DNA from: Polyangia bacterium
GTDB taxonomy: Bacteria; Myxococcota_A; Polyangia; Fen-1088
Reading direction: 5' to 3'
NCBI GenBank assembly: GCA_036268875.1
Contig: DATATI010000021.1
Location: 62,001 to 126,000, forward strand
DNA: 64,000 nucleotides
Shown: piece by piece, positions 1 to 64,000 of the stretch
Layout of the letters: each line of letters starts with the position of its first letter
Numbering within the stretch: position 1 is the stretch's first letter
The notes under the pieces: generated by a model
Told to the model about the DNA's origin: nothing
Seen by the model: only the letters and a program-made list of their open reading frames with translations
The model's database searches: none
Position numbers and translations under genes: made by a program

Positions 1-204
1 GAACATCGCCAGGCCGCCGTGATGGTGAAAACGATGATGCTCCGTCAGACCGGCCGCGTTGTCGTCGACCGGGGCCGCCTCGATCGCCGCGTTAGTGGGC
101 GGCGGCCGATTCGACGACGAGCTCCCGCAGCCGACCGCCATCATCGCGGCGGCCAGCCATCCTGCTGCTGTCCCGAGCTTCGTGGCTGTCCCGGTCATCG
201 CCAT
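1..204 (-). CDS. Lipoprotein N-terminus, truncated by the window edge
   Basis: This is the first 68 codons of a minus-strand gene that runs off the left end. It starts with ATG at 204 behind a G-rich ribosome-binding stretch (205-210). The protein opens with a short basic segment, a hydrophobic stretch and a lipobox ending MAVGC, followed by a Ser/Pro-rich linker, so it should be a lipid-anchored envelope protein. The last visible residues are His-rich (EHHRFHHHGG). A similar His-rich segment occurs near the start of some Spy/CpxP-like periplasmic proteins of this phylum, but too little is present to assign a family. It lies 60 bp downstream of the outer-membrane protein gene on the same strand and may be co-transcribed. 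Confidence 0.6.
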   Translation of the reverse strand, partial: MAMTGTATKLGTAAGWLAAAMMAVGCGSSSSNRPPPTNAAIEAAPVDDNAAGLTEHHRFHHHGGLAMF

Positions 205-264
205 CCCCCCGCGCAGTTCTATAGCCACGTCTAGCGCGGCCGCCAGCCTGTCGGCAGCCGGTTG

Positions 265-1038
265 TCAAAACTCCATGCCCAGTTGCCCACCCACTCCCCA
301 GGTGTTCAGTTTGTCGCCGGTGGCGCGCATCAGATCGTTGTAATACGTCTCTCGAAAGGTGAAGCGCGCGTCGGCGATGAACCGCCGATAAGCGAACTCC
401 AGGCCGCCCCCCAAAGGCATGGTCATGATGTCGTCGTTGTTCGTCATGTCCAAACGACTCACGTCACCACTGGTGACGCTGTAGTGCTGCCAGCCCAGCC
501 CGACGAAGGCGAACGGTTCGACCAGCGATGATCTCCGCATGATCGGGACGTTCAAACGCAGAGCGCCCTCGACACCGTTCGACACCAAATTGGCGTTGCT
601 GCCTGGCCCCAGCACATTGATGCTGCGGGCGGCGCCCACGTACGCGGCTTCCAAGCCGACGAACTCCCGATTGCCGGCGACCGCTCGCACGCACCACGAA
701 CCGCCGCCGCCGGTGACGCTGCGGAGGTCGCTGTTCGTGAAGTCCTCGAAGCCGCCGCCTACCAGCAGCGCCGCGCCGACGCGAAACTGAAAAAGCCCGG
801 CGTTTGCCTGGTCGGGCGGGACCGGCGGGCCGACCGGCAGCGGGACCGGCTGAACTGGACCGCGGGGTTCCAGAGCCGAATCGATTATGGAGACGGGCAC
901 CGGCGGGATGGCCTCCGCGGGTGCCGCGATTGCGGCGGGCGCGTCCCTCGCTGAACTCACCGGCGCCTCCTGGGCCCGCAGCATCGCGCCCCATCCAAGC
1001 GCCAACCCGCATCCCACAAACAACAACCGTCTTTTCAT
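265..1038 (-). CDS. Predicted outer-membrane beta-barrel protein
   Basis: The protein has 257 residues with an N-terminal signal peptide (MKRRLLFVGCGLALGWGAML, cleavage near RAQ), a Pro-rich linker to about residue 75, then alternating hydrophobic/aromatic strands and a C-terminal phenylalanine (GMEF end), a typical barrel ending. The start at 1038 was preferred over an in-frame ATG at 1083 because GAGGAG lies 4-5 bases upstream and the signal peptide then starts at residue 1. The family is probably OmpA/OmpW-like porin-fold, but no specific member is recognised. It follows a response regulator gene on the same strand with a 41 bp gap, so it may belong to the same transcript or be a target of that system. 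Confidence 0.7.
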   Translation of the reverse strand: MKRRLLFVGCGLALGWGAMLRAQEAPVSSARDAPAAIAAPAEAIPPVPVSIIDSALEPRGPVQPVPLPVGPPVPPDQANAGLFQFRVGAALLVGGGFEDFTNSDLRSVTGGGGSWCVRAVAGNREFVGLEAAYVGAARSINVLGPGSNANLVSNGVEGALRLNVPIMRRSSLVEPFAFVGLGWQHYSVTSGDVSRLDMTNNDDIMTMPLGGGLEFAYRRFIADARFTFRETYYNDLMRATGDKLNTWGVGGQLGMEF

Positions 1039-1079
1039 GACACTCCTCGCCCGCTCAGCCACCCGCCCCCGATCTGCGG

Positions 1080-1484
1080 TCAATGCGGGTGCGTCTGCGG
1101 GTCGGTCTTTTTACCGTTGTAACGCGACGAGCTCAGCGTCTGCGCAACCGCGTTCACCAGATCGTCGGGGCCAAAGGGTTTTGCCAGGAAAGAATCCGCG
1201 CCGGCCAGATGGGCGCGCGTCTTCCCGTCGCGCAGCGCCGACATCGCCAGCACGGGGATGTCCCTGGTTTCGGGACCACCCTTTAATCGGGCCAAAACGG
1301 CGTTTCCATCCATGTCAGGCATCACCCAATCGACGACGATCAGGTCCAGGTCGCCGCGGCGAGCGCGTTCGACCGCTTTCCGTCCGCCGGTGGTGATCTC
1401 GGCGTCGTAGCCTGCCTCGCAAAGCGTGAGCTGACACAACTCCAGGAGATCCAACTCGTCATTGACGATCAGGATGCGCGCCAT
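1080..1484 (-). CDS. CheY-like response regulator receiver
   Basis: This 134-residue protein is a single receiver domain with no output domain. The phosphoacceptor is D52 (VVDWVMPDMDG), S82 is in the Ser/Thr switch position (AMSAL) and K102 is the conserved lysine (LAKPF). The acidic pocket reads NDE at residues 8-10, so the first of the usual two aspartates is Asn while D9 is kept. A 19-residue polar tail follows the domain. AAGGAG precedes the ATG by 7 bases. The gene is 21 bp downstream of the histidine kinase, so the two are very likely partners, with output through protein contacts rather than DNA binding. Confidence 0.9.
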   Translation of the reverse strand: MARILIVNDELDLLELCQLTLCEAGYDAEITTGGRKAVERARRGDLDLIVVDWVMPDMDGNAVLARLKGGPETRDIPVLAMSALRDGKTRAHLAGADSFLAKPFGPDDLVNAVAQTLSSSRYNGKKTDPQTHPH

Positions 1485-1505
1485 GTCTCGGCTCCTTGTT
1501 TGGAA

Positions 1506-2660
1506 TCAATGTCGGGGCTTGGGCAAAGTGAGCCAGAAGTGGCAACCACGTTCGCCGCCCGGCTCGGCCCCGATCTGTCCGCCTTGCGCCTCCAGCGCCC
1601 GGCGGGCGATCGACAGGCCCAACCCGGTGCCGGCTTTTCCAGAGTGCGCCCGCTTGAACGGTTCGAATATGGTCTTGAGCTCCTCGCCCGAAAGACCGTC
1701 GCAGTTGTCGTACACATGTATGAGAACCTCCGAAAGGTTGTTGTCGGCCGTGATTTCGATCCGACCGCGATCGGTGAATTTCACTGCGTTGTCGACCACG
1801 TTTTGCAGCGCCGACGTGGTCAGACCTGGATCGACGCAGATCGCGATTTCGGGGTCATAGTGCGTGACGAACGCGATCCCCTTCTGGCGGGCTTCCAGTT
1901 CGGCCGCTCGGGTGGCGTCGACCATGATCTTGCCCAGGGTGGTGTCGACCGGCCGACACTCAACCTCCCCTGCATCCAGTCGCTGGGTGAGCAATATGCC
2001 GTCGATCTGCGCGCGAATGCGCTGCAGGCTGCGGTCCAGCATGTCCAGCTTCTCGCCGTGTGAGGCCGCAATCTCCGGTCGCTTCCGCAAGAGGTTGGCC
2101 ACCATGGTGGCGGTCGACAAAGGGTTGCGCAGTTCGTGGGTGAGAAACCCGATGTGCTCGGCCTGCTGCCGGCGAGCGGCCAGGTCACGCGAGTCGACAT
2201 AACTTTTGACCGACTCGGCGATCGCGGAGTCGATCAGGTCGGCCAGCCGCTCGCATTGCAGGTCGTCGTTGGTGATCAGCCGTTCCTCTCGCGCCACCTC
2301 GAAAAGGATCTGGCGCAGGAAGATGAATTCGCGAACCAGCTGATCGATGTCGAATCCCAGGCGGACGCGGGTCAGGGCGTGCTCCCGCGCCACCTCCGAC
2401 CAGGCAGCCGTGGCGCTGGTTTCAAGCGATTGTTCCCCGCGCAGCGCTTCCGACAGTCCCAGCAGATACTCCCCGATGGCGTCGCGCAGATCGGTGACCG
2501 TCACGCTCTGCCGGCGATCCGCGATCGTCTCCTCGACCTTCTCGATCCAGCGCCGCTCGATGTCGCGCAGCCGCCTCTCGATGGTCTCGGCCAGCGCCGC
2601 CCGCTTTCTGCGTTCGGACTCATCCGTTGACGCCGCCGCATCTCCTCCCGGCTCCGCCAT
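1506..2660 (-). CDS. Soluble sensor histidine kinase with RsbRD-like N-terminus
   Basis: This 384-residue protein has no membrane segments. Residues 20-155 form an all-helical domain resembling the RsbRD/RsbR N-terminal sensory domain. The kinase core has H175 in FLTHELRNPL (H box), an N box with N287 and N291 (QNVVDNAVKF), a G1-like DNCDGLS near 318, an F box (IFEPFKRAHS) and the G2 loop GTGLGLS near 344. It should autophosphorylate on H175 and pass phosphate to D52 of the downstream receiver. AGGAGG lies 6 bases before the ATG. It is the first gene of a minus-strand operon with the receiver and perhaps the outer-membrane protein. The signal is unknown but should be cytoplasmic. Confidence 0.9.
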   Translation of the reverse strand: MAEPGGDAAASTDESERRKRAALAETIERRLRDIERRWIEKVEETIADRRQSVTVTDLRDAIGEYLLGLSEALRGEQSLETSATAAWSEVAREHALTRVRLGFDIDQLVREFIFLRQILFEVAREERLITNDDLQCERLADLIDSAIAESVKSYVDSRDLAARRQQAEHIGFLTHELRNPLSTATMVANLLRKRPEIAASHGEKLDMLDRSLQRIRAQIDGILLTQRLDAGEVECRPVDTTLGKIMVDATRAAELEARQKGIAFVTHYDPEIAICVDPGLTTSALQNVVDNAVKFTDRGRIEITADNNLSEVLIHVYDNCDGLSGEELKTIFEPFKRAHSGKAGTGLGLSIARRALEAQGGQIGAEPGGERGCHFWLTLPKPRH

Positions 2661-2750
2661 CTTGGCCCTCCTGCCGCGGTTCAGCTATCAACGTGATGCG
2701 CGGTCTCACGCCGACAAGGGGGCCTGAGGTGACAATGAGCGTCTACGAAG

Positions 2751-2823
2751 TGGGCGCAGAAAGAATCGAACTTTCAACAAACGGATTAAGAGTCCGCTGC
2801 TCTACCAATTGAGCTATGCGCCC
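2751..2823 (-). tRNA. tRNA-Lys (anticodon CTT)
   Basis: A complete 73-nt cloverleaf can be folded: acceptor GGGCGCA with TGCGCCC, D arm GCTC/GAGC, anticodon arm GCGGA-CTCTTAA-TCCGT giving anticodon CTT, T arm GAAAG-TTCGATT-CTTTC and discriminator A. The CCA end is not encoded. It lies 36 bp from tRNA-Arg in the same orientation, so the two are probably one transcript. Confidence 0.97.
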
Positions 2824-2859
2824 GTTATTCAGTTTTCAGGAACATTATTCAGGGGCCCG

Positions 2860-2933
2860 CGCGCCCGAGGTGAGTCGAACACCTAACCCCCGGCTTCGAA
2901 GGCCGGTGCTCTATCCAGTTGAGCTACGGGCGC
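2860..2933 (-). tRNA. tRNA-Arg (anticodon TCG)
   Basis: A complete 74-nt cloverleaf is visible: acceptor GCGCCCG with CGGGCGC, D arm GCTC/GAGC, anticodon arm CCGGC-CTTCGAA-GCCGG giving anticodon TCG (reads CGA), T arm AGGTG-TTCGACT-CACCT and discriminator G. CCA is not encoded. It is upstream of tRNA-Lys on the same strand. Confidence 0.97.
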
Positions 2934-3028
2934 CTGTGCGCTTCATCAGGAAATTTGCGGGCGGATGATGCGAAGAGCGCTCCCGCCTGTCAAGGGAAAC
3001 GTCGGGGGCCGCCCGGCCCGCGTCCGCG

Positions 3029-3586
3029 TCATGGCTTGGTTGCGGGCTTGCTCCGCCGCGGAATGAACGTCGGGCGTAGCTGCTCGAAGATTTTTTCTTT
3101 CGCCAGCGCCGGGTTGTTGCGCATGTCCACGCCCGCCACGCTGGCCAACGTCGCGTGCAGCAGGTGCAGCCGGCTGCGCGCCGCCTCGCCGCAAGGTGGA
3201 ACAGCCGGGGCCGGACGCTCGCACAGCTCCAGCGCGCGCGACGCGGCGGCAAACGCCGGCTCCGACTCGAAACGATCGGCAAAGGCGATGGCGCGGATGT
3301 TGTGCAGGCGATAGTCATCTTGATGCAGTGGCAAGACCGCGCCCACGGTGGCCAGGGCCCAATCGGGGCGGTGGCCGTCCAGGTAAATGTCCGCCAGCTC
3401 GATCGCTTCGGGCAGCGGATCGTCTTGGCCTGGGCGCAACATGGCCGCCTGCAGTTCGGCGACGCGCTCGCGCCGCTCGGGCGACAGGCGCAGGGCCACT
3501 TTCACGGTGACGTCGGGCCGCGGCATCAACAAAATCGCCGCCAGCAGGGCGATAACGATCAGGTCCAGGATTCGGGTAACACGCAC
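3029..3586 (-). CDS. Hypothetical membrane-anchored helical-repeat protein
   Basis: This 185-residue protein starts with GTG at 3586. Residues 6-22 form one hydrophobic segment (LDLIVIALLAAILLM), likely a signal anchor. The rest is Ala/Leu/Glu-rich helical sequence with TPR-like spacing (AIELADIYLDGHRPDWALAT), and the tail is basic. No family is recognised. No clear ribosome-binding site is seen, but an AT-rich TAAGAATAAT stretch just upstream could be a -10 element. The reading frame and composition match neighbouring genes, so it is probably real. Confidence 0.65.
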   Translation of the reverse strand: MRVTRILDLIVIALLAAILLMPRPDVTVKVALRLSPERRERVAELQAAMLRPGQDDPLPEAIELADIYLDGHRPDWALATVGAVLPLHQDDYRLHNIRAIAFADRFESEPAFAAASRALELCERPAPAVPPCGEAARSRLHLLHATLASVAGVDMRNNPALAKEKIFEQLRPTFIPRRSKPATKP

Positions 3587-3882
3587 GCGCGATTATTCTT
3601 ACCGCAAGCGCGGCCATCCAGCGAGGCCACCGTCCGCGCGGGCTGCGCAGTCAGCTTTTTTCCTTAACCAATTGGCGGGTCGAAAAACCCCGCGTCGGGG
3701 CAAAAATCCCCGCCACGGAATGCCGGCGGCGACCAGCGGCCCGATGAAACAAAGGTGAAACACTCTGGCACCACCTGTGCTTAGATACGGCGCGTGTGCG
3801 TTCCGGATGGGGCGGGATGCAACACCCCCGCACTGTCCCCGCGTCGACCCCCGAACGACCGAAGGAAAGAAGGAGGAGCCGG
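3587..3882. other. Intergenic region upstream of the TolQ/TolR-like operon
   Basis: This is about 296 bp between divergent genes and should carry promoters for both. At 3688-3700 there is a short hairpin (CCCCG-CGT-CGGGG) flanked by A-runs. On the minus strand it is followed by TTTTT and looks like a small intrinsic terminator, but no minus-strand gene ends there. No open frame with convincing coding character is present. Confidence 0.4.
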
Positions 3883-4524
3883 ATGACCGTCTTGAAGATG
3901 CTGGCCGATGCATTCCACGAGGGTGGCTGGGGGATGTGGCCGATTCTCTTCTTGCTGATGATCACCATGTCGATCCTGATCGAGCGCGCCGTTTATCTGC
4001 GCCGCGCGGTCATCGACAAAGAAAAGCTGGTCACGCTCCTGCGCTCGCAAATTTCTGCGGGCAACATCCAGGGCGCGATCAAGGTCTGCTCCGGCAACTC
4101 CACGCCCCTGACCCGCATCGTCCAGGCGGGCCTGATGCGCGCCAACCGATCCAACGAAGAGATTGATTCGGCGATGGAAGAATCATCGCTGCGCGAGCTG
4201 CCGCAGCTGGAGAAGCGAACCGGCTACTTGGCGATGCTCGGCAACCTGGCCACCTTGGCCGGTCTGCTCGGGACCATCACCGGCCTCATCAAGGCGTTCG
4301 CCGGTGTCGCCGGCGTCGACCCGTCGCAGAAGGCCTCGCTGCTTTCCAAGGGCATCTCCGAAGCGATGAACTGCACCGCCTTCGGACTCACCACCGGCAT
4401 CATCGGCCTGGCGGCCTTCGCCTGGCTGAACGGCAAGACCCAGAACGCCCTCGACGACATCGCCGAGGTGAAGAAGAACGTTTCCAACCTGCTGTTCCAG
4501 GCCAAGGCGGCGATGCGCGGTTAA
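3883..4524 (+). CDS. MotA/TolQ/ExbB-family proton channel protein (copy 1)
   Basis: This 213-residue inner-membrane protein has three predicted membrane helices: residues about 17-36, and two in the conserved block from GYLAMLGNLATLAGLLGTITGLI to NCTAFGLTTGIIGLAAFAWL. Such subunits form the pentameric stator of proton-driven motors (TolQ, ExbB, AglR). The start at 3883 has AAGGAGGAG immediately upstream. It heads a four-gene operon with a second TolQ-like gene and two TolR-like genes. It is closely similar to the second copy throughout, so the pair arose by tandem duplication. The powered process (Tol, TonB-like transport or gliding) cannot be told from sequence. Confidence 0.92.
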   Translation: MTVLKMLADAFHEGGWGMWPILFLLMITMSILIERAVYLRRAVIDKEKLVTLLRSQISAGNIQGAIKVCSGNSTPLTRIVQAGLMRANRSNEEIDSAMEESSLRELPQLEKRTGYLAMLGNLATLAGLLGTITGLIKAFAGVAGVDPSQKASLLSKGISEAMNCTAFGLTTGIIGLAAFAWLNGKTQNALDDIAEVKKNVSNLLFQAKAAMRG

Positions 4525-4579
4525 CGCGCACCCCTTTCAACTTTTCCACGACGACACCCAAGACAAGGAGAATCACCTC

Positions 4580-5221
4580 ATGTTCCTGATGGAAGCTTTT
4601 GAAAAGGGTGGCTGGGGCATGTACCCGATCGCTCTCCTCTTCATCATCACGGTCGCCATCTCGGTCGAGCGCTTCATGTACGTCGGCAAGGCGAAGATCG
4701 ACGTCGACAAGCTGATGGGGATCCTCAAATCGCAGATCGTTTCGGGGAACATCCAGGCGGCGGTGAACACCTGCATGCAGCAGCCCGGACCGGCGACGAA
4801 GATCATCGCCGCTGGCCTGCGCAAGGCCGGCTCCAGCGAGCACGACGTGCAGCAAGCGATGGACGAAGAGGCCCTGCGCGAGTTGCCACGCCTGGAAAAA
4901 CGCACTGGTTATCTGGCCATGCTCGGCAACCTGGCCACGTTGGCCGGTTTGCTGGGAACCATCACCGGCCTCATCAAGGCGTTCGCCGGCGTCGCCGGCG
5001 TCGACCCGTCGATGAAGGCGACGATGCTGTCGAAGGGTATCTCCGAGGCGATGAACTGCACCGCCTTCGGCCTCTTCACCGGTATCTTGGGCCTGGCTAC
5101 TTACGCCTGGCTGAACGGTCAGACGCAAGGGGTTCTGGACGGCGTCAACCAGTCGACGGTGGAGACACTGAACCTGGTGGTGGCTGGGCGTGCCGGTGGC
5201 GGCCAGGGCGAGCAGTACTAA
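4580..5221 (+). CDS. MotA/TolQ/ExbB-family proton channel protein (copy 2)
   Basis: This 213-residue paralogue of the preceding gene has the same length and the same core (EKRTGYLAMLGNLATLAGLL and ISEAMNCTAFGL). It differs mainly in the periplasm-facing and C-terminal segments; the C-terminus is Gly-rich. AAGGAG lies about 10 bases before the ATG. The gap to copy 1 is 55 bp, and the stop is 10 bp before the first ExbD-like gene. Two non-identical channel subunits suggest either a heteromeric ring or two alternative complexes with the two downstream partners. Confidence 0.92.
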   Translation: MFLMEAFEKGGWGMYPIALLFIITVAISVERFMYVGKAKIDVDKLMGILKSQIVSGNIQAAVNTCMQQPGPATKIIAAGLRKAGSSEHDVQQAMDEEALRELPRLEKRTGYLAMLGNLATLAGLLGTITGLIKAFAGVAGVDPSMKATMLSKGISEAMNCTAFGLFTGILGLATYAWLNGQTQGVLDGVNQSTVETLNLVVAGRAGGGQGEQY

Positions 5222-5231
5222 GAGCTAGCCC

Positions 5232-5705
5232 ATGAGCGTCGCAGTTGAAACCGGTGGAAAATCCGGAAAAAAGTCGGTCAACGCCGAACTGAACCTGGTC
5301 CCGTACATTGATCTTCTGACCTGCATGGTCGCCTTCCTGCTGATCACCGCCGTGTGGTCGCAGCTGGCCCGGTTGGAAGCGCATCAAAAGGGACAAGGCC
5401 AGGCCGGCGAAGAAACGCCGCCCGAGAAGGTGTTCAAGCTGGTGGTGGTCGTGAACAGCGAAGGATTCAATGTCGTCGCTGATCAGGACCAAACCCCCAT
5501 CTTGAAGCGCGGGGACATCTACGACTTCGAAAAGCTCGGCGTCGAGCTGAAGAAGATCAAAGACACGCACCCCGACAAGACCGACATCCAGGTCGCGTCG
5601 GAGGATGCGATCAAATTCGACACGCTGGTCCGCACCATGGACACGGCGCTCTCTGCTCGCTTCCCGGACATCTCGTTAATTGATGCCGGCGGAGCGGGGA
5701 TCTGA
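5232..5705 (+). CDS. ExbD/TolR-family biopolymer transport protein (copy 1)
   Basis: This 157-residue protein has one N-terminal membrane helix (residues 22-42) containing the conserved proton-carrying D27 (NLVPYIDLLTCMVAFLL), then a periplasmic domain of about 110 residues typical of ExbD/TolR. A charged linker (HQKGQGQAGEETPPEK) follows the helix. It should pair with a TolQ-like pentamer to convert proton flow into periplasmic force. It lies 10 bp after the second TolQ-like gene and 12 bp before the second ExbD-like gene. Confidence 0.9.
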   Translation: MSVAVETGGKSGKKSVNAELNLVPYIDLLTCMVAFLLITAVWSQLARLEAHQKGQGQAGEETPPEKVFKLVVVVNSEGFNVVADQDQTPILKRGDIYDFEKLGVELKKIKDTHPDKTDIQVASEDAIKFDTLVRTMDTALSARFPDISLIDAGGAGI

Positions 5706-5717
5706 CGAGGGAAGACG

Positions 5718-6275
5718 ATGCCAATCCACGCACCTCACCCGCACCTGTACAAATCGGTCAAGCTGGACGTCGCGAAGGCCAAGCTGGGACACGCCGGCCG
5801 CAAAAGCGTGTACCAGGCGCTGAACCTGGTGGCGTACATCGACATGATGACGATGTTGGTCATCTTCCTCCTGATGTCGTTCTCGGCGACGGGTGAGATC
5901 CTGTTCGTCCAGAAGAACATCGTGCTGCCCGACGCGCAGAACTGGACCGATCTGGAACGCGCCCCGGTGGTCGGCGTCAGCAAGGACGTCGTCACCCTGG
6001 ACGGAGTCCAGGTGGCGTCGGCGGACGAGCTGATGAAGGACGCGTCGACGGGCGACTTCAAAATCGCCGAGCTGCATGATCGCCTGGTGACCATGAAGAA
6101 CAACTACAAGTTGCTTCACACCGGCGAGGAATTCCCCGGCATCGCCATCGTTCAATCGGACAAGAACGTCGAGTTCAAGGCCTTGAAGAAGGTCATGTAC
6201 TCGATCGCGGTGGCCGGTTACCAGAACGTGAACTTCGCGGTCACGCCGAAGGCCAAGGGCGGCGCCGCGCCATAG
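5718..6275 (+). CDS. ExbD/TolR-family biopolymer transport protein (copy 2)
   Basis: This 185-residue protein has a longer cytoplasmic N-terminus (about 35 residues) than copy 1, a membrane helix with conserved D42 (NLVAYIDMMTMLVIFLL) and a periplasmic domain that is clearly diverged from copy 1. GAGGGAAG precedes the ATG. It is the last gene of the operon and is followed by a strong terminator 60 bp later. Two different ExbD-like subunits in one operon recall the AglQ/AglS pair of the myxobacterial gliding motor, but this locus has two TolQ-like genes rather than one. Confidence 0.9.
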   Translation: MPIHAPHPHLYKSVKLDVAKAKLGHAGRKSVYQALNLVAYIDMMTMLVIFLLMSFSATGEILFVQKNIVLPDAQNWTDLERAPVVGVSKDVVTLDGVQVASADELMKDASTGDFKIAELHDRLVTMKNNYKLLHTGEEFPGIAIVQSDKNVEFKALKKVMYSIAVAGYQNVNFAVTPKAKGGAAP

Positions 6276-6334
6276 TCGGCGCTTGCTCTCCCGGGAGCGA
6301 GTCGCGTCTGCCAGCCATCACCCGGGATCGTGCG

Positions 6335-6368
6335 AAAAGGCCGGCCCTTCGAGGCCGGCCTTTTTTTT
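6335..6368 (+). terminator. Rho-independent terminator of the TolQ/TolR-like operon
   Basis: A perfect 12-bp stem (AAAAGGCCGGCC with GGCCGGCCTTTT) encloses the 6-nt loop CTTCGA and runs into eight T residues. It lies 60 bp after the last operon gene and 24 bp before the next start, so the HEAT-repeat gene is a separate transcription unit. Confidence 0.95.
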
Positions 6369-6391
6369 CCGACCTGAGGAAGGATCCGTCC

Positions 6392-8092
6392 ATGCGTCGC
6401 ATCCGAACCCTGGCCCTCGTGGCCTGTCTGACCGTCGCTGCGCTTGTCCCTGCCTGCCAAGGCGATCCCGGGGATCCGATGACCTGGGCCAAGCAGCTCA
6501 AAGACCTTCGAGCCCAGAAGGAAGCGCTGGATCACCTGTCCAACATGGACGTGGAGAAAGCGCGCCCGGCTGTGCCGGCGCTGATGGAGCTGTACCTGGA
6601 CACCAAGCGCCCGGAGCACCTGGAGGCGCTGGCCCGTTACAAGGACGATCGCACCAAGCAGCTTTTCATCGACGCCCTCGACTATTCGGACGACGACTTC
6701 GATCGCGCCACCATCGCCGCCGGCGTGCTGGGTGAGATGAAGTCGCCCGACGCCGTCGACCCGCTGATCAAGGCGGCCGAGCGCCCGCTGCCGATCAAGT
6801 CGCGCGCCAACAATGCCAAGCTGGCCGCCCTGCGCGCGCTGGTGAAGATCGGCGACAAGCGCGCCGTGCCGACGCTGGACAAGATCCTGACCACGTCCGC
6901 CGACGAGCAGGACTTCACCCTGAATCAAAAGGCCGCCCTGGGCCTGGCCGAGCTGCGCGATCCGCAGTCGATCCCGTCGCTACTACAAGGTCTGTTCATG
7001 ACCGGGCGCGGGGCGAACATCTTTCAAGAGTGCCGCCTGGCCCTGGTGCGCATCGGTCCGCCAGCCGTCGATCCATTGATCACGCTGTTCGAGGAGAAGA
7101 ACCCCGAGATCCAGGCGATGGCCAAGCGCCTGAAGTTCGAGGAGGTCACGCCCGGCGTGGTGCCGTTCAAGGCGGCGTCGCTGCTGGGCGATCTGCGGGC
7201 GAAGAAGGCGGTGCCTGCGTTGGTCGCCGGCCTGCACACCAAGCAACGCGGCGGCGAGCACACGGCGATCGTCATCGCTCTTGGCCAGATCGCTGATCCG
7301 GCGGGCGTCGATGCGCTGATTCATCTGCTGAAAGACGCCAAGGCCGAGCCCAGCGTGCGCGTGTCGGCGGCGGACGGTCTTTATCTGTCGGGCGACCGGC
7401 GCGCGGTGCCGACGCTGATGGAGATCGCCAAGTCCGGCTACGTGACCGTGCAGGGCCAGAAGGCGTCGGACCTGCGCGCCACGGCGGCCATTGATCTTTC
7501 GCGCATCGCCGGCAAGGAGACTTACGACGCGTTCAAGGCGCTGGCCGACAAGGAAACCGAAGCGCAAGGCGTGTTCGGCATGGCCCTGGATCGCATGCAG
7601 GTGGCCAAGGACTGCGACACCAAGCTGGCCTGTTACGGCGAGAAGCTGTCCGACCCGTCCTGGCCGCGCGCCGAGAAGGCGGCCTTCGCCATTGGCTTCT
7701 CGGGGAACGCGAAAGAAGGCCTGCCGCTGCTGCTGGCGGCGCTGAAGCCGATCGCTTCGATGACCCAGGAAAGGTTCCCGGTTCATCAGGCCATTTTGTA
7801 TTCGCTGGCGCGCCTGGGCAGCAAGGACTGCAAGGACTGCGTGGACAAGCTGGACAAGCAGATCGAACGCGACGAGAAGGCCATTCGCATCCCCGGCGCC
7901 CGCGACTTGCTGGGCGAGACCCGGGTCACTGAGGCGATCATCATGAACAAGAGCGCCGGTGACGTCATCGCCGCCGCCGAAGCCCCGGCCGCCGCCCCCG
8001 CGGCCGAGGAGGCGCCGGCCAAGGTCGCCGGCAAGAAAGGCAAGGCGGCCAAGGTCGCCAGGGCCCGCAAGCACGGGCGCAAGAAGAAGTGA
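6392..8092 (+). CDS. HEAT-repeat lipoprotein
   Basis: This 566-residue protein has a signal peptide ending in a lipobox (LVPAC, C22). The body is a chain of helical HEAT/PBS-lyase-type repeats with recurring RxAAVPxL and ALGQIADPxxVDxLI-like units (for example DKRAVPTLDKIL, AKKAVPALVAGL, DRRAVPTLMEIA), roughly residues 40-480. Two CxxC-like pairs occur near residue 410 and in KDCKDCVDKLDK. The C-terminus is an Ala/Pro-rich linker and a strongly basic tail (KHGRKKK). It probably acts as a periplasmic scaffold. GAGGAAGG precedes the ATG. It may serve the neighbouring motor operon, but that is inference from position only. Confidence 0.88.
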   Translation: MRRIRTLALVACLTVAALVPACQGDPGDPMTWAKQLKDLRAQKEALDHLSNMDVEKARPAVPALMELYLDTKRPEHLEALARYKDDRTKQLFIDALDYSDDDFDRATIAAGVLGEMKSPDAVDPLIKAAERPLPIKSRANNAKLAALRALVKIGDKRAVPTLDKILTTSADEQDFTLNQKAALGLAELRDPQSIPSLLQGLFMTGRGANIFQECRLALVRIGPPAVDPLITLFEEKNPEIQAMAKRLKFEEVTPGVVPFKAASLLGDLRAKKAVPALVAGLHTKQRGGEHTAIVIALGQIADPAGVDALIHLLKDAKAEPSVRVSAADGLYLSGDRRAVPTLMEIAKSGYVTVQGQKASDLRATAAIDLSRIAGKETYDAFKALADKETEAQGVFGMALDRMQVAKDCDTKLACYGEKLSDPSWPRAEKAAFAIGFSGNAKEGLPLLLAALKPIASMTQERFPVHQAILYSLARLGSKDCKDCVDKLDKQIERDEKAIRIPGARDLLGETRVTEAIIMNKSAGDVIAAAEAPAAAPAAEEAPAKVAGKKGKAAKVARARKHGRKKK

Positions 8093-8127
8093 GCGGCGCC
8101 GTCCTCAGCGCGCCGCCGACCGCAGCG

Positions 8128-8481
8128 CTATTTCTGGTGTTCGACGACGACGGTGGTGGTGATGCCGCCGCGCACATTGAACACACCTTCGATGCGGGCG
8201 CGGCGCGGATGAACCGCCGCCACCAGATCGTCGGCGATGCGGTTCACCACCGCTTCGTGAAAGGCACCCTCGTCGCGGAACGACCACAGGTAAAGCTTCC
8301 ACGACTTCAATTCGACGCACAGCTCGTCGGGGACGTACTCGACGCGGATGGTGGCAAAGTCCGGCTGCCCGGTCTTGGGGCAAAGACAGGTGAACTCCGG
8401 GCAGTCGAAACGGATCACATAATCGCGATCGCGCTTGGGGTTGACGAAGGTTTCCAGTTGTCTTGTGGGGCGCGTGCTCAT
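8128..8481 (-). CDS. queF: NADPH-dependent 7-cyano-7-deazaguanine reductase QueF
   Basis: This 117-residue protein has the size and motifs of the unimodular (type I) QueF, which reduces preQ0 to preQ1 in queuosine biosynthesis. Visible motifs are [14 protein letters not shown] with catalytic C34 and D41, the substrate motif [13 protein letters not shown] (E57, K59, S60) and H75-E76. The product serves tRNA wobble modification in the cytoplasm. It is convergent with the HEAT-repeat gene and divergent from the cupredoxin-like gene. No other queuosine gene is present here and I see no preQ1 riboswitch fold upstream. Confidence 0.95.
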
Positions 8482-8603
8482 GCGGGACGGGAAAGGATAT
8501 ACGACCTTTCATGACTCGGCTTGTTGGAATCGAGGGCCTTCCGGGGCGCGGCCTCTCCGTTGACACCGGCGGAAACCGCACGTTACTTTGCGCCGCGCGT
8601 CCG

Positions 8604-9314
8604 ATGAAGAACCGCCGGGCTTTGTACGCCGCCTCGCGAAGCGTCCCGGCCGTCGTCCTGGCGGCGACGATTCTTGCCGGCGTCAGTCCAGCGGCCCAGG
8701 CCGCCACCGTCAAAGGCGTGGTGCGCCTGCCGGAAGGCGCGCGCAGCACGCGGCTGTTCCAGGGCTACTGGCGCGTCGAGAACGGCAACGTCCCCATTCA
8801 ATCGGGCGGCGGCGCCAAGGCCGAGACGGCCGTGGTCCTGTTCGGCGTCAACGGCACCCACCCACCCGCCGCCCGCACCGTCACCGTCGAGATCGGCGGC
8901 CTGGACGCCCGCCCGCGCCTGGTCGTCGTCGGCCCGGGATCGGTGCTTGAATTGAAGAACACCGGCAAGGTCACGCACGAGTTCTCCACACCCGAACAGC
9001 CTTCGGTGATGCCCATCGAACGCCTGTCGCCGGGGGGAATTCGCCGCCAGATCTTCAGCGCCATCGGCGGATACATGGTCCAGTGCGCCGAGTATCCGCA
9101 CATCACCATCTCCGTGCTGGTGGTGGATTCGCCGTATTTTTCGACGCTGGATGAAAAGGGAAACTTTTCCATCGGCGGCGTCCCCGACGGCAAGGTGACG
9201 TTGAAGGTGTGGACCCGCGGCCGCTGGGCGCACGAGCAGGAGATCGAGACCGCCAAGAGCGACGACCTGACCGTCAGGGTCCCCGACCCGAACGAGAAGG
9301 AATCGGGGGAGTAA
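8604..9314 (+). CDS. Secreted cupredoxin-like protein with a regulatory-like C-terminal domain
   Basis: This 236-residue protein has a Sec signal peptide (residues 1-33, AAQA cleavage). A plastocyanin-like fold spans about residues 75-175: H125 in TGKVTHEFSTPEQ, then C161 and H166 in YMVQCAEYPHITI. The axial Met of classical type 1 copper sites is not seen after H166. Residues 180-230 resemble a carboxypeptidase-regulatory-like beta domain (GNFSIGGVPDGKVTLKVW). It resembles the 34969-35889 protein in overall design. Only 4 bp separate it from the downstream membrane sensor, so the two are co-transcribed and likely work together in the periplasm. Confidence 0.8.
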   Translation: MKNRRALYAASRSVPAVVLAATILAGVSPAAQAATVKGVVRLPEGARSTRLFQGYWRVENGNVPIQSGGGAKAETAVVLFGVNGTHPPAARTVTVEIGGLDARPRLVVVGPGSVLELKNTGKVTHEFSTPEQPSVMPIERLSPGGIRRQIFSAIGGYMVQCAEYPHITISVLVVDSPYFSTLDEKGNFSIGGVPDGKVTLKVWTRGRWAHEQEIETAKSDDLTVRVPDPNEKESGE

Positions 9315-9318
9315 GTCG

Positions 9319-11052
9319 ATGTTCTTGTCGAAGATCTGGTTCATCTTGATCGCCCTTCTGGCCGGCGTGGCGGTGACCATTGCCCTGGTGGCGCCGCGCC
9401 CGGTGGTGCAAAAGCTGGCGGCGCTGGAAGGCCAGCGCCTGGATCGCGCGCAGTACGCCGCCGAGCAGATGTTGAAGGTCGACGCCCACAAATGGATCGA
9501 CCGGGTGTCGAAGATGGGCCGAGACGCCATCATCGCCGAAGCGCTGGACGCCGCCTCGCGCGGGTCGGGCGAGTACATGGTGCTGCACCGGACAGTGTCC
9601 GATCGCTTCAAGGCATTGATCCCCGATCCCGTCGGCGGCGGGATCGAGACGCTGGTGGCCGTCGACAACAAGGGCCGTGTGGTGGCCCGTATGGGTGACA
9701 AGGACAAAGAGTACGGCGACTACGTCGGCGGCGCCGAGGTGGTGGCGGACGCCTTGCGCGGGTATCTTTCGGACGACGTGTGGGGCGCGGGCGGCAAGCT
9801 GCGCCGGGTGGCCGCGGCGCCGGTCCTGTCGAAAAGCCGCGACCGCATCGTCGGCGCGATCTACGTCGGCGCCGAGACCGGCGCGGCCCTGGCCGATCGC
9901 TTGAAGAAGAACCTGGACGTCGACGTGGCGCTGCTTCTGCGCGGCAAGGTCATCGCGGCGACAAACTGGGCCAGCGACCTCGGCATGCTGCCCGATCTTG
10001 TGGCCGCCCACGCCAAAGAGGTGCACGAGGTCAAGCGCACCCCGGCGCTGCCGCTGACCGTCGGTCAAGACAAAGTGCTGGCGGTGGCCGCGCCTTTCGC
10101 TGGGCAAGCAGGACAGCAGCAGGCGTATTACGTGCTGATGGGGAAACAGCCGGCCAACTCGGATCTGGGCGCGCTTTTGTCCAACACCAGCTCGGATGAC
10201 TTGAAGTGGGGCCAGTTCCCCTGGGTGGCGCTCATCGCCGGGTTGCTGGTGGTGATCGGGGTCGGACTTTTCTTGCAGAGTTACGAAGTGGAAAAGCCGC
10301 TGCGCACGTTGCGCCGCGATCTGCAGCAACTGGGACGAGGCGACATCTTCAAGATTCAGGATGGACATTACGGCGGACGCTTTGGCGGTCTGGCCCGTGA
10401 CATGAATGCGGTGATCGAACGCTTCACGCACGCGCCCGGCCCGCAATCGGAGATCGCCGGCAAGGATCTGAACGCCATCCTGGATTCCGCGCGGCCAAGC
10501 CAGGCGTTCGATCTGCCGAGCGCGGGCTCCAGCTTTGGCGGCAGCACGCCGCCACCCGCCTTCGCGCCACCGCCGGCCAGCACGTTTGTCCCGCCCCCGC
10601 CGCCGTCGTTCGCGCCGCCTCCGACGCCGTCGTTCGCCCAGCCGACACCGTTCTCGGCCGCGGCGGTGCAAGGCGCCACCGGCGGCCTCGGCCGAAAAAA
10701 TCCGTTCGGCAGCTCCCCGGGTGGCGGCAGCTACAGCGACGGCGGCCATTACTCACCGGAGCCGATGTCGATGGGCCGCAGCCTGACCGAGGACGACGCC
10801 GACGAGACCCGGGTGGTCCCCGGTGACGCGGCCGAGGAAGAAGGCCACTTCCGCATGGTCTACGAAGACTTCCTGACCGCCAAGCGACAGTGCGGCGAAT
10901 CGCTGGCCGGCCTCACCGTCGACAAGTTCATGGTCAAGCTGCGCGAGAACAAGGCCACCCTGATGTCCAAGCACCAGTGCCGCACGGTGCGCTTTTCGGT
11001 CTACGTCAAGGACGGCAAGGCAGCGCTGAAGGCCACGCCGGTTCGCGACTGA
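9319..11052 (+). CDS. Membrane sensor protein with HAMP-like linker and MXAN_5187-type C-terminal domain
   Basis: This 577-residue protein has a membrane helix at residues 5-25, a periplasmic Cache-like region to about 295, a second membrane helix near 300-318 (WVALIAGLLVVIGVGLFL) and a HAMP-like segment (LRTLRRDLQQLGRGD). A low-complexity Pro/Ala/Phe linker spans about 400-450, and a C-terminal domain (FRMVYEDFLTAKRQCGE to VYVKDGKAALKATPVRD) matches my recollection of the MXAN_5187 C-terminal family of myxobacteria. GGGGGAG precedes the ATG. No kinase or cyclase output domain is present, so signal output is unknown. Position suggests it senses the state of the upstream cupredoxin-like protein. 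Confidence 0.75.
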   Translation: MFLSKIWFILIALLAGVAVTIALVAPRPVVQKLAALEGQRLDRAQYAAEQMLKVDAHKWIDRVSKMGRDAIIAEALDAASRGSGEYMVLHRTVSDRFKALIPDPVGGGIETLVAVDNKGRVVARMGDKDKEYGDYVGGAEVVADALRGYLSDDVWGAGGKLRRVAAAPVLSKSRDRIVGAIYVGAETGAALADRLKKNLDVDVALLLRGKVIAATNWASDLGMLPDLVAAHAKEVHEVKRTPALPLTVGQDKVLAVAAPFAGQAGQQQAYYVLMGKQPANSDLGALLSNTSSDDLKWGQFPWVALIAGLLVVIGVGLFLQSYEVEKPLRTLRRDLQQLGRGDIFKIQDGHYGGRFGGLARDMNAVIERFTHAPGPQSEIAGKDLNAILDSARPSQAFDLPSAGSSFGGSTPPPAFAPPPASTFVPPPPPSFAPPPTPSFAQPTPFSAAAVQGATGGLGRKNPFGSSPGGGSYSDGGHYSPEPMSMGRSLTEDDADETRVVPGDAAEEEGHFRMVYEDFLTAKRQCGESLAGLTVDKFMVKLRENKATLMSKHQCRTVRFSVYVKDGKAALKATPVRD

Positions 11053-11061
11053 GGGATGCCG

Positions 11062-11886
11062 TCAGCGGGCGAGCAGCCCGCTGCAGAAGGCGACACCGGC
11101 GGCCAGCACGGCACATAAGACGAAGTACCCGAAAGCCACCTGCCTCCGCGCCGAGACCGGCACTTCGTCGACCTCGACCGGTGTACGGTTCCAGGCGTGC
11201 GTCAACGCCATCAGGCCGATGATCAAAAGCTGCGGTGCTTTGGTGAAGGCGAACAGCCCCGCGAAGATCACCAAACCGATTATCCAGGCTCGCCGCGCGA
11301 ACACCCGGGTGATGCGCCCTCCGTCGAGAAACCCGAGCGGCGTCAGGTTGAACAGATTCAAAAAGAACCCGGCGTAGGCGATCGACAGGAACAAGCGCTG
11401 GTGGGTCATCAGGTATACCGCCGCCGCTCCCACCGACGCCGCCCCACCCCACAGCGGCCCGGCGATGGCGATGCGCGCCTCGACCAACGGCGAGCGCGGC
11501 TGCCCGCGCATCGCGATCAGCGCGCCAAAAAACGGAATGAACACCGGGTAGCCCGATGACAGACCCGCGCGTTTGATCTCCACCCCGTGGCCGATCTCGT
11601 GGATGAGGATCAGCACCACGAAGCCCACGGCAAAACGCCAACCGCCGCGCCGGGCTTCGAAGGCGATCATCACCGCCATCGATCCCATGGTCAGCAAGAG
11701 CTTGCCGAACTTCAGCGCCTGAAGCCCAACCAGCAGCAGCTTGGCCTTGGCCAGGATCGCCAGCAGCGCGCCGCCGACGGCCACGCCCGCGCTGCGCCGT
11801 TGCTTGGGCGGCGGCGCTGAAGGCGGCGGTTCAGGCGGCCGGTCGGACACTTCCGACGACAGCGACGAAAAAGACGATGCGCTCAC
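11062..11886 (-). CDS. Site-2 protease (M50) family membrane metallopeptidase
   Basis: This 274-residue multi-helix protein has the zinc motif HEIGH (H96, E97, H100) within a membrane helix and the third-ligand motif in NLTPLGFLDGG (D188). This matches intramembrane peptidase M50 without a PDZ domain. The start is GTG at 11886 with GAGGG 5 bases upstream. The N-terminus is a Pro-rich cytoplasmic tail (residues 15-30). It converges with the sensor gene (9 bp gap). The substrate is unknown; M50 enzymes often cleave anti-sigma factors. Confidence 0.85.
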   Translation of the reverse strand: MSASSFSSLSSEVSDRPPEPPPSAPPPKQRRSAGVAVGGALLAILAKAKLLLVGLQALKFGKLLLTMGSMAVMIAFEARRGGWRFAVGFVVLILIHEIGHGVEIKRAGLSSGYPVFIPFFGALIAMRGQPRSPLVEARIAIAGPLWGGAASVGAAAVYLMTHQRLFLSIAYAGFFLNLFNLTPLGFLDGGRITRVFARRAWIIGLVIFAGLFAFTKAPQLLIIGLMALTHAWNRTPVEVDEVPVSARRQVAFGYFVLCAVLAAGVAFCSGLLAR

Positions 11887-11964
11887 GATCCCTCAAAGGT
11901 AGCACGCGCCGCGACCGGAGGACCCGGTGGCGCCCAAACGACCGGTCGCGGTCGTCGCTGGTGA

Positions 11965-14379
11965 CTATTGATCCAGCAGCAGCTTGTCGGCGCTGGTCTC
12001 GGCGCCGGCGACGGCGGCTTGTTCGGTCGGCGCGCTGTTCAGCAGGAACACCTCGTCCAAGGTGTTGGTCTCTTGCCCGGGCGCGGGCAGAAGGCCGGAC
12101 GCCTTGTCGATGCGCTGGATGACCACGCCGGGGGGCTGGGCAAAGTCGCGCGTCGGGCGGCCGACCAGCGCCTTCGTCATGAAGTCCAGCCAGATCGGCA
12201 GCGCGCTGCGGGCGCCGGCCTCACCGCGGCCCAGGCTCTGTCCGTCGTCGAAGCCCACCCACACCGCGGCCAGCAGATCGGGCGTGAAGCCGACGAACCA
12301 GGCGTCGCGCTGGCCGTTCGACGTGCCGGTCTTGCCGGCAGCCGGGCGGCGCAGCTTGCCAGCGGCGGCGCGCGCGGTGCCCTCGTCGATCACGCTGCGC
12401 AACAGCGACACCATGATGTACGCGACCTCCGGCTTGATGGCCGGCTGCGCCGGCGTCACCCCGATCGCCTGCCCAGCCACGGTGCGTACCAGCGAGGTGT
12501 CGCCGCGCTGACCGCCGCTGGGAAACGTCGCGTACGCGTTGGCCAGCTCCAGCGGCGTCACCGTCATCGCGCCCAGCGCCATCGCCAGCCCCAGATCCTC
12601 CGGCATCGGCGAGGTGATGCCGGCGGCCGCGGCCAGCGTGCGCACGCTGGGGATCCCCACCTCGGACAGCACTTTGATCGCCACCGTGTTGATGGACTGG
12701 GCCAGCGCCGTGCGCACGCGAATCGGGCCGCGGAATTCTTCCTTCTCGTAATTCTGCGGCTTCCACAGGTCATAGACCTCGGGCGAATCGTTGACCAGCG
12801 TGGCCGCGGTGACCTTGCCTTGATCGATGGCGCTGGCGTACACGAACGGCTTGAAGGCCGACCCGGGTTGCCGGTGCGCCGCCTGCGAGCGATCAAAGCC
12901 GCCCGGGTGATAGTCGTATCCACCCACCAGGGCCAGGATCTGCCGCGTCTGCGGATCCAGCACCACCATCGCCGCCTGCGGTCCCAGCTCCAGCGCCAGC
13001 GCTTGCGGCGCGCCCTCGGCGTGCGGGCGTTCGTCGGCAGCGCGCACGCGCACGACGTCGCCGGCGACGAACCGGTCAGCAAGCGGCTTCGGCCCCTTGC
13101 TGTAGCGGGGCTCCAGCGACAGATCGACCACCCCCTCGGCGGCGCCCACCTGCAAGAACAGCTTGCCCGATTTTCCCGCCGCGGCGGCCCTCTCGACACG
13201 GGTGACGACACCTTCGACGATGGTGCCGTCCTTCAGCGCGCCGGGGTGCGCCTTGGTCAACTCGGCCAGATGTTTTTCCAGGGCCTTGCCGGCCAGATGC
13301 GCTGAACGCCCGCGATAGCCTTGGCGCGCGTCGAGATCTTCCAGGCCGCGCTCCAACGACTGGCGGGCGATCTCTTGCAGATGCGCGTCCAGCGTGGTCT
13401 CGATGGTGGCGCCGGCCTCACCGGTGCCGCCGCGGTCAGAGAGGAAACGCGCGACGGTGTCGACGGCTTCGCTGGCCAGGCCGCGCGCGGCGGATGGCTC
13501 CCGCGCCAGACGGATCGGCTCCGCCGCCAGCTTCTCGCCGGTGGCGCGATCGAGGAAACCGTTCTCCACCATCCGCCCGAGCACGTAACGCTGGCGCGTC
13601 TTCGCCGCCTCCGGGTGCTTGCGCGGCGACAGACGTTCGGGGCTTTGCGGCAAGCCGGCCAGCAGCGCGGCCTCGGCGGTGTCGATGTCGCGCACCGACT
13701 TGCCGAAGAAATATCGCGCCGCCTCTTCGCAGCCGTAACGGCCGTGGCCGTAATAGATCTGGTTCAAGTACAGCGTCAGCACCTCTTCCTTCGACAGCTT
13801 CTGCGACAGCTGGCGGGCCAGGATGATCTCCTGCACCTTGCGCCGCATGGTTCGCTCCGGCGACAACAGGAAGGTCTTGACCACCTGCTGGGTGATGGTC
13901 GATCCGCCCTGGGCGGTGCGGCCGCGCAGGACATTCTCGATGAACGCGCGCAGCATGCCGCGATAGTTGAGGCCGGCGTGCTGGAAAAATTCGGCGTCTT
14001 CCGCCGACACCACGGCGTTGATCAACACCTTGGGGATCGCCGAAAACGGGACCAGCGTGCGCTTCTCCGCGCCCAGCTCACCGACGGGGACGCCGTCGCG
14101 ATCGACGATGCGCGTGACCTGCTTGGGGTGATAATCGGACAGCGCCTTCAGGGTGGGCAACCGCGGATCGCTGCCATAATAAGAGAACATCCCCACCAGC
14201 GCGGCGGCGCCGACAAAGCCGGCGGCCAAGGCGATCATCAGGAGGTAGCGCGCGATGGTCTTTACCCCACCGCCCCGCCCACCGCGCCCGGCGCGGGCTT
14301 TTTTTCCGGTCGCCGCCCGCTGGCGGCCGCCGGCGGCGCGACGCGGGTCGCGGTCTTGCAAAGAGGGACCCGCGCTCAT
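11965..14379 (-). CDS. Class A penicillin-binding protein (PBP1A type)
   Basis: This 804-residue bifunctional cell-wall synthase has a basic cytoplasmic tail and a membrane helix (residues 41-63). The GT51 transglycosylase domain spans about 85-270 with catalytic E127 (SAEDAEFF) and QGGSTITQQ. An inserted OB-like segment spans about 385-465, and the transpeptidase domain carries S507-xx-K510 (GSAFK), S562-x-N564 (SIN) and KTGTS at 683-687. It polymerises and crosslinks peptidoglycan at the inner membrane. It is divergent from the small His/Cys protein and zinc importer genes. The name mrcA/ponA is plausible but not assigned. Confidence 0.95.
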   Translation of the reverse strand: MSAGPSLQDRDPRRAAGGRQRAATGKKARAGRGGRGGGVKTIARYLLMIALAAGFVGAAALVGMFSYYGSDPRLPTLKALSDYHPKQVTRIVDRDGVPVGELGAEKRTLVPFSAIPKVLINAVVSAEDAEFFQHAGLNYRGMLRAFIENVLRGRTAQGGSTITQQVVKTFLLSPERTMRRKVQEIILARQLSQKLSKEEVLTLYLNQIYYGHGRYGCEEAARYFFGKSVRDIDTAEAALLAGLPQSPERLSPRKHPEAAKTRQRYVLGRMVENGFLDRATGEKLAAEPIRLAREPSAARGLASEAVDTVARFLSDRGGTGEAGATIETTLDAHLQEIARQSLERGLEDLDARQGYRGRSAHLAGKALEKHLAELTKAHPGALKDGTIVEGVVTRVERAAAAGKSGKLFLQVGAAEGVVDLSLEPRYSKGPKPLADRFVAGDVVRVRAADERPHAEGAPQALALELGPQAAMVVLDPQTRQILALVGGYDYHPGGFDRSQAAHRQPGSAFKPFVYASAIDQGKVTAATLVNDSPEVYDLWKPQNYEKEEFRGPIRVRTALAQSINTVAIKVLSEVGIPSVRTLAAAAGITSPMPEDLGLAMALGAMTVTPLELANAYATFPSGGQRGDTSLVRTVAGQAIGVTPAQPAIKPEVAYIMVSLLRSVIDEGTARAAAGKLRRPAAGKTGTSNGQRDAWFVGFTPDLLAAVWVGFDDGQSLGRGEAGARSALPIWLDFMTKALVGRPTRDFAQPPGVVIQRIDKASGLLPAPGQETNTLDEVFLLNSAPTEQAAVAGAETSADKLLLDQ

Positions 14380-14486
14380 TGTCGAATCAGTCTATCCCGA
14401 GCGGCGTCTCATTCAAGAAAGCGCCGACGGCCCCGTCTTTGTGAGGCGCGGCGCGCGATGCTATGGTTTTGCGGTTGCCAAGGCGA

Positions 14487-14891
14487 ATGAACATGGTCGG
14501 TGTGCTGACCACCGCAGTCCTGCTGGCCGGTCAGCTCTCGACGCTGCTGCACGTCCTGGTGGTCGAACACCAGCGCTGCCCCGAACACGGCGAGCTGGTG
14601 CATGCGCCGGTCCGTCGCTCGCCGCCGCACCCGTGGGCGGCGCTGGCCCTGGCGGGCGGCGGGGATCGTCCGACGGTGGTCGCGCCCGCAGACGCCGCCG
14701 TGGAAGATTCCACCGACGATCACTGTCTATCACTGGCCCATCGGCGCGACGCGCTGGTGCTCGGAGGCGCCGCCCAGACGCCGGTCATTCTGCAAAACAC
14801 CGCCCGGGCGACGATCGTGCTGCCGGCGATGGCGCCCCTTTGCCGGCTGTGGATGCTGGCCCCGAAGACCTCGCCGCCTATCGCGGGATAA
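14487..14891 (+). CDS. Small His/Cys-containing secreted or membrane protein upstream of the zinc importer
   Basis: This 134-residue protein of no named family has a hydrophobic N-terminus (MVGVLTTAVLLAGQLSTLLH) followed by a potential metal-binding cluster HVLVVEHQRCPEHGELVH. It is then Pro/Ala-rich, with another Cys/His pair (DDHCLSLAHRRD) and a hydrophobic end (LAPKTSPPIAG). The start was placed at 14487, behind AAGGCG, so the hydrophobic segment begins near residue 4. It ends 62 bp before the metal-binding protein gene of the ABC importer in the same direction, so a role in zinc handling is an inference from position and His/Cys content. Confidence 0.6.
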   Translation: MNMVGVLTTAVLLAGQLSTLLHVLVVEHQRCPEHGELVHAPVRRSPPHPWAALALAGGGDRPTVVAPADAAVEDSTDDHCLSLAHRRDALVLGGAAQTPVILQNTARATIVLPAMAPLCRLWMLAPKTSPPIAG

Positions 14892-14953
14892 GTCGGCAGA
14901 GCGTTTTTCGGTTGGTCTTTCGTTCACGTCTGCTTTTGGCGGAGGTCGCACCC

Positions 14954-15913
14954 ATGCGCCGACGACGATTCTCGACAGTCTTGTTCGCTTCGATTCTTGG
15001 ATGGGCGGCGCTCGGTGCGCGCCCGCGTGACGCCGCCGCCGGCAAGCTGCGCGTGGTGGCCACCGTCGGCGATCTGGGCGCCCTCGCCCGCGAGGTGCTG
15101 GGCGATGCCGGCGACGTGGTGGTGCTGGCGAAGCCCACGCAGGATCCCCACTTCGTCGACGCGCGGCCCAATCTGGTGCTCGAGCTTAACCGCGCCGACG
15201 CCCTGGTGTCGATGGGACTCGACTATGAAGTGGGCTGGTTGCCGGTGCTGGTCAGGGGTTCGCGCAACGCTCGCATCCAGGTGGGCGGCCCCGGCAGCAT
15301 CGTGGCGTCGACGATGGTGCCGGTGCTGGAGGTGCCGCGCGAAAGGATCGACCGATCGATGGGCGACATCCACCCCGGCGGCAACCCGCACTTCACGATG
15401 GATCCGCGCAACGGGGCACGCGTGGCGCAAGGGCTGGCGGCGCGCTTCGCCGCGCTGGCCCCCGACGCCACCGCCAAGTTTCAACAGAACGCCGCCGCGT
15501 TCGTGCAGGCGCTGGGCGCGCGCGAGAAACAGTGGGAAGCTCTGCTCGGCGGCGCGCGCGGCACACCGGTGGTCACCTACCACAAAAGCTTCATCTACCT
15601 GACGTCGTGGCTGGGGCTGACCGAAGTCGGCTCCATCGAGCCCAAGCCCGGCATCCCGCCCAACGCCGCCCACGTCGCCGAACTGATCGGCGAGATGCGT
15701 GCCCGGGGCGTCAAGGTCATCTTGCAAGAACGCTGGTATCCGTCGTCCGTCGCCGAGAGCATCGCCAGCCAGACCGGCGCCAAGCTGGTGCTGATCGCCG
15801 GCATGACCGCCGACAACGGCCGCTACGCCGACCACATCGACGAGGTGGTGCGGGCCATCGCCGCCGTATTGCCGGCCAAGGCTGGCGCCACTGCGTCGGG
15901 GAACGCCCGATGA
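14954..15913 (+). CDS. znuA: Periplasmic metal-binding protein of an ABC importer (ZnuA type)
   Basis: This 319-residue protein has an N-terminal signal peptide (cleavage near AAAG, residue 29) and the cluster A-I solute-binding fold. Candidate metal ligands are H66 (DPHFVD), H145 (GNPHFTMDP), H210 (TYHKSF) and D287 (AGMTADNG). Three His and one Asp fit zinc better than manganese, where the third ligand is usually Glu. GGAGGT lies 7 bases before the ATG. Its stop overlaps the ATPase start (ATGA), so translation is coupled. The His-rich charged loop of enteric ZnuA is missing, so the metal is not certain. Confidence 0.88.
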   Translation: MRRRRFSTVLFASILGWAALGARPRDAAAGKLRVVATVGDLGALAREVLGDAGDVVVLAKPTQDPHFVDARPNLVLELNRADALVSMGLDYEVGWLPVLVRGSRNARIQVGGPGSIVASTMVPVLEVPRERIDRSMGDIHPGGNPHFTMDPRNGARVAQGLAARFAALAPDATAKFQQNAAAFVQALGAREKQWEALLGGARGTPVVTYHKSFIYLTSWLGLTEVGSIEPKPGIPPNAAHVAELIGEMRARGVKVILQERWYPSSVAESIASQTGAKLVLIAGMTADNGRYADHIDEVVRAIAAVLPAKAGATASGNAR

Positions 15914-16710
15914 GCGCCCCTGCCTCTGCGCCCGCGCCGGTGGCCGGTGCCCCAACCGCCGTTGCCCGCGCGCCCGGCAGTGCGCTTTTGACGGTGAAGG
16001 AACTCTCCGTCGGCTACGACGGCCAGGCCATTCTGCCGCCGATCAACGTCACCCTGCGCGCCGGCGAGCTGTGGGCGGTGATCGGTCCCAACGGCGCCGG
16101 CAAGTCGACGTTCCTGCGCACGGTGCTGGGATTGGAGACGCCGGTGGGCGGCGCGCTCGAACACGCCCCGTCGCTGCGGATGAGCTATGTCCCGCAACAC
16201 GGCGATCTGGATCCGATCTTCCCCATCTCGGTGCTGGACTTCGTTCTGATGGGCCGCCAGCGCTCTGGCAACGTCATCGGCCACTGGCGCAAGGCCGACC
16301 GCCACGCCGCCGCCGCCGCGCTGGCGGCCACCGACGCCGGCCCGCTGTCGCGGCAATACCTGCGCGATCTGTCGGGCGGCCAGCGCCAGCGCGTTCTCAT
16401 CGCCCGGGCCATCGCCAGCGAAGCGGATCTGTTTTTTCTCGACGAGCCGACGGCGGCGCTGGACATCCGGTCAGAGCAGCAGGTGCTTGAACTGATCACC
16501 CTTTTGCGCCGGCCGCGCAACGCCGCGGTGGTGATGGTGACCCACCTGGTGGAAGACGGCCTCGAACGCGCTGACCGCGCGCTGCTCTTGGATCGCGACC
16601 ACGCCGTGGCGCTGGCGGCCGAGCCAGAAACGCTGCGCGCGGCGCCCGCCTTTCAACATATCTACGGCCACGCCCGTTCGCGCGCCGAGATTGGAGCCGA
16701 CGCGCCATGA
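15910..16710 (+). CDS. znuC: ABC importer ATPase (ZnuC type)
   Basis: This 266-residue protein has Walker A GPNGAGKST, the signature LSGGQRQRVLIARA, Walker B LFFLDEPT and the H-loop VTHL. It powers metal import from the periplasm. The first about 25 residues are Ala/Pro-rich and precede the usual start of the fold, so the native start could be later, but ATGA overlap with znuA supports 15910. It overlaps the permease gene by 4 bp. Confidence 0.92.
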   Translation: MSAPASAPAPVAGAPTAVARAPGSALLTVKELSVGYDGQAILPPINVTLRAGELWAVIGPNGAGKSTFLRTVLGLETPVGGALEHAPSLRMSYVPQHGDLDPIFPISVLDFVLMGRQRSGNVIGHWRKADRHAAAAALAATDAGPLSRQYLRDLSGGQRQRVLIARAIASEADLFFLDEPTAALDIRSEQQVLELITLLRRPRNAAVVMVTHLVEDGLERADRALLLDRDHAVALAAEPETLRAAPAFQHIYGHARSRAEIGADAP

Positions 16711-17645
16711 ACGATTCGATCAACAGCTGGCAGGCGCTTTGGGCGAACCTGCCGATCTTTCAGGATGCCATCATCACCGGCGGCCTGGCCGGCGCGTTGC
16801 TGGGTTTCATCGGCGTGCACGTCGTGCTGCGCCGGATGGTCTTCGCGTCGTCGGCCATCGCGCAGGCGGCGGCGCTGGGCGTGGCGCTGTCGTTCTGGGT
16901 GCCGGCGGTGGTGGATCCGGTGCGCCACGCGGCCGTGCACCAGGCGGGGCCGGACGCGCACCTCATCTCGTCGCTGCTGTTCGAGCCGGTGGTGTGGGCC
17001 ATCGGCGCGTCGCTGCTGGCCACGCTGGTGTTCGTGGCCAACCCGGTGCGCCTGCACCTGACCCGCGAAAGCGTGCTGGGGTTCGTGTTTCTGGCCAGCG
17101 GCGCCGGCGCGGTGATCATCGGCGATCGCATCACGCAGGAAGCGCACGATCTGTCGGCCATCCTGTTCGGCAGCGCGGTGATGGTGCAGCCGGTCGACGT
17201 GGTGCTGGTGGGCGGCGCCGCCTTTTTTCTGCTGGGCGGGCATCTACTTCTTTTCCGCGCGCTGATCTTCGCCGGCTTTGATCCCAAGGGGGCGCGCGTG
17301 CAGGGCATGCCGGTGCGCGGATTGAACGGCTTTCTTTTTCTGTCGGTGGGTCTGGCGGTGGCGCTGTGCACCCGGGCGCTGGGCGCGCTGCCGGTGTTCG
17401 CCTTCAGCGTGTTGCCGGCGATGACCGCGCTGGTGCTGACGTCGCGCCTCGGTGCGGTGTTTGCCGTCGCCACGGCGGTGGGTGCGCTGTCGGGCGTGGC
17501 CGGGTACGGGATCTCCTTTCGCGCCGAGATGCCGGTGGGGGCCACGCAAAGCGCGCTGGCGGCGGCGCTGTTCGCCGCGGCGCTGGTCTATCGTCTGGTC
17601 GTGCGGCGGGTGACGGCCGCTCAGCGGCGCGCGCCGGCGGCGTGA
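16707..17645 (+). CDS. znuB: ABC-3 family metal importer permease (ZnuB type)
   Basis: This 312-residue membrane protein has 7-8 predicted helices and the ABC-3 permease pattern, including GFIGVHVVLRRMVFASSAIAQ near the N-terminus and GALPVFAFSVLPAMTAL near the C-terminus. It starts in an ATGA overlap with the ATPase, completing a three-gene importer. An inserted hydrophilic segment (VDPVRHAAVHQAGPDAH) contains three His residues. The last 25 bp overlap the convergent trmH-like gene. Confidence 0.9.
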   Translation: MNDSINSWQALWANLPIFQDAIITGGLAGALLGFIGVHVVLRRMVFASSAIAQAAALGVALSFWVPAVVDPVRHAAVHQAGPDAHLISSLLFEPVVWAIGASLLATLVFVANPVRLHLTRESVLGFVFLASGAGAVIIGDRITQEAHDLSAILFGSAVMVQPVDVVLVGGAAFFLLGGHLLLFRALIFAGFDPKGARVQGMPVRGLNGFLFLSVGLAVALCTRALGALPVFAFSVLPAMTALVLTSRLGAVFAVATAVGALSGVAGYGISFRAEMPVGATQSALAAALFAAALVYRLVVRRVTAAQRRAPAA

Positions 17646-18328
17646 CGAGCCAGCACCGCGTCGGCCCCGCGCACCGAGGCGGCATAAAAACGCGCCCGCA
17701 GCAAAAGCTGCGTCGCCTCGTCGAGATCGCCGCCGCCCGCGCCCGCGTCGCTTTTGCGAAGGGCCGCCCGCCTTAGCGCGGCCGCCCGTTCGGTGACCAG
17801 CGCGGCGGCGACGGACAGGTTCAAGCTGCGGGTCATGCCCGGCATGGGAATGGCGAAGCGCACGTCGGCGTCGTCGATGGCGGACTGGCTGAGGCCGTCG
17901 TGCTCGTTGCCGACCAGGATGGCCGCCCGGCGGGTGAAATCGAGATCCTCGACTGTGACGGGCGCGCCTGGCACCGCCGCGTAGATCACGAAGCCGTCCG
18001 CGCGCAGCGCCGCCACCGCCGCCGCGTGGGTCTTGTGGCGCACGATATCCAGCCATTTTTCGCAGCCCTGGGACACCGTGGGCGAAAAACGAAACGGCTC
18101 GACGGTTTCGATGACGTCCACGCGCTGGACGCCGAAGGCCTCCGCGCTGCGCAGCACCGCCGCGCCGTTGTGCGGATCGTGCAGATTCTCGATGGCCACC
18201 CGCAGGCCGCCCAGGCGCTGGGCGATGGCCTCGTCGATACGCGCGCGGCGTTCGGGCAGCAGCAACGGCGCCAGCGCCGCGCAGGCCGCCGCCGGATCGC
18301 GGGCAATGAGATCGTGGGCGGCGCTCAC
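17621..18328 (-). CDS. TrmH/SpoU-family RNA 2'-O-methyltransferase
   Basis: This 235-residue protein has all three SPOUT motifs: motif 1 NLHDPHNGAAVLRSAEAFG, motif 2 ILVGNEHDGLS and motif 3 IPMPGMTRSLNLSVAAAL. These form the AdoMet-binding knot. The whole-protein pattern fits tRNA (Gm18) methyltransferase TrmH. The start is GTG at 18328. It converges with and overlaps znuB by 25 bp and lies 22 bp from the next minus-strand gene upstream, with which it may be co-transcribed. Confidence 0.9.
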   Translation of the reverse strand: MSAAHDLIARDPAAACAALAPLLLPERRARIDEAIAQRLGGLRVAIENLHDPHNGAAVLRSAEAFGVQRVDVIETVEPFRFSPTVSQGCEKWLDIVRHKTHAAAVAALRADGFVIYAAVPGAPVTVEDLDFTRRAAILVGNEHDGLSQSAIDDADVRFAIPMPGMTRSLNLSVAAALVTERAAALRRAALRKSDAGAGGGDLDEATQLLLRARFYAASVRGADAVLARHAAGARR

Positions 18329-18350
18329 GGTCGTCGCCGCACCGGGAGGA

Positions 18351-20906
18351 TCAGCGCGCGCGCGCGTCGCGCTTGGCGGAGCGTGCGATCTGATTGGCGG
18401 TGGTCCGGCGCTGGCCGGCGTGCTTGCCGCGTTTGCCGCCCGCCCCGCGCAGATCCACCGTCTCCCCGGGGCTGTCGTTGTCGGCGTCGAGATCCGGCGG
18501 CGGCTCCGGCTCCGGGCGCGCGGTCATCTTCTTCACCCATTCCAGGCACTGTTTCTCCGTGAACGTTGCTTCGCTGCGATCGAAGACCAAAGGTGGCTGC
18601 GACATGACGTCGGCGAACTCGGCGTCGTCCAGTCGTCCGCGTTCGTGCACCTTGGCCACGATTCGCCGCAGATATTTGTCCCACGGCGGATACACCGTGC
18701 CGTGGCAAAACTGGATGTACCGCCGCTTGGGGCTGGGCAAGATCGATGAGAAGAACGCCGCCTCCATCGGTGTCAGGTCAGAGGCCTTCTTTCCGAAATA
18801 ATGGCGCGCCGCCGGACCGATGCCATAGATGCGCGGCCCGAACTCGATGGCGTTGAAGTACAGCTCAAGGATGCGCTCTTTGGATAGCTGCTGTTCGATG
18901 TACCAGACCAAGAACAGCTCCTGCATCTTGCGCGACAGGGTCTTTTCCTGGCTGAGCAAAACATTTTTCACCATCTGCATGGTGATCGACGAGGCGCCCA
19001 TGCGGAACCCGCCGCGCGCCAGGTTGCGCTTGAGCGCGCTCTTGAACTCTGACGACACCCAACCGCGGTGGCGGAAGAACCCGTTGTCTTCGGTGGTCAT
19101 GATCGAATTGATCAGGTGCCGTGAGATCTGCGCGTAGGGCACGAAGTCCGGGTTCTCCGGGCCGATCAGGAACTGCATGATCTCGGTCTCGCCGGCCTCC
19201 GCGCCCAAGGGCTTGGGCACCTCGACGTTCTGAATGATCGGGCGCGGCTCGGACAGCTTGGCCACCGCGTCGGGCGCGGCCAGCACCTCACAGCCGTCGA
19301 TGTCCACCTTGCCGGTCAGCGCGGTGGCCTCCAGATCGGCGAAGTCGACGTGCGCCCCGACCTTGGCCTCGAACATTCCCTTGAGGTCAAAGCCCTGCAA
19401 GTGCGGCGTCAGCGCCTCGGGAATGCTGGACAGCAGCTTGGCGCACTTCAGGCGCGGCACTTCAAATAACAGATCTATCTTGGGCACGAACGGCCAGTGG
19501 TTGCCATCGGCGAACTTCACCGTGCCCGTCGGCAACGACACCGAACCGCTGACCTTGCCGATCAGATCGCGCACCCGTCCCTGCAACTGCTGAATGTCCA
19601 GCCGGCGCAGGGCTGGATACGCGGTCGCGCGCAGGACCACGCTGACCGACACGTTCTCGATGGGCGCGCTGGCCAGCGCGTCGTTCTGCAGGCTGAGGCC
19701 GACCACCGCCATCTCGCCGCCGAAGCCGATGGCGTCGCCGGCCCAGGTGAGATCGAAGCCAGCGTCGAGGTTGGTGTCCGCCGGACGCAGCACCGACCGC
19801 GGCAGGATGTCCGCCACCCGGTCCAGCGAGAACTGTTCGGCCCGCAGTACCAGTCGGCCCTGGCGCGCCACCGGATCGGCGCCGCCGCGCGCGGTCCACA
19901 GCGTCTCTTTCGCCCCGCCGTAACTTCCGTGTAAATCGATGATCAGCTTTTCGCCCGGTTTGCCCCCGGTGACCCCGGCTGGCGGCGGCCCCACCCGCCC
20001 GCTGATTCCGGTCAAGGACAGCGCCGATAGCGCCGTCAGCGAACCGTCCTGCAAAAGCAGGCTGGGATAGCCGTCCGGGCGCAGGCCGCGCAGGCCCGCC
20101 TGCACCTGCACCTCGCGCGCACCGAACTGCGGACCGTGGTCGGATCCGCCGACCGCCAGTCGGCCGGTCACGCCCTTCAAGCGAAACATCAGGTGATCGG
20201 AGGGCAGCATCACGCCGCTGATGTCTTGAATCTCCACCGCTAGACCGCTGCCGCCGTCGCGCACCGAGAGGCTGCCGCTCTCCAGCGCCACCCCCGGCAG
20301 CAGGGCGGGCTTGCCACCACCATCGTCGGCCCCGACGGGCTTGACGTCGCCGTTGGCGACCGGCTTGGCGTCGTCGTCGGTCTTGGCGGCGGCTCGGTGA
20401 GCGGACAGTCGCTCCAGAATGTCGCTAACATTATCGTAGTCACCGCCGCGGATGGCCCGCACGGCCAGGCCCGTTACCGTCACTGGACTGGCCGAATGCC
20501 AGCCGAGCGCCGCGCCGAAGGGCACCTTCACCTCGCGAACCGAGATCAGCGGCAGACCGTCGCCGCGACCGGCCACCTGCACACCGCGCAAGGTGATGCG
20601 CCCAAAGCCGGCGATCCCCGAGCCCACCGTCACAGTTCGACCGAGACGCGCCGTGGCCTTCGCAGCAACCACCCGCGCCGCCACCTGGCCCACCACGAAT
20701 GGGTACGCCACGCACGCCACCGCCACGCCGCCCGCCACGAACCAGCGCGCGCGGCGCCGACGGGCGACAGCCGGAGGTGGCACCGGAAAAGGGGGGCGAC
20801 CGTACTGCGGAGGCGACGCCAACCTGGAAATATTAACAGCGCGGGCGGCGATCCGCCGGGTTATTCGAACCGTCGCCGCCAGCGAAAAGGGGCCGGTTAT
20901 GGCCAT
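18351..20906 (-). CDS. AsmA-like protein fused to a GT51 peptidoglycan transglycosylase
   Basis: This protein is about 851 residues long. After a Pro/Arg-rich N-terminus and one membrane helix (near 60-80), roughly 480 residues resemble the AsmA/DUF748 type of long periplasmic beta structure (GSLSVRDGGSGLAVEIQDIS, LDAGFDLTWAGD). A GT51 glycosyltransferase module follows from about residue 580: catalytic E in MTTEDNGFFRHRG, ASSITMQMVKNVLL, RKMQELFLVWYIEQQLSKE, ILELYFNAIEFG. There is no transpeptidase domain. The C-terminus is Pro/Asp-rich then strongly basic. The start was set at ATG 20906; 21008 is also possible and neither has a strong ribosome-binding site. The family probably makes glycan strands or releases them near the outer membrane. 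Confidence 0.8.
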   Translation of the reverse strand: MAITGPFSLAATVRITRRIAARAVNISRLASPPQYGRPPFPVPPPAVARRRRARWFVAGGVAVACVAYPFVVGQVAARVVAAKATARLGRTVTVGSGIAGFGRITLRGVQVAGRGDGLPLISVREVKVPFGAALGWHSASPVTVTGLAVRAIRGGDYDNVSDILERLSAHRAAAKTDDDAKPVANGDVKPVGADDGGGKPALLPGVALESGSLSVRDGGSGLAVEIQDISGVMLPSDHLMFRLKGVTGRLAVGGSDHGPQFGAREVQVQAGLRGLRPDGYPSLLLQDGSLTALSALSLTGISGRVGPPPAGVTGGKPGEKLIIDLHGSYGGAKETLWTARGGADPVARQGRLVLRAEQFSLDRVADILPRSVLRPADTNLDAGFDLTWAGDAIGFGGEMAVVGLSLQNDALASAPIENVSVSVVLRATAYPALRRLDIQQLQGRVRDLIGKVSGSVSLPTGTVKFADGNHWPFVPKIDLLFEVPRLKCAKLLSSIPEALTPHLQGFDLKGMFEAKVGAHVDFADLEATALTGKVDIDGCEVLAAPDAVAKLSEPRPIIQNVEVPKPLGAEAGETEIMQFLIGPENPDFVPYAQISRHLINSIMTTEDNGFFRHRGWVSSEFKSALKRNLARGGFRMGASSITMQMVKNVLLSQEKTLSRKMQELFLVWYIEQQLSKERILELYFNAIEFGPRIYGIGPAARHYFGKKASDLTPMEAAFFSSILPSPKRRYIQFCHGTVYPPWDKYLRRIVAKVHERGRLDDAEFADVMSQPPLVFDRSEATFTEKQCLEWVKKMTARPEPEPPPDLDADNDSPGETVDLRGAGGKRGKHAGQRRTTANQIARSAKRDARAR

Positions 20907-21016
20907 TGAATGGGACCTTTCGGTTGACCGCAAAGTGGCGGTTTGTGTTAATTGGCCGACAATTGCCCGGTGGTGAATCTGGACCGGGCGGCGAACCCCA
21001 CCGCGCACGGAATGAC

Positions 21017-24000
21017 ATGACCGACGCCCAGCGTGCGCAGCTGGAAACCGCCCTGGCGCAGTTTCGCGCCCAGCGCTTCGCCGAGGCCGAAGCCACCTGT
21101 CGGGCTTTGCTGGCCGAGGATCGCGACTGCGGGCCGGCGTGGCAGCGACTGGCCCTGACCTGCGATCGCCTGGGCCGCGTCGCCGACGCCATCGCCGCTT
21201 TCGAAGCGGCCATCCGCTTGCTTGATGATCCCGGGCAAGCGCACCACAACCTGGCGGTGCTGCTCCACCAGCAAGGCGACGGCGCGGGGGCGTTGATTCA
21301 TTACCGACGGGCGATCGCCGCCGGCTGCGCCGATCCGCTGCTGGACAGCAACCTCGGCTGTCTCTTGCGCGATGAAGGGCAGATGCAGGCCGGCGCCGAT
21401 CAGCTGCGGCGAGCGGTGGCGGCCAATCCGGATTTGGCCCACCCCCAAAGTAATTTGGGTGTCACGTTGTGCTTGCAGGGACGGGTCGCCGAGGGCCTGG
21501 TGCATCTGCGCCTGGCCACGGTGCTGGCGCCCGACTGGCCGGTGGCCTTCAGCAATATGCTGTTCTGCCTGAACTATGCCGACGACCTGCCGCCGGCGGG
21601 GGTTGCTTCGGCGCATCGGCTTTTCGGGCGGCGCTTCGCCCTGGCGGCGACCGGTGCGGTGGCGCCGATCGTCGACGTCAATCCCGATCGTCCGTTGCGC
21701 ATCGGTCTGCTGTCGCCGGATTTTCGCCAGCACTCGGTGGCGTATTTTTTGGAGCCGCTGCTGGCGGCGCGCGATCCGGCGCGGGTGGCCTACTTCGCCT
21801 ACGCCAGCTGGTCGCACGCCGACGCCGTGACCTCCCGGCTGCGCCGTCTCTGCGACGGCTGGCGTGCCGTCGATCGTTTGTCGGATGCCGAAGCCGCCGC
21901 GGCCATGCGCGCCGACCGGCTGGACGTGCTGATCGATCTGGCGGGACACACCGCGCACAATCGCCTGGGCGTGCTGGCGCTGCGCCCGGCGCCGGTGCAG
22001 ATGACTTACCTTGGTTATCCCAACACCACCGGGCTCGACGCTGTCGACTGGCGCATCACCGACCGGTGGGCCGACCCGCCCGGTCTGACCGAAGCGCTGC
22101 ACAGCGAACGGCTGCTGCGCCTGACCGACGGTTTCCTCTGCTATCGCCCGCCCACCGATGGTCCGCCGGTCAGCGCGTCCCCGGCTGATGCCAGCGGAAA
22201 GATCACCTTCGCCACGTTCAACCAGCTGGCGAAGCTCTCGCCGACCACGATTGCGCTCTGGGGCCGGGTGCTGGCGGCGGTGCCGGGGGCGCGGCTTTTG
22301 ATCAAAGGTCCAGCGTTCGCCGACGCCGCGACGCGCGCGGCTTTCGCTGAACAGCTGGGCTCTTCTGCGCTGGGCGGCCATGACGTCCAGCTGTTGCCAC
22401 CCGTCAGCGACGAGCGCCACCATCTGGCGGCGTACGACCAGGTGGACATCGCGCTGGACCCCACCCCGTACGGCGGCACCACCACCACCTGCGAAGCGCT
22501 GTGGATGGGGGTCCCGGTGATCACGCTGGCCGGCGCCACCCACGCCGCGCGGGTCGGCGCCAGCCTGCTTTCGCGCCTGGGACTGCCGGACCTGGTGGCG
22601 GCGACCGCTGACGAATACGTGCGCATCGCCGCCACGCTGGCCGCCGACAGCGATCGGCGGCGCACGCTGCGCGCCGGACTGCGCGCCTTGACGACGACGG
22701 CCCTCACCGACGGGCCGCGCTTCGCGCGCGGATTTGAATCGGCGTTGCGGACGGCGTGGGAGGACGGCGTTCAACGGCAAGCTGCGGCGGCGCCAGCCTT
22801 GCCGCCGGAGACCACGCTATTGTCGATGGCTGGCGACGTGCGCATCGCTGTCAGTACCCGCGCCGATCAGATCACCGCCTACGTGGTGCGCGAGCAGCAC
22901 GATTGGTTCGAAGAGGAGATCGCGTTCGTGCGCGCCGCTGTCAATCGCGCCGAGCGCGCCATCGACGTCGGCGCCAACCACGGTGTGTACGCGCTGGCGC
23001 TGGCCCGGGCGGTGGGGGCCGACGGAAAAGTCTGGGCGTTCGAACCGCACCCGACGGCCGCCGCTCGCCTGCGCGCCAGCATCGCCGCCAATCATTTTGA
23101 CCAGCTTCAGTTGATCGAAGCCGCCCTTTCCGATCACGTCGGCCAGGGTCGGCTGTCGTCGGGGCCGAACAGCGAGCTGGCAGCGCTGGGCGGCGGCAAC
23201 GACGACGGCGATTTCACCGTTCCGCTGACCACGCTGGATCAAGCGGCGCACGATCAAGACCTGCGCGACGTGGCCTTCATGAAGATCGACGCCGAAGGGG
23301 CCGAGCCGGCGATCATCGATGGCGGGCGAGACTTCCTGCAGCGGGAGTCGCCGCTGCTGATGTTCGAAGTGCGCCACGGCGCCGGCCTGCACCGGCCCAC
23401 CATCGATGCTGTCGCCAGGCTGAACTACGATCGCTTTCGCCTGGTCCCGGGGCTATTGCTGCTGGCGCCGGCGCCTGATCTGGAGCTGCTGGATCCGTTC
23501 ACCCTGAACTTGTTCGCCTGCCGCCCTGATCGCGCGCAGGCGCTGGCAGCCGCCGGCTGGCTGGTGACGCGCGTGCAAGCGGTGACGCCGGCGCCCGGTG
23601 GAAGCTGGCTTGGCCATCTGCGCCCGCTGGCCATCGCGCGTTCCATCGGCATCGGCTGGCGCGGCCGGCAGCACGACGACGAGGCGGCGCACTTCGCCGC
23701 CCTGGACCACTATGCGCTGGCGCAGCGACCGCTGGATCCTCCGGGCGCGCGGCTGGCGCATCTGATGAAGGCCATCGAACACGAGAGCGAAGCCGTGACG
23801 GCGCGCCCGTCGCTGCCCGTGCTGCAGACGCTGGCCCGGCTGGCGTGGGAAGCCGGGTTTCGCGCGGTGGCCGTGCAGACGCTGAACACGCTCATCTCGC
23901 GCTGCCTGGAAGGGGACAGCGTCGAAGCGGCGATTCCGTTCCTGCCGGCGTGCCCGCGCTTCGATCAGGTGGCGCTGGCCGGCGACGACTTGCGAAGCTG

Positions 24001-24169
24001 GATCCTGGCCGCGGCTCTCGAACAGCGCGAGCGGCTGCGCGCCTTCTCGTCTTTCTACACCGCGCGCGACCCGGCCACGTTGCAAACCCTGGAGACCATC
24101 GCTCACCTTGGCTATCAAAGCCCGGAGATGGCCCGCCGGCTGGCGCTGGTGCGGCAACGCGTCGGCTGA
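21017..24169 (+). CDS. TPR / O-GlcNAc-transferase-like / FkbM methyltransferase fusion
   Basis: This 1050-residue cytoplasmic protein has three recognisable parts. Residues 1-190 are TPR repeats (AIAAFEAAIRLLDDPGQAHHNLAVLL and similar). Residues about 224-610 are a GT41 (OGT/SPINDLY-like) domain: LRIGLLSPDFRQHSV, DVLIDLAGHTAHNRLGVLALRP, PVQMTYLGYPNTTGL and the nucleotide-sugar site DPTPYGGTTTTCEALWMGVPVITL. Residues about 635-810 are an FkbM-type AdoMet methyltransferase (IDVGANHGVYAL, FEPHP, MKIDAEGAEP). A helical tail of about 200 residues follows. The start at 21017 (MTDAQ) fits the first TPR helix. It probably glycosylates protein or glycan acceptors, with a methylation step in the same chain. 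Confidence 0.88.
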   Translation: MTDAQRAQLETALAQFRAQRFAEAEATCRALLAEDRDCGPAWQRLALTCDRLGRVADAIAAFEAAIRLLDDPGQAHHNLAVLLHQQGDGAGALIHYRRAIAAGCADPLLDSNLGCLLRDEGQMQAGADQLRRAVAANPDLAHPQSNLGVTLCLQGRVAEGLVHLRLATVLAPDWPVAFSNMLFCLNYADDLPPAGVASAHRLFGRRFALAATGAVAPIVDVNPDRPLRIGLLSPDFRQHSVAYFLEPLLAARDPARVAYFAYASWSHADAVTSRLRRLCDGWRAVDRLSDAEAAAAMRADRLDVLIDLAGHTAHNRLGVLALRPAPVQMTYLGYPNTTGLDAVDWRITDRWADPPGLTEALHSERLLRLTDGFLCYRPPTDGPPVSASPADASGKITFATFNQLAKLSPTTIALWGRVLAAVPGARLLIKGPAFADAATRAAFAEQLGSSALGGHDVQLLPPVSDERHHLAAYDQVDIALDPTPYGGTTTTCEALWMGVPVITLAGATHAARVGASLLSRLGLPDLVAATADEYVRIAATLAADSDRRRTLRAGLRALTTTALTDGPRFARGFESALRTAWEDGVQRQAAAAPALPPETTLLSMAGDVRIAVSTRADQITAYVVREQHDWFEEEIAFVRAAVNRAERAIDVGANHGVYALALARAVGADGKVWAFEPHPTAAARLRASIAANHFDQLQLIEAALSDHVGQGRLSSGPNSELAALGGGNDDGDFTVPLTTLDQAAHDQDLRDVAFMKIDAEGAEPAIIDGGRDFLQRESPLLMFEVRHGAGLHRPTIDAVARLNYDRFRLVPGLLLLAPAPDLELLDPFTLNLFACRPDRAQALAAAGWLVTRVQAVTPAPGGSWLGHLRPLAIARSIGIGWRGRQHDDEAAHFAALDHYALAQRPLDPPGARLAHLMKAIEHESEAVTARPSLPVLQTLARLAWEAGFRAVAVQTLNTLISRCLEGDSVEAAIPFLPACPRFDQVALAGDDLRSWILAAALEQRERLRAFSSFYTARDPATLQTLETIAHLGYQSPEMARRLALVRQRVG

Positions 24170-24251
24170 GCGATACAAAAATGTAAGAAACCACAAACAG
24201 CTTTTGCCGTTTTGCCGGGCTTTTTTGTACGTTCCGCCGCCCGAACGCCCG

Positions 24252-24422
24252 ATGAAAACAAATCGCTTGGCAATTCTCGCTTCCGCGGTGGCGATCGGAC
24301 AGTGGTTTGTGGCGACGGCCCACGCCCACGCGCAGGTCGCGGACGATTGCGCTTCGCCCCGGCTGACATATGTTTGCCGCTGCCATGCAGTGGGAAGGCG
24401 AACGCCGAAGCGACAACGTTGA
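24252..24422 (+). CDS. Possible small secreted peptide overlapping the YpfJ-like gene
   Basis: This 56-codon frame begins with a convincing signal peptide (MKTNRLAILASAVAIGQWFV, then ATAHAHAQ) followed by a short Cys/Arg-rich tail (DDCASPRLTYVCRCH). It overlaps the next gene by 38 bp in another frame. It could be a real small exported peptide, the relic of an older gene, or chance. No ribosome-binding site is clear. It is kept because the signal peptide is better than expected by chance. Confidence 0.3.
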   Translation: MKTNRLAILASAVAIGQWFVATAHAHAQVADDCASPRLTYVCRCHAVGRRTPKRQR

Positions 24423-25230
24423 AGACCGGCGCGGTATCTCCCTGCGCGGCGGCGCCATCGGCGGCGGCGCGGTGGTGCTGGCGTTGGTGGCGGCGCTGCT
24501 GGGCGCGCCAGAGGATTTGATCCGCACGTTGCTGGGCGGTGGTGGCGTCAGCGAGGTCAGCGATCCACGGCCGCGCAGCCCGCGGGAAGAAAAGCGCGCC
24601 GATTTCGTCCGCGTCATCCTCGCCAGCACCGAAGACGTGTGGTCGGCCGTGCTGCCCGCCAGCGGCCCGCGCTATGTGCCGCCCAAGCTGGTGCTGTTCT
24701 CCGACGAGGTTCAATCCGCCTGCGGGATGAACAGCGCCGCAGTGGGACCGTTCTATTGCCCGCCCGATCGCAAGGTGTATCTGGATCTCAGCTTCTTCGA
24801 AGAGCTGGCCCGACGTTTCGGCGCGCCCGGCGATTTTGCGCAGGCGTACGTGGTCGCACACGAGGTCGGCCACCACGTGCAAAATCTGCTGGGGATCTCC
24901 GAGCGCACCCAGGCCGAGCGATCGCGCCTGTCGCAAGCCGCCGGCAACCACATCTCCGTCGAGACCGAGCTGCAGGCCGATTGCCTGGCCGGCGTCTGGG
25001 CCTTTCACGCCAACCAGACCCGCCACCTGCTGGAGCCGGGCGACGTCGAAGGCGGACTGCGCGCGGCAGCGGCCATCGGCGACGACACCCTTCAGAAGGC
25101 GGCGCGCGGCCAGGTGGTCCCCGAGACCTTCACCCACGGCACCTCGGCGCAACGAACGCACTGGCTGCAGCGCGGCCTCAAGAACGGACGCGTCGCCGAC
25201 TGCGACACGTTCGCCGCCCGCGCTCTTTAG
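24385..25230 (+). CDS. YpfJ-like neutral zinc metallopeptidase
   Basis: This 281-residue membrane-anchored protein starts with the family's usual opening (MQWEGERRSDNVEDRRG; compare the common MRWxxRxxSxNVEDRRG), which fixes the start at 24385. One membrane helix lies near 28-46. The zinc site is HEVGHHVQ, with a downstream Glu-containing helix ELQADCLAGVWA. Further family features are PFYCPPDRKVYLDLSFF and GTSAQR near the end. Physiological substrates are unknown. It converges with the ECF sigma gene with no gap between stop codons. Confidence 0.9.
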   Translation: MQWEGERRSDNVEDRRGISLRGGAIGGGAVVLALVAALLGAPEDLIRTLLGGGGVSEVSDPRPRSPREEKRADFVRVILASTEDVWSAVLPASGPRYVPPKLVLFSDEVQSACGMNSAAVGPFYCPPDRKVYLDLSFFEELARRFGAPGDFAQAYVVAHEVGHHVQNLLGISERTQAERSRLSQAAGNHISVETELQADCLAGVWAFHANQTRHLLEPGDVEGGLRAAAAIGDDTLQKAARGQVVPETFTHGTSAQRTHWLQRGLKNGRVADCDTFAARAL

Positions 25231-25881
25231 TCAGGCGCCGCCCGCCAGCTCCTCCGCCAGCCGCCGACGGGCGTGAAACAGCCGCGACATGATCGTGCCC
25301 ACCGGGCACGCCACGAACTCGGCGATCGATTGATACGATTCGCCGTCGAGCTCCCGGAGCGCCAGCGCCTGCCGGTGCGTCGGCGACAGACGCGCCAACG
25401 CGCAGTGAACGATGGCCGCCGCCTCGGCGCGCAGATACTGCCGCTCGGGCGTGTCGTTGTCGTCGGCGTCGCTGGCGTCGATGGCAGAGGCGGTCCCTTC
25501 GTCGGCGGGGTCGTCGCGATCGGCCAGGCGGTCGCGGCGGCCGGGCGCGCGGCGCAGGCGATCAAGCGCCGTGTTGACCACGATGCGATGAAGCCAGGTG
25601 GAAAACGACGACCGCCCTTCGAACCGCGTGACGTGGCGGCACACCTTGATCAGTGACTCCTGCACCACATCTTCGGCCTCGTCGCGATCGCGCACCATGC
25701 GCAAGGCAACCGCCAGCAAGCGGGGACGGGCGTGAGTCATCAGGCGTTCCAAGGCGTGACGATCACCGCGCTTTGCGGAGCCAATCAGTTCATCGAGATC
25801 CCGCAGCGAATTCGCCTCGCGGGCGTGGGGCGTTCTGGTCAGTGTTTCGGGCTCGATTTCGATTTCGTTTAGGTTTTCCAT
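25231..25881 (-). CDS. ECF (RpoE-type) sigma factor
   Basis: This 216-residue protein has sigma region 2 (LLAVALRMVRDRDEAEDVVQESLIKVCRHVTRF, FSTWLHRIVVNTALDRLRR) and region 4 (LSPTHRQALALRELDGESYQSIAEFVACPVGTIMSRLFHARRRLAEEL). The regions are joined by an acidic linker. About 40 extra residues precede region 2. No anti-sigma gene is adjacent on this strand; the divergent neighbour is the DUF4175-like gene, a possible target. No ribosome-binding site is obvious at the ATG. Confidence 0.92.
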   Translation of the reverse strand: MENLNEIEIEPETLTRTPHAREANSLRDLDELIGSAKRGDRHALERLMTHARPRLLAVALRMVRDRDEAEDVVQESLIKVCRHVTRFEGRSSFSTWLHRIVVNTALDRLRRAPGRRDRLADRDDPADEGTASAIDASDADDNDTPERQYLRAEAAAIVHCALARLSPTHRQALALRELDGESYQSIAEFVACPVGTIMSRLFHARRRLAEELAGGA

Positions 25882-25970
25882 GGCGATCGGGGATCAGTGC
25901 AAAGGCGAGACCTAACCTTTGTGGAGGCAATCACCCACACCCGCACCTGCTACTATTCGGCAAGCGCGAC

Positions 25971-28900
25971 ATGAGCGAGACCGACCGGATCAAGACCTTC
26001 CTTGGCGCTGTGCGACGACGCCTTTTGTGGCGCGCGTCGCTGCAGGCGGTCGGTCTGGCGGGCGGCGCGATGGTGCTGGCGTTGCTGGCGCTGGGCGCGC
26101 TGGCGGCGGCGCTGGGCCCGGCGGGGTTCTGGCCAACGTTGACCGGCGTGGTGCTGGCGGCGCTGGCCTTGGCGGCCCTGGCGATGGGGATCGTTCGCGG
26201 CGTCGTCGCGGTACGCAGCGATCGCGCGGCGGCGATGCTGGTGGCGCGCCTGCACCCGCCGGTGGCCAGCGATCTGGTGTCGGCGATCGAGCTCGGCATG
26301 CCGTCGCCGTCGGCACCGGTGGTGTCGCCGTCGCTGGTGCGGGCCCTGGGCGGCGACGTGGCGCAGGCGCTGGACCCGCTGGATCCGCGCGCGTTGCTAC
26401 CGATGCGCCCGGCCGCACTGGCCCTGGCCGGTCTGGTCGGCGCCAGCGCGTTGGCCGTCGGCGCCACCCGGTTGTGGCCGGCGCTGGAACAAGGGCTGCG
26501 GACGCTGGTTCACCGCCCGACACTGTTCGAGGGTGCGGTGGTCTCGGTGACGCCGCTGGTGGGCGACGTGCGCATCACGTACACGTTCCCGGCGTACACC
26601 GGCCTTTCGCCGCGCACCGTGGAGGGATCGACCGGCGACGTGGTGGCGGTGAAGGGCACCCACGTGAAGCTGGAGACACGGCCGCTGCGCTCGGCGCAGA
26701 AGGCGTTGTTGCTGCTCGGCGAAGAAGGCGAAGCCGGTCAGGTGGCGGCCACGCTGGTCAACGGCCAGCTGGCGGCTGAACTGAACCTGATCGAAAACGG
26801 CAGCTATCGGTTCTGGCTGTCGCCGCTGCTGGGACGACCGGTGCGCGAGCAGCGCAGCCACCGGCTGCAGGCCATGCCGGATGCGGCGCCGCTGGTGGAG
26901 ATCTACGGCCCCGCCGATCGCCTGGATCTTCCCAGCCCACGGCCGGTCGAGATCGGTTACACCGCCGACGACGACTTTGGACTGGGCGTGGTCGAGCTGG
27001 TCTATCGCATCGGCGACGGTCCGGAACAGCGCCAGTTGTTGCGCGACGCGCACGGCGTGCACAGCGCGCGCGGGCGAACCATCTGGGACCCCGGTCAAGC
27101 CGGCCTGGTCGCCGGCCAACGCATCGCCTATCACATCGAGGCCAAGGATCTGGACGAGGTGTCGGGCGCGAAGAGCGGCTCGTCGCGCACGCTTTACATC
27201 TTGATCCAGAACCCGCGCGAGAGCCTCGAAGAGCGGCTCGATCGCCAGCGCGAGGTTCTTGATCGGCTGACCGAGGATCTGGCCCTGCGCCTGGAACGCG
27301 GGCCGGGCGTGCGCGCCGGTGGCACGCCGCCCCCCGCCGACGCCAGCGCGCGCGTGGAAGCGGTGCGCAGCATGCACGACACCGAGGAATCGCACCTGGC
27401 CTTGATGGGCCGGCTGCTGGACGACGACCGGCGCGATTCGAATCTGAGCAAGCCGCTGCGCGCGGCGCTGTCCGGGGTCGCCGATCGGCTGGGGCGCATG
27501 CTGCGCGACGAGGCCGCGCTGCTGTCAGCGCAACGCCCGGGGCCGACCGCATCGACCAGCAAGCTGGAAGGCCAGGCCGACAAACAGGTGTCCGAGCTGG
27601 AGAAGGACGTGTTGCTGCTGGACGACCTGATCGGCCGCCAGCGGCTGGAGGATCTGGCCAGCCTGGGCAAAGACCTGACCGACGCCCACCAGCGCTTGCA
27701 GGATCTGTTGAACCGGTACAAGGCCACCAAGGACGAATCGCTGCGCCGCCAGCTGGAACGCGAGGCGCGCGAGCTGCGATCGCGCATCGCCGATCTGGCC
27801 CAGAAGATCGCCGCGCTGAAGGCCCGCAACGATGTGCCCGATGAATGGCGCAACATGCCCGACATCAAAGAGATCGCCGACAAGGCCAAGAAGTTCGACG
27901 AGCTCTTGGAGAAAGGCGACGAAAGCTCGCTGAACAAGCTGCTGTCCGAGCTGGGCGAAGATCTGCAGTCGCTGCGGCAGTCGCTGGATCAGAACGCCGA
28001 CGCCTTCAGCGCCGAAAGGTTCCCCCAGGAAAACCGGGCCGTCTCCGAGCTGATGAAGAAGATCGGCGACCTGGAAGGCGACCAGCGCTTGCTGCAGAAG
28101 GAAACCCAGGGCCTGGCCGACAAGCAAGAGGCCGAGGTCGAGCGCCGGTTGAAGGGGCAGATCGACGACTTCGTCAAACGCGAGAACGAGAAGGTCGAGC
28201 ACCTCAAGCAGCGGCTGCAGCAAGCGCCCGCCGGCGCCGTCGAGAGCGCGCTGTCCGAGGAGGTCGAGCGCGCCCGCGAGAGCGCCAAGCAGGTCAAGCG
28301 CCTGCTGGCCGAGCGCGATCTGGCCGAGGCCAAGGGCGAGGCCGAGCGCGCGGCGTCCAGCGTGGATCGGGCGATCACCCGCATGAACGAGCTGAACGAA
28401 TCGCGGCGCCGGCGCGGAAAATCCAGCGATGAGAACGAACGCACCCGCGCCGCCGAGGCGATGGGCGACGCCCGAGCCATCGCCCAGGAGATCGCCGACG
28501 ATCTGGCCAAGCTGATGCCGGCCCAGGATCAAACGCTGACGCCGGAGGGGCGCGAGCAAGCGCGCGGCCAGGCCGAGCGCCAGGGCGCCATCGGCAACCG
28601 CACCAACGAGACGGCCGACGAGGTGGCGCGCAAGCTCGGCAAGCTGCCCGGCCTGGAAAAAGCGGAGAGCGAGCTGAAAGGCGCCGCCAACCGCATGCGG
28701 CAGGCCGGTGATCTTTTGCGCAAGAGCGAGACCAAACAAGCGGCCGGCGCCGAGCGCGAGGCGGCCGATCGCCTGTCCAAGCTGCGCGATTCCATGCAGG
28801 AGCGATCGATGGGCGGCAGCAAGCAGCAGCACGACCCGGTGCGCATTCCCGGCGCCGACGAATCGACCGCGCCGCGCGCCTGGCGGCAAGAGCTGATGGA

Positions 28901-28973
28901 CGCCATGAAAGAAAAGGCGCCCGAGCGTTACCGCGACGACGTCCGCCGCTATTACGAGGAGCTGGTGCGGTGA
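25971..28973 (+). CDS. DUF4175-like large membrane coiled-coil protein
   Basis: This 1000-residue protein has three membrane helices near residues 25-48, 54-78 and 143-162. An extracytoplasmic beta-rich segment (ITYTFPAYTGLSPRTVEGSTGD, VEIGYTADDDFGLGVVELVYRI) precedes about 550 residues of charged heptad-rich helix with many Glu, Arg, Lys and Gln. This layout matches the DUF4175 family, whose function is not established. The start at 25971 removes a long unlikely N-terminal extension that overlaps the sigma gene antisense. Its stop overlaps the next start (TGATG), so the two are co-translated. Confidence 0.78.
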   Translation: MSETDRIKTFLGAVRRRLLWRASLQAVGLAGGAMVLALLALGALAAALGPAGFWPTLTGVVLAALALAALAMGIVRGVVAVRSDRAAAMLVARLHPPVASDLVSAIELGMPSPSAPVVSPSLVRALGGDVAQALDPLDPRALLPMRPAALALAGLVGASALAVGATRLWPALEQGLRTLVHRPTLFEGAVVSVTPLVGDVRITYTFPAYTGLSPRTVEGSTGDVVAVKGTHVKLETRPLRSAQKALLLLGEEGEAGQVAATLVNGQLAAELNLIENGSYRFWLSPLLGRPVREQRSHRLQAMPDAAPLVEIYGPADRLDLPSPRPVEIGYTADDDFGLGVVELVYRIGDGPEQRQLLRDAHGVHSARGRTIWDPGQAGLVAGQRIAYHIEAKDLDEVSGAKSGSSRTLYILIQNPRESLEERLDRQREVLDRLTEDLALRLERGPGVRAGGTPPPADASARVEAVRSMHDTEESHLALMGRLLDDDRRDSNLSKPLRAALSGVADRLGRMLRDEAALLSAQRPGPTASTSKLEGQADKQVSELEKDVLLLDDLIGRQRLEDLASLGKDLTDAHQRLQDLLNRYKATKDESLRRQLEREARELRSRIADLAQKIAALKARNDVPDEWRNMPDIKEIADKAKKFDELLEKGDESSLNKLLSELGEDLQSLRQSLDQNADAFSAERFPQENRAVSELMKKIGDLEGDQRLLQKETQGLADKQEAEVERRLKGQIDDFVKRENEKVEHLKQRLQQAPAGAVESALSEEVERARESAKQVKRLLAERDLAEAKGEAERAASSVDRAITRMNELNESRRRRGKSSDENERTRAAEAMGDARAIAQEIADDLAKLMPAQDQTLTPEGREQARGQAERQGAIGNRTNETADEVARKLGKLPGLEKAESELKGAANRMRQAGDLLRKSETKQAAGAEREAADRLSKLRDSMQERSMGGSKQQHDPVRIPGADESTAPRAWRQELMDAMKEKAPERYRDDVRRYYEELVR

Positions 28974-30697
28974 TGGGTGTTGTTGGGCGGCGGGCGCGAC
29001 CGTCACGGCGGCCGAGGTTCGTACCGCTTCTGTTGCTGGCGCTGGCCGCCCTGATCGCGCCGGCAGCGGTGCACGCCGCCCCGCCCACGCCCGGGCAGAT
29101 CGCCGCCGCCGGCAAGCGCGCCGAGAAGCTGCTCGACGACTGGCAGTTTGATCTTGGGCGAGCGGCCATCACCGAGATGGTGCAGCAGGCGCCCGATTCG
29201 CCGCACACCCTGTACGTCGAAGGCTACCTGCGTTTTCTGGAGGGCGACTACGACGGCGCAATCCGCAAGCTGTCGGCGGCGACCGAGGCGGTGCACGGCG
29301 AGGCCAACGCCGGCGCGGCAGTGGCGCGCGAGCTCAGCGTACTGGCCACGGCGGCGCGCGACGCGGTGAAAGACCACAAGGAAGAACGCTCGGCGCACTT
29401 CTGGATTCGCTACCCGGCGGAAGATTCCGTGCTGGTCCCGTACGCGCTGGACGCCCTGGAATCGGCCTACACGGCCCTGGGCAATGATCTTGGCTTCAAG
29501 GGAGCGATCCCGATTCGCATCGAGATCTACCGCAGCCCGTCCGACCTGGCCGCGGTGTCGTCGCTGTCGGTGGCGGAGGTGGCGCGCACCGGGACCATCG
29601 CCCTCTGCAAGTGGGCCCGCCTGATGGTCACCACGCCGCGCGCGCTGTCCTACGGCTATCCCTGGCTCGACAGCATGAACCACGAGCTGGTGCACTATGC
29701 GGTCTCGTCGCTCACCGGCGATCGCGCGCCGGTGTGGCTGCAGGAGGGCCTGGCGAAGTTTCTTGAACGGCGCTGGCGCGAGCCGGCCGGCGGGCGCATC
29801 CCGCCGTCGATGGAGCATCTGCTGGCCAAAGCCCTGCACGGTGGAAAGCTGATCAGCTTCGAGGCCATGCACCCATCGATGGCCAAGCTGCCGTCGGCGG
29901 AGGACGCCTCGCTGGCCTTCGCCGAGGTGGCCAACGCCGTCGCCTTCTTGCACGCCACCGGCGGCATGCCGGCCTTGCGCGACGCCATCGCCAGGGTCAG
30001 CGAGGGCGTCGACGCCCGTCAGGCGGTGGCCGCCGCCGCGCACATGACCTGGCCGGAGTTCGAACGCGGCTGGCGCGGGTTCATGGTGGCCCAGCACTAC
30101 AAGACGTTCCCGGCCATCGACATTCCGACCACCCACATTCGCAAGGCCAACGCCATCGCCTCCAAGCGCAAGCCGACCGAGGACGAAGCGCTGGCCACGT
30201 CGCAGACGCTGTCACCGGCGTTTCGCTTCCTGCGCCTGGGCAACATGATGCTGCTGCGCAACCGACTGCGGGCGGCGGTGATCGAGTACGAAAAAGGCGC
30301 CCGGGCCGCGCAGGTGACCGCGCGGGCAGGCAAGGGCCGGCGCGCCGGCGACACCGACGAGAGCGCCAGCCACTGGCTGTTTCCGGTCAAGCTGGGACGC
30401 ACGTATCTGGCCCTGGGCGAGCCCGATCGGGCGCTGAAATCCCTGGCCGGCGTGCAGAGCCTTTACCCCGATCTGCCCTGGCCCAGTCTCATCGCTGGAC
30501 AGGCCCTGCTGGCGAAGAACGATTACCCCGGGGCCGTCAACGCGCTGCGATCGTCGCTGGCCACCAACCCGTTCGATCCGGCGGTGCACTGCGCGCTGTC
30601 GCAAGCGTACACCCGCATGGACCGCGGTCCGGCCCGGCCCGACGACAAGGTGATCGCCCGCGAGCAGAAACTATGCACCGATCTCGGCGAGCAATGA
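28973..30697 (+). CDS. Secreted gluzincin-like peptidase with TPR repeats
   Basis: This 574-residue protein has a signal peptide (cleavage near VHAAPP, residue 36). TPR-like helices flank a peptidase-MA-like domain with zinc motif HELVHY and downstream glutamate in WLQEGLAKFLE. A further TPR pair lies near the C-terminus (YPDLPWPSLIAGQALLAKNDYPGAVNALRSSL). ATG at 28973 overlaps the preceding stop by one base; a GTG at 28970 is also possible. It is translationally coupled to the DUF4175-like gene, suggesting a shared envelope complex. Its substrate is unknown. Confidence 0.82.
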   Translation: MGVVGRRARPSRRPRFVPLLLLALAALIAPAAVHAAPPTPGQIAAAGKRAEKLLDDWQFDLGRAAITEMVQQAPDSPHTLYVEGYLRFLEGDYDGAIRKLSAATEAVHGEANAGAAVARELSVLATAARDAVKDHKEERSAHFWIRYPAEDSVLVPYALDALESAYTALGNDLGFKGAIPIRIEIYRSPSDLAAVSSLSVAEVARTGTIALCKWARLMVTTPRALSYGYPWLDSMNHELVHYAVSSLTGDRAPVWLQEGLAKFLERRWREPAGGRIPPSMEHLLAKALHGGKLISFEAMHPSMAKLPSAEDASLAFAEVANAVAFLHATGGMPALRDAIARVSEGVDARQAVAAAAHMTWPEFERGWRGFMVAQHYKTFPAIDIPTTHIRKANAIASKRKPTEDEALATSQTLSPAFRFLRLGNMMLLRNRLRAAVIEYEKGARAAQVTARAGKGRRAGDTDESASHWLFPVKLGRTYLALGEPDRALKSLAGVQSLYPDLPWPSLIAGQALLAKNDYPGAVNALRSSLATNPFDPAVHCALSQAYTRMDRGPARPDDKVIAREQKLCTDLGEQ

Positions 30698-30732
30698 GGT
30701 AGTGTTCCGCGCGACGAAAGCCAGAGACCGGA

Positions 30733-32013
30733 TTGATCGACGATTTTGAATCCGCCCGCCGGGCCGTGCTGCTGGCGGTGCAACTGCCCGAGGTGACCGA
30801 CGCCGACTTTGAAGACGCGCTGGGCGAGCTCGGCCGTCTGGCGCGGACGCTGGGCCTTGGCGTGGTGGCGTCGGTGAGCCAGAAGCGCGGGTCGTTTCAT
30901 TCGGCCACCTACGTCGGCGCCGGCAAGATGGAAGACCTGAAGCTGGCCATCGCCGAAAGCGGCGCCGACGTGGTTTTGGTCGATCACGAGATCTCGCCGT
31001 CGCAGGCGCGCAATCTGGAGAAGGCCACCGAGCTTCCGGTGATGGATCGCACCGGCGTCATCCTGGAGATCTTTCACCGCCACGCCCGGTCGCGCGCGGC
31101 CCGGGCGCAGGTGGAGATCGTGCGCCTTCAATACATGGCCCCGCGCATGCGCGAGCTGGGCGCGGGCCGCGATCGCCAGCGCGGCGGCATCGGCGGCAAG
31201 GGCGCCGGCGAATCCACGATGGAGCTGGACCGCCGCAAGATCCGGGACCGCGTCGCCGAGCTGACCGACGAGCTTTCTCATCTCGAGACCGAGGCGCGCA
31301 CGCAGCGCGCCCGCCGCAAGGATCTGAACCGGGTGGCCCTGGTCGGGTATACCAACGCCGGCAAATCGACCTTGATGCGCGCGCTGACCGGCAGCGACGT
31401 TTACATCGCCGACAAGCTGTTCGCCACGCTGGACACCACTGTCAGGTCGTTGGAGCCGCCGACGTTCCCGCCCGTGCTGCTCTCCGACACCGTCGGCTTC
31501 ATCGACAACCTGCCGCACGATCTGGTGGCCAGCTTCAAAAGCACTTTGGACGAAGCGCTGGAGGCGTCGTTGCTTCTGCACGTGGTGGACGCTTCGGATC
31601 GCGGCTGGCGCCGGCAGCTGGCCGTCACGCGCGAGGTGCTGACCGAGATCGGGGCCGGCGATCTGCCGCACCTGTTGCTTTTCAACAAGATGGATCGGGT
31701 GGGTGACGCGGTCGCGCAGGCCGCCTTGGCCCAGGTGGTCCTGTCGCAGTGGCCGGACGCCATCATGATGTCCGCGCGTAGCCCCGACGACGTGGCCTTT
31801 TTGCGCCAGCGCCTGGCCTCGGCCTTTCGCCAGAATTTGATCGAGGACGAGATCCTGGTGCCGTACAGCCGCCAGCAGCTGCGCGCCGTCCTGTTCGCCG
31901 AGTGCGAGGTCCTGAACGAACGCTACGTCGACGACGGCGTGGTCTTCCGCGTGCGCGCCACGGCGGCGGCACTGGAAAAGCTGCGCGTGGCCAGCGCGCC
32001 GACCGTCGATTGA
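30733..32013 (+). CDS. hflX: GTPase HflX
   Basis: This 426-residue protein has the HflX N-terminal domain (TYVGAGKMEDLKLAI, VDHEISPSQARNLEKA), the Gly-rich linker GGIGGKGAGESTMELDRR and the G domain: G1 GYTNAGKS (205-212), G2 in FATLDTT, G3 DTVGF (252-256) and G4 NKMD. It binds ribosomes and can split stalled 70S particles under stress. The start appears to be TTG at 30733; no ATG lies nearby in frame. No hfq is next to it, unlike in enterics. Confidence 0.95.
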   Translation: MIDDFESARRAVLLAVQLPEVTDADFEDALGELGRLARTLGLGVVASVSQKRGSFHSATYVGAGKMEDLKLAIAESGADVVLVDHEISPSQARNLEKATELPVMDRTGVILEIFHRHARSRAARAQVEIVRLQYMAPRMRELGAGRDRQRGGIGGKGAGESTMELDRRKIRDRVAELTDELSHLETEARTQRARRKDLNRVALVGYTNAGKSTLMRALTGSDVYIADKLFATLDTTVRSLEPPTFPPVLLSDTVGFIDNLPHDLVASFKSTLDEALEASLLLHVVDASDRGWRRQLAVTREVLTEIGAGDLPHLLLFNKMDRVGDAVAQAALAQVVLSQWPDAIMMSARSPDDVAFLRQRLASAFRQNLIEDEILVPYSRQQLRAVLFAECEVLNERYVDDGVVFRVRATAAALEKLRVASAPTVD

Positions 32014-32109
32014 CGGCCGCGGCCGGTCAGCCTCGATTCTCAAAGACCGGCGGCTGGCCTTCTGCCAAAAAGAGGGGCCGAAACCGGCGTGCTAGTCTCC
32101 GGCCCGTCG

Positions 32110-33075
32110 ATGAACGGAGCGCGCGGAAGGAGGACGTTCTGGATCAGCGCGCTGCTGGCGGCGTCGTGCGGCCTGGGCGCCGGCCGCGGGCCAAGCTGTC
32201 TCGGCCCGCGAAAAAAGGCCACCCCCGCGCTCAATCAAGTGGCCGCGCCGTCTTGCCCGGCCGAGACCTTCGCCGCCACCCAGGCAGCAGGCGTGACCCG
32301 CTTCGCCGTCATCGGCGACTACGGAAGCGGCGGCCCGGCCGAGCTGGCCGTGGCCGCCCTGGTGAAAGGCTGGCGTCCCGCCTTCGTCATCACCACCGGC
32401 GACAACAACTATCCCCGTGGCGAGGCCGAGACCATCGACGCCAACATCGGCGCCGCCTACCACGAATTCATCGCGCCCTACTTTGGTCATTTCGGTTGCG
32501 GCGGCGATCGCAACCGGTTCTTCCCTTCGCTGGGCAACCACGACTGGCAGAGCGACGGCGCGCAGCCCTATCTCGACTATTTCACTTTGCCGGGCAATGA
32601 ACGCTATTACGACGTGGTCTGGGGCGACGTGCACCTCTTCGCCCTGGACAGCGATCCGCGAGAACCGGACGGCATCGACGCTGGATCAATCCAGGCGATC
32701 TGGCTGCGGCGGGCGCTGGCTGGGTCGACCGCCCGCTGGAACGTGGTGTACATGCACCACCCGCCGTATTCGTCGGGGCCACATGGATCGTCTCAAACGG
32801 CGCGCTGGCCGTACAAAGACTGGGGCGCTAGCCTGGTGCTGGCCGGCCACGATCACATTTACGAACGCCTCACCGTCGACGGTCTGCCTTATGTCGTCAA
32901 CGGGCTCGGCGGCGCCTCGTTCTACCCCCTCGGCACGCCGCTGCCGGAAAGCCAGAGGCGTTTCACCGGCGCTGCCGGCGCGTTGTTGATCGACGCCGAC
33001 GCCACCGCCCTGCACGCTCGCTTCGTCGCCGCCGACGGCCGCGCCGTCGACGAGTGGACGCAACCTGGGCGCTGA
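32110..33075 (+). CDS. Metallophosphoesterase, predicted lipoprotein
   Basis: This 321-residue protein has a signal sequence with a lipobox-like LLAASC near residue 20. Calcineurin-like phosphoesterase motifs occur in order: VIGDYGSGG, TTGDNNYPRG, LGNHDW, MHHPPYSSG and AGHDHIYERL. It resembles purple-acid-phosphatase/tartrate-resistant phosphatases with a di-metal centre. The start was moved to 32110 from 32089 so the signal peptide starts near residue 1. It converges with the kinase gene across a strong hairpin. Confidence 0.85.
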   Translation: MNGARGRRTFWISALLAASCGLGAGRGPSCLGPRKKATPALNQVAAPSCPAETFAATQAAGVTRFAVIGDYGSGGPAELAVAALVKGWRPAFVITTGDNNYPRGEAETIDANIGAAYHEFIAPYFGHFGCGGDRNRFFPSLGNHDWQSDGAQPYLDYFTLPGNERYYDVVWGDVHLFALDSDPREPDGIDAGSIQAIWLRRALAGSTARWNVVYMHHPPYSSGPHGSSQTARWPYKDWGASLVLAGHDHIYERLTVDGLPYVVNGLGGASFYPLGTPLPESQRRFTGAAGALLIDADATALHARFVAADGRAVDEWTQPGR

Positions 33076-33117
33076 AGCCGCCGGCGCCGCCGCCCAGGGC
33101 GGCGGTCAGGCGGCTTC
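33074..33117. terminator. Hairpin at a convergent gene junction
   Basis: A 9-bp outer stem (GAAGCCGCC with GGCGGCTTC) encloses a second GC-rich stem (CCGCCGCCC with GGGCGGCGG). It spans the stop codons of the phosphoesterase and the kinase. No T-run follows on either strand, so it is at best a weak or Rho-assisted bidirectional terminator. Confidence 0.4.
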
Positions 33118-34947
33118 GCGCCCCAGCTCTTCGCCGAACAGAAGCTGCATCAGGTTACCGGCGTCGGCCTTGCCGCCGCCGATGTGAGCGGCCAGCATCG
33201 CCCCGAACTCGTCGGCGGTCTGAAAGCGCTGGGCCGGATCAATGGCCAGCGCCTTCTCCAGGATCTGCGCGGCGGGTTCGGGCAGGGCCCGAATTTTCCT
33301 GTACCCCTCCGCCGTCGGTCCGGTGGCCGCCTGATACAGCACCTCCAGATCATTGTCGCCGTCGTAGAACAGCTCGTTGGTCAGCGTGTAGTAAAGCACC
33401 AGCGCCAGCGAGAACAGATCGCTGCGGCCGTCGACGGTGTGGCCGCGCGCCTGCTCGGGAGACATGAAGTTCGCGTTGCCCTTCACCATGCCCACCTGGG
33501 TCTTCGTCACCCGGCGGTTCGATTTCACGATGCCAAAATCGAACAGCTTGACCTCGCCCTGCAACGACACCATCACGTTGGCCGCCGAGACGTCGCGGTG
33601 GACGATGCCCATCGGCGATCCATCCCGCTCGCGCTTGTTGTGCGCGTACGTCAGCGCCTGCAGCGTCTCGTGGGCGATGTAATAGGCCAGCCGGTGATCA
33701 AGGGCCCGCTTGGTCTTTTCGTAATAGCGGGTCATCAGCCGGACCACGTCGCGCCCGACGATGTACTCCTGGGTCATGAAGTACTCGTCGCCCACCATGC
33801 CAAAGTCGAACACCGGCACGATGTTCGAATGCACCAGGCTGGCCTGCATGCGCGCCTCGTCGATGAACTGGGCGACGGCTTCCTTGTCGCGCGCCAGTTC
33901 GGGACGGAGGCGCTTCAAGACGAACGTACGTGAGAACCCTTCCACGCCGTAAGCGACGGCGGTGAAGATCTCCGACATGCCGCCTTCACCCAACCGATCG
34001 AGCAGCTTGTAGCGCCCGAACAATGTCCCCGGCGCCACGTCGCTGAGCGGCCGCGAACCGCGCATGGTCATCGGCACCGACGGCAAGCTGCCCGCCCCAG
34101 TGGCCAGGCCGACCGCTGGCGCCGCCGCCCCCGACGCCGTGGTTCCGACCGGCGACGCCACATTGAGCACCTTCGATTCGACGCGCATCTGCGGCCGCCC
34201 GGGCGTGCCGCCGAACTTCAGCGTGTCCTCGTGCGGAACCGCGCCGGCCACCGGCGGCTGACCGCCCCGACGGCCGCCCGTCACCAGCAGCAGCAACCCG
34301 ACCACCGCCAGCGCCGCCGCCCCGCCCCAGAACATCATTCCCTCGATCGGCTGTCGCGCTGGTTCGGACGGCGCTCGGGTGGCGATCGGTGCCGCCGGAT
34401 CCACCGGGCTTTTGCGGGCCAGCACCAGCACCGGCTCTTTGTTGCCCAGCGACGGCATCTTGGCCGCGCCGATCAGATACAACGTGCCACCGATGTTCAC
34501 CGCCGCGGAGGCCACCTTGTTCTGCCGCGCCTCTTTCACCACCGGCTTGTCGTTGACGCCCAGGTCCAGCTTGCCCTGCGCGGCGAACAGAAAATCTCCG
34601 ACGATCACCCGCGTCGCCGCGTATTGCTCCCGGTACGGGCGCCACCAGTCTTCGTTGTCGAACAGGTCCATCAGCGTCGGTCCATCGACGTGATTCTCCA
34701 GCGCGGCGTTCAGGGGCTTGGTCGCCGCGGCGTCCAGGGTTCGCGCCTCCATCGTCCGGCGCTCGGTGATCAATCGCTGCGACAGGGCTTCTTTGGCCGC
34801 CGCGGTCTCGACCCGGATGGATTCCGCCTCTTCGCTGCGCCGCGCGTCTCCGCGCATCGCGAAGGCTGCGATGCCCGCGCCGCCCAGGATCATCAGAACG
34901 GCGATGATCTTCCGGGACGCTCCCGCGTGCGTGCTGGAACTGGACAT
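33106..34947 (-). CDS. Transmembrane Ser/Thr protein kinase with N-terminal sensor region
   Basis: This 613-residue protein has membrane helices at about 13-31 and 203-223 with an extracytoplasmic sensor of about 170 residues between them. A Pro/Ala/Gly linker follows, then a complete Hanks-type kinase domain (about 311-590): Gly loop RLGEGGMSEIF, K345 (VLKRL), E364, HRDVSAANVM with D452 and N457, and D470-F-G. All catalytic residues are present. This order is inverted relative to usual PknB types, where the kinase is N-terminal. AGGGAG precedes the ATG. It is the last gene of the peroxidase/porin/cupredoxin operon and likely reports the redox or copper state outside the membrane. Confidence 0.9.
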   Translation of the reverse strand: MSSSSTHAGASRKIIAVLMILGGAGIAAFAMRGDARRSEEAESIRVETAAAKEALSQRLITERRTMEARTLDAAATKPLNAALENHVDGPTLMDLFDNEDWWRPYREQYAATRVIVGDFLFAAQGKLDLGVNDKPVVKEARQNKVASAAVNIGGTLYLIGAAKMPSLGNKEPVLVLARKSPVDPAAPIATRAPSEPARQPIEGMMFWGGAAALAVVGLLLLVTGGRRGGQPPVAGAVPHEDTLKFGGTPGRPQMRVESKVLNVASPVGTTASGAAAPAVGLATGAGSLPSVPMTMRGSRPLSDVAPGTLFGRYKLLDRLGEGGMSEIFTAVAYGVEGFSRTFVLKRLRPELARDKEAVAQFIDEARMQASLVHSNIVPVFDFGMVGDEYFMTQEYIVGRDVVRLMTRYYEKTKRALDHRLAYYIAHETLQALTYAHNKRERDGSPMGIVHRDVSAANVMVSLQGEVKLFDFGIVKSNRRVTKTQVGMVKGNANFMSPEQARGHTVDGRSDLFSLALVLYYTLTNELFYDGDNDLEVLYQAATGPTAEGYRKIRALPEPAAQILEKALAIDPAQRFQTADEFGAMLAAHIGGGKADAGNLMQLLFGEELGREAA

Positions 34948-34968
34948 GACGTGCTCCCTTTTAAACCT

Positions 34969-35889
34969 CTACTCGCGGTAGGACCCGTAGGCTTGCCCCA
35001 GTTTGTTGGCGTGCGCCTTGGCTTCTTCGCGCTCGAGCACAAAAGACGCCTGCCCGCCGCTGGCCGTGACGTCGACCTTCTGCTGCACCGGTTTGGCGTT
35101 CGGGGACCAGACAACCACCTTGCGCGCGCCCACCGGTACGTTGTCCAGGCGGAAGCTGCCGTCGGCGTGAACCTTGGTGTACAGGTTCGACGGCACCACC
35201 AGTACATCGGCGGTCATCTTCTGGTGCATGTTGCAGAAGATCTCCACCACCCCCGGCGACGTCAGCGTCACGGCGCGCGGCTTGTCACCGGCGCGATAGC
35301 TGCCAAGGTCGAACGTGTTGCGCGGCGAGGTGGAAAAAACATTGTGATAGACGCTGTCATAGTTCGGAAAGATGATGCTGGTCCCGGCCTGCACCACCGC
35401 CAGCCGCGGCACGAATTGTTTGTTCTCCTGTCGGATCTCGATGCTCTTGCCGTGCACCGCCGGGCCCTTGACGCCGTCGACGTAGACAAAGACGTCGCCC
35501 AACGTGCCGCTCGATACGGAGACTTTTCCTTCCACGAAGGAATTGCGCCGCGCCGACTCGGTGGCGGGGCGCGTGCGGGTGGCCGCCGGTGAAGCCAGCG
35601 CCGGATCACTGGCGGCGGGCATGGGCGCCTCGTCGGCCGGACGCGACCCGCCCTGGCTCTGAGCACCGATCAGCTTCAGCAGCATGTCGTAGCGGCTCTG
35701 CTCGTTTTGCAGAATCTGCAAGATAAGCTGCCGCTGCTCGCGCACCTCGTCTTTCAATTTGTTGAACTCGGCCGTGGTGGGGCCGCCGTTGGCCGGATCC
35801 TGCGCGCGGACGGGCAGCGCGATCTCCACGATGCCGACCGCCACCAGGACGGCCACGGCGCCGCGAAGGGGATTGTTGAGGTGATTCAT
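34969..35889 (-). CDS. Secreted cupredoxin-like protein with a full type 1 copper site
   Basis: This 306-residue protein has a signal peptide (residues 1-29), a helical segment (41-75) with coiled-coil character and an Ala/Pro linker. A plastocyanin-like domain carries H182 (SVYHNVFSTS), C219, H222 and M225 (IFCNMHQKM), the classical H...CxxHxxM type 1 ligand set. A beta domain of the carboxypeptidase-regulatory type follows (DGSFRLDNVPVGARKVVVWSP). It should carry electrons or bind copper in the periplasm. GGAAGG precedes the ATG. The gaps to the porin (25 bp) and kinase (21 bp) genes indicate one operon. It is a distant relative of the 8604-9314 protein. Confidence 0.85.
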   Translation of the reverse strand: MNHLNNPLRGAVAVLVAVGIVEIALPVRAQDPANGGPTTAEFNKLKDEVREQRQLILQILQNEQSRYDMLLKLIGAQSQGGSRPADEAPMPAASDPALASPAATRTRPATESARRNSFVEGKVSVSSGTLGDVFVYVDGVKGPAVHGKSIEIRQENKQFVPRLAVVQAGTSIIFPNYDSVYHNVFSTSPRNTFDLGSYRAGDKPRAVTLTSPGVVEIFCNMHQKMTADVLVVPSNLYTKVHADGSFRLDNVPVGARKVVVWSPNAKPVQQKVDVTASGGQASFVLEREEAKAHANKLGQAYGSYRE

Positions 35890-35914
35890 CAGAGCGCCTT
35901 CCGTTCCTTGTCCA

Positions 35915-37420
35915 TCAGTTGATGAGCACCAACGAAGTGGTGAACACGTCGTCTTTGATCTGGGGAATGCCGCCGTATTCGCCGTTGTGCAGATATTCGG
36001 CCTTCACGATCACCCGATCGCTGAAGGCCAGACGAATGCCGCCGGTGGCCCGCCATTCCTTGGTGATGTAAAGGCGATTGGCGCCCTGGGCGGCCGATGG
36101 ATCGCCTTGCCACACCAGCGCGTCGCGAAACTCGCCCCGCCCCAGCACGCCAAACAGCGGCGTCACCATCCAGTCGACCTCGGCGTAGCCGCCCCCGTGC
36201 AGCTTCAACGCATAAAGGTCGGTGTCCATGCTGCCGCTCGCTGTCGCGCCCGGCGAGGCGCCGCGCAGGTACTGCGCCTTCACGTCGACGGTCTTGATGT
36301 GCAGCTGCAGGTCCGCGCCCAGAAACCACATGGCGCCCTTGCTGTCGGGCGCGCGATCCTGCGCGCCGTACGACCCGGACACGCCAACCTCGACGTCGAC
36401 GGGAATCGGAGGATGGATCGACAGCCGGCCGCTGGCCGTCTTCGCGGCGTTGGTGTCGATCTCGTTGTAGAAATGAAACTGCTCGGTGGTGTTCGATCCG
36501 TTGGTCACCGCCGCCGCCAGGACCACCATGTCCTCCGGTCCCCATTTGCTGCGGACCTTCAGGCCCAGCGCCGTGCCGGTGGTGTAACGGGCGATCAGCG
36601 AAGGGGTGATGCCGAAACGCTGCGACGCCTTGCGGTCGCGGTACTCGATGCCCAGGACCGAATCGAACTTGCCGACGAAGATCGACGTCTTCTGCGACCG
36701 GGTGGGCATCCACTCCAGTTGGGCCAGATCAACATCGAGAAAATCGCCCAGGCTGAAGTTCGAGCCCGTGCGCGGAACAAAGTTCACGCTGGCCGTGGCC
36801 AACAGGCCCTCGCCCAGCGACGACGTCAGCAGCAGATTGACCTCGTTGACGATGAAGCCAGGCGCCCCGCCCGAGTGAATGCCGTCATAGCGTTGCGCGC
36901 CGGCAGCATCACCCAGATCCGCCGCCTCGCCGCGCGAGTTCACCGTCGGCGCCAAGAGGTCGCCGAGGAAGACCCAGCCGTATTGCCCTTTGTACCGCGG
37001 GAACAGGGCGTTGGCGTCGTCGCGAATGATCCCCGAACCGTTGCCCTGGGTGGCGAAGAACCCGAAGTCGACGTAACCGCCGACCGTGACCCGCGGCTGG
37101 CGGCCTAACAGCACGCCGCGCATCTGTTCCAGGCGCGCCTCGGTGTCGCGCATGCGATCGGCCAGGTCGCTGAACGTGGCCGGCTGGGCGTCGCTGGCCT
37201 CCAGAACACCGTCGCCGTCGTCGACGGACGTCACCTGCAGATTTGGCGCCGGCGCGGGGGTTGCCGGGCGCGCGCCGCCGCTCGGTGTGGGAGCCACCGG
37301 CGTCGGCGCCGGCGGCAAGCGCTGGGCCGCGCGTCCGGTGGTGGGCGGCGCGGCCCATCCTCCCGCCGGCAGCGACGCGAAGCTGGCCGCCAGCAGGCCA
37401 AAGACAGTGCGTTTGTTCAT
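35915..37420 (-). CDS. Porin-like outer-membrane protein
   Basis: This 501-residue protein has a signal peptide (cleavage near GWAAPP, residue 24), a Pro-rich linker and a short helix (DLADRMRDTEARLEQMRGVLLG) as in trimeric-porin-like proteins. A long series of amphipathic beta strands follows (VGGYVDFGFFATQGNG, KTSIFVGKFDSVLGIEYRDR). It ends SLVLIN. It starts in a 4-bp overlap with the di-heme peroxidase gene, so translation is coupled. It may admit or release the substrate or product of the redox enzymes; the cargo is unknown. Confidence 0.8.
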   Translation of the reverse strand: MNKRTVFGLLAASFASLPAGGWAAPPTTGRAAQRLPPAPTPVAPTPSGGARPATPAPAPNLQVTSVDDGDGVLEASDAQPATFSDLADRMRDTEARLEQMRGVLLGRQPRVTVGGYVDFGFFATQGNGSGIIRDDANALFPRYKGQYGWVFLGDLLAPTVNSRGEAADLGDAAGAQRYDGIHSGGAPGFIVNEVNLLLTSSLGEGLLATASVNFVPRTGSNFSLGDFLDVDLAQLEWMPTRSQKTSIFVGKFDSVLGIEYRDRKASQRFGITPSLIARYTTGTALGLKVRSKWGPEDMVVLAAAVTNGSNTTEQFHFYNEIDTNAAKTASGRLSIHPPIPVDVEVGVSGSYGAQDRAPDSKGAMWFLGADLQLHIKTVDVKAQYLRGASPGATASGSMDTDLYALKLHGGGYAEVDWMVTPLFGVLGRGEFRDALVWQGDPSAAQGANRLYITKEWRATGGIRLAFSDRVIVKAEYLHNGEYGGIPQIKDDVFTTSLVLIN

Positions 37421-39072
37421 GGCAGCACCGGCGCGGTTCGCAGCTCGACCGGCAAGGGCGCGCCCGTCAGCGTCTTCAAGAACTCGACCAGATCTGCCTG
37501 TTCATCGTCGCTGAGAAACAGGGGCCGCAGCTGCGGTGCCGGGACACCTTCACCGTTGGTGTCACCCCCGCTGTTGTAGTGCGCGATCACATCGGCCAGC
37601 GATTTGTAGACGCCGTCATGCATGTACGGCCCGGTCAGGGCGATGTCGCGCAGCGTGGGCGTGCGCCACGCGCCCTTGGGGACGCTGTCCAGCGGGTACG
37701 TGTCGTCGGACAAGAATGGTTGCCGTGAACCGTCGCTGGGGTTGTCGCTCCAGGTGCTGCCGCGCAGGAAGGTGTTGGCCCGCAGCTTGGATAGACCGTC
37801 CCGCGCCCCCCAGGGCAGACAGTTCTTGGCCGGCTTGGCCGCCACCATCGATCCATCGGGCGCCGTCGAGGCAGGCGTGCCCACGCAATCGCAGACCCCG
37901 CCCGACGGACAGTCGGCTTCCGTCGGAACGCCGTGCCCGGTCTGGGGAGCGCCCACGTTGTGGAACTGGTTGTCCGAGAAAAGCGGCGTGTTGTGGCACT
38001 CGCTGCAGGCGGCCTTGCCGACGAACAGGCGAGCGCCGCGCTGGGCGCTGGAAGAAATGACGGCGTTGTCGGGACCGCCGCTGATGAATTGATCGAAGGC
38101 CGAATCGTTGCTGACCAACTCGGTCTCGTAGGCGGCGATGGCCTTGCCGAAGTTCACGAACACCCGGTTCACCTGGTCCTGATCGTCCTTCGCCATGCAG
38201 TCCCAGGCGTCGCCGAAAGGTTCGGTCGCGTCGCCCGGCTGACAGCCGGCCTTGCTGCCCGGCTTGCCGTTCAGGGGGAAACGCGGCCAGCAACCGGTCA
38301 CAGCGGAGGTGGCGTCTTTGACCTCGCGGCAACCTTGATCCGTAGGGCAGGCGTTGGTCGCATTCAACTTGCACTGGCCGGCGCGCGCGCCGTCAGCCTC
38401 CAGCAAGGCCAGCAGATCAGTCGACTTGCCGGTCAGGGGTAATGGATAGGTGGGGAAAGTGGCCCCGTAATCAGTGCGATAAAAGTCGTTGATCACCCAG
38501 GCGTCGTGCAACCGCGTGCTGTTCATCGAGACCGCGCCTTCATTGGCGGCCACCGCTTGCGCCCACAATGAATCCGAACGGCCGTTCCAGAACAGCAGGG
38601 TGTAATAGGCCGAATTGGTGGTGGGCTGCGCATTGACGTCGAATTCGCCGGCCCCGATGGAAACGCCGCCCGGCGAAACGTCGTCAATGCCGGCCCGGTT
38701 GGGATCGTGACAGCTGGCGCAGGAGACCAACACCGGCGTGCCCTTTGGCGCGCGCGCGAACGCGGCCAAGACCGGACGCTTCAGATTGTCGACCTGGGTG
38801 GCCATTCCGGAAAATCGAGCGTCAAAGAAGAATTTTTGTCCCAACGTCTGTGCAGCGGGAACAGCCACAAAACTGTTTGATGAATCGACCAGAGGAGCCG
38901 GCAGATTGGCCAGCGCCGCGATCTTGGTCCACTCTTCCGGGCTCCAGTCGCAATCGGCGGACGAGCCGCAAAAAACTTTGTCGGCAGCGCTGCCGCACGA
39001 AGCCATTCCGAGCGGCAGCAGCGTCACCATCACGCCCAGCAGCCGTCCTGCCCGGCCACCGGCCGCGGTCAT
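37417..39072 (-). CDS. Di-heme cytochrome c peroxidase/MauG-family lipoprotein
   Basis: This 551-residue protein has a lipobox (GMASC, C26) and two c-type heme motifs, CASCH (118-122) and CSECH (357-361), with the MauG/CcpA landmarks FFFDARFSGM, LFWNGRSDSLWAQA, YETELVSNDSAFDQFISG and GPYMHDGVYKSLADVIAHYNSGG. A Cys-rich insert (about 235-295) is not usual in the family. Members either reduce H2O2 or carry out long-range oxidations. It is the first gene of the leftward operon. The lipid anchor suggests attachment to a membrane near the porin. Confidence 0.9.
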   Translation of the reverse strand: MTAAGGRAGRLLGVMVTLLPLGMASCGSAADKVFCGSSADCDWSPEEWTKIAALANLPAPLVDSSNSFVAVPAAQTLGQKFFFDARFSGMATQVDNLKRPVLAAFARAPKGTPVLVSCASCHDPNRAGIDDVSPGGVSIGAGEFDVNAQPTTNSAYYTLLFWNGRSDSLWAQAVAANEGAVSMNSTRLHDAWVINDFYRTDYGATFPTYPLPLTGKSTDLLALLEADGARAGQCKLNATNACPTDQGCREVKDATSAVTGCWPRFPLNGKPGSKAGCQPGDATEPFGDAWDCMAKDDQDQVNRVFVNFGKAIAAYETELVSNDSAFDQFISGGPDNAVISSSAQRGARLFVGKAACSECHNTPLFSDNQFHNVGAPQTGHGVPTEADCPSGGVCDCVGTPASTAPDGSMVAAKPAKNCLPWGARDGLSKLRANTFLRGSTWSDNPSDGSRQPFLSDDTYPLDSVPKGAWRTPTLRDIALTGPYMHDGVYKSLADVIAHYNSGGDTNGEGVPAPQLRPLFLSDDEQADLVEFLKTLTGAPLPVELRTAPVLP

Positions 39073-39547
39073 CTGCTACCCCGGAAAACGTAATGTGTCA
39101 TACTGTTTTCATCTGTGTAAGTCGTTGTAACCATTGGCTTGTTTGGAATCGAATGGTTTTCATCGGCGCACCGGCCCGCTTACTTGAGCGCACAGGTGCC
39201 AACCTCTTGACCCTCCGCATGTACGGTGGCGCACGGTTGGCGCCACACTTGCAAAATTCTGCTGCGAACGCGGCGCTGGTCATATGACTAGCGGCTGAAA
39301 GTCAGCGTCGGTCGTGACCGTGGGCGCGCCTTTTTTCAATCGGCGCCCGCTAGTCATATGACCAGCGCCAATAGGTCATTGCCGAGCGAGCAGCCGGCCC
39401 AAGATCCGCGTTCGATTGTCCGGTAGATCCGGGCTCTCAGTTTCGTTCAGGAACAGCTCCGCGGCGGGCATACGCGTTGCAGCAAGGTCTCTGGATGATG
39501 AGCGGCCGCCCGCCGGGCGCTGTGCTTGTCCTCGCGGAGGTTGAGTC
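39073..39547. other. Divergent regulatory region between the two copper/heme operons
   Basis: These 475 bp separate the leftward peroxidase operon and the rightward monooxygenase operon and must hold both promoters. It contains the large inverted repeat at 39272-39369, plus a partial half-site GGTCAT at 39374-39379. An AT-rich stretch near 39090-39120 (TGTGTCATACTGTTTTC) could contain the leftward promoter. No coding frame is convincing. Confidence 0.6.
39272..39369. promoter_or_regulatory. 23-bp perfect inverted repeat with internal palindromes
   Basis: Arms at 39272-39294 and 39347-39369 are exact reverse complements, separated by 52 bp. Each arm contains the palindrome GTCATATGAC (39279-39288 and 39353-39362). 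The palindrome centres are 74 bp apart, close to seven helical turns, so two dimeric regulators would sit on the same DNA face. Position between divergent operons favours a double operator. A long hairpin in RNA is an alternative. Confidence 0.6.
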
Positions 39548-41308
39548 GTGAAGACAGTTCTTTCTTTTTCAAACCGCCACAGTCGGAAGAGAAACCACAG
39601 TCAATCGACAATGATTTTCCAAAACAGATGCGAACAAATTGTTCTTCTGTTATTGCCAATAAGTTTGTTGGCACTGTCGTGCTCCGGGCAAATCGCTGAC
39701 ACTGACAATCCCAACGTCCCCGATAAAGTCATTACCCACCAATTAACCTGGCACCAAGACAGCGGCAGCGAAATTCTTCAGTGTCACATCTTCAAATTGG
39801 ATAATCTAACGCCCATCGAGATCAGCCGGATCCAGTTTCAATTCGGGGACGGCAGCCATCACGTCCATATTTATCGCTCGACGGAGCCGGAAGCGGACGG
39901 GGTCAGTGATTGCTGGAGCGGGATCGCCTGGCCGCGCTGGCAGTTGCTGGCCGGCGCGCAAACCAAACCGTTGGACTGGAACTTGCCCGACGGCCTGACG
40001 ATGCCGCTGGCGCCGCACCAACAATTACTGGTTCAGGTGCACTGGTTGAACACCGGCCCAATGGCCATCGACGGAAAGATCGATCTGTCGTTTCACACCA
40101 CCGACAGCAGCGCCGGCCATGTCGGTGTTCTGTTCGGCGTGAACAAGCAAGTGGACCTCTTGCCAGGACAGCGCAAGACCATCAGCCACTTTTGCCCGAT
40201 GCCTTCCGGGTCTCGGCTCATCGCCATGATGGGCCATTATCACGCCTTGGGCCGCCACTACGAGGTGACGATGGGCGCGCCCGGCGACGACAGCGCAGCG
40301 GTGATCTACCAAGGCCAGGACGAAAACACCCTGGTCTTTCACGAATACGCTCCGCAGCTGGCGGTGCCGGACGGCGCCGGCTTGGATTTTTCGTGCGAGT
40401 ACTTGAATTTCCGGACCGCCGCCACGATGTGGGGTGCGGACACCTCGACCCAGGAACACTGCAACATGGCCGCTTACTACTACCCGGCCAACGATGATGA
40501 CGCTTTCTGCATCAAGGATGAGGACGACATCGGCACGCTGACCGATCTGCTGCCACCGACCAACGGCTTACGCGCCGGCGATCGCGGCCAGATCACCGTG
40601 CGCGCCGCCGCGCCGATCGAAGCGGACACGGCTGTCCCGCTGGTCAGCTCGGATCCCACGGCGCTTAGCGTGCCCGCCATGGCCTGGTTCCCCGCCGGCG
40701 CGCGCGAGGCCACCGTCGACGTCCAGGCGCTGCGCCCGATCGGGCAGGTCTCGCTGACAGCCACGCTGGGCACGCAGACGATCAACACCGCGCTGTCGAT
40801 CGGTGGGCTGGGGATCTCGGAGTTCATGGCCGATCCTGCCCCGGGCCAGCGCGGGGGCCGCTGGGTCGAGCTCAGCAGCTCGTCGCCCTTCCCCATCGAC
40901 CTGGGCGCCTATCGTCTGGGCGCCGGCCACCACAGCTACGGCGAGATCGCCGTTCCGTTGACCGGGATGCTGCCGCCTTTTGGTTGTCTCTTGGTTTCCG
41001 AATCGCCGATGGACGGGCTCGGCGGCGCCGACGACACCATGGCCGTGCCTTTTCCCATTCCCGATGGCCTGGACGACAGCGGAGGCATCGGACTTTTCGC
41101 TAGCGACGCCGACGCCAGCGCGATCAGCGCGCGGCTGGACGCGGTCGCCTACGGCGTCAGCAACACTGTCGGGCTGTTCGCCGCCGATGGCCAGCTGGCC
41201 GGCACGGTGGCGACCACGCGCCTTGGCTCGTCACTCGGCCGCACCACCGACGGACACTGGCAGGCCAATTTGGTACCCACCCCCGGCATCTGCGAGACCG
41301 CGCCATGA
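39548..41308 (+). CDS. Type II copper monooxygenase-like (PHM/DBH fold) lipoprotein with lamin-tail-like domain
   Basis: This 586-residue protein has a long n-region then a lipobox (LLALSC, C45). Residues about 60-315 carry every ligand of the ascorbate-dependent two-copper monooxygenases: H104-H105 (GSHHVHIYR) and H165 (VQVHWLN) for CuH, H230-x-H232 (MGHYHALG) and M307 (EHCNM) for CuM. Such enzymes hydroxylate C-H bonds with O2. Residues about 425-580 resemble a lamin-tail domain (GISEFMADPAPGQRGGRWVEL). The start is GTG 39548, with GGAGG 7 bases upstream; ATG 39611 is an alternative. It is coupled to the next gene by ATGA. Confidence 0.82.
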   Translation: MKTVLSFSNRHSRKRNHSQSTMIFQNRCEQIVLLLLPISLLALSCSGQIADTDNPNVPDKVITHQLTWHQDSGSEILQCHIFKLDNLTPIEISRIQFQFGDGSHHVHIYRSTEPEADGVSDCWSGIAWPRWQLLAGAQTKPLDWNLPDGLTMPLAPHQQLLVQVHWLNTGPMAIDGKIDLSFHTTDSSAGHVGVLFGVNKQVDLLPGQRKTISHFCPMPSGSRLIAMMGHYHALGRHYEVTMGAPGDDSAAVIYQGQDENTLVFHEYAPQLAVPDGAGLDFSCEYLNFRTAATMWGADTSTQEHCNMAAYYYPANDDDAFCIKDEDDIGTLTDLLPPTNGLRAGDRGQITVRAAAPIEADTAVPLVSSDPTALSVPAMAWFPAGAREATVDVQALRPIGQVSLTATLGTQTINTALSIGGLGISEFMADPAPGQRGGRWVELSSSSPFPIDLGAYRLGAGHHSYGEIAVPLTGMLPPFGCLLVSESPMDGLGGADDTMAVPFPIPDGLDDSGGIGLFASDADASAISARLDAVAYGVSNTVGLFAADGQLAGTVATTRLGSSLGRTTDGHWQANLVPTPGICETAP

Positions 41309-42675
41309 AGCTGCTGCCGCTGTTGGCTCTGCTGGGGGCAATGACCGCGCTGGCAGCGTGCGCCGAGCCGGATCGGGTGTCGACCGTTCCGATCACCGTC
41401 GACGGCTGGGCGGAAATTCACCAAACCATCATCGCCCCTGGCTGCGCGTTCGCTTCGTGTCACGCCGGGGCACAGCCGGCGGCGCACCTGGACCTTTCGA
41501 CCGCGGCGGCGGCGTGCGCCCAGCTGGTCGGTCGAACGTCCTGCTTGTTTCCGAAACAGACGCTGGTGACCGCCGGCGCCCCAGAGCAGAGCTTCCTGCT
41601 CACCAAGCTGACCGGTGACGGCTTGGTGCCACAACCCGAAACCGCCTGCGGCGGTCCCAGCAACCAACGAATGCCGTTCGGCGCCCTGCCCCTACCTCCC
41701 GATCACATTGCGGCCATCAAATCGTGGATCGCCTCGGGCTCGGACTGCGGCGGACCGGCGATGGCGCCCCCGACCAGCATTCCCGGCCTCGGCGACACCG
41801 ACGGAGGCACGGCAATGGAGCCAGACGCCGGATCGGACACCCTGCCCGACCCGGCGCCGACGGTGGTGCAGGCGGTGACCATCGACCAGCCGATCATCCA
41901 GGCCGGCGCTCCTGTCGCGATCTCCGTGGTGCTGTCAGGCCCGGCGCCCGTGGGAGGCACACTGATTTCCATCGACGTTTCCGATCGCAGCATCGTCGGC
42001 GCGGCGGCCGACTTGCTAGTGCCGGCCGGCGCCACGACCACCACTACAACCGGGATCGGCAAACGCCCCGGTCTCGTGCGAATCAGCGTAGGCGTCCAGG
42101 ACACCGCGACTGCGGCATCCACCAGCCTACGCGTCGGCGGATTGCTCATCACCGAGGTCTTGGCCCAAGGAAGCGCGCCTATGCCGGCGGGAACGACCTG
42201 GATCAAAGTGGCCAACGTCAGCCAGGCGGCCATCGACCTCGGCGCCTATCGGTTGGGCGCAGGCCTCGGCTCGCTGGCCGACGCGGAGATGCCGCTGCAG
42301 GGCATTCTGTTGCCGGGAAGCTGTGCCGTGATCGGCGGCCCGCGCAGCAACGTTGACAACGGCGCGCCTTCCTACGCGCTGCTCTGGGATCTCTCGACGG
42401 TGCTGCAGGAGCGTCCTGCGGACAGTGCTTTGTCGGCCGGCATCGCGTTGTTCGATGCGCAGCCGGGAGTGGCTTCCACCCCGCCCATCGATGCCCTGGC
42501 CTTGCCGCGCTCGCCTGCCGCGGCCGCGTTGTCCGGCAACGACGGACAACCGGTTCCGTCGACGGGACAATGGCCGGCTCCCGGTAGCAGCCTGGTTCGC
42601 GAGCGCCTGAACCATTGGGTCAGCCATTCGACACCGACCCCTACCACTTGCGATGCGCCAGCCAGCGCCCCCTAG
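41305..42675 (+). CDS. Cytochrome c-like lipoprotein with CX4CH motif and lamin-tail-like domain
   Basis: This 456-residue protein has a lipobox (LAAC, C19). Residues 30-150 look like a small cytochrome c: CAFASCH (C47, C52, H53) has four residues between the cysteines instead of two. A candidate axial Met is M123 (QRMPFGALPL), and the ending helix is AAIKSWIASGSDC. After an Asp/Pro-rich linker, a C-terminal domain resembles that of the preceding protein (ITEVLAQG...IDLGAYRLGAG). It may pass electrons to the copper monooxygenase. Whether heme attaches at CX4CH is not known. Confidence 0.75.
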   Translation: MKLLPLLALLGAMTALAACAEPDRVSTVPITVDGWAEIHQTIIAPGCAFASCHAGAQPAAHLDLSTAAAACAQLVGRTSCLFPKQTLVTAGAPEQSFLLTKLTGDGLVPQPETACGGPSNQRMPFGALPLPPDHIAAIKSWIASGSDCGGPAMAPPTSIPGLGDTDGGTAMEPDAGSDTLPDPAPTVVQAVTIDQPIIQAGAPVAISVVLSGPAPVGGTLISIDVSDRSIVGAAADLLVPAGATTTTTTGIGKRPGLVRISVGVQDTATAASTSLRVGGLLITEVLAQGSAPMPAGTTWIKVANVSQAAIDLGAYRLGAGLGSLADAEMPLQGILLPGSCAVIGGPRSNVDNGAPSYALLWDLSTVLQERPADSALSAGIALFDAQPGVASTPPIDALALPRSPAAAALSGNDGQPVPSTGQWPAPGSSLVRERLNHWVSHSTPTPTTCDAPASAP

Positions 42676-42694
42676 CCTCTGACCAAGCCGCCCG

Positions 42695-43039
42695 TCAGGA
42701 CGGTGGCCGTGAACTCGCGGGCGGCTCCGGAGTCGGCACCGGAGCGATTGCCACGACTGCCCCATCGATGGGCGGTCGCTTTTTCAGTGGGCGGCCCGGC
42801 CGGGACCGATCCTTCAAGCCTTCGAGGCCGGACTCGCGATAGCGCGACCGCCACTTGTATACAGTCAGGCGAACGATGCCCAGCTGATCAGCGATCTTGG
42901 CGGCGCTGATCGGTTTGGTGCTCATCAACACGATGCGAACGCGTTGAGCCAGCCTTTTCCTTGCCATCCCCGACCGCAGCCAACGTCGCAATTCCTCTTG
43001 GTCTGCACGCGGGACATCAATCTGATCTGCTGGTCGCAT
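42695..43039 (-). pseudogene. IS630-family transposase N-terminal fragment
   Basis: This is a 114-codon frame with a helix-turn-helix segment (KPISAAKIADQLGIVRLTVYKWRSRY) and the IS630 signature ESGLEGLKDRSRPGRP. The DDE catalytic domain that should follow is absent; the frame ends in unrelated Pro-rich residues 20 bp from the end of the cytochrome-like gene. It is a decayed insertion sequence. No clear terminal inverted repeats were found. Confidence 0.75.
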
Positions 43040-43236
43040 GAAATCCTGGAAGGTGGTTGAACGAGGGTTCTACACCTAAGTGGATCTGACGGAAGAACAT
43101 CGATCAACCGACCCTCCGAGGGGCGCTGTTACAGCAAAACCCAGGTCGTAACTGTCGAGTCCCTCGTGCTGATCGACCAAGCCGGCCGGTTGCGACATCA
43201 ATCAGCGACGCGCACGGGCGCGCCCGCTGCCTTGGG
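43040..43236. other. Intergenic remnant region
   Basis: This 197-bp stretch lies between the transposase fragment and the DUF1552 gene. No coding frame, terminal repeat or convincing terminator is seen. It may include eroded insertion-sequence DNA. Confidence 0.3.
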
Positions 43237-44607
43237 TCAGACTGTCAGCCCGGTCAGCGGGCCGGTGCACAGCTGCGGGTAGCCGAACGTGGTGACGTCC
43301 TCGAAGCCCATGGCGTGCATGATCGAAACCAGCAAATTGTTGTGGTTCTGGTTCTGGAACTGAAGGTAACGGCCGGTCTTGAAGTAGCCGCCGCCGCCCG
43401 CAAGCATCCACGGGATATTTTGGTACGTGTGGCTGTTGCCGACGCCCAGTTCGTTGCCCCAGAGCACCAGGGTGTTGTCCAGCACAGTGCCGCCGCCGGT
43501 ATCGGGAACAGCCGCTAGCTTATCGAACAGGTACGCGATCTGCTGTGCGTGCCAGACGTTGATCTTGGTCAGCTTATCTACCGCCACTGCGTCGTTGTCG
43601 GCGAGGTGCGACGTGGCGTGGTGCTCATCGGGCACGCCGATGAACGGATACAGCTGCCAGCTGTCGGCGTTGGCAAACATGAACGTCGACACCTTGGTCA
43701 ACCCGCAGGTCTGCGCCAGCGCCATCAGATCCAGCTGCATCTGCGCGATCGTCGGGTAGTTGGCCATCGCGTTCGGATCCAGCTTCGTCGCCGGCTGGGT
43801 GGGCGGCTTGCACGAACCGGCGCTGTTGGTCAGCTGCTGCTCGAGGCTGGCGATACCGGTCAGGTGCGCATCCAGGCGCACCTTGTCGCTCTTCGCGATG
43901 CGGGTCTGCAGTCGAGTAATGTCGTCCTTGAGAAAGTCAATGATGCTCTTGCGCTCGTTCAGCACCTTGGTCAGCTGGTCAGACGACAGGTTCGCGTCGG
44001 CGAACATCGTCGTGTAGACCTCCCATGGATCGCCGTGGATCCGGTTCGGCATGTCTTTGCCGCGGTAGGAAATGACAGTCAGCGGTTCTTGCCCGGTGAC
44101 GCGCGCGCCGAACTCCCACGAGGGGAACTTGGTCGTGCTGCCGATCTTGTTGACGATGGCCTGGTCGACGGAGATCGAATCCGCCCAGCCGGCCGGACCC
44201 CCAGCGCCTGTGAAGCTGCCCGGTCCCAGCGAACCGCCGGTCAGCATCCCGCCCGGCCCTTTCATGTGCGGGCCGCCCGGCTGGTTGGGCAGATTGGTCG
44301 ACGACATGTGCACGCCCTTGAGCACCAGCATCTTGCTCTGGTATGTCTTCAGCGGCATCAAGATGGGGCTCAGCGTCAGCGGCGCGTCGGTCGCGGTGTC
44401 GCTTGGGAAGAATGCTTTCGGGATGGTGCCGTTGGCCGAGAAGATGCCGATGAAGCGCTTGGCGGCCGGCGCGCTGGCATCCGCGCCGAACGCGGTCGCC
44501 GTCTTCCAGACCGGGCTGGTGAGGGCCATGGCGGTCGCGCCCATGCCGCGCAGAAGGCGGCGGCGGCTGAACTTCGTGCGCGAGTCGATCGGAGAACGGC
44601 GGTTCAT
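43237..44607 (-). CDS. DUF1552-family secreted protein (Tat-type signal)
   Basis: This 456-residue protein has an N-terminus with a twin-arginine-like signal (KFSRRRLLRGMGATAMALTS), which suggests export in folded form. The body matches the DUF1552 pattern: FIGIFSANGTIPKAFFPS, LVLKGVHMS, SSWEFGARV-like SWEFGA, and WGNELGVGNSHTYQNIPWMLAGG near the C-terminus. The family resembles the alkaline-phosphatase-like DUF1501 group but its function is not known. The start at 44607 sits in an ATGA overlap with the upstream DUF1592 gene, which decides it against a start at 44778. The pair is a recurrent module. Confidence 0.88.
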   Translation of the reverse strand: MNRRSPIDSRTKFSRRRLLRGMGATAMALTSPVWKTATAFGADASAPAAKRFIGIFSANGTIPKAFFPSDTATDAPLTLSPILMPLKTYQSKMLVLKGVHMSSTNLPNQPGGPHMKGPGGMLTGGSLGPGSFTGAGGPAGWADSISVDQAIVNKIGSTTKFPSWEFGARVTGQEPLTVISYRGKDMPNRIHGDPWEVYTTMFADANLSSDQLTKVLNERKSIIDFLKDDITRLQTRIAKSDKVRLDAHLTGIASLEQQLTNSAGSCKPPTQPATKLDPNAMANYPTIAQMQLDLMALAQTCGLTKVSTFMFANADSWQLYPFIGVPDEHHATSHLADNDAVAVDKLTKINVWHAQQIAYLFDKLAAVPDTGGGTVLDNTLVLWGNELGVGNSHTYQNIPWMLAGGGGYFKTGRYLQFQNQNHNNLLVSIMHAMGFEDVTTFGYPQLCTGPLTGLTV

Positions 44608-46340
44608 GGTGACACCTGCGAGTCGAGAGGACGGCGGTAAAGGAACGCGTCGTTTTGAACCATCGCGGTTGGCAAGGCATTGAGGCTTGCGCCGGCAGCA
44701 CGGAACTGGGTACCGAGATCGCTGAGCGAGCACGCGTCGGCCGGTCCCTCGGTGCGCGTCAACATGTAGCGGAACCACTGCGTGGCCATGCAGTCCTGCA
44801 CCTCGCTGCTGGCGGCAAGCTTTTGCGCCAGCGCGGGGACGCCATCGAAGGCGCCATCGACGTCGGTGCCGGAGAGCTGGCCGCTGGCGTCGACCGGCTG
44901 GCCATTGTCGACGGTGCGGTATTTTCCAACGGCGTCGTAGTTCTCGAAGCCGAGGCCGATGGGATCAATGAGCGTATGGCAACTGGCGCACGTAGCAACG
45001 CTTTCGTGCTCTTTGAAACGCTCGCGCGTCGAAACGCCAGCCATTACGTCGGGCGCCTTGGGGACGTTGGGAGGCGGCGGCGGCAAATACTGGCAGAACA
45101 GATCCTCGCGCACGAACTTGCCGCGGTAGACGGGCGAGCTGGAATCGGGCCTTGCCTGCAACGCTAATAGCGCCGGCAATGTCAGCAAGCCCGACAGTGG
45201 ACCGACGCCGGTCGGCTGCACGGTCTGGAACGACGATCCCGAGACAGCAGCGCCGTAATAGCTGGCCAGGTCCTGGTTGGCGAACACCTTCGTTGACGTG
45301 AGCAGCGATGTCAGCTTGCCGCCCCCATTGCCGAGCACGTCGTTGAAGAACGCCTGCGCCTGGCCAATCATCGAATCCTTCAGCGTCGAGCTTCCCCAGG
45401 TTGGGAACATCGTCGCGTCCTTGGTCAGGGCGTCGACGCTCGCCAACTGAACCCAGCTCGCCAGGAACCGCTGCACCACCGTCTGTCCCTTCGGATCAGC
45501 CAGCATCCACGACACCTGCGCCGCCACGCCATCTTTCGTGTTCAGCGTGCCGGCGGCGGCCGCGGCGGTCAGCTTCGCGTCGGGCATCGTGTTCCACAAC
45601 GCGTATGAAAGACGCGCCGCCACCTCGTACCCCGACAGCTTGATGGCGTCGGCCGCCACCTTCGTCGCCGTGCCGATCTCGACCAGGTACAAGAAGCGCG
45701 GCGACTGCAGCATCGCGCTGACCATCAACTCGATGCCGTGCTGATAGCTGGTCATCGCGCCAATGTCGTAGACCTGAAGGTGTCGCTCCACATCCGTCGA
45801 GTCGGTCAGCGGCGCTCGGTAGGCACGCGAACCGAAGGTCTGTACGAACGTCTGGGCGCACGTCCTTTGGGTGGCGCCTGCGGCGCATGGGGCAAGGTTA
45901 TTCATCATCGTCGCGCTGCCTGCCACCGCGGCGCCGACAGCGTCACCGGCCCGCTGGAGCGTCTGCAGGTCCGTCGGTCCGAGATCAGCCGGCCCAATCC
46001 CCAGCGACGACGGGCGCGCCGTGTCCGAGAAGATCGAGGCCAGGTTCGGCACCGTGCCGACCAGATCGCCTACCGTATTCAGGTACTGGTCCGGCGTCAG
46101 CAGACGCATCGTTGTCGCGCCCGGCTCAATGGCGTGATTCACACACGCCGCCTGCGTCGGATTCGTCGGTATGACGGCTCCTGGGCCGCCACCGCTTGAG
46201 CTTCCGCCCTGGCCGCCGCCGGGTTGTCCCCCAGCGTTGCCTATGACGCCGACGCCGGTACACGCCGGGGCTGCCATCAGTGCCCACAACCCCAAACAAA
46301 CAGCAGGTGTTCGCACGTTGGTAAAGAACCCCCAGGTCAC
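44604..46340 (-). CDS. DUF1592/DUF1588-type lipoprotein with c-type heme motif
   Basis: This 578-residue protein has a signal peptide with lipobox APAC and a Gly/Ser linker. Domains in the usual order DUF1587-1595-1592-1588-1585 can be traced: LTPDQYLNTVGDLVG, FGSRAYRAPLTDSTD, SGYEVAARLSYALWNTMPD, RGKFVREDLFCQYLPPPPPNVP, then CASCHTLIDPIGLGFENYDAVGKYR with a CxxCH heme motif. The family is common in Planctomycetes and Myxococcota and its reaction is unknown. It appears to start with GTG at 46340. It is translationally coupled to DUF1552 and divergent from an ECF sigma gene. Confidence 0.88.
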   Translation of the reverse strand: MTWGFFTNVRTPAVCLGLWALMAAPACTGVGVIGNAGGQPGGGQGGSSSGGGPGAVIPTNPTQAACVNHAIEPGATTMRLLTPDQYLNTVGDLVGTVPNLASIFSDTARPSSLGIGPADLGPTDLQTLQRAGDAVGAAVAGSATMMNNLAPCAAGATQRTCAQTFVQTFGSRAYRAPLTDSTDVERHLQVYDIGAMTSYQHGIELMVSAMLQSPRFLYLVEIGTATKVAADAIKLSGYEVAARLSYALWNTMPDAKLTAAAAAGTLNTKDGVAAQVSWMLADPKGQTVVQRFLASWVQLASVDALTKDATMFPTWGSSTLKDSMIGQAQAFFNDVLGNGGGKLTSLLTSTKVFANQDLASYYGAAVSGSSFQTVQPTGVGPLSGLLTLPALLALQARPDSSSPVYRGKFVREDLFCQYLPPPPPNVPKAPDVMAGVSTRERFKEHESVATCASCHTLIDPIGLGFENYDAVGKYRTVDNGQPVDASGQLSGTDVDGAFDGVPALAQKLAASSEVQDCMATQWFRYMLTRTEGPADACSLSDLGTQFRAAGASLNALPTAMVQNDAFLYRRPLDSQVSP

Positions 46341-46418
46341 AAGGATGGTTCATCGGCAGATTAAATGACAACTCAAATTACAAAAGCGCCGATTTTCTGC
46401 CTGCGGAAACTGGCTCTC

Positions 46419-47084
46419 ATGTCTAATACTATCAAGGTGATTTTGCTCAAGCGACAGAGTGTGGCTGGTGCAGTGGGCACACAGCCGGCGACCCTGAGTG
46501 ACGATCGCCTTTGTGACGCATTGGCTTCCGGCGAAGTTTGGGCCGCCGACGTCCTCTATGACCGGGTGGAAGAAATTGTCGGAACCGTGCTGTTTCAAGT
46601 CATCGGCCCGGCCGATCACGAACGAGACGATCTGATCCAACAGGCCCTGGAGAAAGTGATCAGCACCGTCGTCTCTGGTCAGTTTGGCCGGCGCTGCAGC
46701 CTGAAATCGTGGGCCGCGCTGATCACCCAGCACGTGGCCTTCGATGCCCTTCGCCTGCGCGCCCGCGAGAGAACGGTGTTGGATCGATCGATCGTTCCCG
46801 AAACGTTGGAGCTGGTGGCGACCAACGACGACACGCCGGAGCTGGCGCTGGACGTTCGCCGGCGAATGGAAAGCCTGCGTGCCGCGCTGGCGGCAACCAA
46901 ACGCGATCGCGCTGAGGCGGTGCTGCTTCACGATGTACTGGGGCACGAGCTGACGGAGATCGCGCAAATGACCGGTGTGTCGGTTGCGGCGGCCCAGTCG
47001 CGCCTGGTGCGCGGACGAAAAGATGTGGTGACCCGGATGCGGTCTGCGGAAGCGAAAGGAAAGGGGCGGAAGCAACATGGATGA
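46419..47084 (+). CDS. ECF sigma factor (set 1)
   Basis: This 221-residue protein has region 2 (ADVLYDRVEEIVGTVLFQVIGPADHERDDLIQQALEKV, LKSWAALITQHVAFDALRLRARE) and region 4 (LAATKRDRAEAVLLHDVLGHELTEIAQMTGVSVAAAQSRLVRGRKDV). The start at 46419 leaves 78 bp from the divergent DUF1592 start; a start at 46365 would leave too little room for promoters. The stop overlaps the FecR-like gene by 8 bp. Confidence 0.88.
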   Translation: MSNTIKVILLKRQSVAGAVGTQPATLSDDRLCDALASGEVWAADVLYDRVEEIVGTVLFQVIGPADHERDDLIQQALEKVISTVVSGQFGRRCSLKSWAALITQHVAFDALRLRARERTVLDRSIVPETLELVATNDDTPELALDVRRRMESLRAALAATKRDRAEAVLLHDVLGHELTEIAQMTGVSVAAAQSRLVRGRKDVVTRMRSAEAKGKGRKQHG

Positions 47085-48063
47085 GCAGAAGGTGGAGCTT
47101 TACTTACAAGAGATGAGAACCCTCGTGAAGCGTGACGAAGCACCCAGCACGCGCTTGCTGCGTCGGCAAAAGGTATTGCCGGCCCTGCGCCAACGGGTGC
47201 TCTTCGAGCACGGTCGTCGACGGAGACTTCAGTTCTGGAATCGGATTGGAGTCGGCCTCTTGGCTTTCGGGACGGCGACGGGTCTGGTGGCGATCGCTCT
47301 TCGCCCGTCGCCGAAATTTCAAGCAGCGGCTGCTTTGCCCAGCCCCGCGATCGCCGAAGTGGGTGTGGCCGTTACCAGTGGCACCATCTTTGTCAACCAA
47401 CCGGGAGGCAGCCGTCGCCAGGTCGCCGCCGGTCAGGACATCGACGTCACCGCCGACGATGCGCTTGAGACGGCCGCCGCCACCGAGAGTCAGGTGCGCT
47501 TGGCCAGCATCGCCAACGTCCTTTTGCGAGAGGACACCAGCCTGCTCGACATCGCAACCCGAGGGGGCCAGGTCGATCGCATCCGGCTGGCGCATGGGAG
47601 CGTCCACTTGAAAGTGACCAAGCTGGCTGCCGATCGACGGTTCCATGTGGTCACCGCCGACGCGGACGTTCAGGTGAAAGGCACGGAGTTCGACGTCAAT
47701 CTGATCGCCGAACCGACGCCGCATACCTGCGTTCGCGTGCAGGAAGGCCTGGTGCAGGTGACGACCTCGAACGCGATGATCAAGATGGTTGCAGCCGGCG
47801 AAACCTTCGGCTGCGGCGAACGCGCAGCTCGATCAACGGCGGTGGCACCGCCGGCGCCGCGGCCGGAACGACACGCCCGCGCCATGGCGGCCAGTGACTT
47901 GCGCATGCAAAACGAACTTTTTCAGCGCGCGCTCAGCGACGAACATGCGGGCCTGTACACGCAAGCGGGCGATATCTATCACGGGTTGCTTCGTCGATAT
48001 CCGACGGGGCCGCTGGCGGCACAGGCGCGGGCAAATCTGGCGGCGATGCCGCAAGAACGCTAG
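47077..48063 (+). CDS. FecR-domain anti-sigma/regulator
   Basis: This 328-residue protein has a basic cytoplasmic N-terminus and a membrane helix at about 56-75. A periplasmic FecR domain follows (DIDVTADDALETAAATESQVRLASIANVLLREDTSL, HLKVTKLAADRRFHVVTADADVQVKGTEFDV). The C-terminal about 60 residues resemble a TPR (LFQRALSDEHAGLYTQAGDIYHGLLRRYP). It likely controls the upstream sigma factor, with which it overlaps by 8 bp, through periplasmic signals. Confidence 0.85.
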   Translation: MDEQKVELYLQEMRTLVKRDEAPSTRLLRRQKVLPALRQRVLFEHGRRRRLQFWNRIGVGLLAFGTATGLVAIALRPSPKFQAAAALPSPAIAEVGVAVTSGTIFVNQPGGSRRQVAAGQDIDVTADDALETAAATESQVRLASIANVLLREDTSLLDIATRGGQVDRIRLAHGSVHLKVTKLAADRRFHVVTADADVQVKGTEFDVNLIAEPTPHTCVRVQEGLVQVTTSNAMIKMVAAGETFGCGERAARSTAVAPPAPRPERHARAMAASDLRMQNELFQRALSDEHAGLYTQAGDIYHGLLRRYPTGPLAAQARANLAAMPQER

Positions 48064-48147
48064 CACTCCCGGCTGACGTCCGGCCCCGAAACGAAGGACC
48101 GGCAGCGACGGTGGCGTGATAGATTCTTGGGGGAAACCGGCTTCTGG

Positions 48148-49113
48148 ATGATCCTTCCCCCCTGCGTCTCCATCCAGCTGAACGTCAATCAGCCGTCGCC
48201 GACCAGCGCGGCGATCGTCGAAGAGCGCTGCGACGCCATCCTCGGCGAGGCTCGTTGTGAGGTCACCGTCGGCGAGTCGCCACCGGCGCAAGAAGGCGTC
48301 GGGTGCTGGACCGCCACCGTCGACGCCGCCAGCGACGCGCCGTTGACGGCGTCGGTGTGGCTTCGCGATCCAGCTCACCCCGATCGCCGAGAGGTCCGGC
48401 GTAGCGTCGAGTTTCGCCAGCGCGACGCTCCGCCTGATCGCTGGGCCACGATGGGCCTTCTCATCGCCGCGTTGGTGACCATCGAAGAACATTCGGCCAC
48501 CCCGCTGCCCGATGACGCCGCAGAGCGCGCCAAGCGCGAGCGCGACGCCCAGCGCGCGGCCGAGCTGTTGCGTGCGTCGCAGCCGCCGCCGGTAACGGCC
48601 TCGCGTTTTGTCGTCGACTTGCGCGCCGCTGGGTTAGTGGCCACCGGTATGATGCCGGAGGTGGTGTGGGGCCTGCGGGCAGAGTTGGCCGCTGGAACCC
48701 GCCACCTGGTGGGGCTGGCCCGCGTCTCCTATTTACCCAGCCGCACCGCCTCGGCGCCCACCGACGTGCACGAAGGGGCCGACTTCCGATTGGTCGCTCC
48801 AGGCCTCGGCGGTTGCTGGATCGCGAGCGGTGCCACGCGCCTTTCGGCACGCCTGTGCGTCGGCGCCGACTTCAACATCTCCAAGGTGCAGGGTTTCGGC
48901 GTCTCGTTGCCCAACGGTCATACCGTGGAGTGGGGAGCGCTGTGGGCTGGATTGGGATTGCAACTTCGACTTTTTTCCCACGCCTTCCTGGCCGCCAGCC
49001 TGGAAGGTACGGCCGCCATCGCCCGGCCGTCGTTCACCCTGAATAGTGGGGATTTCTACTCGATCCCACCGTTCGGGGCCTACGCGTCGTTGGGACTGGC
49101 AGTGCCGTATTAA
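48148..49113 (+). CDS. Envelope protein of the sigma/FecR set 1 (paralogue of 59412-60449)
   Basis: This 321-residue protein has an N-terminal region with paired cysteines (ERCDAILGEARCEV, GCWTATVD), a helix (WATMGLLIAALVTIEEH) and a C-terminal half with outer-membrane-like strands (RLVAPGLGGCWIASGATRLSARLCVGADFN, GFGVSLPNGHTVEW). The gene at 59412 shares the RLC-G and GFGVS-NG pattern and also neighbours an ECF sigma. Start choice is uncertain: ATG 48148 or TTG 48127; neither gives a standard signal peptide. Confidence 0.7.
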   Translation: MILPPCVSIQLNVNQPSPTSAAIVEERCDAILGEARCEVTVGESPPAQEGVGCWTATVDAASDAPLTASVWLRDPAHPDRREVRRSVEFRQRDAPPDRWATMGLLIAALVTIEEHSATPLPDDAAERAKRERDAQRAAELLRASQPPPVTASRFVVDLRAAGLVATGMMPEVVWGLRAELAAGTRHLVGLARVSYLPSRTASAPTDVHEGADFRLVAPGLGGCWIASGATRLSARLCVGADFNISKVQGFGVSLPNGHTVEWGALWAGLGLQLRLFSHAFLAASLEGTAAIARPSFTLNSGDFYSIPPFGAYASLGLAVPY

Positions 49114-49424
49114 CTTCAGCGACTCGCGGCGAGTCAGCTCAAAAGCCCGGCGATATTCGAGGTTTCCCGGCGGCGATTCCGATCGGTAACGTCTCGCCCC
49201 AAACCGAAAACTGGACGGTCCTCCGATGTCAAAAAAAAATCCGCACTAACTCGACGACATCGTGGACAATTGTGCGAGATTTAGGGTAACTAAAAGGATA
49301 TACTTTTGTTCGACCTTCGACACTAGGCGGTAAAACGGGGTGATCGATACGGGGGGCGGCGCGGTACAAAGTAGTTAGCCGGACTATCGAAAGTGATTTC
49401 GCCTTTCGTCTTGCGAGGAGCCCC
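49114..49424. other. Intergenic region upstream of the orphan DUF1592 gene
   Basis: This 311-bp stretch is less GC-rich than its surroundings. A poly-A run lies at about 49231-49238 and a small hairpin (CGAAAG, 9-nt loop, CTTTCG) at 49388-49408 just before the GAGGAG ribosome-binding site of the next gene. It probably carries that gene's promoter. No coding frame is convincing. Confidence 0.4.
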
Positions 49425-51164
49425 ATGAAGACTGACCACACGCTCGCGTCTCGAGGCTTTCGGTTTGGACTGCTGAGCAGCGCCCTGCTGGTTGCTGCCG
49501 CTGTCGGTTGTACCGGCCAAATCTCCGGCGAGCCTGGTGGCACGCCTCCTGGCGTCACCGGCGGAGGCGGCGGAAGTACCACCGGCGGCGGAGGCGGCGG
49601 CCAGTCACCAGTCAACGGCACTGATCCGGGCCGTATTGCGATTCATCGTTTGAATAATCTGGAATATGCGAACACCGTGATGGATCTGCTGGGCATCGCG
49701 GCGAACACTACAAACTTCCAGAACAACGACGGCAAGGGCGACAGCTTCGACAACATCGCTTCCGAGTTCGGTGTCACGGACCAGCAGTACTCCGACTATT
49801 TCAACTCGGCCGTCGACATCGCGACGCGCGCGTTCGCGGACACGACAGCGAAGGGGAAGGTCTTGACCTGCACGCCGGCGGCGGCGACGGACACGACCTG
49901 CATCAAGACCATCGTTCAGACCTGGGGTCTGCGCGCCTGGCGGCGCCCGATCACGGATGCCGAGGTCACCAGCCTGACCAAGGTCGTCACGGATGCAATG
50001 GGCATGGGTGTCGACGGCGCGGGTGGCATTCAGCAGCTGGTCACCACCATGCTGGCGTCTCCGATGTTCCTGTTCCGTATCGAGTATGACCCCAATCCGA
50101 CGTCGACGACGTCGCACGCCCTTGATCCTTACGAGCTGGCCTCGCGCCTGTCGTACCTGCACTGGAGCTCGATGCCGGACAAAGCCCTATTCGACCTGGC
50201 GGCCTCGGGCGACATCTCCAAAGACGCCACGCTGACCGCTCAGGTGGACCGCATGCTGGCTGACCCGAAGGGTCAGACGTTCACCCAGGAATTCGCCGGC
50301 CAGTGGCTGGGCATGGACACGCTGCTGACGCACGCGGTTTCAGCGGCGGCTTTCCCGTCCTTCAACGATCCCCTGAAACAGGCCATGTACCAGGAGGGAC
50401 TGCTGTACTTTCAGGAGTACCTGTCCGGCACGGCTCAGATGAAGGACTTTTTCACCAACAAAGTTAACTTCGTGAACAACGCGCTCGCTCCGCTTTATGG
50501 CGTTGCGGGAATTAACGGCGCGCCGCTTCAGAAGGTGACAAACATGGCCCCGAATCGGATGGGCTTCATGGGCTTGGCCAGCTTCCTGACTCAGTCGTCG
50601 CTCGACTATCGAACGGCGCCGACGCTGCGTGGATTTTGGGTGCTCGAAAATCTTCTCTGCCAGAACATTCCGCCGCCCCCGCCGAACGTTCCAAAGCTGG
50701 ACGGCGCCAGCACCACAGCGATGATGATGGCGCAGTCTGAAAACGTGGCCGTACGTCTGGCCGCACACCGCATGCAGGACTCTGGCTGTATGTCCTGCCA
50801 CTCGATCCTCGATCCGATCGGACTTGGGTTGGAGACCTTCGACGCCATCGGCCAGTACCGCGCCAAATATGACAATGGCGACACCATCGACCCTTCTGGC
50901 GTCTTTGACGGCAAGCCGTTCACCGGCCTCCCTCAGCTGACTGCGATGTTGTCCGATCCGTCCAGCACGTACGCCGAGGAACTGAAAGAATGCTCCACCA
51001 AGAAACTGATGACGTACTCGCTTTCGCGCATCATGGGTGATGCGGACCAGCCCTATATCAAAAAGATCGCCTATGACTGGGGCGGTGGCAGCATGAAAGA
51101 CCTATTGAAGAAGGTCGTCCTCAGCCAACCGTTCCGAAATCGCCACGGCGAAACGGCGATGTAA
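49425..51164 (+). CDS. DUF1592/DUF1588-type lipoprotein with c-type heme motif (orphan)
   Basis: This 579-residue protein has a lipobox (AAAVGC), a long Gly/Ser/Thr linker and the same domain order as the 44604 gene: IHRLNNLEYANTVMDLLG, WGLRAWRRPITDAEV, YELASRLSYLHWSSMPD, LRGFWVLENLLCQNIPPPPPNVP and CMSCHSILDPIGLGLETFDAIGQYR. GAGGAG lies 4 bases before the ATG. No DUF1552 gene follows; only a hairpin and a minus-strand sigma gene do. Confidence 0.9.
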   Translation: MKTDHTLASRGFRFGLLSSALLVAAAVGCTGQISGEPGGTPPGVTGGGGGSTTGGGGGGQSPVNGTDPGRIAIHRLNNLEYANTVMDLLGIAANTTNFQNNDGKGDSFDNIASEFGVTDQQYSDYFNSAVDIATRAFADTTAKGKVLTCTPAAATDTTCIKTIVQTWGLRAWRRPITDAEVTSLTKVVTDAMGMGVDGAGGIQQLVTTMLASPMFLFRIEYDPNPTSTTSHALDPYELASRLSYLHWSSMPDKALFDLAASGDISKDATLTAQVDRMLADPKGQTFTQEFAGQWLGMDTLLTHAVSAAAFPSFNDPLKQAMYQEGLLYFQEYLSGTAQMKDFFTNKVNFVNNALAPLYGVAGINGAPLQKVTNMAPNRMGFMGLASFLTQSSLDYRTAPTLRGFWVLENLLCQNIPPPPPNVPKLDGASTTAMMMAQSENVAVRLAAHRMQDSGCMSCHSILDPIGLGLETFDAIGQYRAKYDNGDTIDPSGVFDGKPFTGLPQLTAMLSDPSSTYAEELKECSTKKLMTYSLSRIMGDADQPYIKKIAYDWGGGSMKDLLKKVVLSQPFRNRHGETAM

Positions 51165-51533
51165 GCGGCTGGTCGGCGGCCTAACAACGGTCCGCACATA
51201 GATACGCGCAGAGCAATCGCCGCGGACTACCTGCAATGGTGGCCGCGGCGATTCGCATTTGGTGGCTTTGGTTCGTTTTGGATGCGCAGTGCCACCGCTG
51301 TGCTCCCGATACAGCGGGCACGTGCAGCGACGGATTGGGAGAGCAGCACGGGCGACGGCTCCTAGGCTGTCTCCAGTGGGGATAACGTCGCGGCGGCAAC
51401 AACTAGAAGTCGTTGATCACCTCTCCCTCCGGTGTCGCTCACGCGTTCCCGTCTTCGTTGCTGACCCTAATGGCCGCCGCCGCGGTACTTCTTGAAATCG
51501 GCGATGAATGGCGCAGCGCCAAAAAAAAGCGGG
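51165..51533. other. Intergenic region with hairpin
   Basis: This 369-bp stretch between convergent genes contains an 11-bp inverted repeat at 51215-51225 and 51243-51253 (AATCGCCGCGG with CCGCGGCGATT, 17-nt loop). It is a possible terminator of the DUF1592 gene although no T-run follows. No coding frame is convincing. Confidence 0.4.
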
Positions 51534-52142
51534 CTACTTCACCGGCGGGGGCTCGGTCCCGTCGCGAACATGCCCCTCCGCGATCTGGGCGTCATCAATG
51601 ATCTGCTCGGCGGCGCCCAGGCGCCGCTTCACCGTCGAAAGAGACACGTTCAGTTGAGCGGCGATCTCGTCCAGTTGCAGTCCTTCCACCCGACGCAACA
51701 GAAAAGCGGTCCGCGACTCGTCGTGCAGCCGATCGACGACTGCATAAGCGGCCTTCAGTTCTGCGGCGACTTCAGGAGAAACCGTCCGCGCCACCAAATC
51801 ATCAAGGTCGGCCGGATCACGGTTCAGCAAACCGAGTCGCGCCAGCAGGTGACGACGGCGAAAGACTTTGTGCGCGGTGCCGACCACGATCGCCGACAGC
51901 CAGGAGGCGAATGCCGCGGGCACTTTCAGCTTGTCCAGCGATTGCAGCGCCTGGGTGAAGCTGTCCTGCACCAGATCGTCCAGGTCCGAATCTCTGCCCA
52001 TGAGGGCCAGCGCCAAGGCGCGAACCCGCGGGGCATGCCGGCGAAACAGCATCTCCATTGCTTCGACAGTGCCCCGCTGCGCCTGGATTACAAGCGCCGC
52101 ATCGGTCGGCCCGTTACCCGGTGTTGCCATGGCCATCCGCAT
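51534..52142 (-). CDS. ECF sigma factor
   Basis: This 202-residue protein has region 2 (FRRHAPRVRALALALMGRDSDLDDLVQDSFTQALQSLDKL, FASWLSAIVVGTAHKVFRRR) and region 4 (DESRTAFLLRRVEGLQLDEIAAQLNVSLSTVKRRLGAAEQII). ATG 52142 has GGAGA upstream at good spacing and is preferred to 52181. No anti-sigma gene is found downstream. It may be an isolated sigma factor whose regulator was lost or lies elsewhere; decayed genes lie next to it. Confidence 0.87.
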   Translation of the reverse strand: MRMAMATPGNGPTDAALVIQAQRGTVEAMEMLFRRHAPRVRALALALMGRDSDLDDLVQDSFTQALQSLDKLKVPAAFASWLSAIVVGTAHKVFRRRHLLARLGLLNRDPADLDDLVARTVSPEVAAELKAAYAVVDRLHDESRTAFLLRRVEGLQLDEIAAQLNVSLSTVKRRLGAAEQIIDDAQIAEGHVRDGTEPPPVK

Positions 52143-52164
52143 CAGTGTTTCTCCGCCGGCCTTG

Positions 52165-52660
52165 TCAGGCGGCGCCGCCACGAATGACGACCCCGAGCGC
52201 GCTCGATCCTACCGAGCGCCCATGTTCGACAGAGCCATTCCAATGCCTTATTAGACGGCCTGGGCCGATTCGACAGGCAGTGAAAGTGGGTGAGGGGCTC
52301 CCGGATTGCCCTGGCAAATAGGCGATCCCCACAAAGTACGGCGACGCCACAGCGGTCAGACCACCCATCTTCGTAAGCCGCCCGGTGGTCGCATCTACCT
52401 GGAACCACAGGATCCCCTCTCCACCGGCGCCCTGCTGATTCGCAACCAGGAGAAAACGGCCGCCTGGGTCCATGGCTATGCTGCGGGGCGTGGACTGGCC
52501 CCGCCGCCGGTTTTCGAACCCCATCACGGTCATTTGGCCAGCACCGTCCAGGCTGAACATCGCCACGCCGTCGTGCCCGCAGTTCGACCCATGGCGTCGA
52601 CCGCATTTGAAACGGTGCCAGCGTGCCCAAATTCGTCAGTGGCATAGACACCACCGTTTC
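52165..52660 (-). pseudogene. Lactonase (7-bladed beta-propeller) remnant
   Basis: Two frames together resemble the C-terminal end of a 6-phosphogluconolactonase-like propeller. The first gives VYATDEFGHAG, the second GHDGVAMFSLDGAGQ, RSIAMDPGGRFLLVANQQ, WFQVDATTGRL and VASPYFVGIAYLP. The junction needs a frameshift near 52570, and the front two thirds of the gene are missing. The 3' end nearly touches the sigma gene start. It is not expected to be functional. Confidence 0.65.
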
Positions 52661-52830
52661 GCCTTGCTGGCTCACCCAGAAAAAATCGACAGAAGCGCCA
52701 TGAAACTTAATGAATCGAAGCCCCGGCCGCAGTAACCAGTGAACGGAGTACCACCATCACGCCCGCTGCTGACAAACCAGACGAGTGGACGCTTTACGCC
52801 AAGCACCGCGCGCATCTGACCGCCGCGCTG

Positions 52831-53571
52831 ATGGAGTCGGGCGGCGACCCCAACCGCCGTCTTTGCTTGCTGGGTGCCGGCCGTTGCAATGACGTTGATT
52901 TGAACGCGCTGCTGGCATCGTTTTCCGAGATTCATCTGGTGGACATCGATGCAGCGGCGCTGAATGCGGCAGTCGGTCGGGTCCCGGCATCAGCGCGCCA
53001 GCGCCTGCCGCGACACGCCCCGGTGGATCTTTCCGGTCTGTCGCACCGGTTGACGGCTTGGAAAAAGAAACCACCCACCCTGACCGAGATCCAGACGAAC
53101 AGCACCGCCACCGTCGCCGCCAACGTCGCCCACTTGCCCGGGCCCTTCGACGTGGTGGTTTCGGCCTGCATGCTGACGCAGATGTCTTTTCATTTGTCGG
53201 ACGTCCTCGACCAACAGCACCCCATGCTGGGCGCCATTCGTCAGGCGTTGCTGGTGGCGCACCTTGGAACCCTGCTTGAGCTGACCGCCCCAGGCGGCGA
53301 AGCGATGCTGATCTGCGATCTGACGTCATCCAGCTTTTATCCGCTGGACGACCGACCCGCCGGCGGCGATCTGCGCGCGACAATGGACGATGTGCTGGCG
53401 AAGAACGCGTTCTATGTCAGCGCCAACCCGACTTTGATCAGGCGCCTTCTGCGCCGAGAGGATGGCTTGCGGGGGCGCGGGGGCGAACCGACGCTGATCG
53501 ATCCCTGGCTGTGGACCGGCGGCCCGCAGCGCACGTATCTGGTGTACGGCCTGCGCATCAAGCGGGCGTAA
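52831..53571 (+). CDS. AdoMet-dependent methyltransferase-like protein
   Basis: The annotated 246 residues contain a nucleotide-binding-like motif LCLLGAGRCNDVDL, then IHLVDIDAAAL and FDVVVSACMLTQM, which fit a class I methyltransferase fold. The same frame is open upstream to 52711 and reads as coding (DEWTLYAKHRAHLTAAL), so the real start is probably upstream of ATG 52831. No ATG, GTG or TTG exists there; a ribosome-binding GGAG at 52745-52748 points to an ATC codon at 52756. The substrate is unknown. Confidence 0.7.
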   Translation: MESGGDPNRRLCLLGAGRCNDVDLNALLASFSEIHLVDIDAAALNAAVGRVPASARQRLPRHAPVDLSGLSHRLTAWKKKPPTLTEIQTNSTATVAANVAHLPGPFDVVVSACMLTQMSFHLSDVLDQQHPMLGAIRQALLVAHLGTLLELTAPGGEAMLICDLTSSSFYPLDDRPAGGDLRATMDDVLAKNAFYVSANPTLIRRLLRREDGLRGRGGEPTLIDPWLWTGGPQRTYLVYGLRIKRA

Positions 53572-53795
53572 TCATCATCAGAGCCTAGCCTCTCGTCGAC
53601 GTTCAGAAAAATCCTGCGCTCCGCACTCTCGGGGGCTGCCGCGCGCTCAATCGGACGCCGCAACAATACCAGCCGGCCTTCAGGAACCGCGGCACCAGCA
53701 GTACCGAGACGGTCCAGTTGATCTCGTCGGCCGTCTTCTGGGATGACCAGGGCGAGCCAGGAGCACCGGGGTCAGCCGCCGCTTTGTTCGTCGCG

Positions 53796-53829
53796 CTGGC
53801 GCCAGGAGAGATTCAGATCCTGGCGCCAG
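53796..53829. terminator. Hairpin downstream of the MYXO-CTERM-like gene
   Basis: A perfect 12-bp stem (CTGGCGCCAGGA with TCCTGGCGCCAG) has a 10-nt loop, 13 bp past the stop of the minus-strand gene. No T-run follows. It is a candidate terminator; the arms are themselves palindromic, so a protein site is possible. Confidence 0.45.
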
Positions 53830-53842
53830 AGTGACGATCGCG

Positions 53843-54832
53843 CTATTGGCGGCGCTGGCGGCGTATCAACAAGCCCAACGCAAAGGCGAACAGTCCGACT
53901 GGCGCTGCGCCGCCCAGCGGCGCGCCCGCCCCGAGGGCACAGCCCGAGCTGGTGGACACGCCGGGCGCATTGCCGCCGCTGGCGCCTCCGGCGCCGGTAT
54001 TGTTCCCGGTTGATCCGCCGCTGACACCGCCGGTGGTTGATCCCCCGCTGCCGCCACCATTGTCGCCGCCGCTGCCGCTAGCCGGCGGCATCGTGCTGCC
54101 GCCGCTGCCGCCGCTGGTCCCGCCCGTCGAAGCATCGATGCTCGCCATCGGCGCGTCGGTGCTGGCGTCCTTGACCGCGCCGCCGTCAACGCCAGGCTCC
54201 GGCGTCGAGCCGGTGTCCGGGATGATGCTTGGATCGTACTTCGCTCCCATCGACACCTGAACCATGGTGATGCGCACGGTGGTCGGCGTGGTCAGGTTCA
54301 TCAGCGCGGGAAAGTTGGTGATGTGGCCCGAGCCGCTGCCATTGATGGTGTAGACCAGATCGACCTCTTTGACGCCGGTCTGCCATTGGAGGGTGCTCGC
54401 TTGAAAGAACGTGTGCATGTCGGCGTCCCGTTCGTAGACGCCAACCTTGGTGTAATAGTCGGTGTAGGGGCAGCCGTAGTGGCCAGCATTGTCCACGTAA
54501 CACAACGCCCAACCCGCCATCTGGCCGCCGGGCGGCTTGTCGATGACCTCGGCGCGAATATGGACAGTGCCATCTTTGTAATTGACCGGTGTGACCATGT
54601 CGGTCGGTCGCATCTTGTTCAAGAAATTTTTCTCGGTGACATAGAAATGCGATTTGTCCGGCTTGGCGTTCTCCGCGTCATCCCAGGTGTACGTGAACAT
54701 GGCGTCGAACAGCATGAATTGATCGGCCCGCGCGCGGGACGACACCAGCGACAAAACGCCACCCAGCGCCACGGCCGCGAGATTGATTCGACTTCGACGG
54801 GACAGTTGGAATGAGGGGTCGGCGAAACGCAT
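53843..54832 (-). CDS. Surface-anchored protein with MYXO-CTERM-like tail
   Basis: This 329-residue protein has a signal peptide with long n-region (cleavage near RARA), then a conserved-looking domain of about 180 residues (DQFMLFDAMFTYTWDDAENA, WALCYVDNAGHYGCPYTDYY) of unknown function. A Gly/Ser/Thr-rich stalk follows. The tail, SSGCALGAGAPLGG then a hydrophobic helix and RRQRRQ, matches the MYXO-CTERM sorting signal layout (Cys-Gly motif, membrane helix, basic end). GGAGG 6 bases upstream fixes the start at 54832. Confidence 0.75.
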   Translation of the reverse strand: MRFADPSFQLSRRSRINLAAVALGGVLSLVSSRARADQFMLFDAMFTYTWDDAENAKPDKSHFYVTEKNFLNKMRPTDMVTPVNYKDGTVHIRAEVIDKPPGGQMAGWALCYVDNAGHYGCPYTDYYTKVGVYERDADMHTFFQASTLQWQTGVKEVDLVYTINGSGSGHITNFPALMNLTTPTTVRITMVQVSMGAKYDPSIIPDTGSTPEPGVDGGAVKDASTDAPMASIDASTGGTSGGSGGSTMPPASGSGGDNGGGSGGSTTGGVSGGSTGNNTGAGGASGGNAPGVSTSSGCALGAGAPLGGAAPVGLFAFALGLLIRRQRRQ

Positions 54833-55308
54833 TACACGCCTCCGGCGCAGTCGCAACGATGGAGCTCGAGACAATCACGAGCCCGAAAGGGGAAACTCAC
54901 GATAGAAAGATTTCGGGACCAGCGCAAGGAAGAAGCGGGAAAAGGCCTGGATTTCAAATGAGATTGATCGATTTTAGCGCTTCAATACCACCCACTTTCT
55001 GAGCTGCGCCGCGACTTGGCTCCCTTCGGTGGCCAACAAATGCACGCGCAATGCACGGCCGAGTTGTTTGAGAATTGATGGCCATTCTTATTGCCGATTT
55101 CTTCGCGGTCATTTGCCATTTTATGGCCACAGTGACTTTCACGATATTTGTTGGGCTTGCGTAACGAACCCTCAATCCCGGTGCGCGAAGTTTTCCTGGA
55201 GATCAGGAAAACCGGAAATTACCAATGGGCGCGCGGAGGCAAAACGATGGCGCCGGATTTCTATCGCCGCGGTCATGGGCTAAGGTGCGGCTCCACCAAG
55301 GAGGGACT
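54833..55308. other. Intergenic region, locally AT-rich
   Basis: This is 476 bp between divergent genes. The stretch about 55060-55165 is notably AT-rich and carries short inverted TGGCCAT/ATGGCCA elements about 40 bp apart. It probably contains both promoters. Short frames here lack coding character. Confidence 0.4.
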
Positions 55309-55938
55309 ATGCGAATTGACCGAATGATCGGGACCTGTGCTGTGATGTTGCTGCTGCCAGTTGTGGCTCGCGCTGACGACAAGCCGGCAGCCGCCGCCAA
55401 ACCCGCCGCGCCAGCCGCGGCCAAACCCGCCGCTGCCGCCCCGGCCGCTGCGGCTCCTGCGGCACCGCCAACCCCTGCCCCGGCAGCGGAATTGGACGCG
55501 TTCATGAAGGGATTCGACGGCAACTGGAAATGCGAAACCAAGTTCGCGCCCAATGCCTTCGGTCCCGGCTCGCCCGAGATGACCACCAAGTCGACGGTGA
55601 AGATCAAAAAAGATCTGGGTGGGTTCTGGTGGCGCGGCGAGTATGAGTTGAAGAAGACCAAGACCATGCCGGGATTCAAAGGCTACTTCTTCGTCGGTTT
55701 TGATCCGGGCACCAAGCAGGCGCTCATCACCGGCATCGACAACATGGGCGGCCTGGCCAGCGGCAGCGGCCCCATCACCGGCAATTCGGCCACCTTCGTC
55801 GAAGAAGGCTTCATGGGCGGTCAGAAGGTGAAGACCCGCGAAGTAATGGAGACGAAGGACAAGGGCGCCTTCCACAAGTTCGAGGTCGATTTCGGCAAGG
55901 GTTATCAGCCGATGGGCGAGGATAGCTGCAAGAAGTAG
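55309..55938 (+). CDS. DUF1579-like secreted protein
   Basis: This 209-residue protein has a signal peptide (cleavage near ARADDK), a long Ala/Pro/Lys linker, then a compact beta domain (FDGNWKCETKF, GFWWRGEYELKKTK, GYFFVGFDPGTKQALITGIDNMGG) resembling DUF1579. Function is unknown. AAGGAGGG precedes the ATG at 55309. Confidence 0.7.
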   Translation: MRIDRMIGTCAVMLLLPVVARADDKPAAAAKPAAPAAAKPAAAAPAAAAPAAPPTPAPAAELDAFMKGFDGNWKCETKFAPNAFGPGSPEMTTKSTVKIKKDLGGFWWRGEYELKKTKTMPGFKGYFFVGFDPGTKQALITGIDNMGGLASGSGPITGNSATFVEEGFMGGQKVKTREVMETKDKGAFHKFEVDFGKGYQPMGEDSCKK

Positions 55939-55949
55939 AGGTTTCTCGT

Positions 55950-55981
55950 CACGCCGGGATCGCCGCGCGCGACCCGGCGTG
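55950..55981 (+). terminator. Candidate terminator hairpin
   Basis: A 9-bp stem (CACGCCGGG with CCCGGCGTG) and 14-nt loop lie 11 bp after the DUF1579-like gene. There is no T-run. Confidence 0.4.
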
Positions 55982-56119
55982 AGTCCTGTCGCTAAATTGT
56001 TGCGCGCAACGTGCGGGAAGATCGACAGTCTGGTCTCGTTTCAGTAGAACCAAGGCACGCCGAGACGTGACAAGCAGGGGGACGTCACAGTCGGCAATGT
56101 CTCATTCAGGAGGCCCGTC

Positions 56120-56881
56120 ATGTCTGTCGATCACTCCCGCTTCAAGCTTGGTAAGAAAGCTGCCCGCCCCGATGCGCGCACGTTGCAGATGGCCAACTAT
56201 CTGGCCTTGCCGACCATCCCGGCGGCGTGCGACTGGACCAAGAAAGCCGCGTCATCCTGGGGGATGATGCTGAACGATAAATTGGGCGACTGCACCTGCG
56301 CGGCGGTCGGACACATCACCCAAGCCTGGACCGCCAATGCCGGACCTCACGAACTGACCATCTCCGACGGTGACGTCGAGAAGGCGTACGAGGCGGTCGG
56401 TCACTACAAGCCCGGCCATCCCAATACCGATCAGGGCGCGGTGGAAATGGACGTGTTGCAGTACTGGCGCAAGCACGGGATCGGCGGCCACAAGATCAAG
56501 GCCTACGTCGCTTTGGAGCCGAAGAACCATCAGCACGTCATGGCGGCGGTTGATCTGTTCGGCGGCTCGTACATCGGCCTGTCGCTGCCGGTGTCAGCGC
56601 AAAAGCAGACTGTGTGGTCGGTGCCGCCCGGCGGGGCCAGTGGCACCGGCGCGCCCGGGTCGTGGGGCGGACACGCGGTGGTGATAGAGGCCTACGATGC
56701 CCACGGCCTGACGTGCATCACCTGGGGTCAGCCCAAGCGCATGACCTGGTCTTTCTGGGACACCTACTGCGACGAAGCCTACGCGATGCTGTCGGATCTG
56801 TGGGCGCCCAAGTCCAAGGAGGCGCCGTCGGGTTTTGACCTGGCTGCGCTGAACGCCGACCTGAAGGAAGTGACCGGCTAG
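56120..56881 (+). CDS. Papain-like fold protein, possible cysteine peptidase
   Basis: This 253-residue protein lacks an export signal. Candidate catalytic residues are C58 in LGDCTCAAVGH and H185 in SWGGHAVVIEAY, followed by an ITWGQ segment and a TWSFWDTYCDEAYA helix. The order Cys then Gly-Gly-His matches papain-like folds, and I recall similar uncharacterised bacterial proteins. AGGAGG precedes the ATG. It might be a peptidase, transglutaminase-like enzyme or an inactive fold member. Confidence 0.6.
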   Translation: MSVDHSRFKLGKKAARPDARTLQMANYLALPTIPAACDWTKKAASSWGMMLNDKLGDCTCAAVGHITQAWTANAGPHELTISDGDVEKAYEAVGHYKPGHPNTDQGAVEMDVLQYWRKHGIGGHKIKAYVALEPKNHQHVMAAVDLFGGSYIGLSLPVSAQKQTVWSVPPGGASGTGAPGSWGGHAVVIEAYDAHGLTCITWGQPKRMTWSFWDTYCDEAYAMLSDLWAPKSKEAPSGFDLAALNADLKEVTG

Positions 56882-57543
56882 CTCGGCTGTCACGGCCCAC
56901 CGGCAATGCCGGTTGGGCAGTTTGATCGTTAGCCGTCTCCGCGGCGCCGGCCAGTGGTTGCGTCAGGGCAGGCGCCGTCAGCGGCGGCGGCGCGCCCAGC
57001 ACGGCCACCACATCCAACTTGGCTCCCGGCTCGCCGCGAATGGTTCGTGTCCATGGCGCACCACCGCCGGAAGACTGCACGGCCACCAGATGCGGTCCGG
57101 AATTCACCACCGCCGGCTGGGCCAGCGGCGCGTGCCCTACCTCGACTCCGTCGATCGACACGGAAGCATCGGGAACGTCGGCGGTGATCTGCACCAGCGT
57201 GACGTGAGGCCGAAGCGCATCGATGCGGATGCGAGCGTCGGCCCGGCGGGCGGCCAGATCGGTGGTCGCCTCGGCGATGTAGATGCGATGGGCGCGAATG
57301 GCCTCGGCGGGGCGATTCAATCCTTCCTGGGCCAGGCCAATGTTGAATTGGATCTTGGCGCTGGCAACCAGCCGGTAAGGCATCGGTGAACCTCTCCAAC
57401 GCGGCGGCGAATTCTTTCTTGTCCAGCAGCTTGGCGCCTTCCTGGAGCAGTGTCGTGGCGCGTTTTTTATCGGCCGAGGTATCGGCGCGGCTGGCCGTCG
57501 CCCACCCCGCCAACAGTGAGACCAGCACAACCCCGAGAATCAT
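56718..57543 (-). pseudogene. TPR/PEGA-like secreted protein gene with frameshift
   Basis: From ATG 57543 one frame gives a signal peptide (MILGVVLVSLLAGWATASRA) and ADKKRATTLLQEGAKLLDKK, ending in AALERFTDAL. A second frame continues with YRLVASAKIQFNIGLAQEGL, AIRAHRIYIAEATTDLAARR and a PEGA-like segment (VPDASVSIDGVEVGHAPLAQ). Joining them needs removal of one T within CCTTACC near 57383-57385. The second frame does not stop until 56718, inside the convergent papain-like gene, so the 3' end may also be damaged. Either a pseudogene or a sequencing error. Confidence 0.65.
56895..56918 (+). terminator. Candidate bulged hairpin terminator
   Basis: GCCCACCGGC pairs with GCCGGTTGGGC with a one-base bulge and the loop AAT, 13 bp after the papain-like gene. 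It has only a weak T-rich follow-on (GTTTGATCGTT). Confidence 0.3.
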
Positions 57544-57721
57544 CCGGGAACCGGAGCGGGCTTTTCTTAAGGAAGCAATATCGACTCGTTTGCATCCCAA
57601 TCTTTGCTGTTTCGGCACGGCGGCCCAAGCGGAGAGGTCGTGCCAGATCCACGAAATTTCCCGCAAAAAAACCATAAACGACGCACCGGACCGCCGCCGG
57701 TCCGTGCTATTGATCTCGTCG

Positions 57722-59311
57722 ATGCGTCCCTGTTGGCACCTGCGGCAGGGACGCGCGGCGCTGCTGACCGCCGCGATCGCCGCCGCTGGCTGCGGCGCCG
57801 AACAAGCGGATCTCACCGGCGTGATGATCAGCGACGGCGCCGCCGCGTCCGACATCGTCACCGGCATCGATCAGGCGCCCGCGCCCGACGACAGCGGCCC
57901 CCCAGGACCCATTGTGACGCCAGACGCCGGTGGTGGCACGGTGGACACGGCGATCAGTATGCCGCCGCCCGACGGCGGAACAGCGCCGTCCGACGTCCCT
58001 CCGCAAGACAGCGTGACCACCCCTGACCGCCCGGGCGGCATTCTTTTGCCGTGGCCCGCAGCGGTCGCCATCGTCGGCGCCGTCAAGCCGCCGACGTTTC
58101 CAAACAAGACCTGCGCGCTCGGTGATTACGGCGGCAACGGCGACGGCGTCACCGACAATACCGCGGCCTTCGCCGCCGCCATCGCTGCCTGCAGCAAGGC
58201 TGGCGGTGGCCACGTCACCGTGCCGGCTGGAACGTTCGTCACCGGCGCGATCGCCCTGCTGGACGACATCGATCTGCATATCGACGCTGGCACCACCCTC
58301 GCCTTCAGTGGCGATGAAACCAAATACCCGCTGGTCCTGACCCGCTATCAAGGCATCGAGCTCATGAACCGCTCGCCGCTGATCTACGCTTTCGGGCGCA
58401 AGAACATTGCTGTCACCGGCGCGGGGGTGCTGGACGCGGCGCAGACGGTTTCGTGGAACGTAACGGACGACAGCGCCTGGACCACGCTGATGGGCTGGGG
58501 CGCAGACGGCACACCTGTCAAACAGCGCGTGCTGCCCGCCGGCAGCCGCCTGCGGACGTCGGTGGTGATGCCGTATCAAAGCCAGAACGTCTTGATCGCC
58601 GGCGTGTCCGTGAAGAACTCACCGTTCTGGCAGATCCACCCCACGCTGTCGACGAACGTGACTTTGCAAGACGTCACCACCGCCAGCAGCGGCACCGAAG
58701 CTACCGGCCTGGTCATCGAGTCCAGCAATGACGTCGTGCTGCAGAACGGATCTTTCGTGGCGGGTTCGGACTGCGTCGCGCTGAAATCCGGCCGCGACAA
58801 CGACGGCCGCCGGGTCAACGTTCCCACCAAGAACGTGGTCTTGATTCACGTGCGCTGCCAGGGTGCGGGCGGCCTGCTGGCAGTGGGCAGCGAAGAAACG
58901 GGTGGCGTACAGAATATCTACGCGTCCGATCTGGCGACGATGGGGACCGGCATCGACACGGTGCTGTTCATGAAGGCGACGCCCACGCGCGGCGGCGTGG
59001 TCAGCGATCTGTTCTTGGACGCGATCAACGCGAGCAGCCTGCGCGGGACCTTCTTTGTCGCCACGCTGACATGGACGGGCTTGACCACCGGCGACTTCCC
59101 GGCGACGTTTGGTCCGGTCAGCATCAGCCATGTCACGGTCGACGGTGCTGCGCGCGTGCTGGACGTGGAAGGATTGGCGGTCAGCTTGCTCGGCCCGTTC
59201 AACATCAGCGAGGCCACTTTCACCAAGATCGGGCAAGCGACCAGCACCGTCAGGTTCACCAAAGCGGTGACGTACGCCGGGGTCACCGTCAACGGCGTGG
59301 CCGTGAACTGA
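57722..59311 (+). CDS. GH28 (polygalacturonase-fold) lipoprotein, probably inactive
   Basis: This 529-residue protein has a lipobox (AIAAAGC, C24) and a Pro/Asp/Gly linker to about 120. A right-handed beta-helix of the GH28 type follows: LGDYGGNGDGVTDNTAAFAAAI, VTVPAGTFVTGAI, YQSQNVLIAGVSVKNSPFWQ. At the active site the usual NTDG reads like TEATG, DD reads SD (AGSDCVALKSG) and GHG reads GAG (RCQGAGGLLAVGSEETGG). All three acidic/His catalytic positions appear replaced. It may bind rather than cleave polysaccharide. The start at 57722 places the signal peptide at residue 1. Confidence 0.8.
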   Translation: MRPCWHLRQGRAALLTAAIAAAGCGAEQADLTGVMISDGAAASDIVTGIDQAPAPDDSGPPGPIVTPDAGGGTVDTAISMPPPDGGTAPSDVPPQDSVTTPDRPGGILLPWPAAVAIVGAVKPPTFPNKTCALGDYGGNGDGVTDNTAAFAAAIAACSKAGGGHVTVPAGTFVTGAIALLDDIDLHIDAGTTLAFSGDETKYPLVLTRYQGIELMNRSPLIYAFGRKNIAVTGAGVLDAAQTVSWNVTDDSAWTTLMGWGADGTPVKQRVLPAGSRLRTSVVMPYQSQNVLIAGVSVKNSPFWQIHPTLSTNVTLQDVTTASSGTEATGLVIESSNDVVLQNGSFVAGSDCVALKSGRDNDGRRVNVPTKNVVLIHVRCQGAGGLLAVGSEETGGVQNIYASDLATMGTGIDTVLFMKATPTRGGVVSDLFLDAINASSLRGTFFVATLTWTGLTTGDFPATFGPVSISHVTVDGAARVLDVEGLAVSLLGPFNISEATFTKIGQATSTVRFTKAVTYAGVTVNGVAVN

Positions 59312-59411
59312 AGCCCGGCGACGAGATCTTTACCATCGTCGCGGCACGTAATAAGCGCCGCGCTGGCGCGCCGCGAATTGCGCAGCCGGCGCGTCCGACT
59401 ATCATGGCCGG

Positions 59412-60449
59412 GTGATCGGGAGCTGTCGTCGACGATGGCGGCGCGGCCGCAGCGACGGAAGTCAGGCGGCGGCCGTGCTGGTCGTGGCGCTGGCGATGAC
59501 GGCGTCGCTGGTGGCGCGGGCCGATGACGAGCAATCGCCGCCCGAACTGACGCTGAGCTGGCGGGCGCCCGCCGACTGCCCCAGCGCTGCCGACGTCGAA
59601 GGACAGTTCGCGCGCTTGCTGGGCGGCGTCCGGCGTAAACCGAGCCCCAAGCACCTTGACGCCACCGCAACCGTCACGCGCACCCGCGGCGACACCTGGA
59701 GCGTTCAGTTGCGGACGATGCTGGATGGTGTGCCCGGCCAGCGCACGCTGGAAGGCGATTCGTGCTGGACCGTGGCCTCCGCCGCGTCGTTGATTCTGGC
59801 GCTGACCATCGATCCAAACGCGGTGATCGACCTGCCGCAGCCCCTGAAAGCACCGTCGCAGGCGACGCCACAGGCGCCGGACATCAAACCGCTGACACGC
59901 GCTCCGCTGCCGGCACCGTCGTTTTCGTGGCAGCCGTTCGCGCGCGCCTTTGGCGGCGTGACGCTGGCGTTGTTGCCGGAACCGGCGTTGACCGGCGGGC
60001 TGGCGGCGGGTCTGCGCCGCGGACGCTGGCGCGCCGAGCTGTCGGCGCTGGGCACCGAGGAACGCCAGCACACCACCGCCGACCGGCCGGCGGCCGGCGG
60101 AAACTTTCGCCTGTGGGCCGGGGGAGCGCGCGCCTGCGGCGACGGCAGCGCCGCGGGCGGTGTGGGCGCGCGCATTTTCCCCCGCCTGTGCGCCGGCGGC
60201 GAGGTCGAACGCTTGACCGGCCGCGGCTTCGGGGTCAGCGCGCCGATGTCCAATGGCGTGACCATCGGCGCCGGGACCGTCGACGGCGTCCTGGTCTGGC
60301 TGCTCACCGGGCGCGTCGAGCTCGGCGTGAACGCGGGCTTCGCCGGCCGGCCCTATCACCCCACCTTTCGCCTGGGAAATGTGGGGGACGTCTTCGCCGT
60401 GCCCGCGATCAGCTGGGCAGCCGGCTTCTCCGTCGGAGTAAGTCTCTGA
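59412..60449 (+). CDS. Envelope protein of sigma set 2 (paralogue of 48148-49113)
   Basis: This 345-residue protein starts with GTG, has an Arg-rich n-region and a signal peptide (VLVVALAMTASLVARADD). An N-terminal domain with two Cys (RAPADCPSAADVEGQF, EGDSCWTVASAASLILAL) is followed by an outer-membrane-like barrel (FPRLCAGGEVERLTGRGFGVSAPMSNG). It shares motif order with the 48148 protein. The next gene downstream is an ECF sigma factor, mirroring the first set. Confidence 0.75.
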   Translation: MIGSCRRRWRRGRSDGSQAAAVLVVALAMTASLVARADDEQSPPELTLSWRAPADCPSAADVEGQFARLLGGVRRKPSPKHLDATATVTRTRGDTWSVQLRTMLDGVPGQRTLEGDSCWTVASAASLILALTIDPNAVIDLPQPLKAPSQATPQAPDIKPLTRAPLPAPSFSWQPFARAFGGVTLALLPEPALTGGLAAGLRRGRWRAELSALGTEERQHTTADRPAAGGNFRLWAGGARACGDGSAAGGVGARIFPRLCAGGEVERLTGRGFGVSAPMSNGVTIGAGTVDGVLVWLLTGRVELGVNAGFAGRPYHPTFRLGNVGDVFAVPAISWAAGFSVGVSL

Positions 60450-60600
60450 ATTAGCGAGAATTGTCGGCCGGAACGGTCACCGCCACAAAAATGGCGTTAA
60501 AATCAACCGGTCGTGATCACGGATTGCTCCAGCGGCGGCCACAGACTGTCTTCAAGGACAGCGACGCCGCGGACCCAGCCGGCCGCAGCGGAGCGACAAG

Positions 60601-61194
60601 ATGGTGGCTGTGGCGTTTAGGAAACCGGACGCGGAGAGCGCTCCCGGCCGGGAGGGTGTGGAGGAGATCTGTGTCGCGCATATGGATTTTGTGTGGCGTA
60701 ACCTGCGGCGCTTGGGCGTGCACGAATCGTCCATCGACGACGCGGTCCAAGACGTCTTCCTGGTGGTGCATCGCCGCCTGGTCGATTTCGAAGAGCGGTC
60801 GCAAATGAAGACCTGGCTGTTTGGCATCCTGTTGCGGGTGGCCGCAACGTACCGGCGATCGGTGCAGCGCCGCCGCGAGCGCATCGCCGATACCTCACCC
60901 GTGCCTTTGGAGTCGGTGGCGGGTCCCGATGGTGACGGCCCGCTGGAGCTGGTGGCCAAGCGCCAGGCGCGCGAGCTTTTGCATCGCCTGCTGGGCGAGC
61001 TGGACGACGACAAGCGGGCCATGCTGGTCTCGGTCGACCTTGAACAGATGTCCGTGCCCGAGGCGGCCGAGTCGCTGGGGATCAACCTCAACACCGCGTA
61101 CTCACGTCTACGGGCGGCGCGCGCCGCCTTCAACGAAGCGGTGGCGCGCGTGCAGATGGCGGCCGGCCTACGCGCAGCCAAGGCGGGGACGTGA
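60601..61194 (+). CDS. ECF sigma factor (set 2)
   Basis: This 197-residue protein has region 2 (MDFVWRNLRRLGVHESSIDDAVQDVFLVVHRRL, MKTWLFGILLRVAATYRR) and region 4 (LDDDKRAMLVSVDLEQMSVPEAAESLGINLNTAYSRLRAAR). GGAG lies 8 bases before the ATG. The stop overlaps the next start (TGATG), so translation is coupled to the membrane protein that follows. Confidence 0.92.
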   Translation: MVAVAFRKPDAESAPGREGVEEICVAHMDFVWRNLRRLGVHESSIDDAVQDVFLVVHRRLVDFEERSQMKTWLFGILLRVAATYRRSVQRRRERIADTSPVPLESVAGPDGDGPLELVAKRQARELLHRLLGELDDDKRAMLVSVDLEQMSVPEAAESLGINLNTAYSRLRAARAAFNEAVARVQMAAGLRAAKAGT

Positions 61195-61925
61195 TGGTCG
61201 ATCTCAGCGATCAGGCACGGGCCGTCCTCGACGCTGGCCGCGATCTGGACAATCCGACCAACGCCGCGCGCGAGCGGGCACGCCGGGCAGTGCTGGCCCG
61301 CATCGCCGCGGCCGGGACGGTGGCGGCGCTGTCGACCGGAGCGACCGCGGCGGCCGTGCCGACGATGAAGATCATGGTGCCGGTGATCGTGGCCCTGGCG
61401 GGCGGGGTGGGCGGCGGCGTGTGGTACCACGCCAAGCATCAAGCGCCCATTCATTCCGCAGAGGTGGTCGCGACGGTGTCGACGCGCGTGGCGCCGCCTC
61501 CGGCACCGGTCCCTGCTCTTGAGCCGCCGGCCCCAGCGCCCGAGCCGCCGGCAGCGCCGGTTCCGCCGTTGCGCGCGCACCACTGGCAGCGCGGACCGAT
61601 CCGATCCGCGATCGCCACCCGCCACGTGCCCGCCGCCGCCCCGCCCAGCGACAGCCTGCAGGACGAGACCGCGCTTTTGGCCCGGGCCAACGCCGCCCTG
61701 CGCACGGGCGACACCGGCGCCGGACTGGCCTTGCTGGACGACTACGATCGCCGGTTTCCGTCGGGAACATTGCGGGAAGAAACCGCCGCCACGCGCATCA
61801 TCGCCCGCTGCCAGGCGGCCATCCCAGGCACGGTCGACGCCGCCCGGCGGTTCATCGAGCAGCACCCGCACTCGCCGCTGTCATCGCGCGTTCGCTCGTC
61901 CTGTCTGATAAAACCGGAGCGGTGA
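61194..61925 (+). CDS. Putative anti-sigma/membrane regulator of set 2
   Basis: This 243-residue protein has a short Arg-rich cytoplasmic N-terminus (about 55 residues), one membrane helix (IMVPVIVALAGGVGGGVWY), a Pro/Ala linker and a C-terminal TPR-like region (LLARANAALRTGDTGAGLALLDDYDRRFPSGTLREE). It has no FecR domain but occupies the same place as the FecR gene in set 1. An anti-sigma role is inferred from coupling with the sigma gene. Confidence 0.7.
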   Translation: MVDLSDQARAVLDAGRDLDNPTNAARERARRAVLARIAAAGTVAALSTGATAAAVPTMKIMVPVIVALAGGVGGGVWYHAKHQAPIHSAEVVATVSTRVAPPPAPVPALEPPAPAPEPPAAPVPPLRAHHWQRGPIRSAIATRHVPAAAPPSDSLQDETALLARANAALRTGDTGAGLALLDDYDRRFPSGTLREETAATRIIARCQAAIPGTVDAARRFIEQHPHSPLSSRVRSSCLIKPER

Positions 61926-63517
61926 TTGGGCGAGCCGGTGCCGCGAAGACTGCGATCAGCGCCGCCGCGTTGCTGGCGGCGGCAGCCGCCGGCGCCGGCC
62001 TCGGCGCCGCCGGCTGCCGCGGCGACAGCGCGATCCTGATCGGCAGCGACACCGCCACCGCAGTGTTCCTCTCGCCGGCCGGCGACGACAAGAATCCGGG
62101 CACCCGCGAACGGCCCTGGAAAACGTTCGCCTACGCCCTGCCCTTGCTGCGGGCCGGCGAATCGCTGATCCTGCTCGACGGCACGTACGATCGAAGCAGC
62201 AGCGGTTACCCGAAAATCGACTGCGGCGGCGGCATCGCCAGCGGAACCGCCGACCAGCCGATCGTCTTGCGCGCCGATCACGAACGCGCGGCCTTCCTGC
62301 GCGGTGACAAGGGTGGACCGCCGTTCACCATCACCGGCTGCAGTCACTGGGTCATTGATGGGCTTCGTGCCGAGTCCGACGATTTCCCCGACGCCCCGAA
62401 CACCGATGACGCCGGGTCGATCTTCGTCCTTGGCAACGACAACCACGACATCGCCCTGCATCGTCTGCTGGGACGCCACCCCAACCGCTATCGCCACGCC
62501 CACGGGCTGCGCATCGGCGACGGATCGTCGGACATCGTGGTCGAAGAGTGCGAGCTTTACGATTTTCACCACAACGCCTTCGAGACCTCGCGCACGACCG
62601 CGGTGGTGTTCCGCCGCAACTACGTCAACTCGCGCGAGACGCCCGACATCCCCGGCGGTTATGTCTCCGAGGATCCAGCGCGCGGCGATTTCGCCTTCTT
62701 CCTGGAGGAGACGCGCTTTTCCCTGGTCGAGAACAACGTGGTCGAATCGGTTCACGACGGGATCGGCATCGTCGGACGCTATCAAGGGTTGCCGTCGGAC
62801 GCGCCGCCCCCGGTCGACGATCCGATCGACGGCAATCGGCTGCTGGGCAACATCGTGGTGCGGCCGGCGCGCAGCGGCGCGTACCTGGATAGTCGCTGTC
62901 TGGCCCAAATCCCCTGTCTCGATCGCCCGCGGCTGGTGGTGGGCACCGAACTGGACGGCAACGTGGTGATCGGCGGCGCCGCCGGCGTGCAGTCGGCCGG
63001 CGCGGTGGGCACGCGCATCAGCCAGTTGACGGTCATCGGCGCAGCGGCCGGCGTCCTGCTGGGGCGCGATCCCCAAAACGCCGGCGTGGCCGCCACCTCG
63101 TCGACGGTCAACGCCCTGGCGATCGGCGCGCAACAGGCGGGGTTTCAGTCCAGCGGGGAAGACCAGTGGTCGTTCGATCACTGCGCGACCTTCGGCGGCG
63201 CCGGCGCGGCCTTCGTTCCCAACGACACCCACGTCACCGATTCGCTGACCGTCGATCCGGGCCTGGGCGCGTGCCTGGTCTATTTACCGGCGCAAAGCCC
63301 GCTGCGCGGCGCGGGCCTGGGGGGGATCGACGTCGGGGCCAGTGTTCTTTTGCGCTATGAAAACGGCCTTCTCACCAGCACAAGACTGTGGGACGCCACC
63401 ACGCACGCGTTTCCCTGCGGCGCATCGATCGCCGGGGTGAACGACGATCCGACCGTCGCCTGCGGCGGCGTTCACCAGCGCCTGGCGGTGGGCGTGCCCG
63501 GCTGCGACCTGCCGTAA
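61922..63517 (+). CDS. Parallel beta-helix lipoprotein
   Basis: This 531-residue protein starts with GTG in a GTGA overlap with the preceding gene. It has an Ala-rich signal peptide with lipobox (LGAAGC). The opening VFLSPAGDDKNPGTRERPWKTFAYALPLL is typical of DUF1565/pectate-lyase-like beta-helix proteins. Repeating coils follow (DIALHRLLGRHPNRYRHAH, SDIVVEECELYDFHHNAFE, VENNVVESVHDGIGIVGRY). It could bind or cleave polysaccharide; no catalytic site was identified. Confidence 0.82.
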   Translation: MIGRAGAAKTAISAAALLAAAAAGAGLGAAGCRGDSAILIGSDTATAVFLSPAGDDKNPGTRERPWKTFAYALPLLRAGESLILLDGTYDRSSSGYPKIDCGGGIASGTADQPIVLRADHERAAFLRGDKGGPPFTITGCSHWVIDGLRAESDDFPDAPNTDDAGSIFVLGNDNHDIALHRLLGRHPNRYRHAHGLRIGDGSSDIVVEECELYDFHHNAFETSRTTAVVFRRNYVNSRETPDIPGGYVSEDPARGDFAFFLEETRFSLVENNVVESVHDGIGIVGRYQGLPSDAPPPVDDPIDGNRLLGNIVVRPARSGAYLDSRCLAQIPCLDRPRLVVGTELDGNVVIGGAAGVQSAGAVGTRISQLTVIGAAAGVLLGRDPQNAGVAATSSTVNALAIGAQQAGFQSSGEDQWSFDHCATFGGAGAAFVPNDTHVTDSLTVDPGLGACLVYLPAQSPLRGAGLGGIDVGASVLLRYENGLLTSTRLWDATTHAFPCGASIAGVNDDPTVACGGVHQRLAVGVPGCDLP

Positions 63518-63537
63518 GGCGCGTGCGGCGACGCGGC

Positions 63538-64000
63538 TTACGGATGCAGCGCAGAGGTGGGAATGATCGCCTTCGGCTCGCTGGCGCTGGACCAGGACAG
63601 GTGCACCAACGCCGCGCCGCCGTCGTCGAAATATTCGAGGCGCAGCGAGACCGGCTTGCCGGCCTGCAAGGGGATGCTTCCGGACTGTTGCGCGGCGGGG
63701 TGAACGGCCCAGTCGTTGATCAACTGCTGTCCGTTGATCCACAGGCGCGTGCCGTCGTCGGCCAGCGTGTAGAACGTATAGGTCTCGGAAAAGCGCGGCG
63801 TCACGGTGCCGGTCCAGCGGATGGAAAAGCCGTCGATCGGCACCCGCGGATCGGGCGAAGCCTGCCCCCAGTCGAAGTCGACGGTGGCGTCGGTGCGGGC
63901 CAGGGCCTGGTCGGTGAAATCTTCCATGTTGAAGTAGGTGCCGACCAAACCACCGCAGGCGCCTGCGGCGCAGATGGCGGGCATCGCGCACGACCCCATC
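63538..64000 (-). CDS. PA14-domain protein, truncated by the window edge
   Basis: The C-terminal 150 residues of a minus-strand gene that continues beyond the right end. A Cys-rich lead (CAMPAICAAGACGG) precedes a full PA14 domain (VGTYFNMEDFTDQALARTD, IRWTGTVTPRFSETYTFYTLADDGTRLWING, LRLEYFDDGGAALVHLSW). PA14 domains bind carbohydrates in many secreted enzymes. An ATG at 63999 is unlikely to be the true start because the frame is open to the edge. Confidence 0.8.
   Translation of the reverse strand, partial: MGSCAMPAICAAGACGGLVGTYFNMEDFTDQALARTDATVDFDWGQASPDPRVPIDGFSIRWTGTVTPRFSETYTFYTLADDGTRLWINGQQLINDWAVHPAAQQSGSIPLQAGKPVSLRLEYFDDGGAALVHLSWSSASEPKAIIPTSALHP

Follow-up and report, generated by a model that had tools for sequence, protein, structure and literature searches.

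Conservation of a four-gene envelope unit with a cupredoxin as proposed receptor input in a Polyangia bacterium

Six adjacent genes in a 64,000-nucleotide stretch of Polyangia DNA (the window) raise the question which of them belong together. A preliminary description had joined all six into one extracytoplasmic copper/heme oxidation pathway with its own transmembrane kinase. The six open reading frames (P0001 to P0006) and their coordinates were confirmed, as were the 4-nt ATGA overlaps at 37417-37420 (TCAT on the plus strand) and 41305-41308. The minus-strand operon (33106-39072) encodes a MauG/MbnH-type di-heme lipoprotein, a porin, a type 1 copper protein and a transmembrane Ser/Thr kinase, and the plus-strand pair P0005-P0006 covers 39548-42675. 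The two operons are indeed divergent, but their supposed tight coupling amounts to a mere head-to-head adjacency over 475 bp. A copper/heme unit with a kinase of its own was present in the minus-strand operon, which is conserved and paralogous in related genomes, but not in the six genes together. The preliminary description had itself named missing neighbour conservation in relatives as refuting the single pathway, and P0005 and P0006 were absent near about 100 related loci. The conserved cell-envelope unit is four of the six genes (P0001-P0004, the cassette); P0005 and P0006 merely adjoin it.

Both plus-strand genes thus lie outside the conserved unit. P0005 (39548..41308) encodes a lipoprotein with an LTD, and its assignment as type II copper monooxygenase-like held: the C-terminal domain passed PF03712 (Cu2_monoox_C) with 23.9 against 23 bits, and by inspection the residues HH 104/105, H165, HxH 230/232 and M307 are placed like the ligand set of PHM-type enzymes. 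P0005 resembles the PHM-type copper type II monooxygenases in this match and in having the ligand motifs expected of them; it differs in the fused LTD and in the N-terminal domain, for which PF01082 gave no match at E-values up to 1. A PDB sequence search with P0005 returned nothing useful. P0006 (41305..42675, plus strand) is also a lipoprotein, and its C-terminal half is related to that of P0005, with a weak lamin-tail domain. Its reading as cytochrome c-like had to be dropped, as the protein matches no cytochrome family and lacks CXXCH; residues 47-53 contain just C-x4-C-H. In G001 and G003, two relatives rich in cassettes, P0005 had no match, and matches elsewhere were distant and away from cassettes. 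Cu2-monooxygenase-, LTD- or PSD-type genes were not found in about 100 related cassette/cupredoxin loci, where a single weak HXXSHH fragment was observed (L120). Around the homologues of P0005, a MauG-like gene was nearby in 1 of 20 loci.

The first gene of the minus-strand operon, P0004 (37417..39072), encodes a lipoprotein of 551 amino acids with two CXXCH motifs and a CCP_MauG domain (6e-22). The di-heme part of its first description stood, but the term peroxidase is imprecise, since P0004 has the Tyr of MauG and MbnH at the place where peroxidases have their Met ligand. This residue, Tyr499, was invariant in 16/16 aligned cassette proteins, whereas classical peroxidases have Met there; it aligns to MauG chain position 294, the axial-ligand position, and to the Tyr of MbnH. 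A classical bacterial di-heme cytochrome c peroxidase acting on H2O2 was rejected for P0004 by this replacement in the C-terminal domain. P0004 has two c-type heme motifs and the equivalent of MauG Tyr294 in common with MbnH and MauG. Unlike these it is longer, is a lipoprotein and remains far under both equivalog cut-offs, with 135.6 bits against 443.85 for NCBIfam TIGR03791 (MauG, TTQ biosynthesis) and 118.4 against 362.85 for TIGR04039 (MbnH). Its gene neighbours are a porin, a cupredoxin and a receptor; an MbnP partner is lacking, with no match among the six proteins. A rubber oxygenase (Rox) was discarded as well, since the NCBIfam scan of P0004 gave no Rox match. Weak Rox matches were seen on another protein, of locus L099. 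The next gene, P0003 (35915..37420, minus strand), overlaps P0004 by ATGA and encodes an outer-membrane beta-barrel porin of 501 amino acids; the porin-like character was corroborated by BBP2 (E 9e-6, just under the family cut-off). Together with its cassette homologues (n=20 aligned) it has the conserved core GKFDSVLGIEYR...GITPSL.ARYTTG. A phylum-wide porin-profile search added few new genomes, and no prevalence is claimed from it because just 5 candidates per genome were scored.

P0002 (34969..35889, minus strand), the proposed input subunit, is a periplasmic cupredoxin of 306 amino acids. Its designation as type 1 copper protein was borne out by the ligands H182, C219, H222 and M225, invariant in 20/20 aligned sequences. 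The structure model (pLDDT 86) matched plastocyanin, amicyanin and pseudoazurin, with an rmsd of 2.1 over 91 columns to plastocyanin 1bxu; Pfam Cupredoxin_1 was matched under its cut-off (E 0.0017). The type 1 copper ligand set, the fold and the C-x2-H-x2-M loop are common to P0002 and these proteins, to which P0002 adds an N-terminal helix, a C-terminal CarboxypepD_reg-like domain and the linkage to a receptor.

This receptor, P0001 (33106..34947, minus strand), consists of TM1, a periplasmic domain (about aa 32-205), TM2 and a kinase domain (aa 313-577). The kinase was correctly recognised before: Pkinase matched with 2e-33, and Gly loop (GEGGMS), Lys (VLK), HRD and DFG are those of a Hanks-type Ser/Thr kinase. 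The periplasmic domain (codons 34327..34860, minus strand) models as a CHASE4/Cache fold between the two TMs (pLDDT 85), an assignment that rests on the model, since neither Pfam Cache nor CHASE4 was found in P0001. The best structural matches were CHASE4 of PA2072/IsmP (PA2072: Z 11.8, rmsd 3.5, 148 residues, Foldseek E 1.7e-4), and LuxQ was matched with Z 10.6. CHASE4 of a PA2072 homologue binds copper 1:1 (PMC13277305) and that of IsmP binds Fe3+ (PMC10904736). The Pseudomonas aeruginosa proteins IsmP/PA2072 and PA0847, for which the CHASE4 signal is a metal (Fe3+, heme, Cu), resemble P0001 in being transmembrane signalling proteins with a CHASE4-like fold in the periplasm (PMC10904736, PMC13277305). 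These proteins bind the metal or heme with the CHASE4 domain itself and signal through GGDEF-EAL, whereas P0001 has a Ser/Thr kinase output, no conserved H/C/M in the sensor and a cupredoxin encoded next door. No conserved His, Cys or Met was found in the sensor domains of the whole receptor set, which fits a metal held by a partner protein. LuxQ is read out through such a periplasmic partner, LuxP, which carries AI-2. The likeness of P0001 to LuxP-LuxQ lies in the Cache-type periplasmic receptor domain; there the partner is not a cupredoxin, and for P0002 and P0001 it is gene linkage that suggests a contact.

The minus-strand operon was found again in relatives, whose genomes often contain several copies of it. 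Cultured carriers of the cassette include Polyangium fumosum DSM 14668 (L130) and Paraliomyxa miuraensis (L158). The gene order ccp-porin-cupredoxin-receptor was also present in G000:C69, G001, G003, G007 and G011, and in other families of the class it includes a pentaheme cytochrome, with a receptor of the SpoIIE type. As the self-trained gene caller misses the cupredoxin in many GC-rich loci, other gene calling was used instead. A same-strand 2-TM receptor followed immediately 3' of 31 of the 76 cupredoxin genes, against 7 of 781 other genes in the same loci (odds ratio 76, P 3e-29), and many of the junctions were 4-nt overlaps. This immediate-neighbour test is less circular than a count with the periplasmic-domain profile, which was built in part from receptors found by adjacency; the profile matched at most five genes away in 47 of the 54 named loci with 3 kb flank on both sides, and very rarely farther. 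In 15 of 77 loci no such receptor was in the neighbourhood; contig ends truncate eight of these 15. The outputs of 47 receptors were Pkinase (13), HATPase (11), SpoIIE (10), Guanylate_cyc (10) and HD (3), HAMP was present in 37 and dCache_3 in 13. Single examples are the pair of L167, whose dCache_3 match is clear, the cyclase receptor of L150 and the SpoIIE phosphatase receptor of L126. In five receptors the kinase was N-terminal, the sensor still near the cupredoxin. The trees of cupredoxins and periplasmic domains had 22 of 53 bipartitions in common (permuted maximum 2), a congruence that alone does not prove contact, because co-inherited neighbouring genes share a topology without touching. 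Within clades common to both trees, outputs were exchanged between HK and HD (support 1.0/0.97), SpoIIE and HK (0.97/0.99) and N-terminal STK and cyclase (0.997/0.38). The pairing of cupredoxin and receptor persists across several phyla while the cytoplasmic output varies among Ser/Thr kinase, SpoIIE phosphatase, nucleotide cyclase, histidine kinase and HD-domain protein. A literature search on cupredoxins with Cache/CHASE, sensor kinases or MauG/porin gave no account of this module, an absence from the papers searched that is no proof of novelty.

The minus-strand operon is thus probably, with considerable reservation, a periplasmic copper/redox-reporting unit in which a cupredoxin provides the input to a receptor, coupled in Myxococcota to a MauG-type enzyme and a porin. 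We infer that P0002 would be the dedicated input subunit of P0001 and in physical contact with it. Its copper occupancy or redox state would be the signal, read by the Cache/CHASE4-like domain, and the readout would switch the cytoplasmic Ser/Thr kinase. P0004 may exchange electrons with P0002, with a flow from the di-heme enzyme, or oxidise a partner or substrate using H2O2 or O2; the cargo of the porin P0003 may be the substrate of P0004. More tentatively, the pairs could represent an undescribed, widespread signalling class spanning several phyla, with a blue-copper protein as detachable, CHASE4/Cache-read receptor input that feeds kinases, phosphatases, cyclases, histidine kinases and HD-domain proteins; in Myxococcota this class would report MauG-type periplasmic oxidation. 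If the cupredoxin gates the receptor, this would be a modular route from the periplasmic copper/redox state to almost any cytoplasmic signal, and many unannotated cupredoxins with orphan receptors would gain a testable function. For the MauG-type di-heme clade, the cassette is a candidate signalling or substrate context.

Most Cache domains sense small molecules. P0001 might do so by a normal Cache pocket, with the cupredoxin linked through the same copper or respiratory need; the Cache/CHASE4 domains nearest in structure bind small molecules or metals, and pairs persist where the copper loop is altered. We regard this as possible, yet rather unlikely, as receptors whose outputs are unrelated stand beside one and the same cupredoxin family in several phyla, at very short or overlapping junctions. 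MauG oxidatively modifies methylamine dehydrogenase and MbnH likewise MbnP, and the cassette could serve protein maturation, the MauG-like enzyme oxidatively modifying a side chain of the neighbour-encoded porin or cupredoxin and the kinase just reporting envelope status. The conserved Tyr in place of the peroxidase Met (16/16) agrees with this, as do related divergent genes that flank three cassettes, one of them matching radical SAM. However, MbnP is missing from the cassette, the MauG and MbnH equivalog scores are far too low, and a MauG-like gene is missing from the vicinity of most cupredoxin-receptor pairs in the named set, so that maturation appears improbable.

An electron conduit with an attached regulator is still more doubtful. 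Porin, cupredoxin and, in other families, a pentaheme cytochrome would carry electrons over the outer membrane, with the di-heme protein as terminal or entry oxidoreductase. Of the 77 named loci, 15 have a pentaheme-type cytochrome beside the cupredoxin, and the porin is present in all 15; sets of porin-multiheme and cupredoxin have been tied to mineral oxidation elsewhere (PMC12016527). But the window cassette is without multiheme cytochrome, its porin matches BBP2 weakly and no conduit barrel, and many loci have the cupredoxin-receptor pair without any porin. A pathway of all six proteins for the joint oxidation of an extracellular (polymeric) substrate is very improbable: it is disfavoured because P0005 and P0006 were unlinked to the cassette in every relative examined. 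The sole hint of coupling between the head-to-head operons is an operator-like pair of perfectly inverted 23-nt arms in the intergenic region that they share (39272..39294 and 39347..39369, 74 bp or about 7 helical turns from centre to centre). Each arm is near-palindromic with the core GTCATATGAC, and a 14-mer of the pair has two sites only in the 6.15 Mb genome. These two copies and the lack of an Rfam match there excluded a repeat element or known RNA.

The window contains a second pair on the plus strand. A cupredoxin-fold gene with an altered ligand loop (C-x4-H, no Met; 8511..9314) is followed 4 bp downstream by the gene of a two-TM dCache_3 receptor (9319..11052, 2e-7), in which no output domain was recognised. 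This pair persists despite the altered loop, so that some pairs may respond to a signal other than copper; of nine family genomes examined, eight had both genes together.

All six open reading frames, in the order given, and both ATGA overlaps match the preliminary description, which had joined all six genes into one copper/heme oxidation pathway with its own sensor kinase; its observation was largely right, its interpretation only in part. The minus-strand cassette (33106-39072) codes for a CCP_MauG di-heme protein (P0004), a porin-like barrel (P0003), a cupredoxin (P0002) and a two-TM Ser/Thr kinase (P0001), and the head-to-head plus-strand pair for a Cu2_monoox_C lipoprotein (P0005, 39548-41308) and P0006 (41305-42675). 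Two labels required revision. P0006, described as cytochrome c-like, has no CXXCH motif, and its C-terminal half recurs in P0005. P0004 is a MauG/MbnH-type protein and not a peroxidase, since Tyr499 stands where peroxidases have Met; this residue is invariant in 16 relatives and aligns with MauG position 294 and the MbnH Tyr. The C-terminal halves of P0005 and P0006 (39548-42675) are 32% identical with weak lamin-tail matches, apparently a duplicated surface module. The genome assembly comprises 6.15 Mb in 95 contigs, and the closest named relatives for these genes in the cupredoxin-relative scan were uncultured Myxococcales/Deltaproteobacteria. An HflX-type GTPase and a calcineurin-like phosphoesterase lie past P0001 on the opposite strand. 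Past P0006 follow an HTH fragment, an HXXSHH (DUF1552) gene adjoining a PSD-type DUF1592/1588/1595/1585 gene (43237-46340), a Sigma-70 region 2/4 (ECF-like) gene and, overlapping it, one with a FecR domain (46365-48063), and another PSD gene 3 kb beyond the first (49425-51164).

Separate searches with each protein in 59 relatives revealed the di-heme enzyme, porin, cupredoxin and kinase repeatedly clustered, some genomes holding several copies (contig C69 of genome G000; C175 and C256 of G001; C237 of G003; C240 and C128 of G007; C368 of G011; others). P0005 was unmatched in both G001 and G003; in other relatives its matches were merely ~30% identical and stood away from cassettes. Co-occurrence of both operons in relatives, on which the six-gene pathway had been made to depend, was absent, because neither the plus-strand genes nor the PSD gene were found in ~100 related loci and the relatives of P0005 lie elsewhere, sharing no neighbourhood with the cassette in 20 loci. 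HXXSHH was represented in the ~100 loci by one weak fragment (L120). In a single case among the 20 loci, L205, a P0005 relative and a MauG-like gene are divergently oriented. A perfect inverted repeat in the 475-bp divergent region is the sole hint that the two operons are coupled; its two 23-nt arms (39272-39369) are each near-palindromic around GTCATATGAC and lie 74 bp apart centre to centre. The arms look like a paired operator that would locally control one or both operons; these are the only two sites in the whole genome, and the motif was not found in other related loci examined.

The cupredoxin gene is paired with a receptor gene in a wider range of bacteria. The scan yielded 80 named loci with cupredoxin relatives, recorded under Myxococcota, Acidobacteriota, Eisenbacteria, Omnitrophota, Schekmanbacteria, Dadabacteria, Scalindua and Woeseiaceae, and gene calling placed a large two-TM protein after the cupredoxin in most of them. 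The cytoplasmic part (Pfam) was a Ser/Thr kinase, a SpoIIE-type phosphatase, an adenylate/guanylate cyclase, an HD-domain protein or a histidine kinase, the last with or without receiver and Hpt. Five receptors (L128, L131, L132, L151, L178) are permuted: their Ser/Thr kinase is at the N-terminus, their periplasmic domain close to the C-terminus, and a cupredoxin gene is still nearby. In a further subset of loci sensor and kinase are two proteins encoded side by side, the sensor having two TMs. A two-TM receptor was immediately next on the same strand for 31 of 76 cupredoxin genes versus 7 of the 781 remaining genes in those loci (P 3e-29). With the periplasmic-domain profile, a sensor was located within five genes in 47 of the 54 loci flanked by 3 kb on each side, a test that is partly circular, immediate succession being less so. 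The cupredoxin and receptor trees had 22 of 53 bipartitions in common, against a permutation maximum of 2, and required 9-11 output changes. A common history is to be expected of linked genes; more telling is that the pair was kept through output changes within clades found in both trees. A second pair in the same window, at 8511-11052, shows that the pairing extends beyond the cassette and can do without a standard copper site. Its cupredoxin-fold gene, in which the ligand loop is altered (C-x4-H, no Met), is followed after 4 bp by the gene of a two-TM dCache_3 receptor with no known output domain. This pair adjoins ExbB/TolR-type genes and is kept in the family genomes examined (cupredoxin-like gene called in 8/9, receptor in 9/9).

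The periplasmic domain of P0001 had no Pfam match. Its model (pLDDT 85) was closest to CHASE4 of PA2072/IsmP (Z 11.8) and also matched many other Cache domains, including LuxQ (Z 10.6). The ligands of Pseudomonas CHASE4 domains include Fe3+ (PMC10904736) and heme or copper (PMC13277305). Among 56 sensor domains there is no conserved His, Cys or Met, and all four copper ligands of the cupredoxin are kept in 20/20 cassette members, as in 64/64 of a set partly selected by motifs containing those ligands; the simplest reading of these residues is that the metal would be held by the partner cupredoxin, not by the sensor domain. Building on the established linkage, ligand residues, predicted folds and exchange of outputs, we infer docking of the cupredoxin on the receptor, with the copper or redox state of the cupredoxin as the signal; the MauG-type enzyme would feed or drain it, and the porin would let substrate in. 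Functional coupling of cupredoxin and receptor is very probable, copper or redox as the signal is an evenly balanced proposition, and the roles assigned to the di-heme enzyme and the porin are tentative; the mechanism taken together is slightly favoured. The combination of cupredoxin, CHASE4/Cache receptor and MauG-like enzyme was not found in the literature searched; its parts are known, and the combination appears to be new. The cupredoxin-receptor pairing is broad and easily tested.

Variants of the cassette were present among the relatives. Related divergent genes flank three cassettes (L097:3924-5117, L102:3786-4967, L105:662-1795), and the one in L102 matches radical SAM, which may tie it to the MauG-like enzyme through maturation. 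Cassettes of other families (L107, L109, L110, L111 and 15 named loci) contain a pentaheme-type c cytochrome, often with a SpoIIE receptor next, and could be an electron conduit variant. A DHOR-type di-heme protein of 792 aa stands beside the porin of another relative's cassette (L096:3036-5414).
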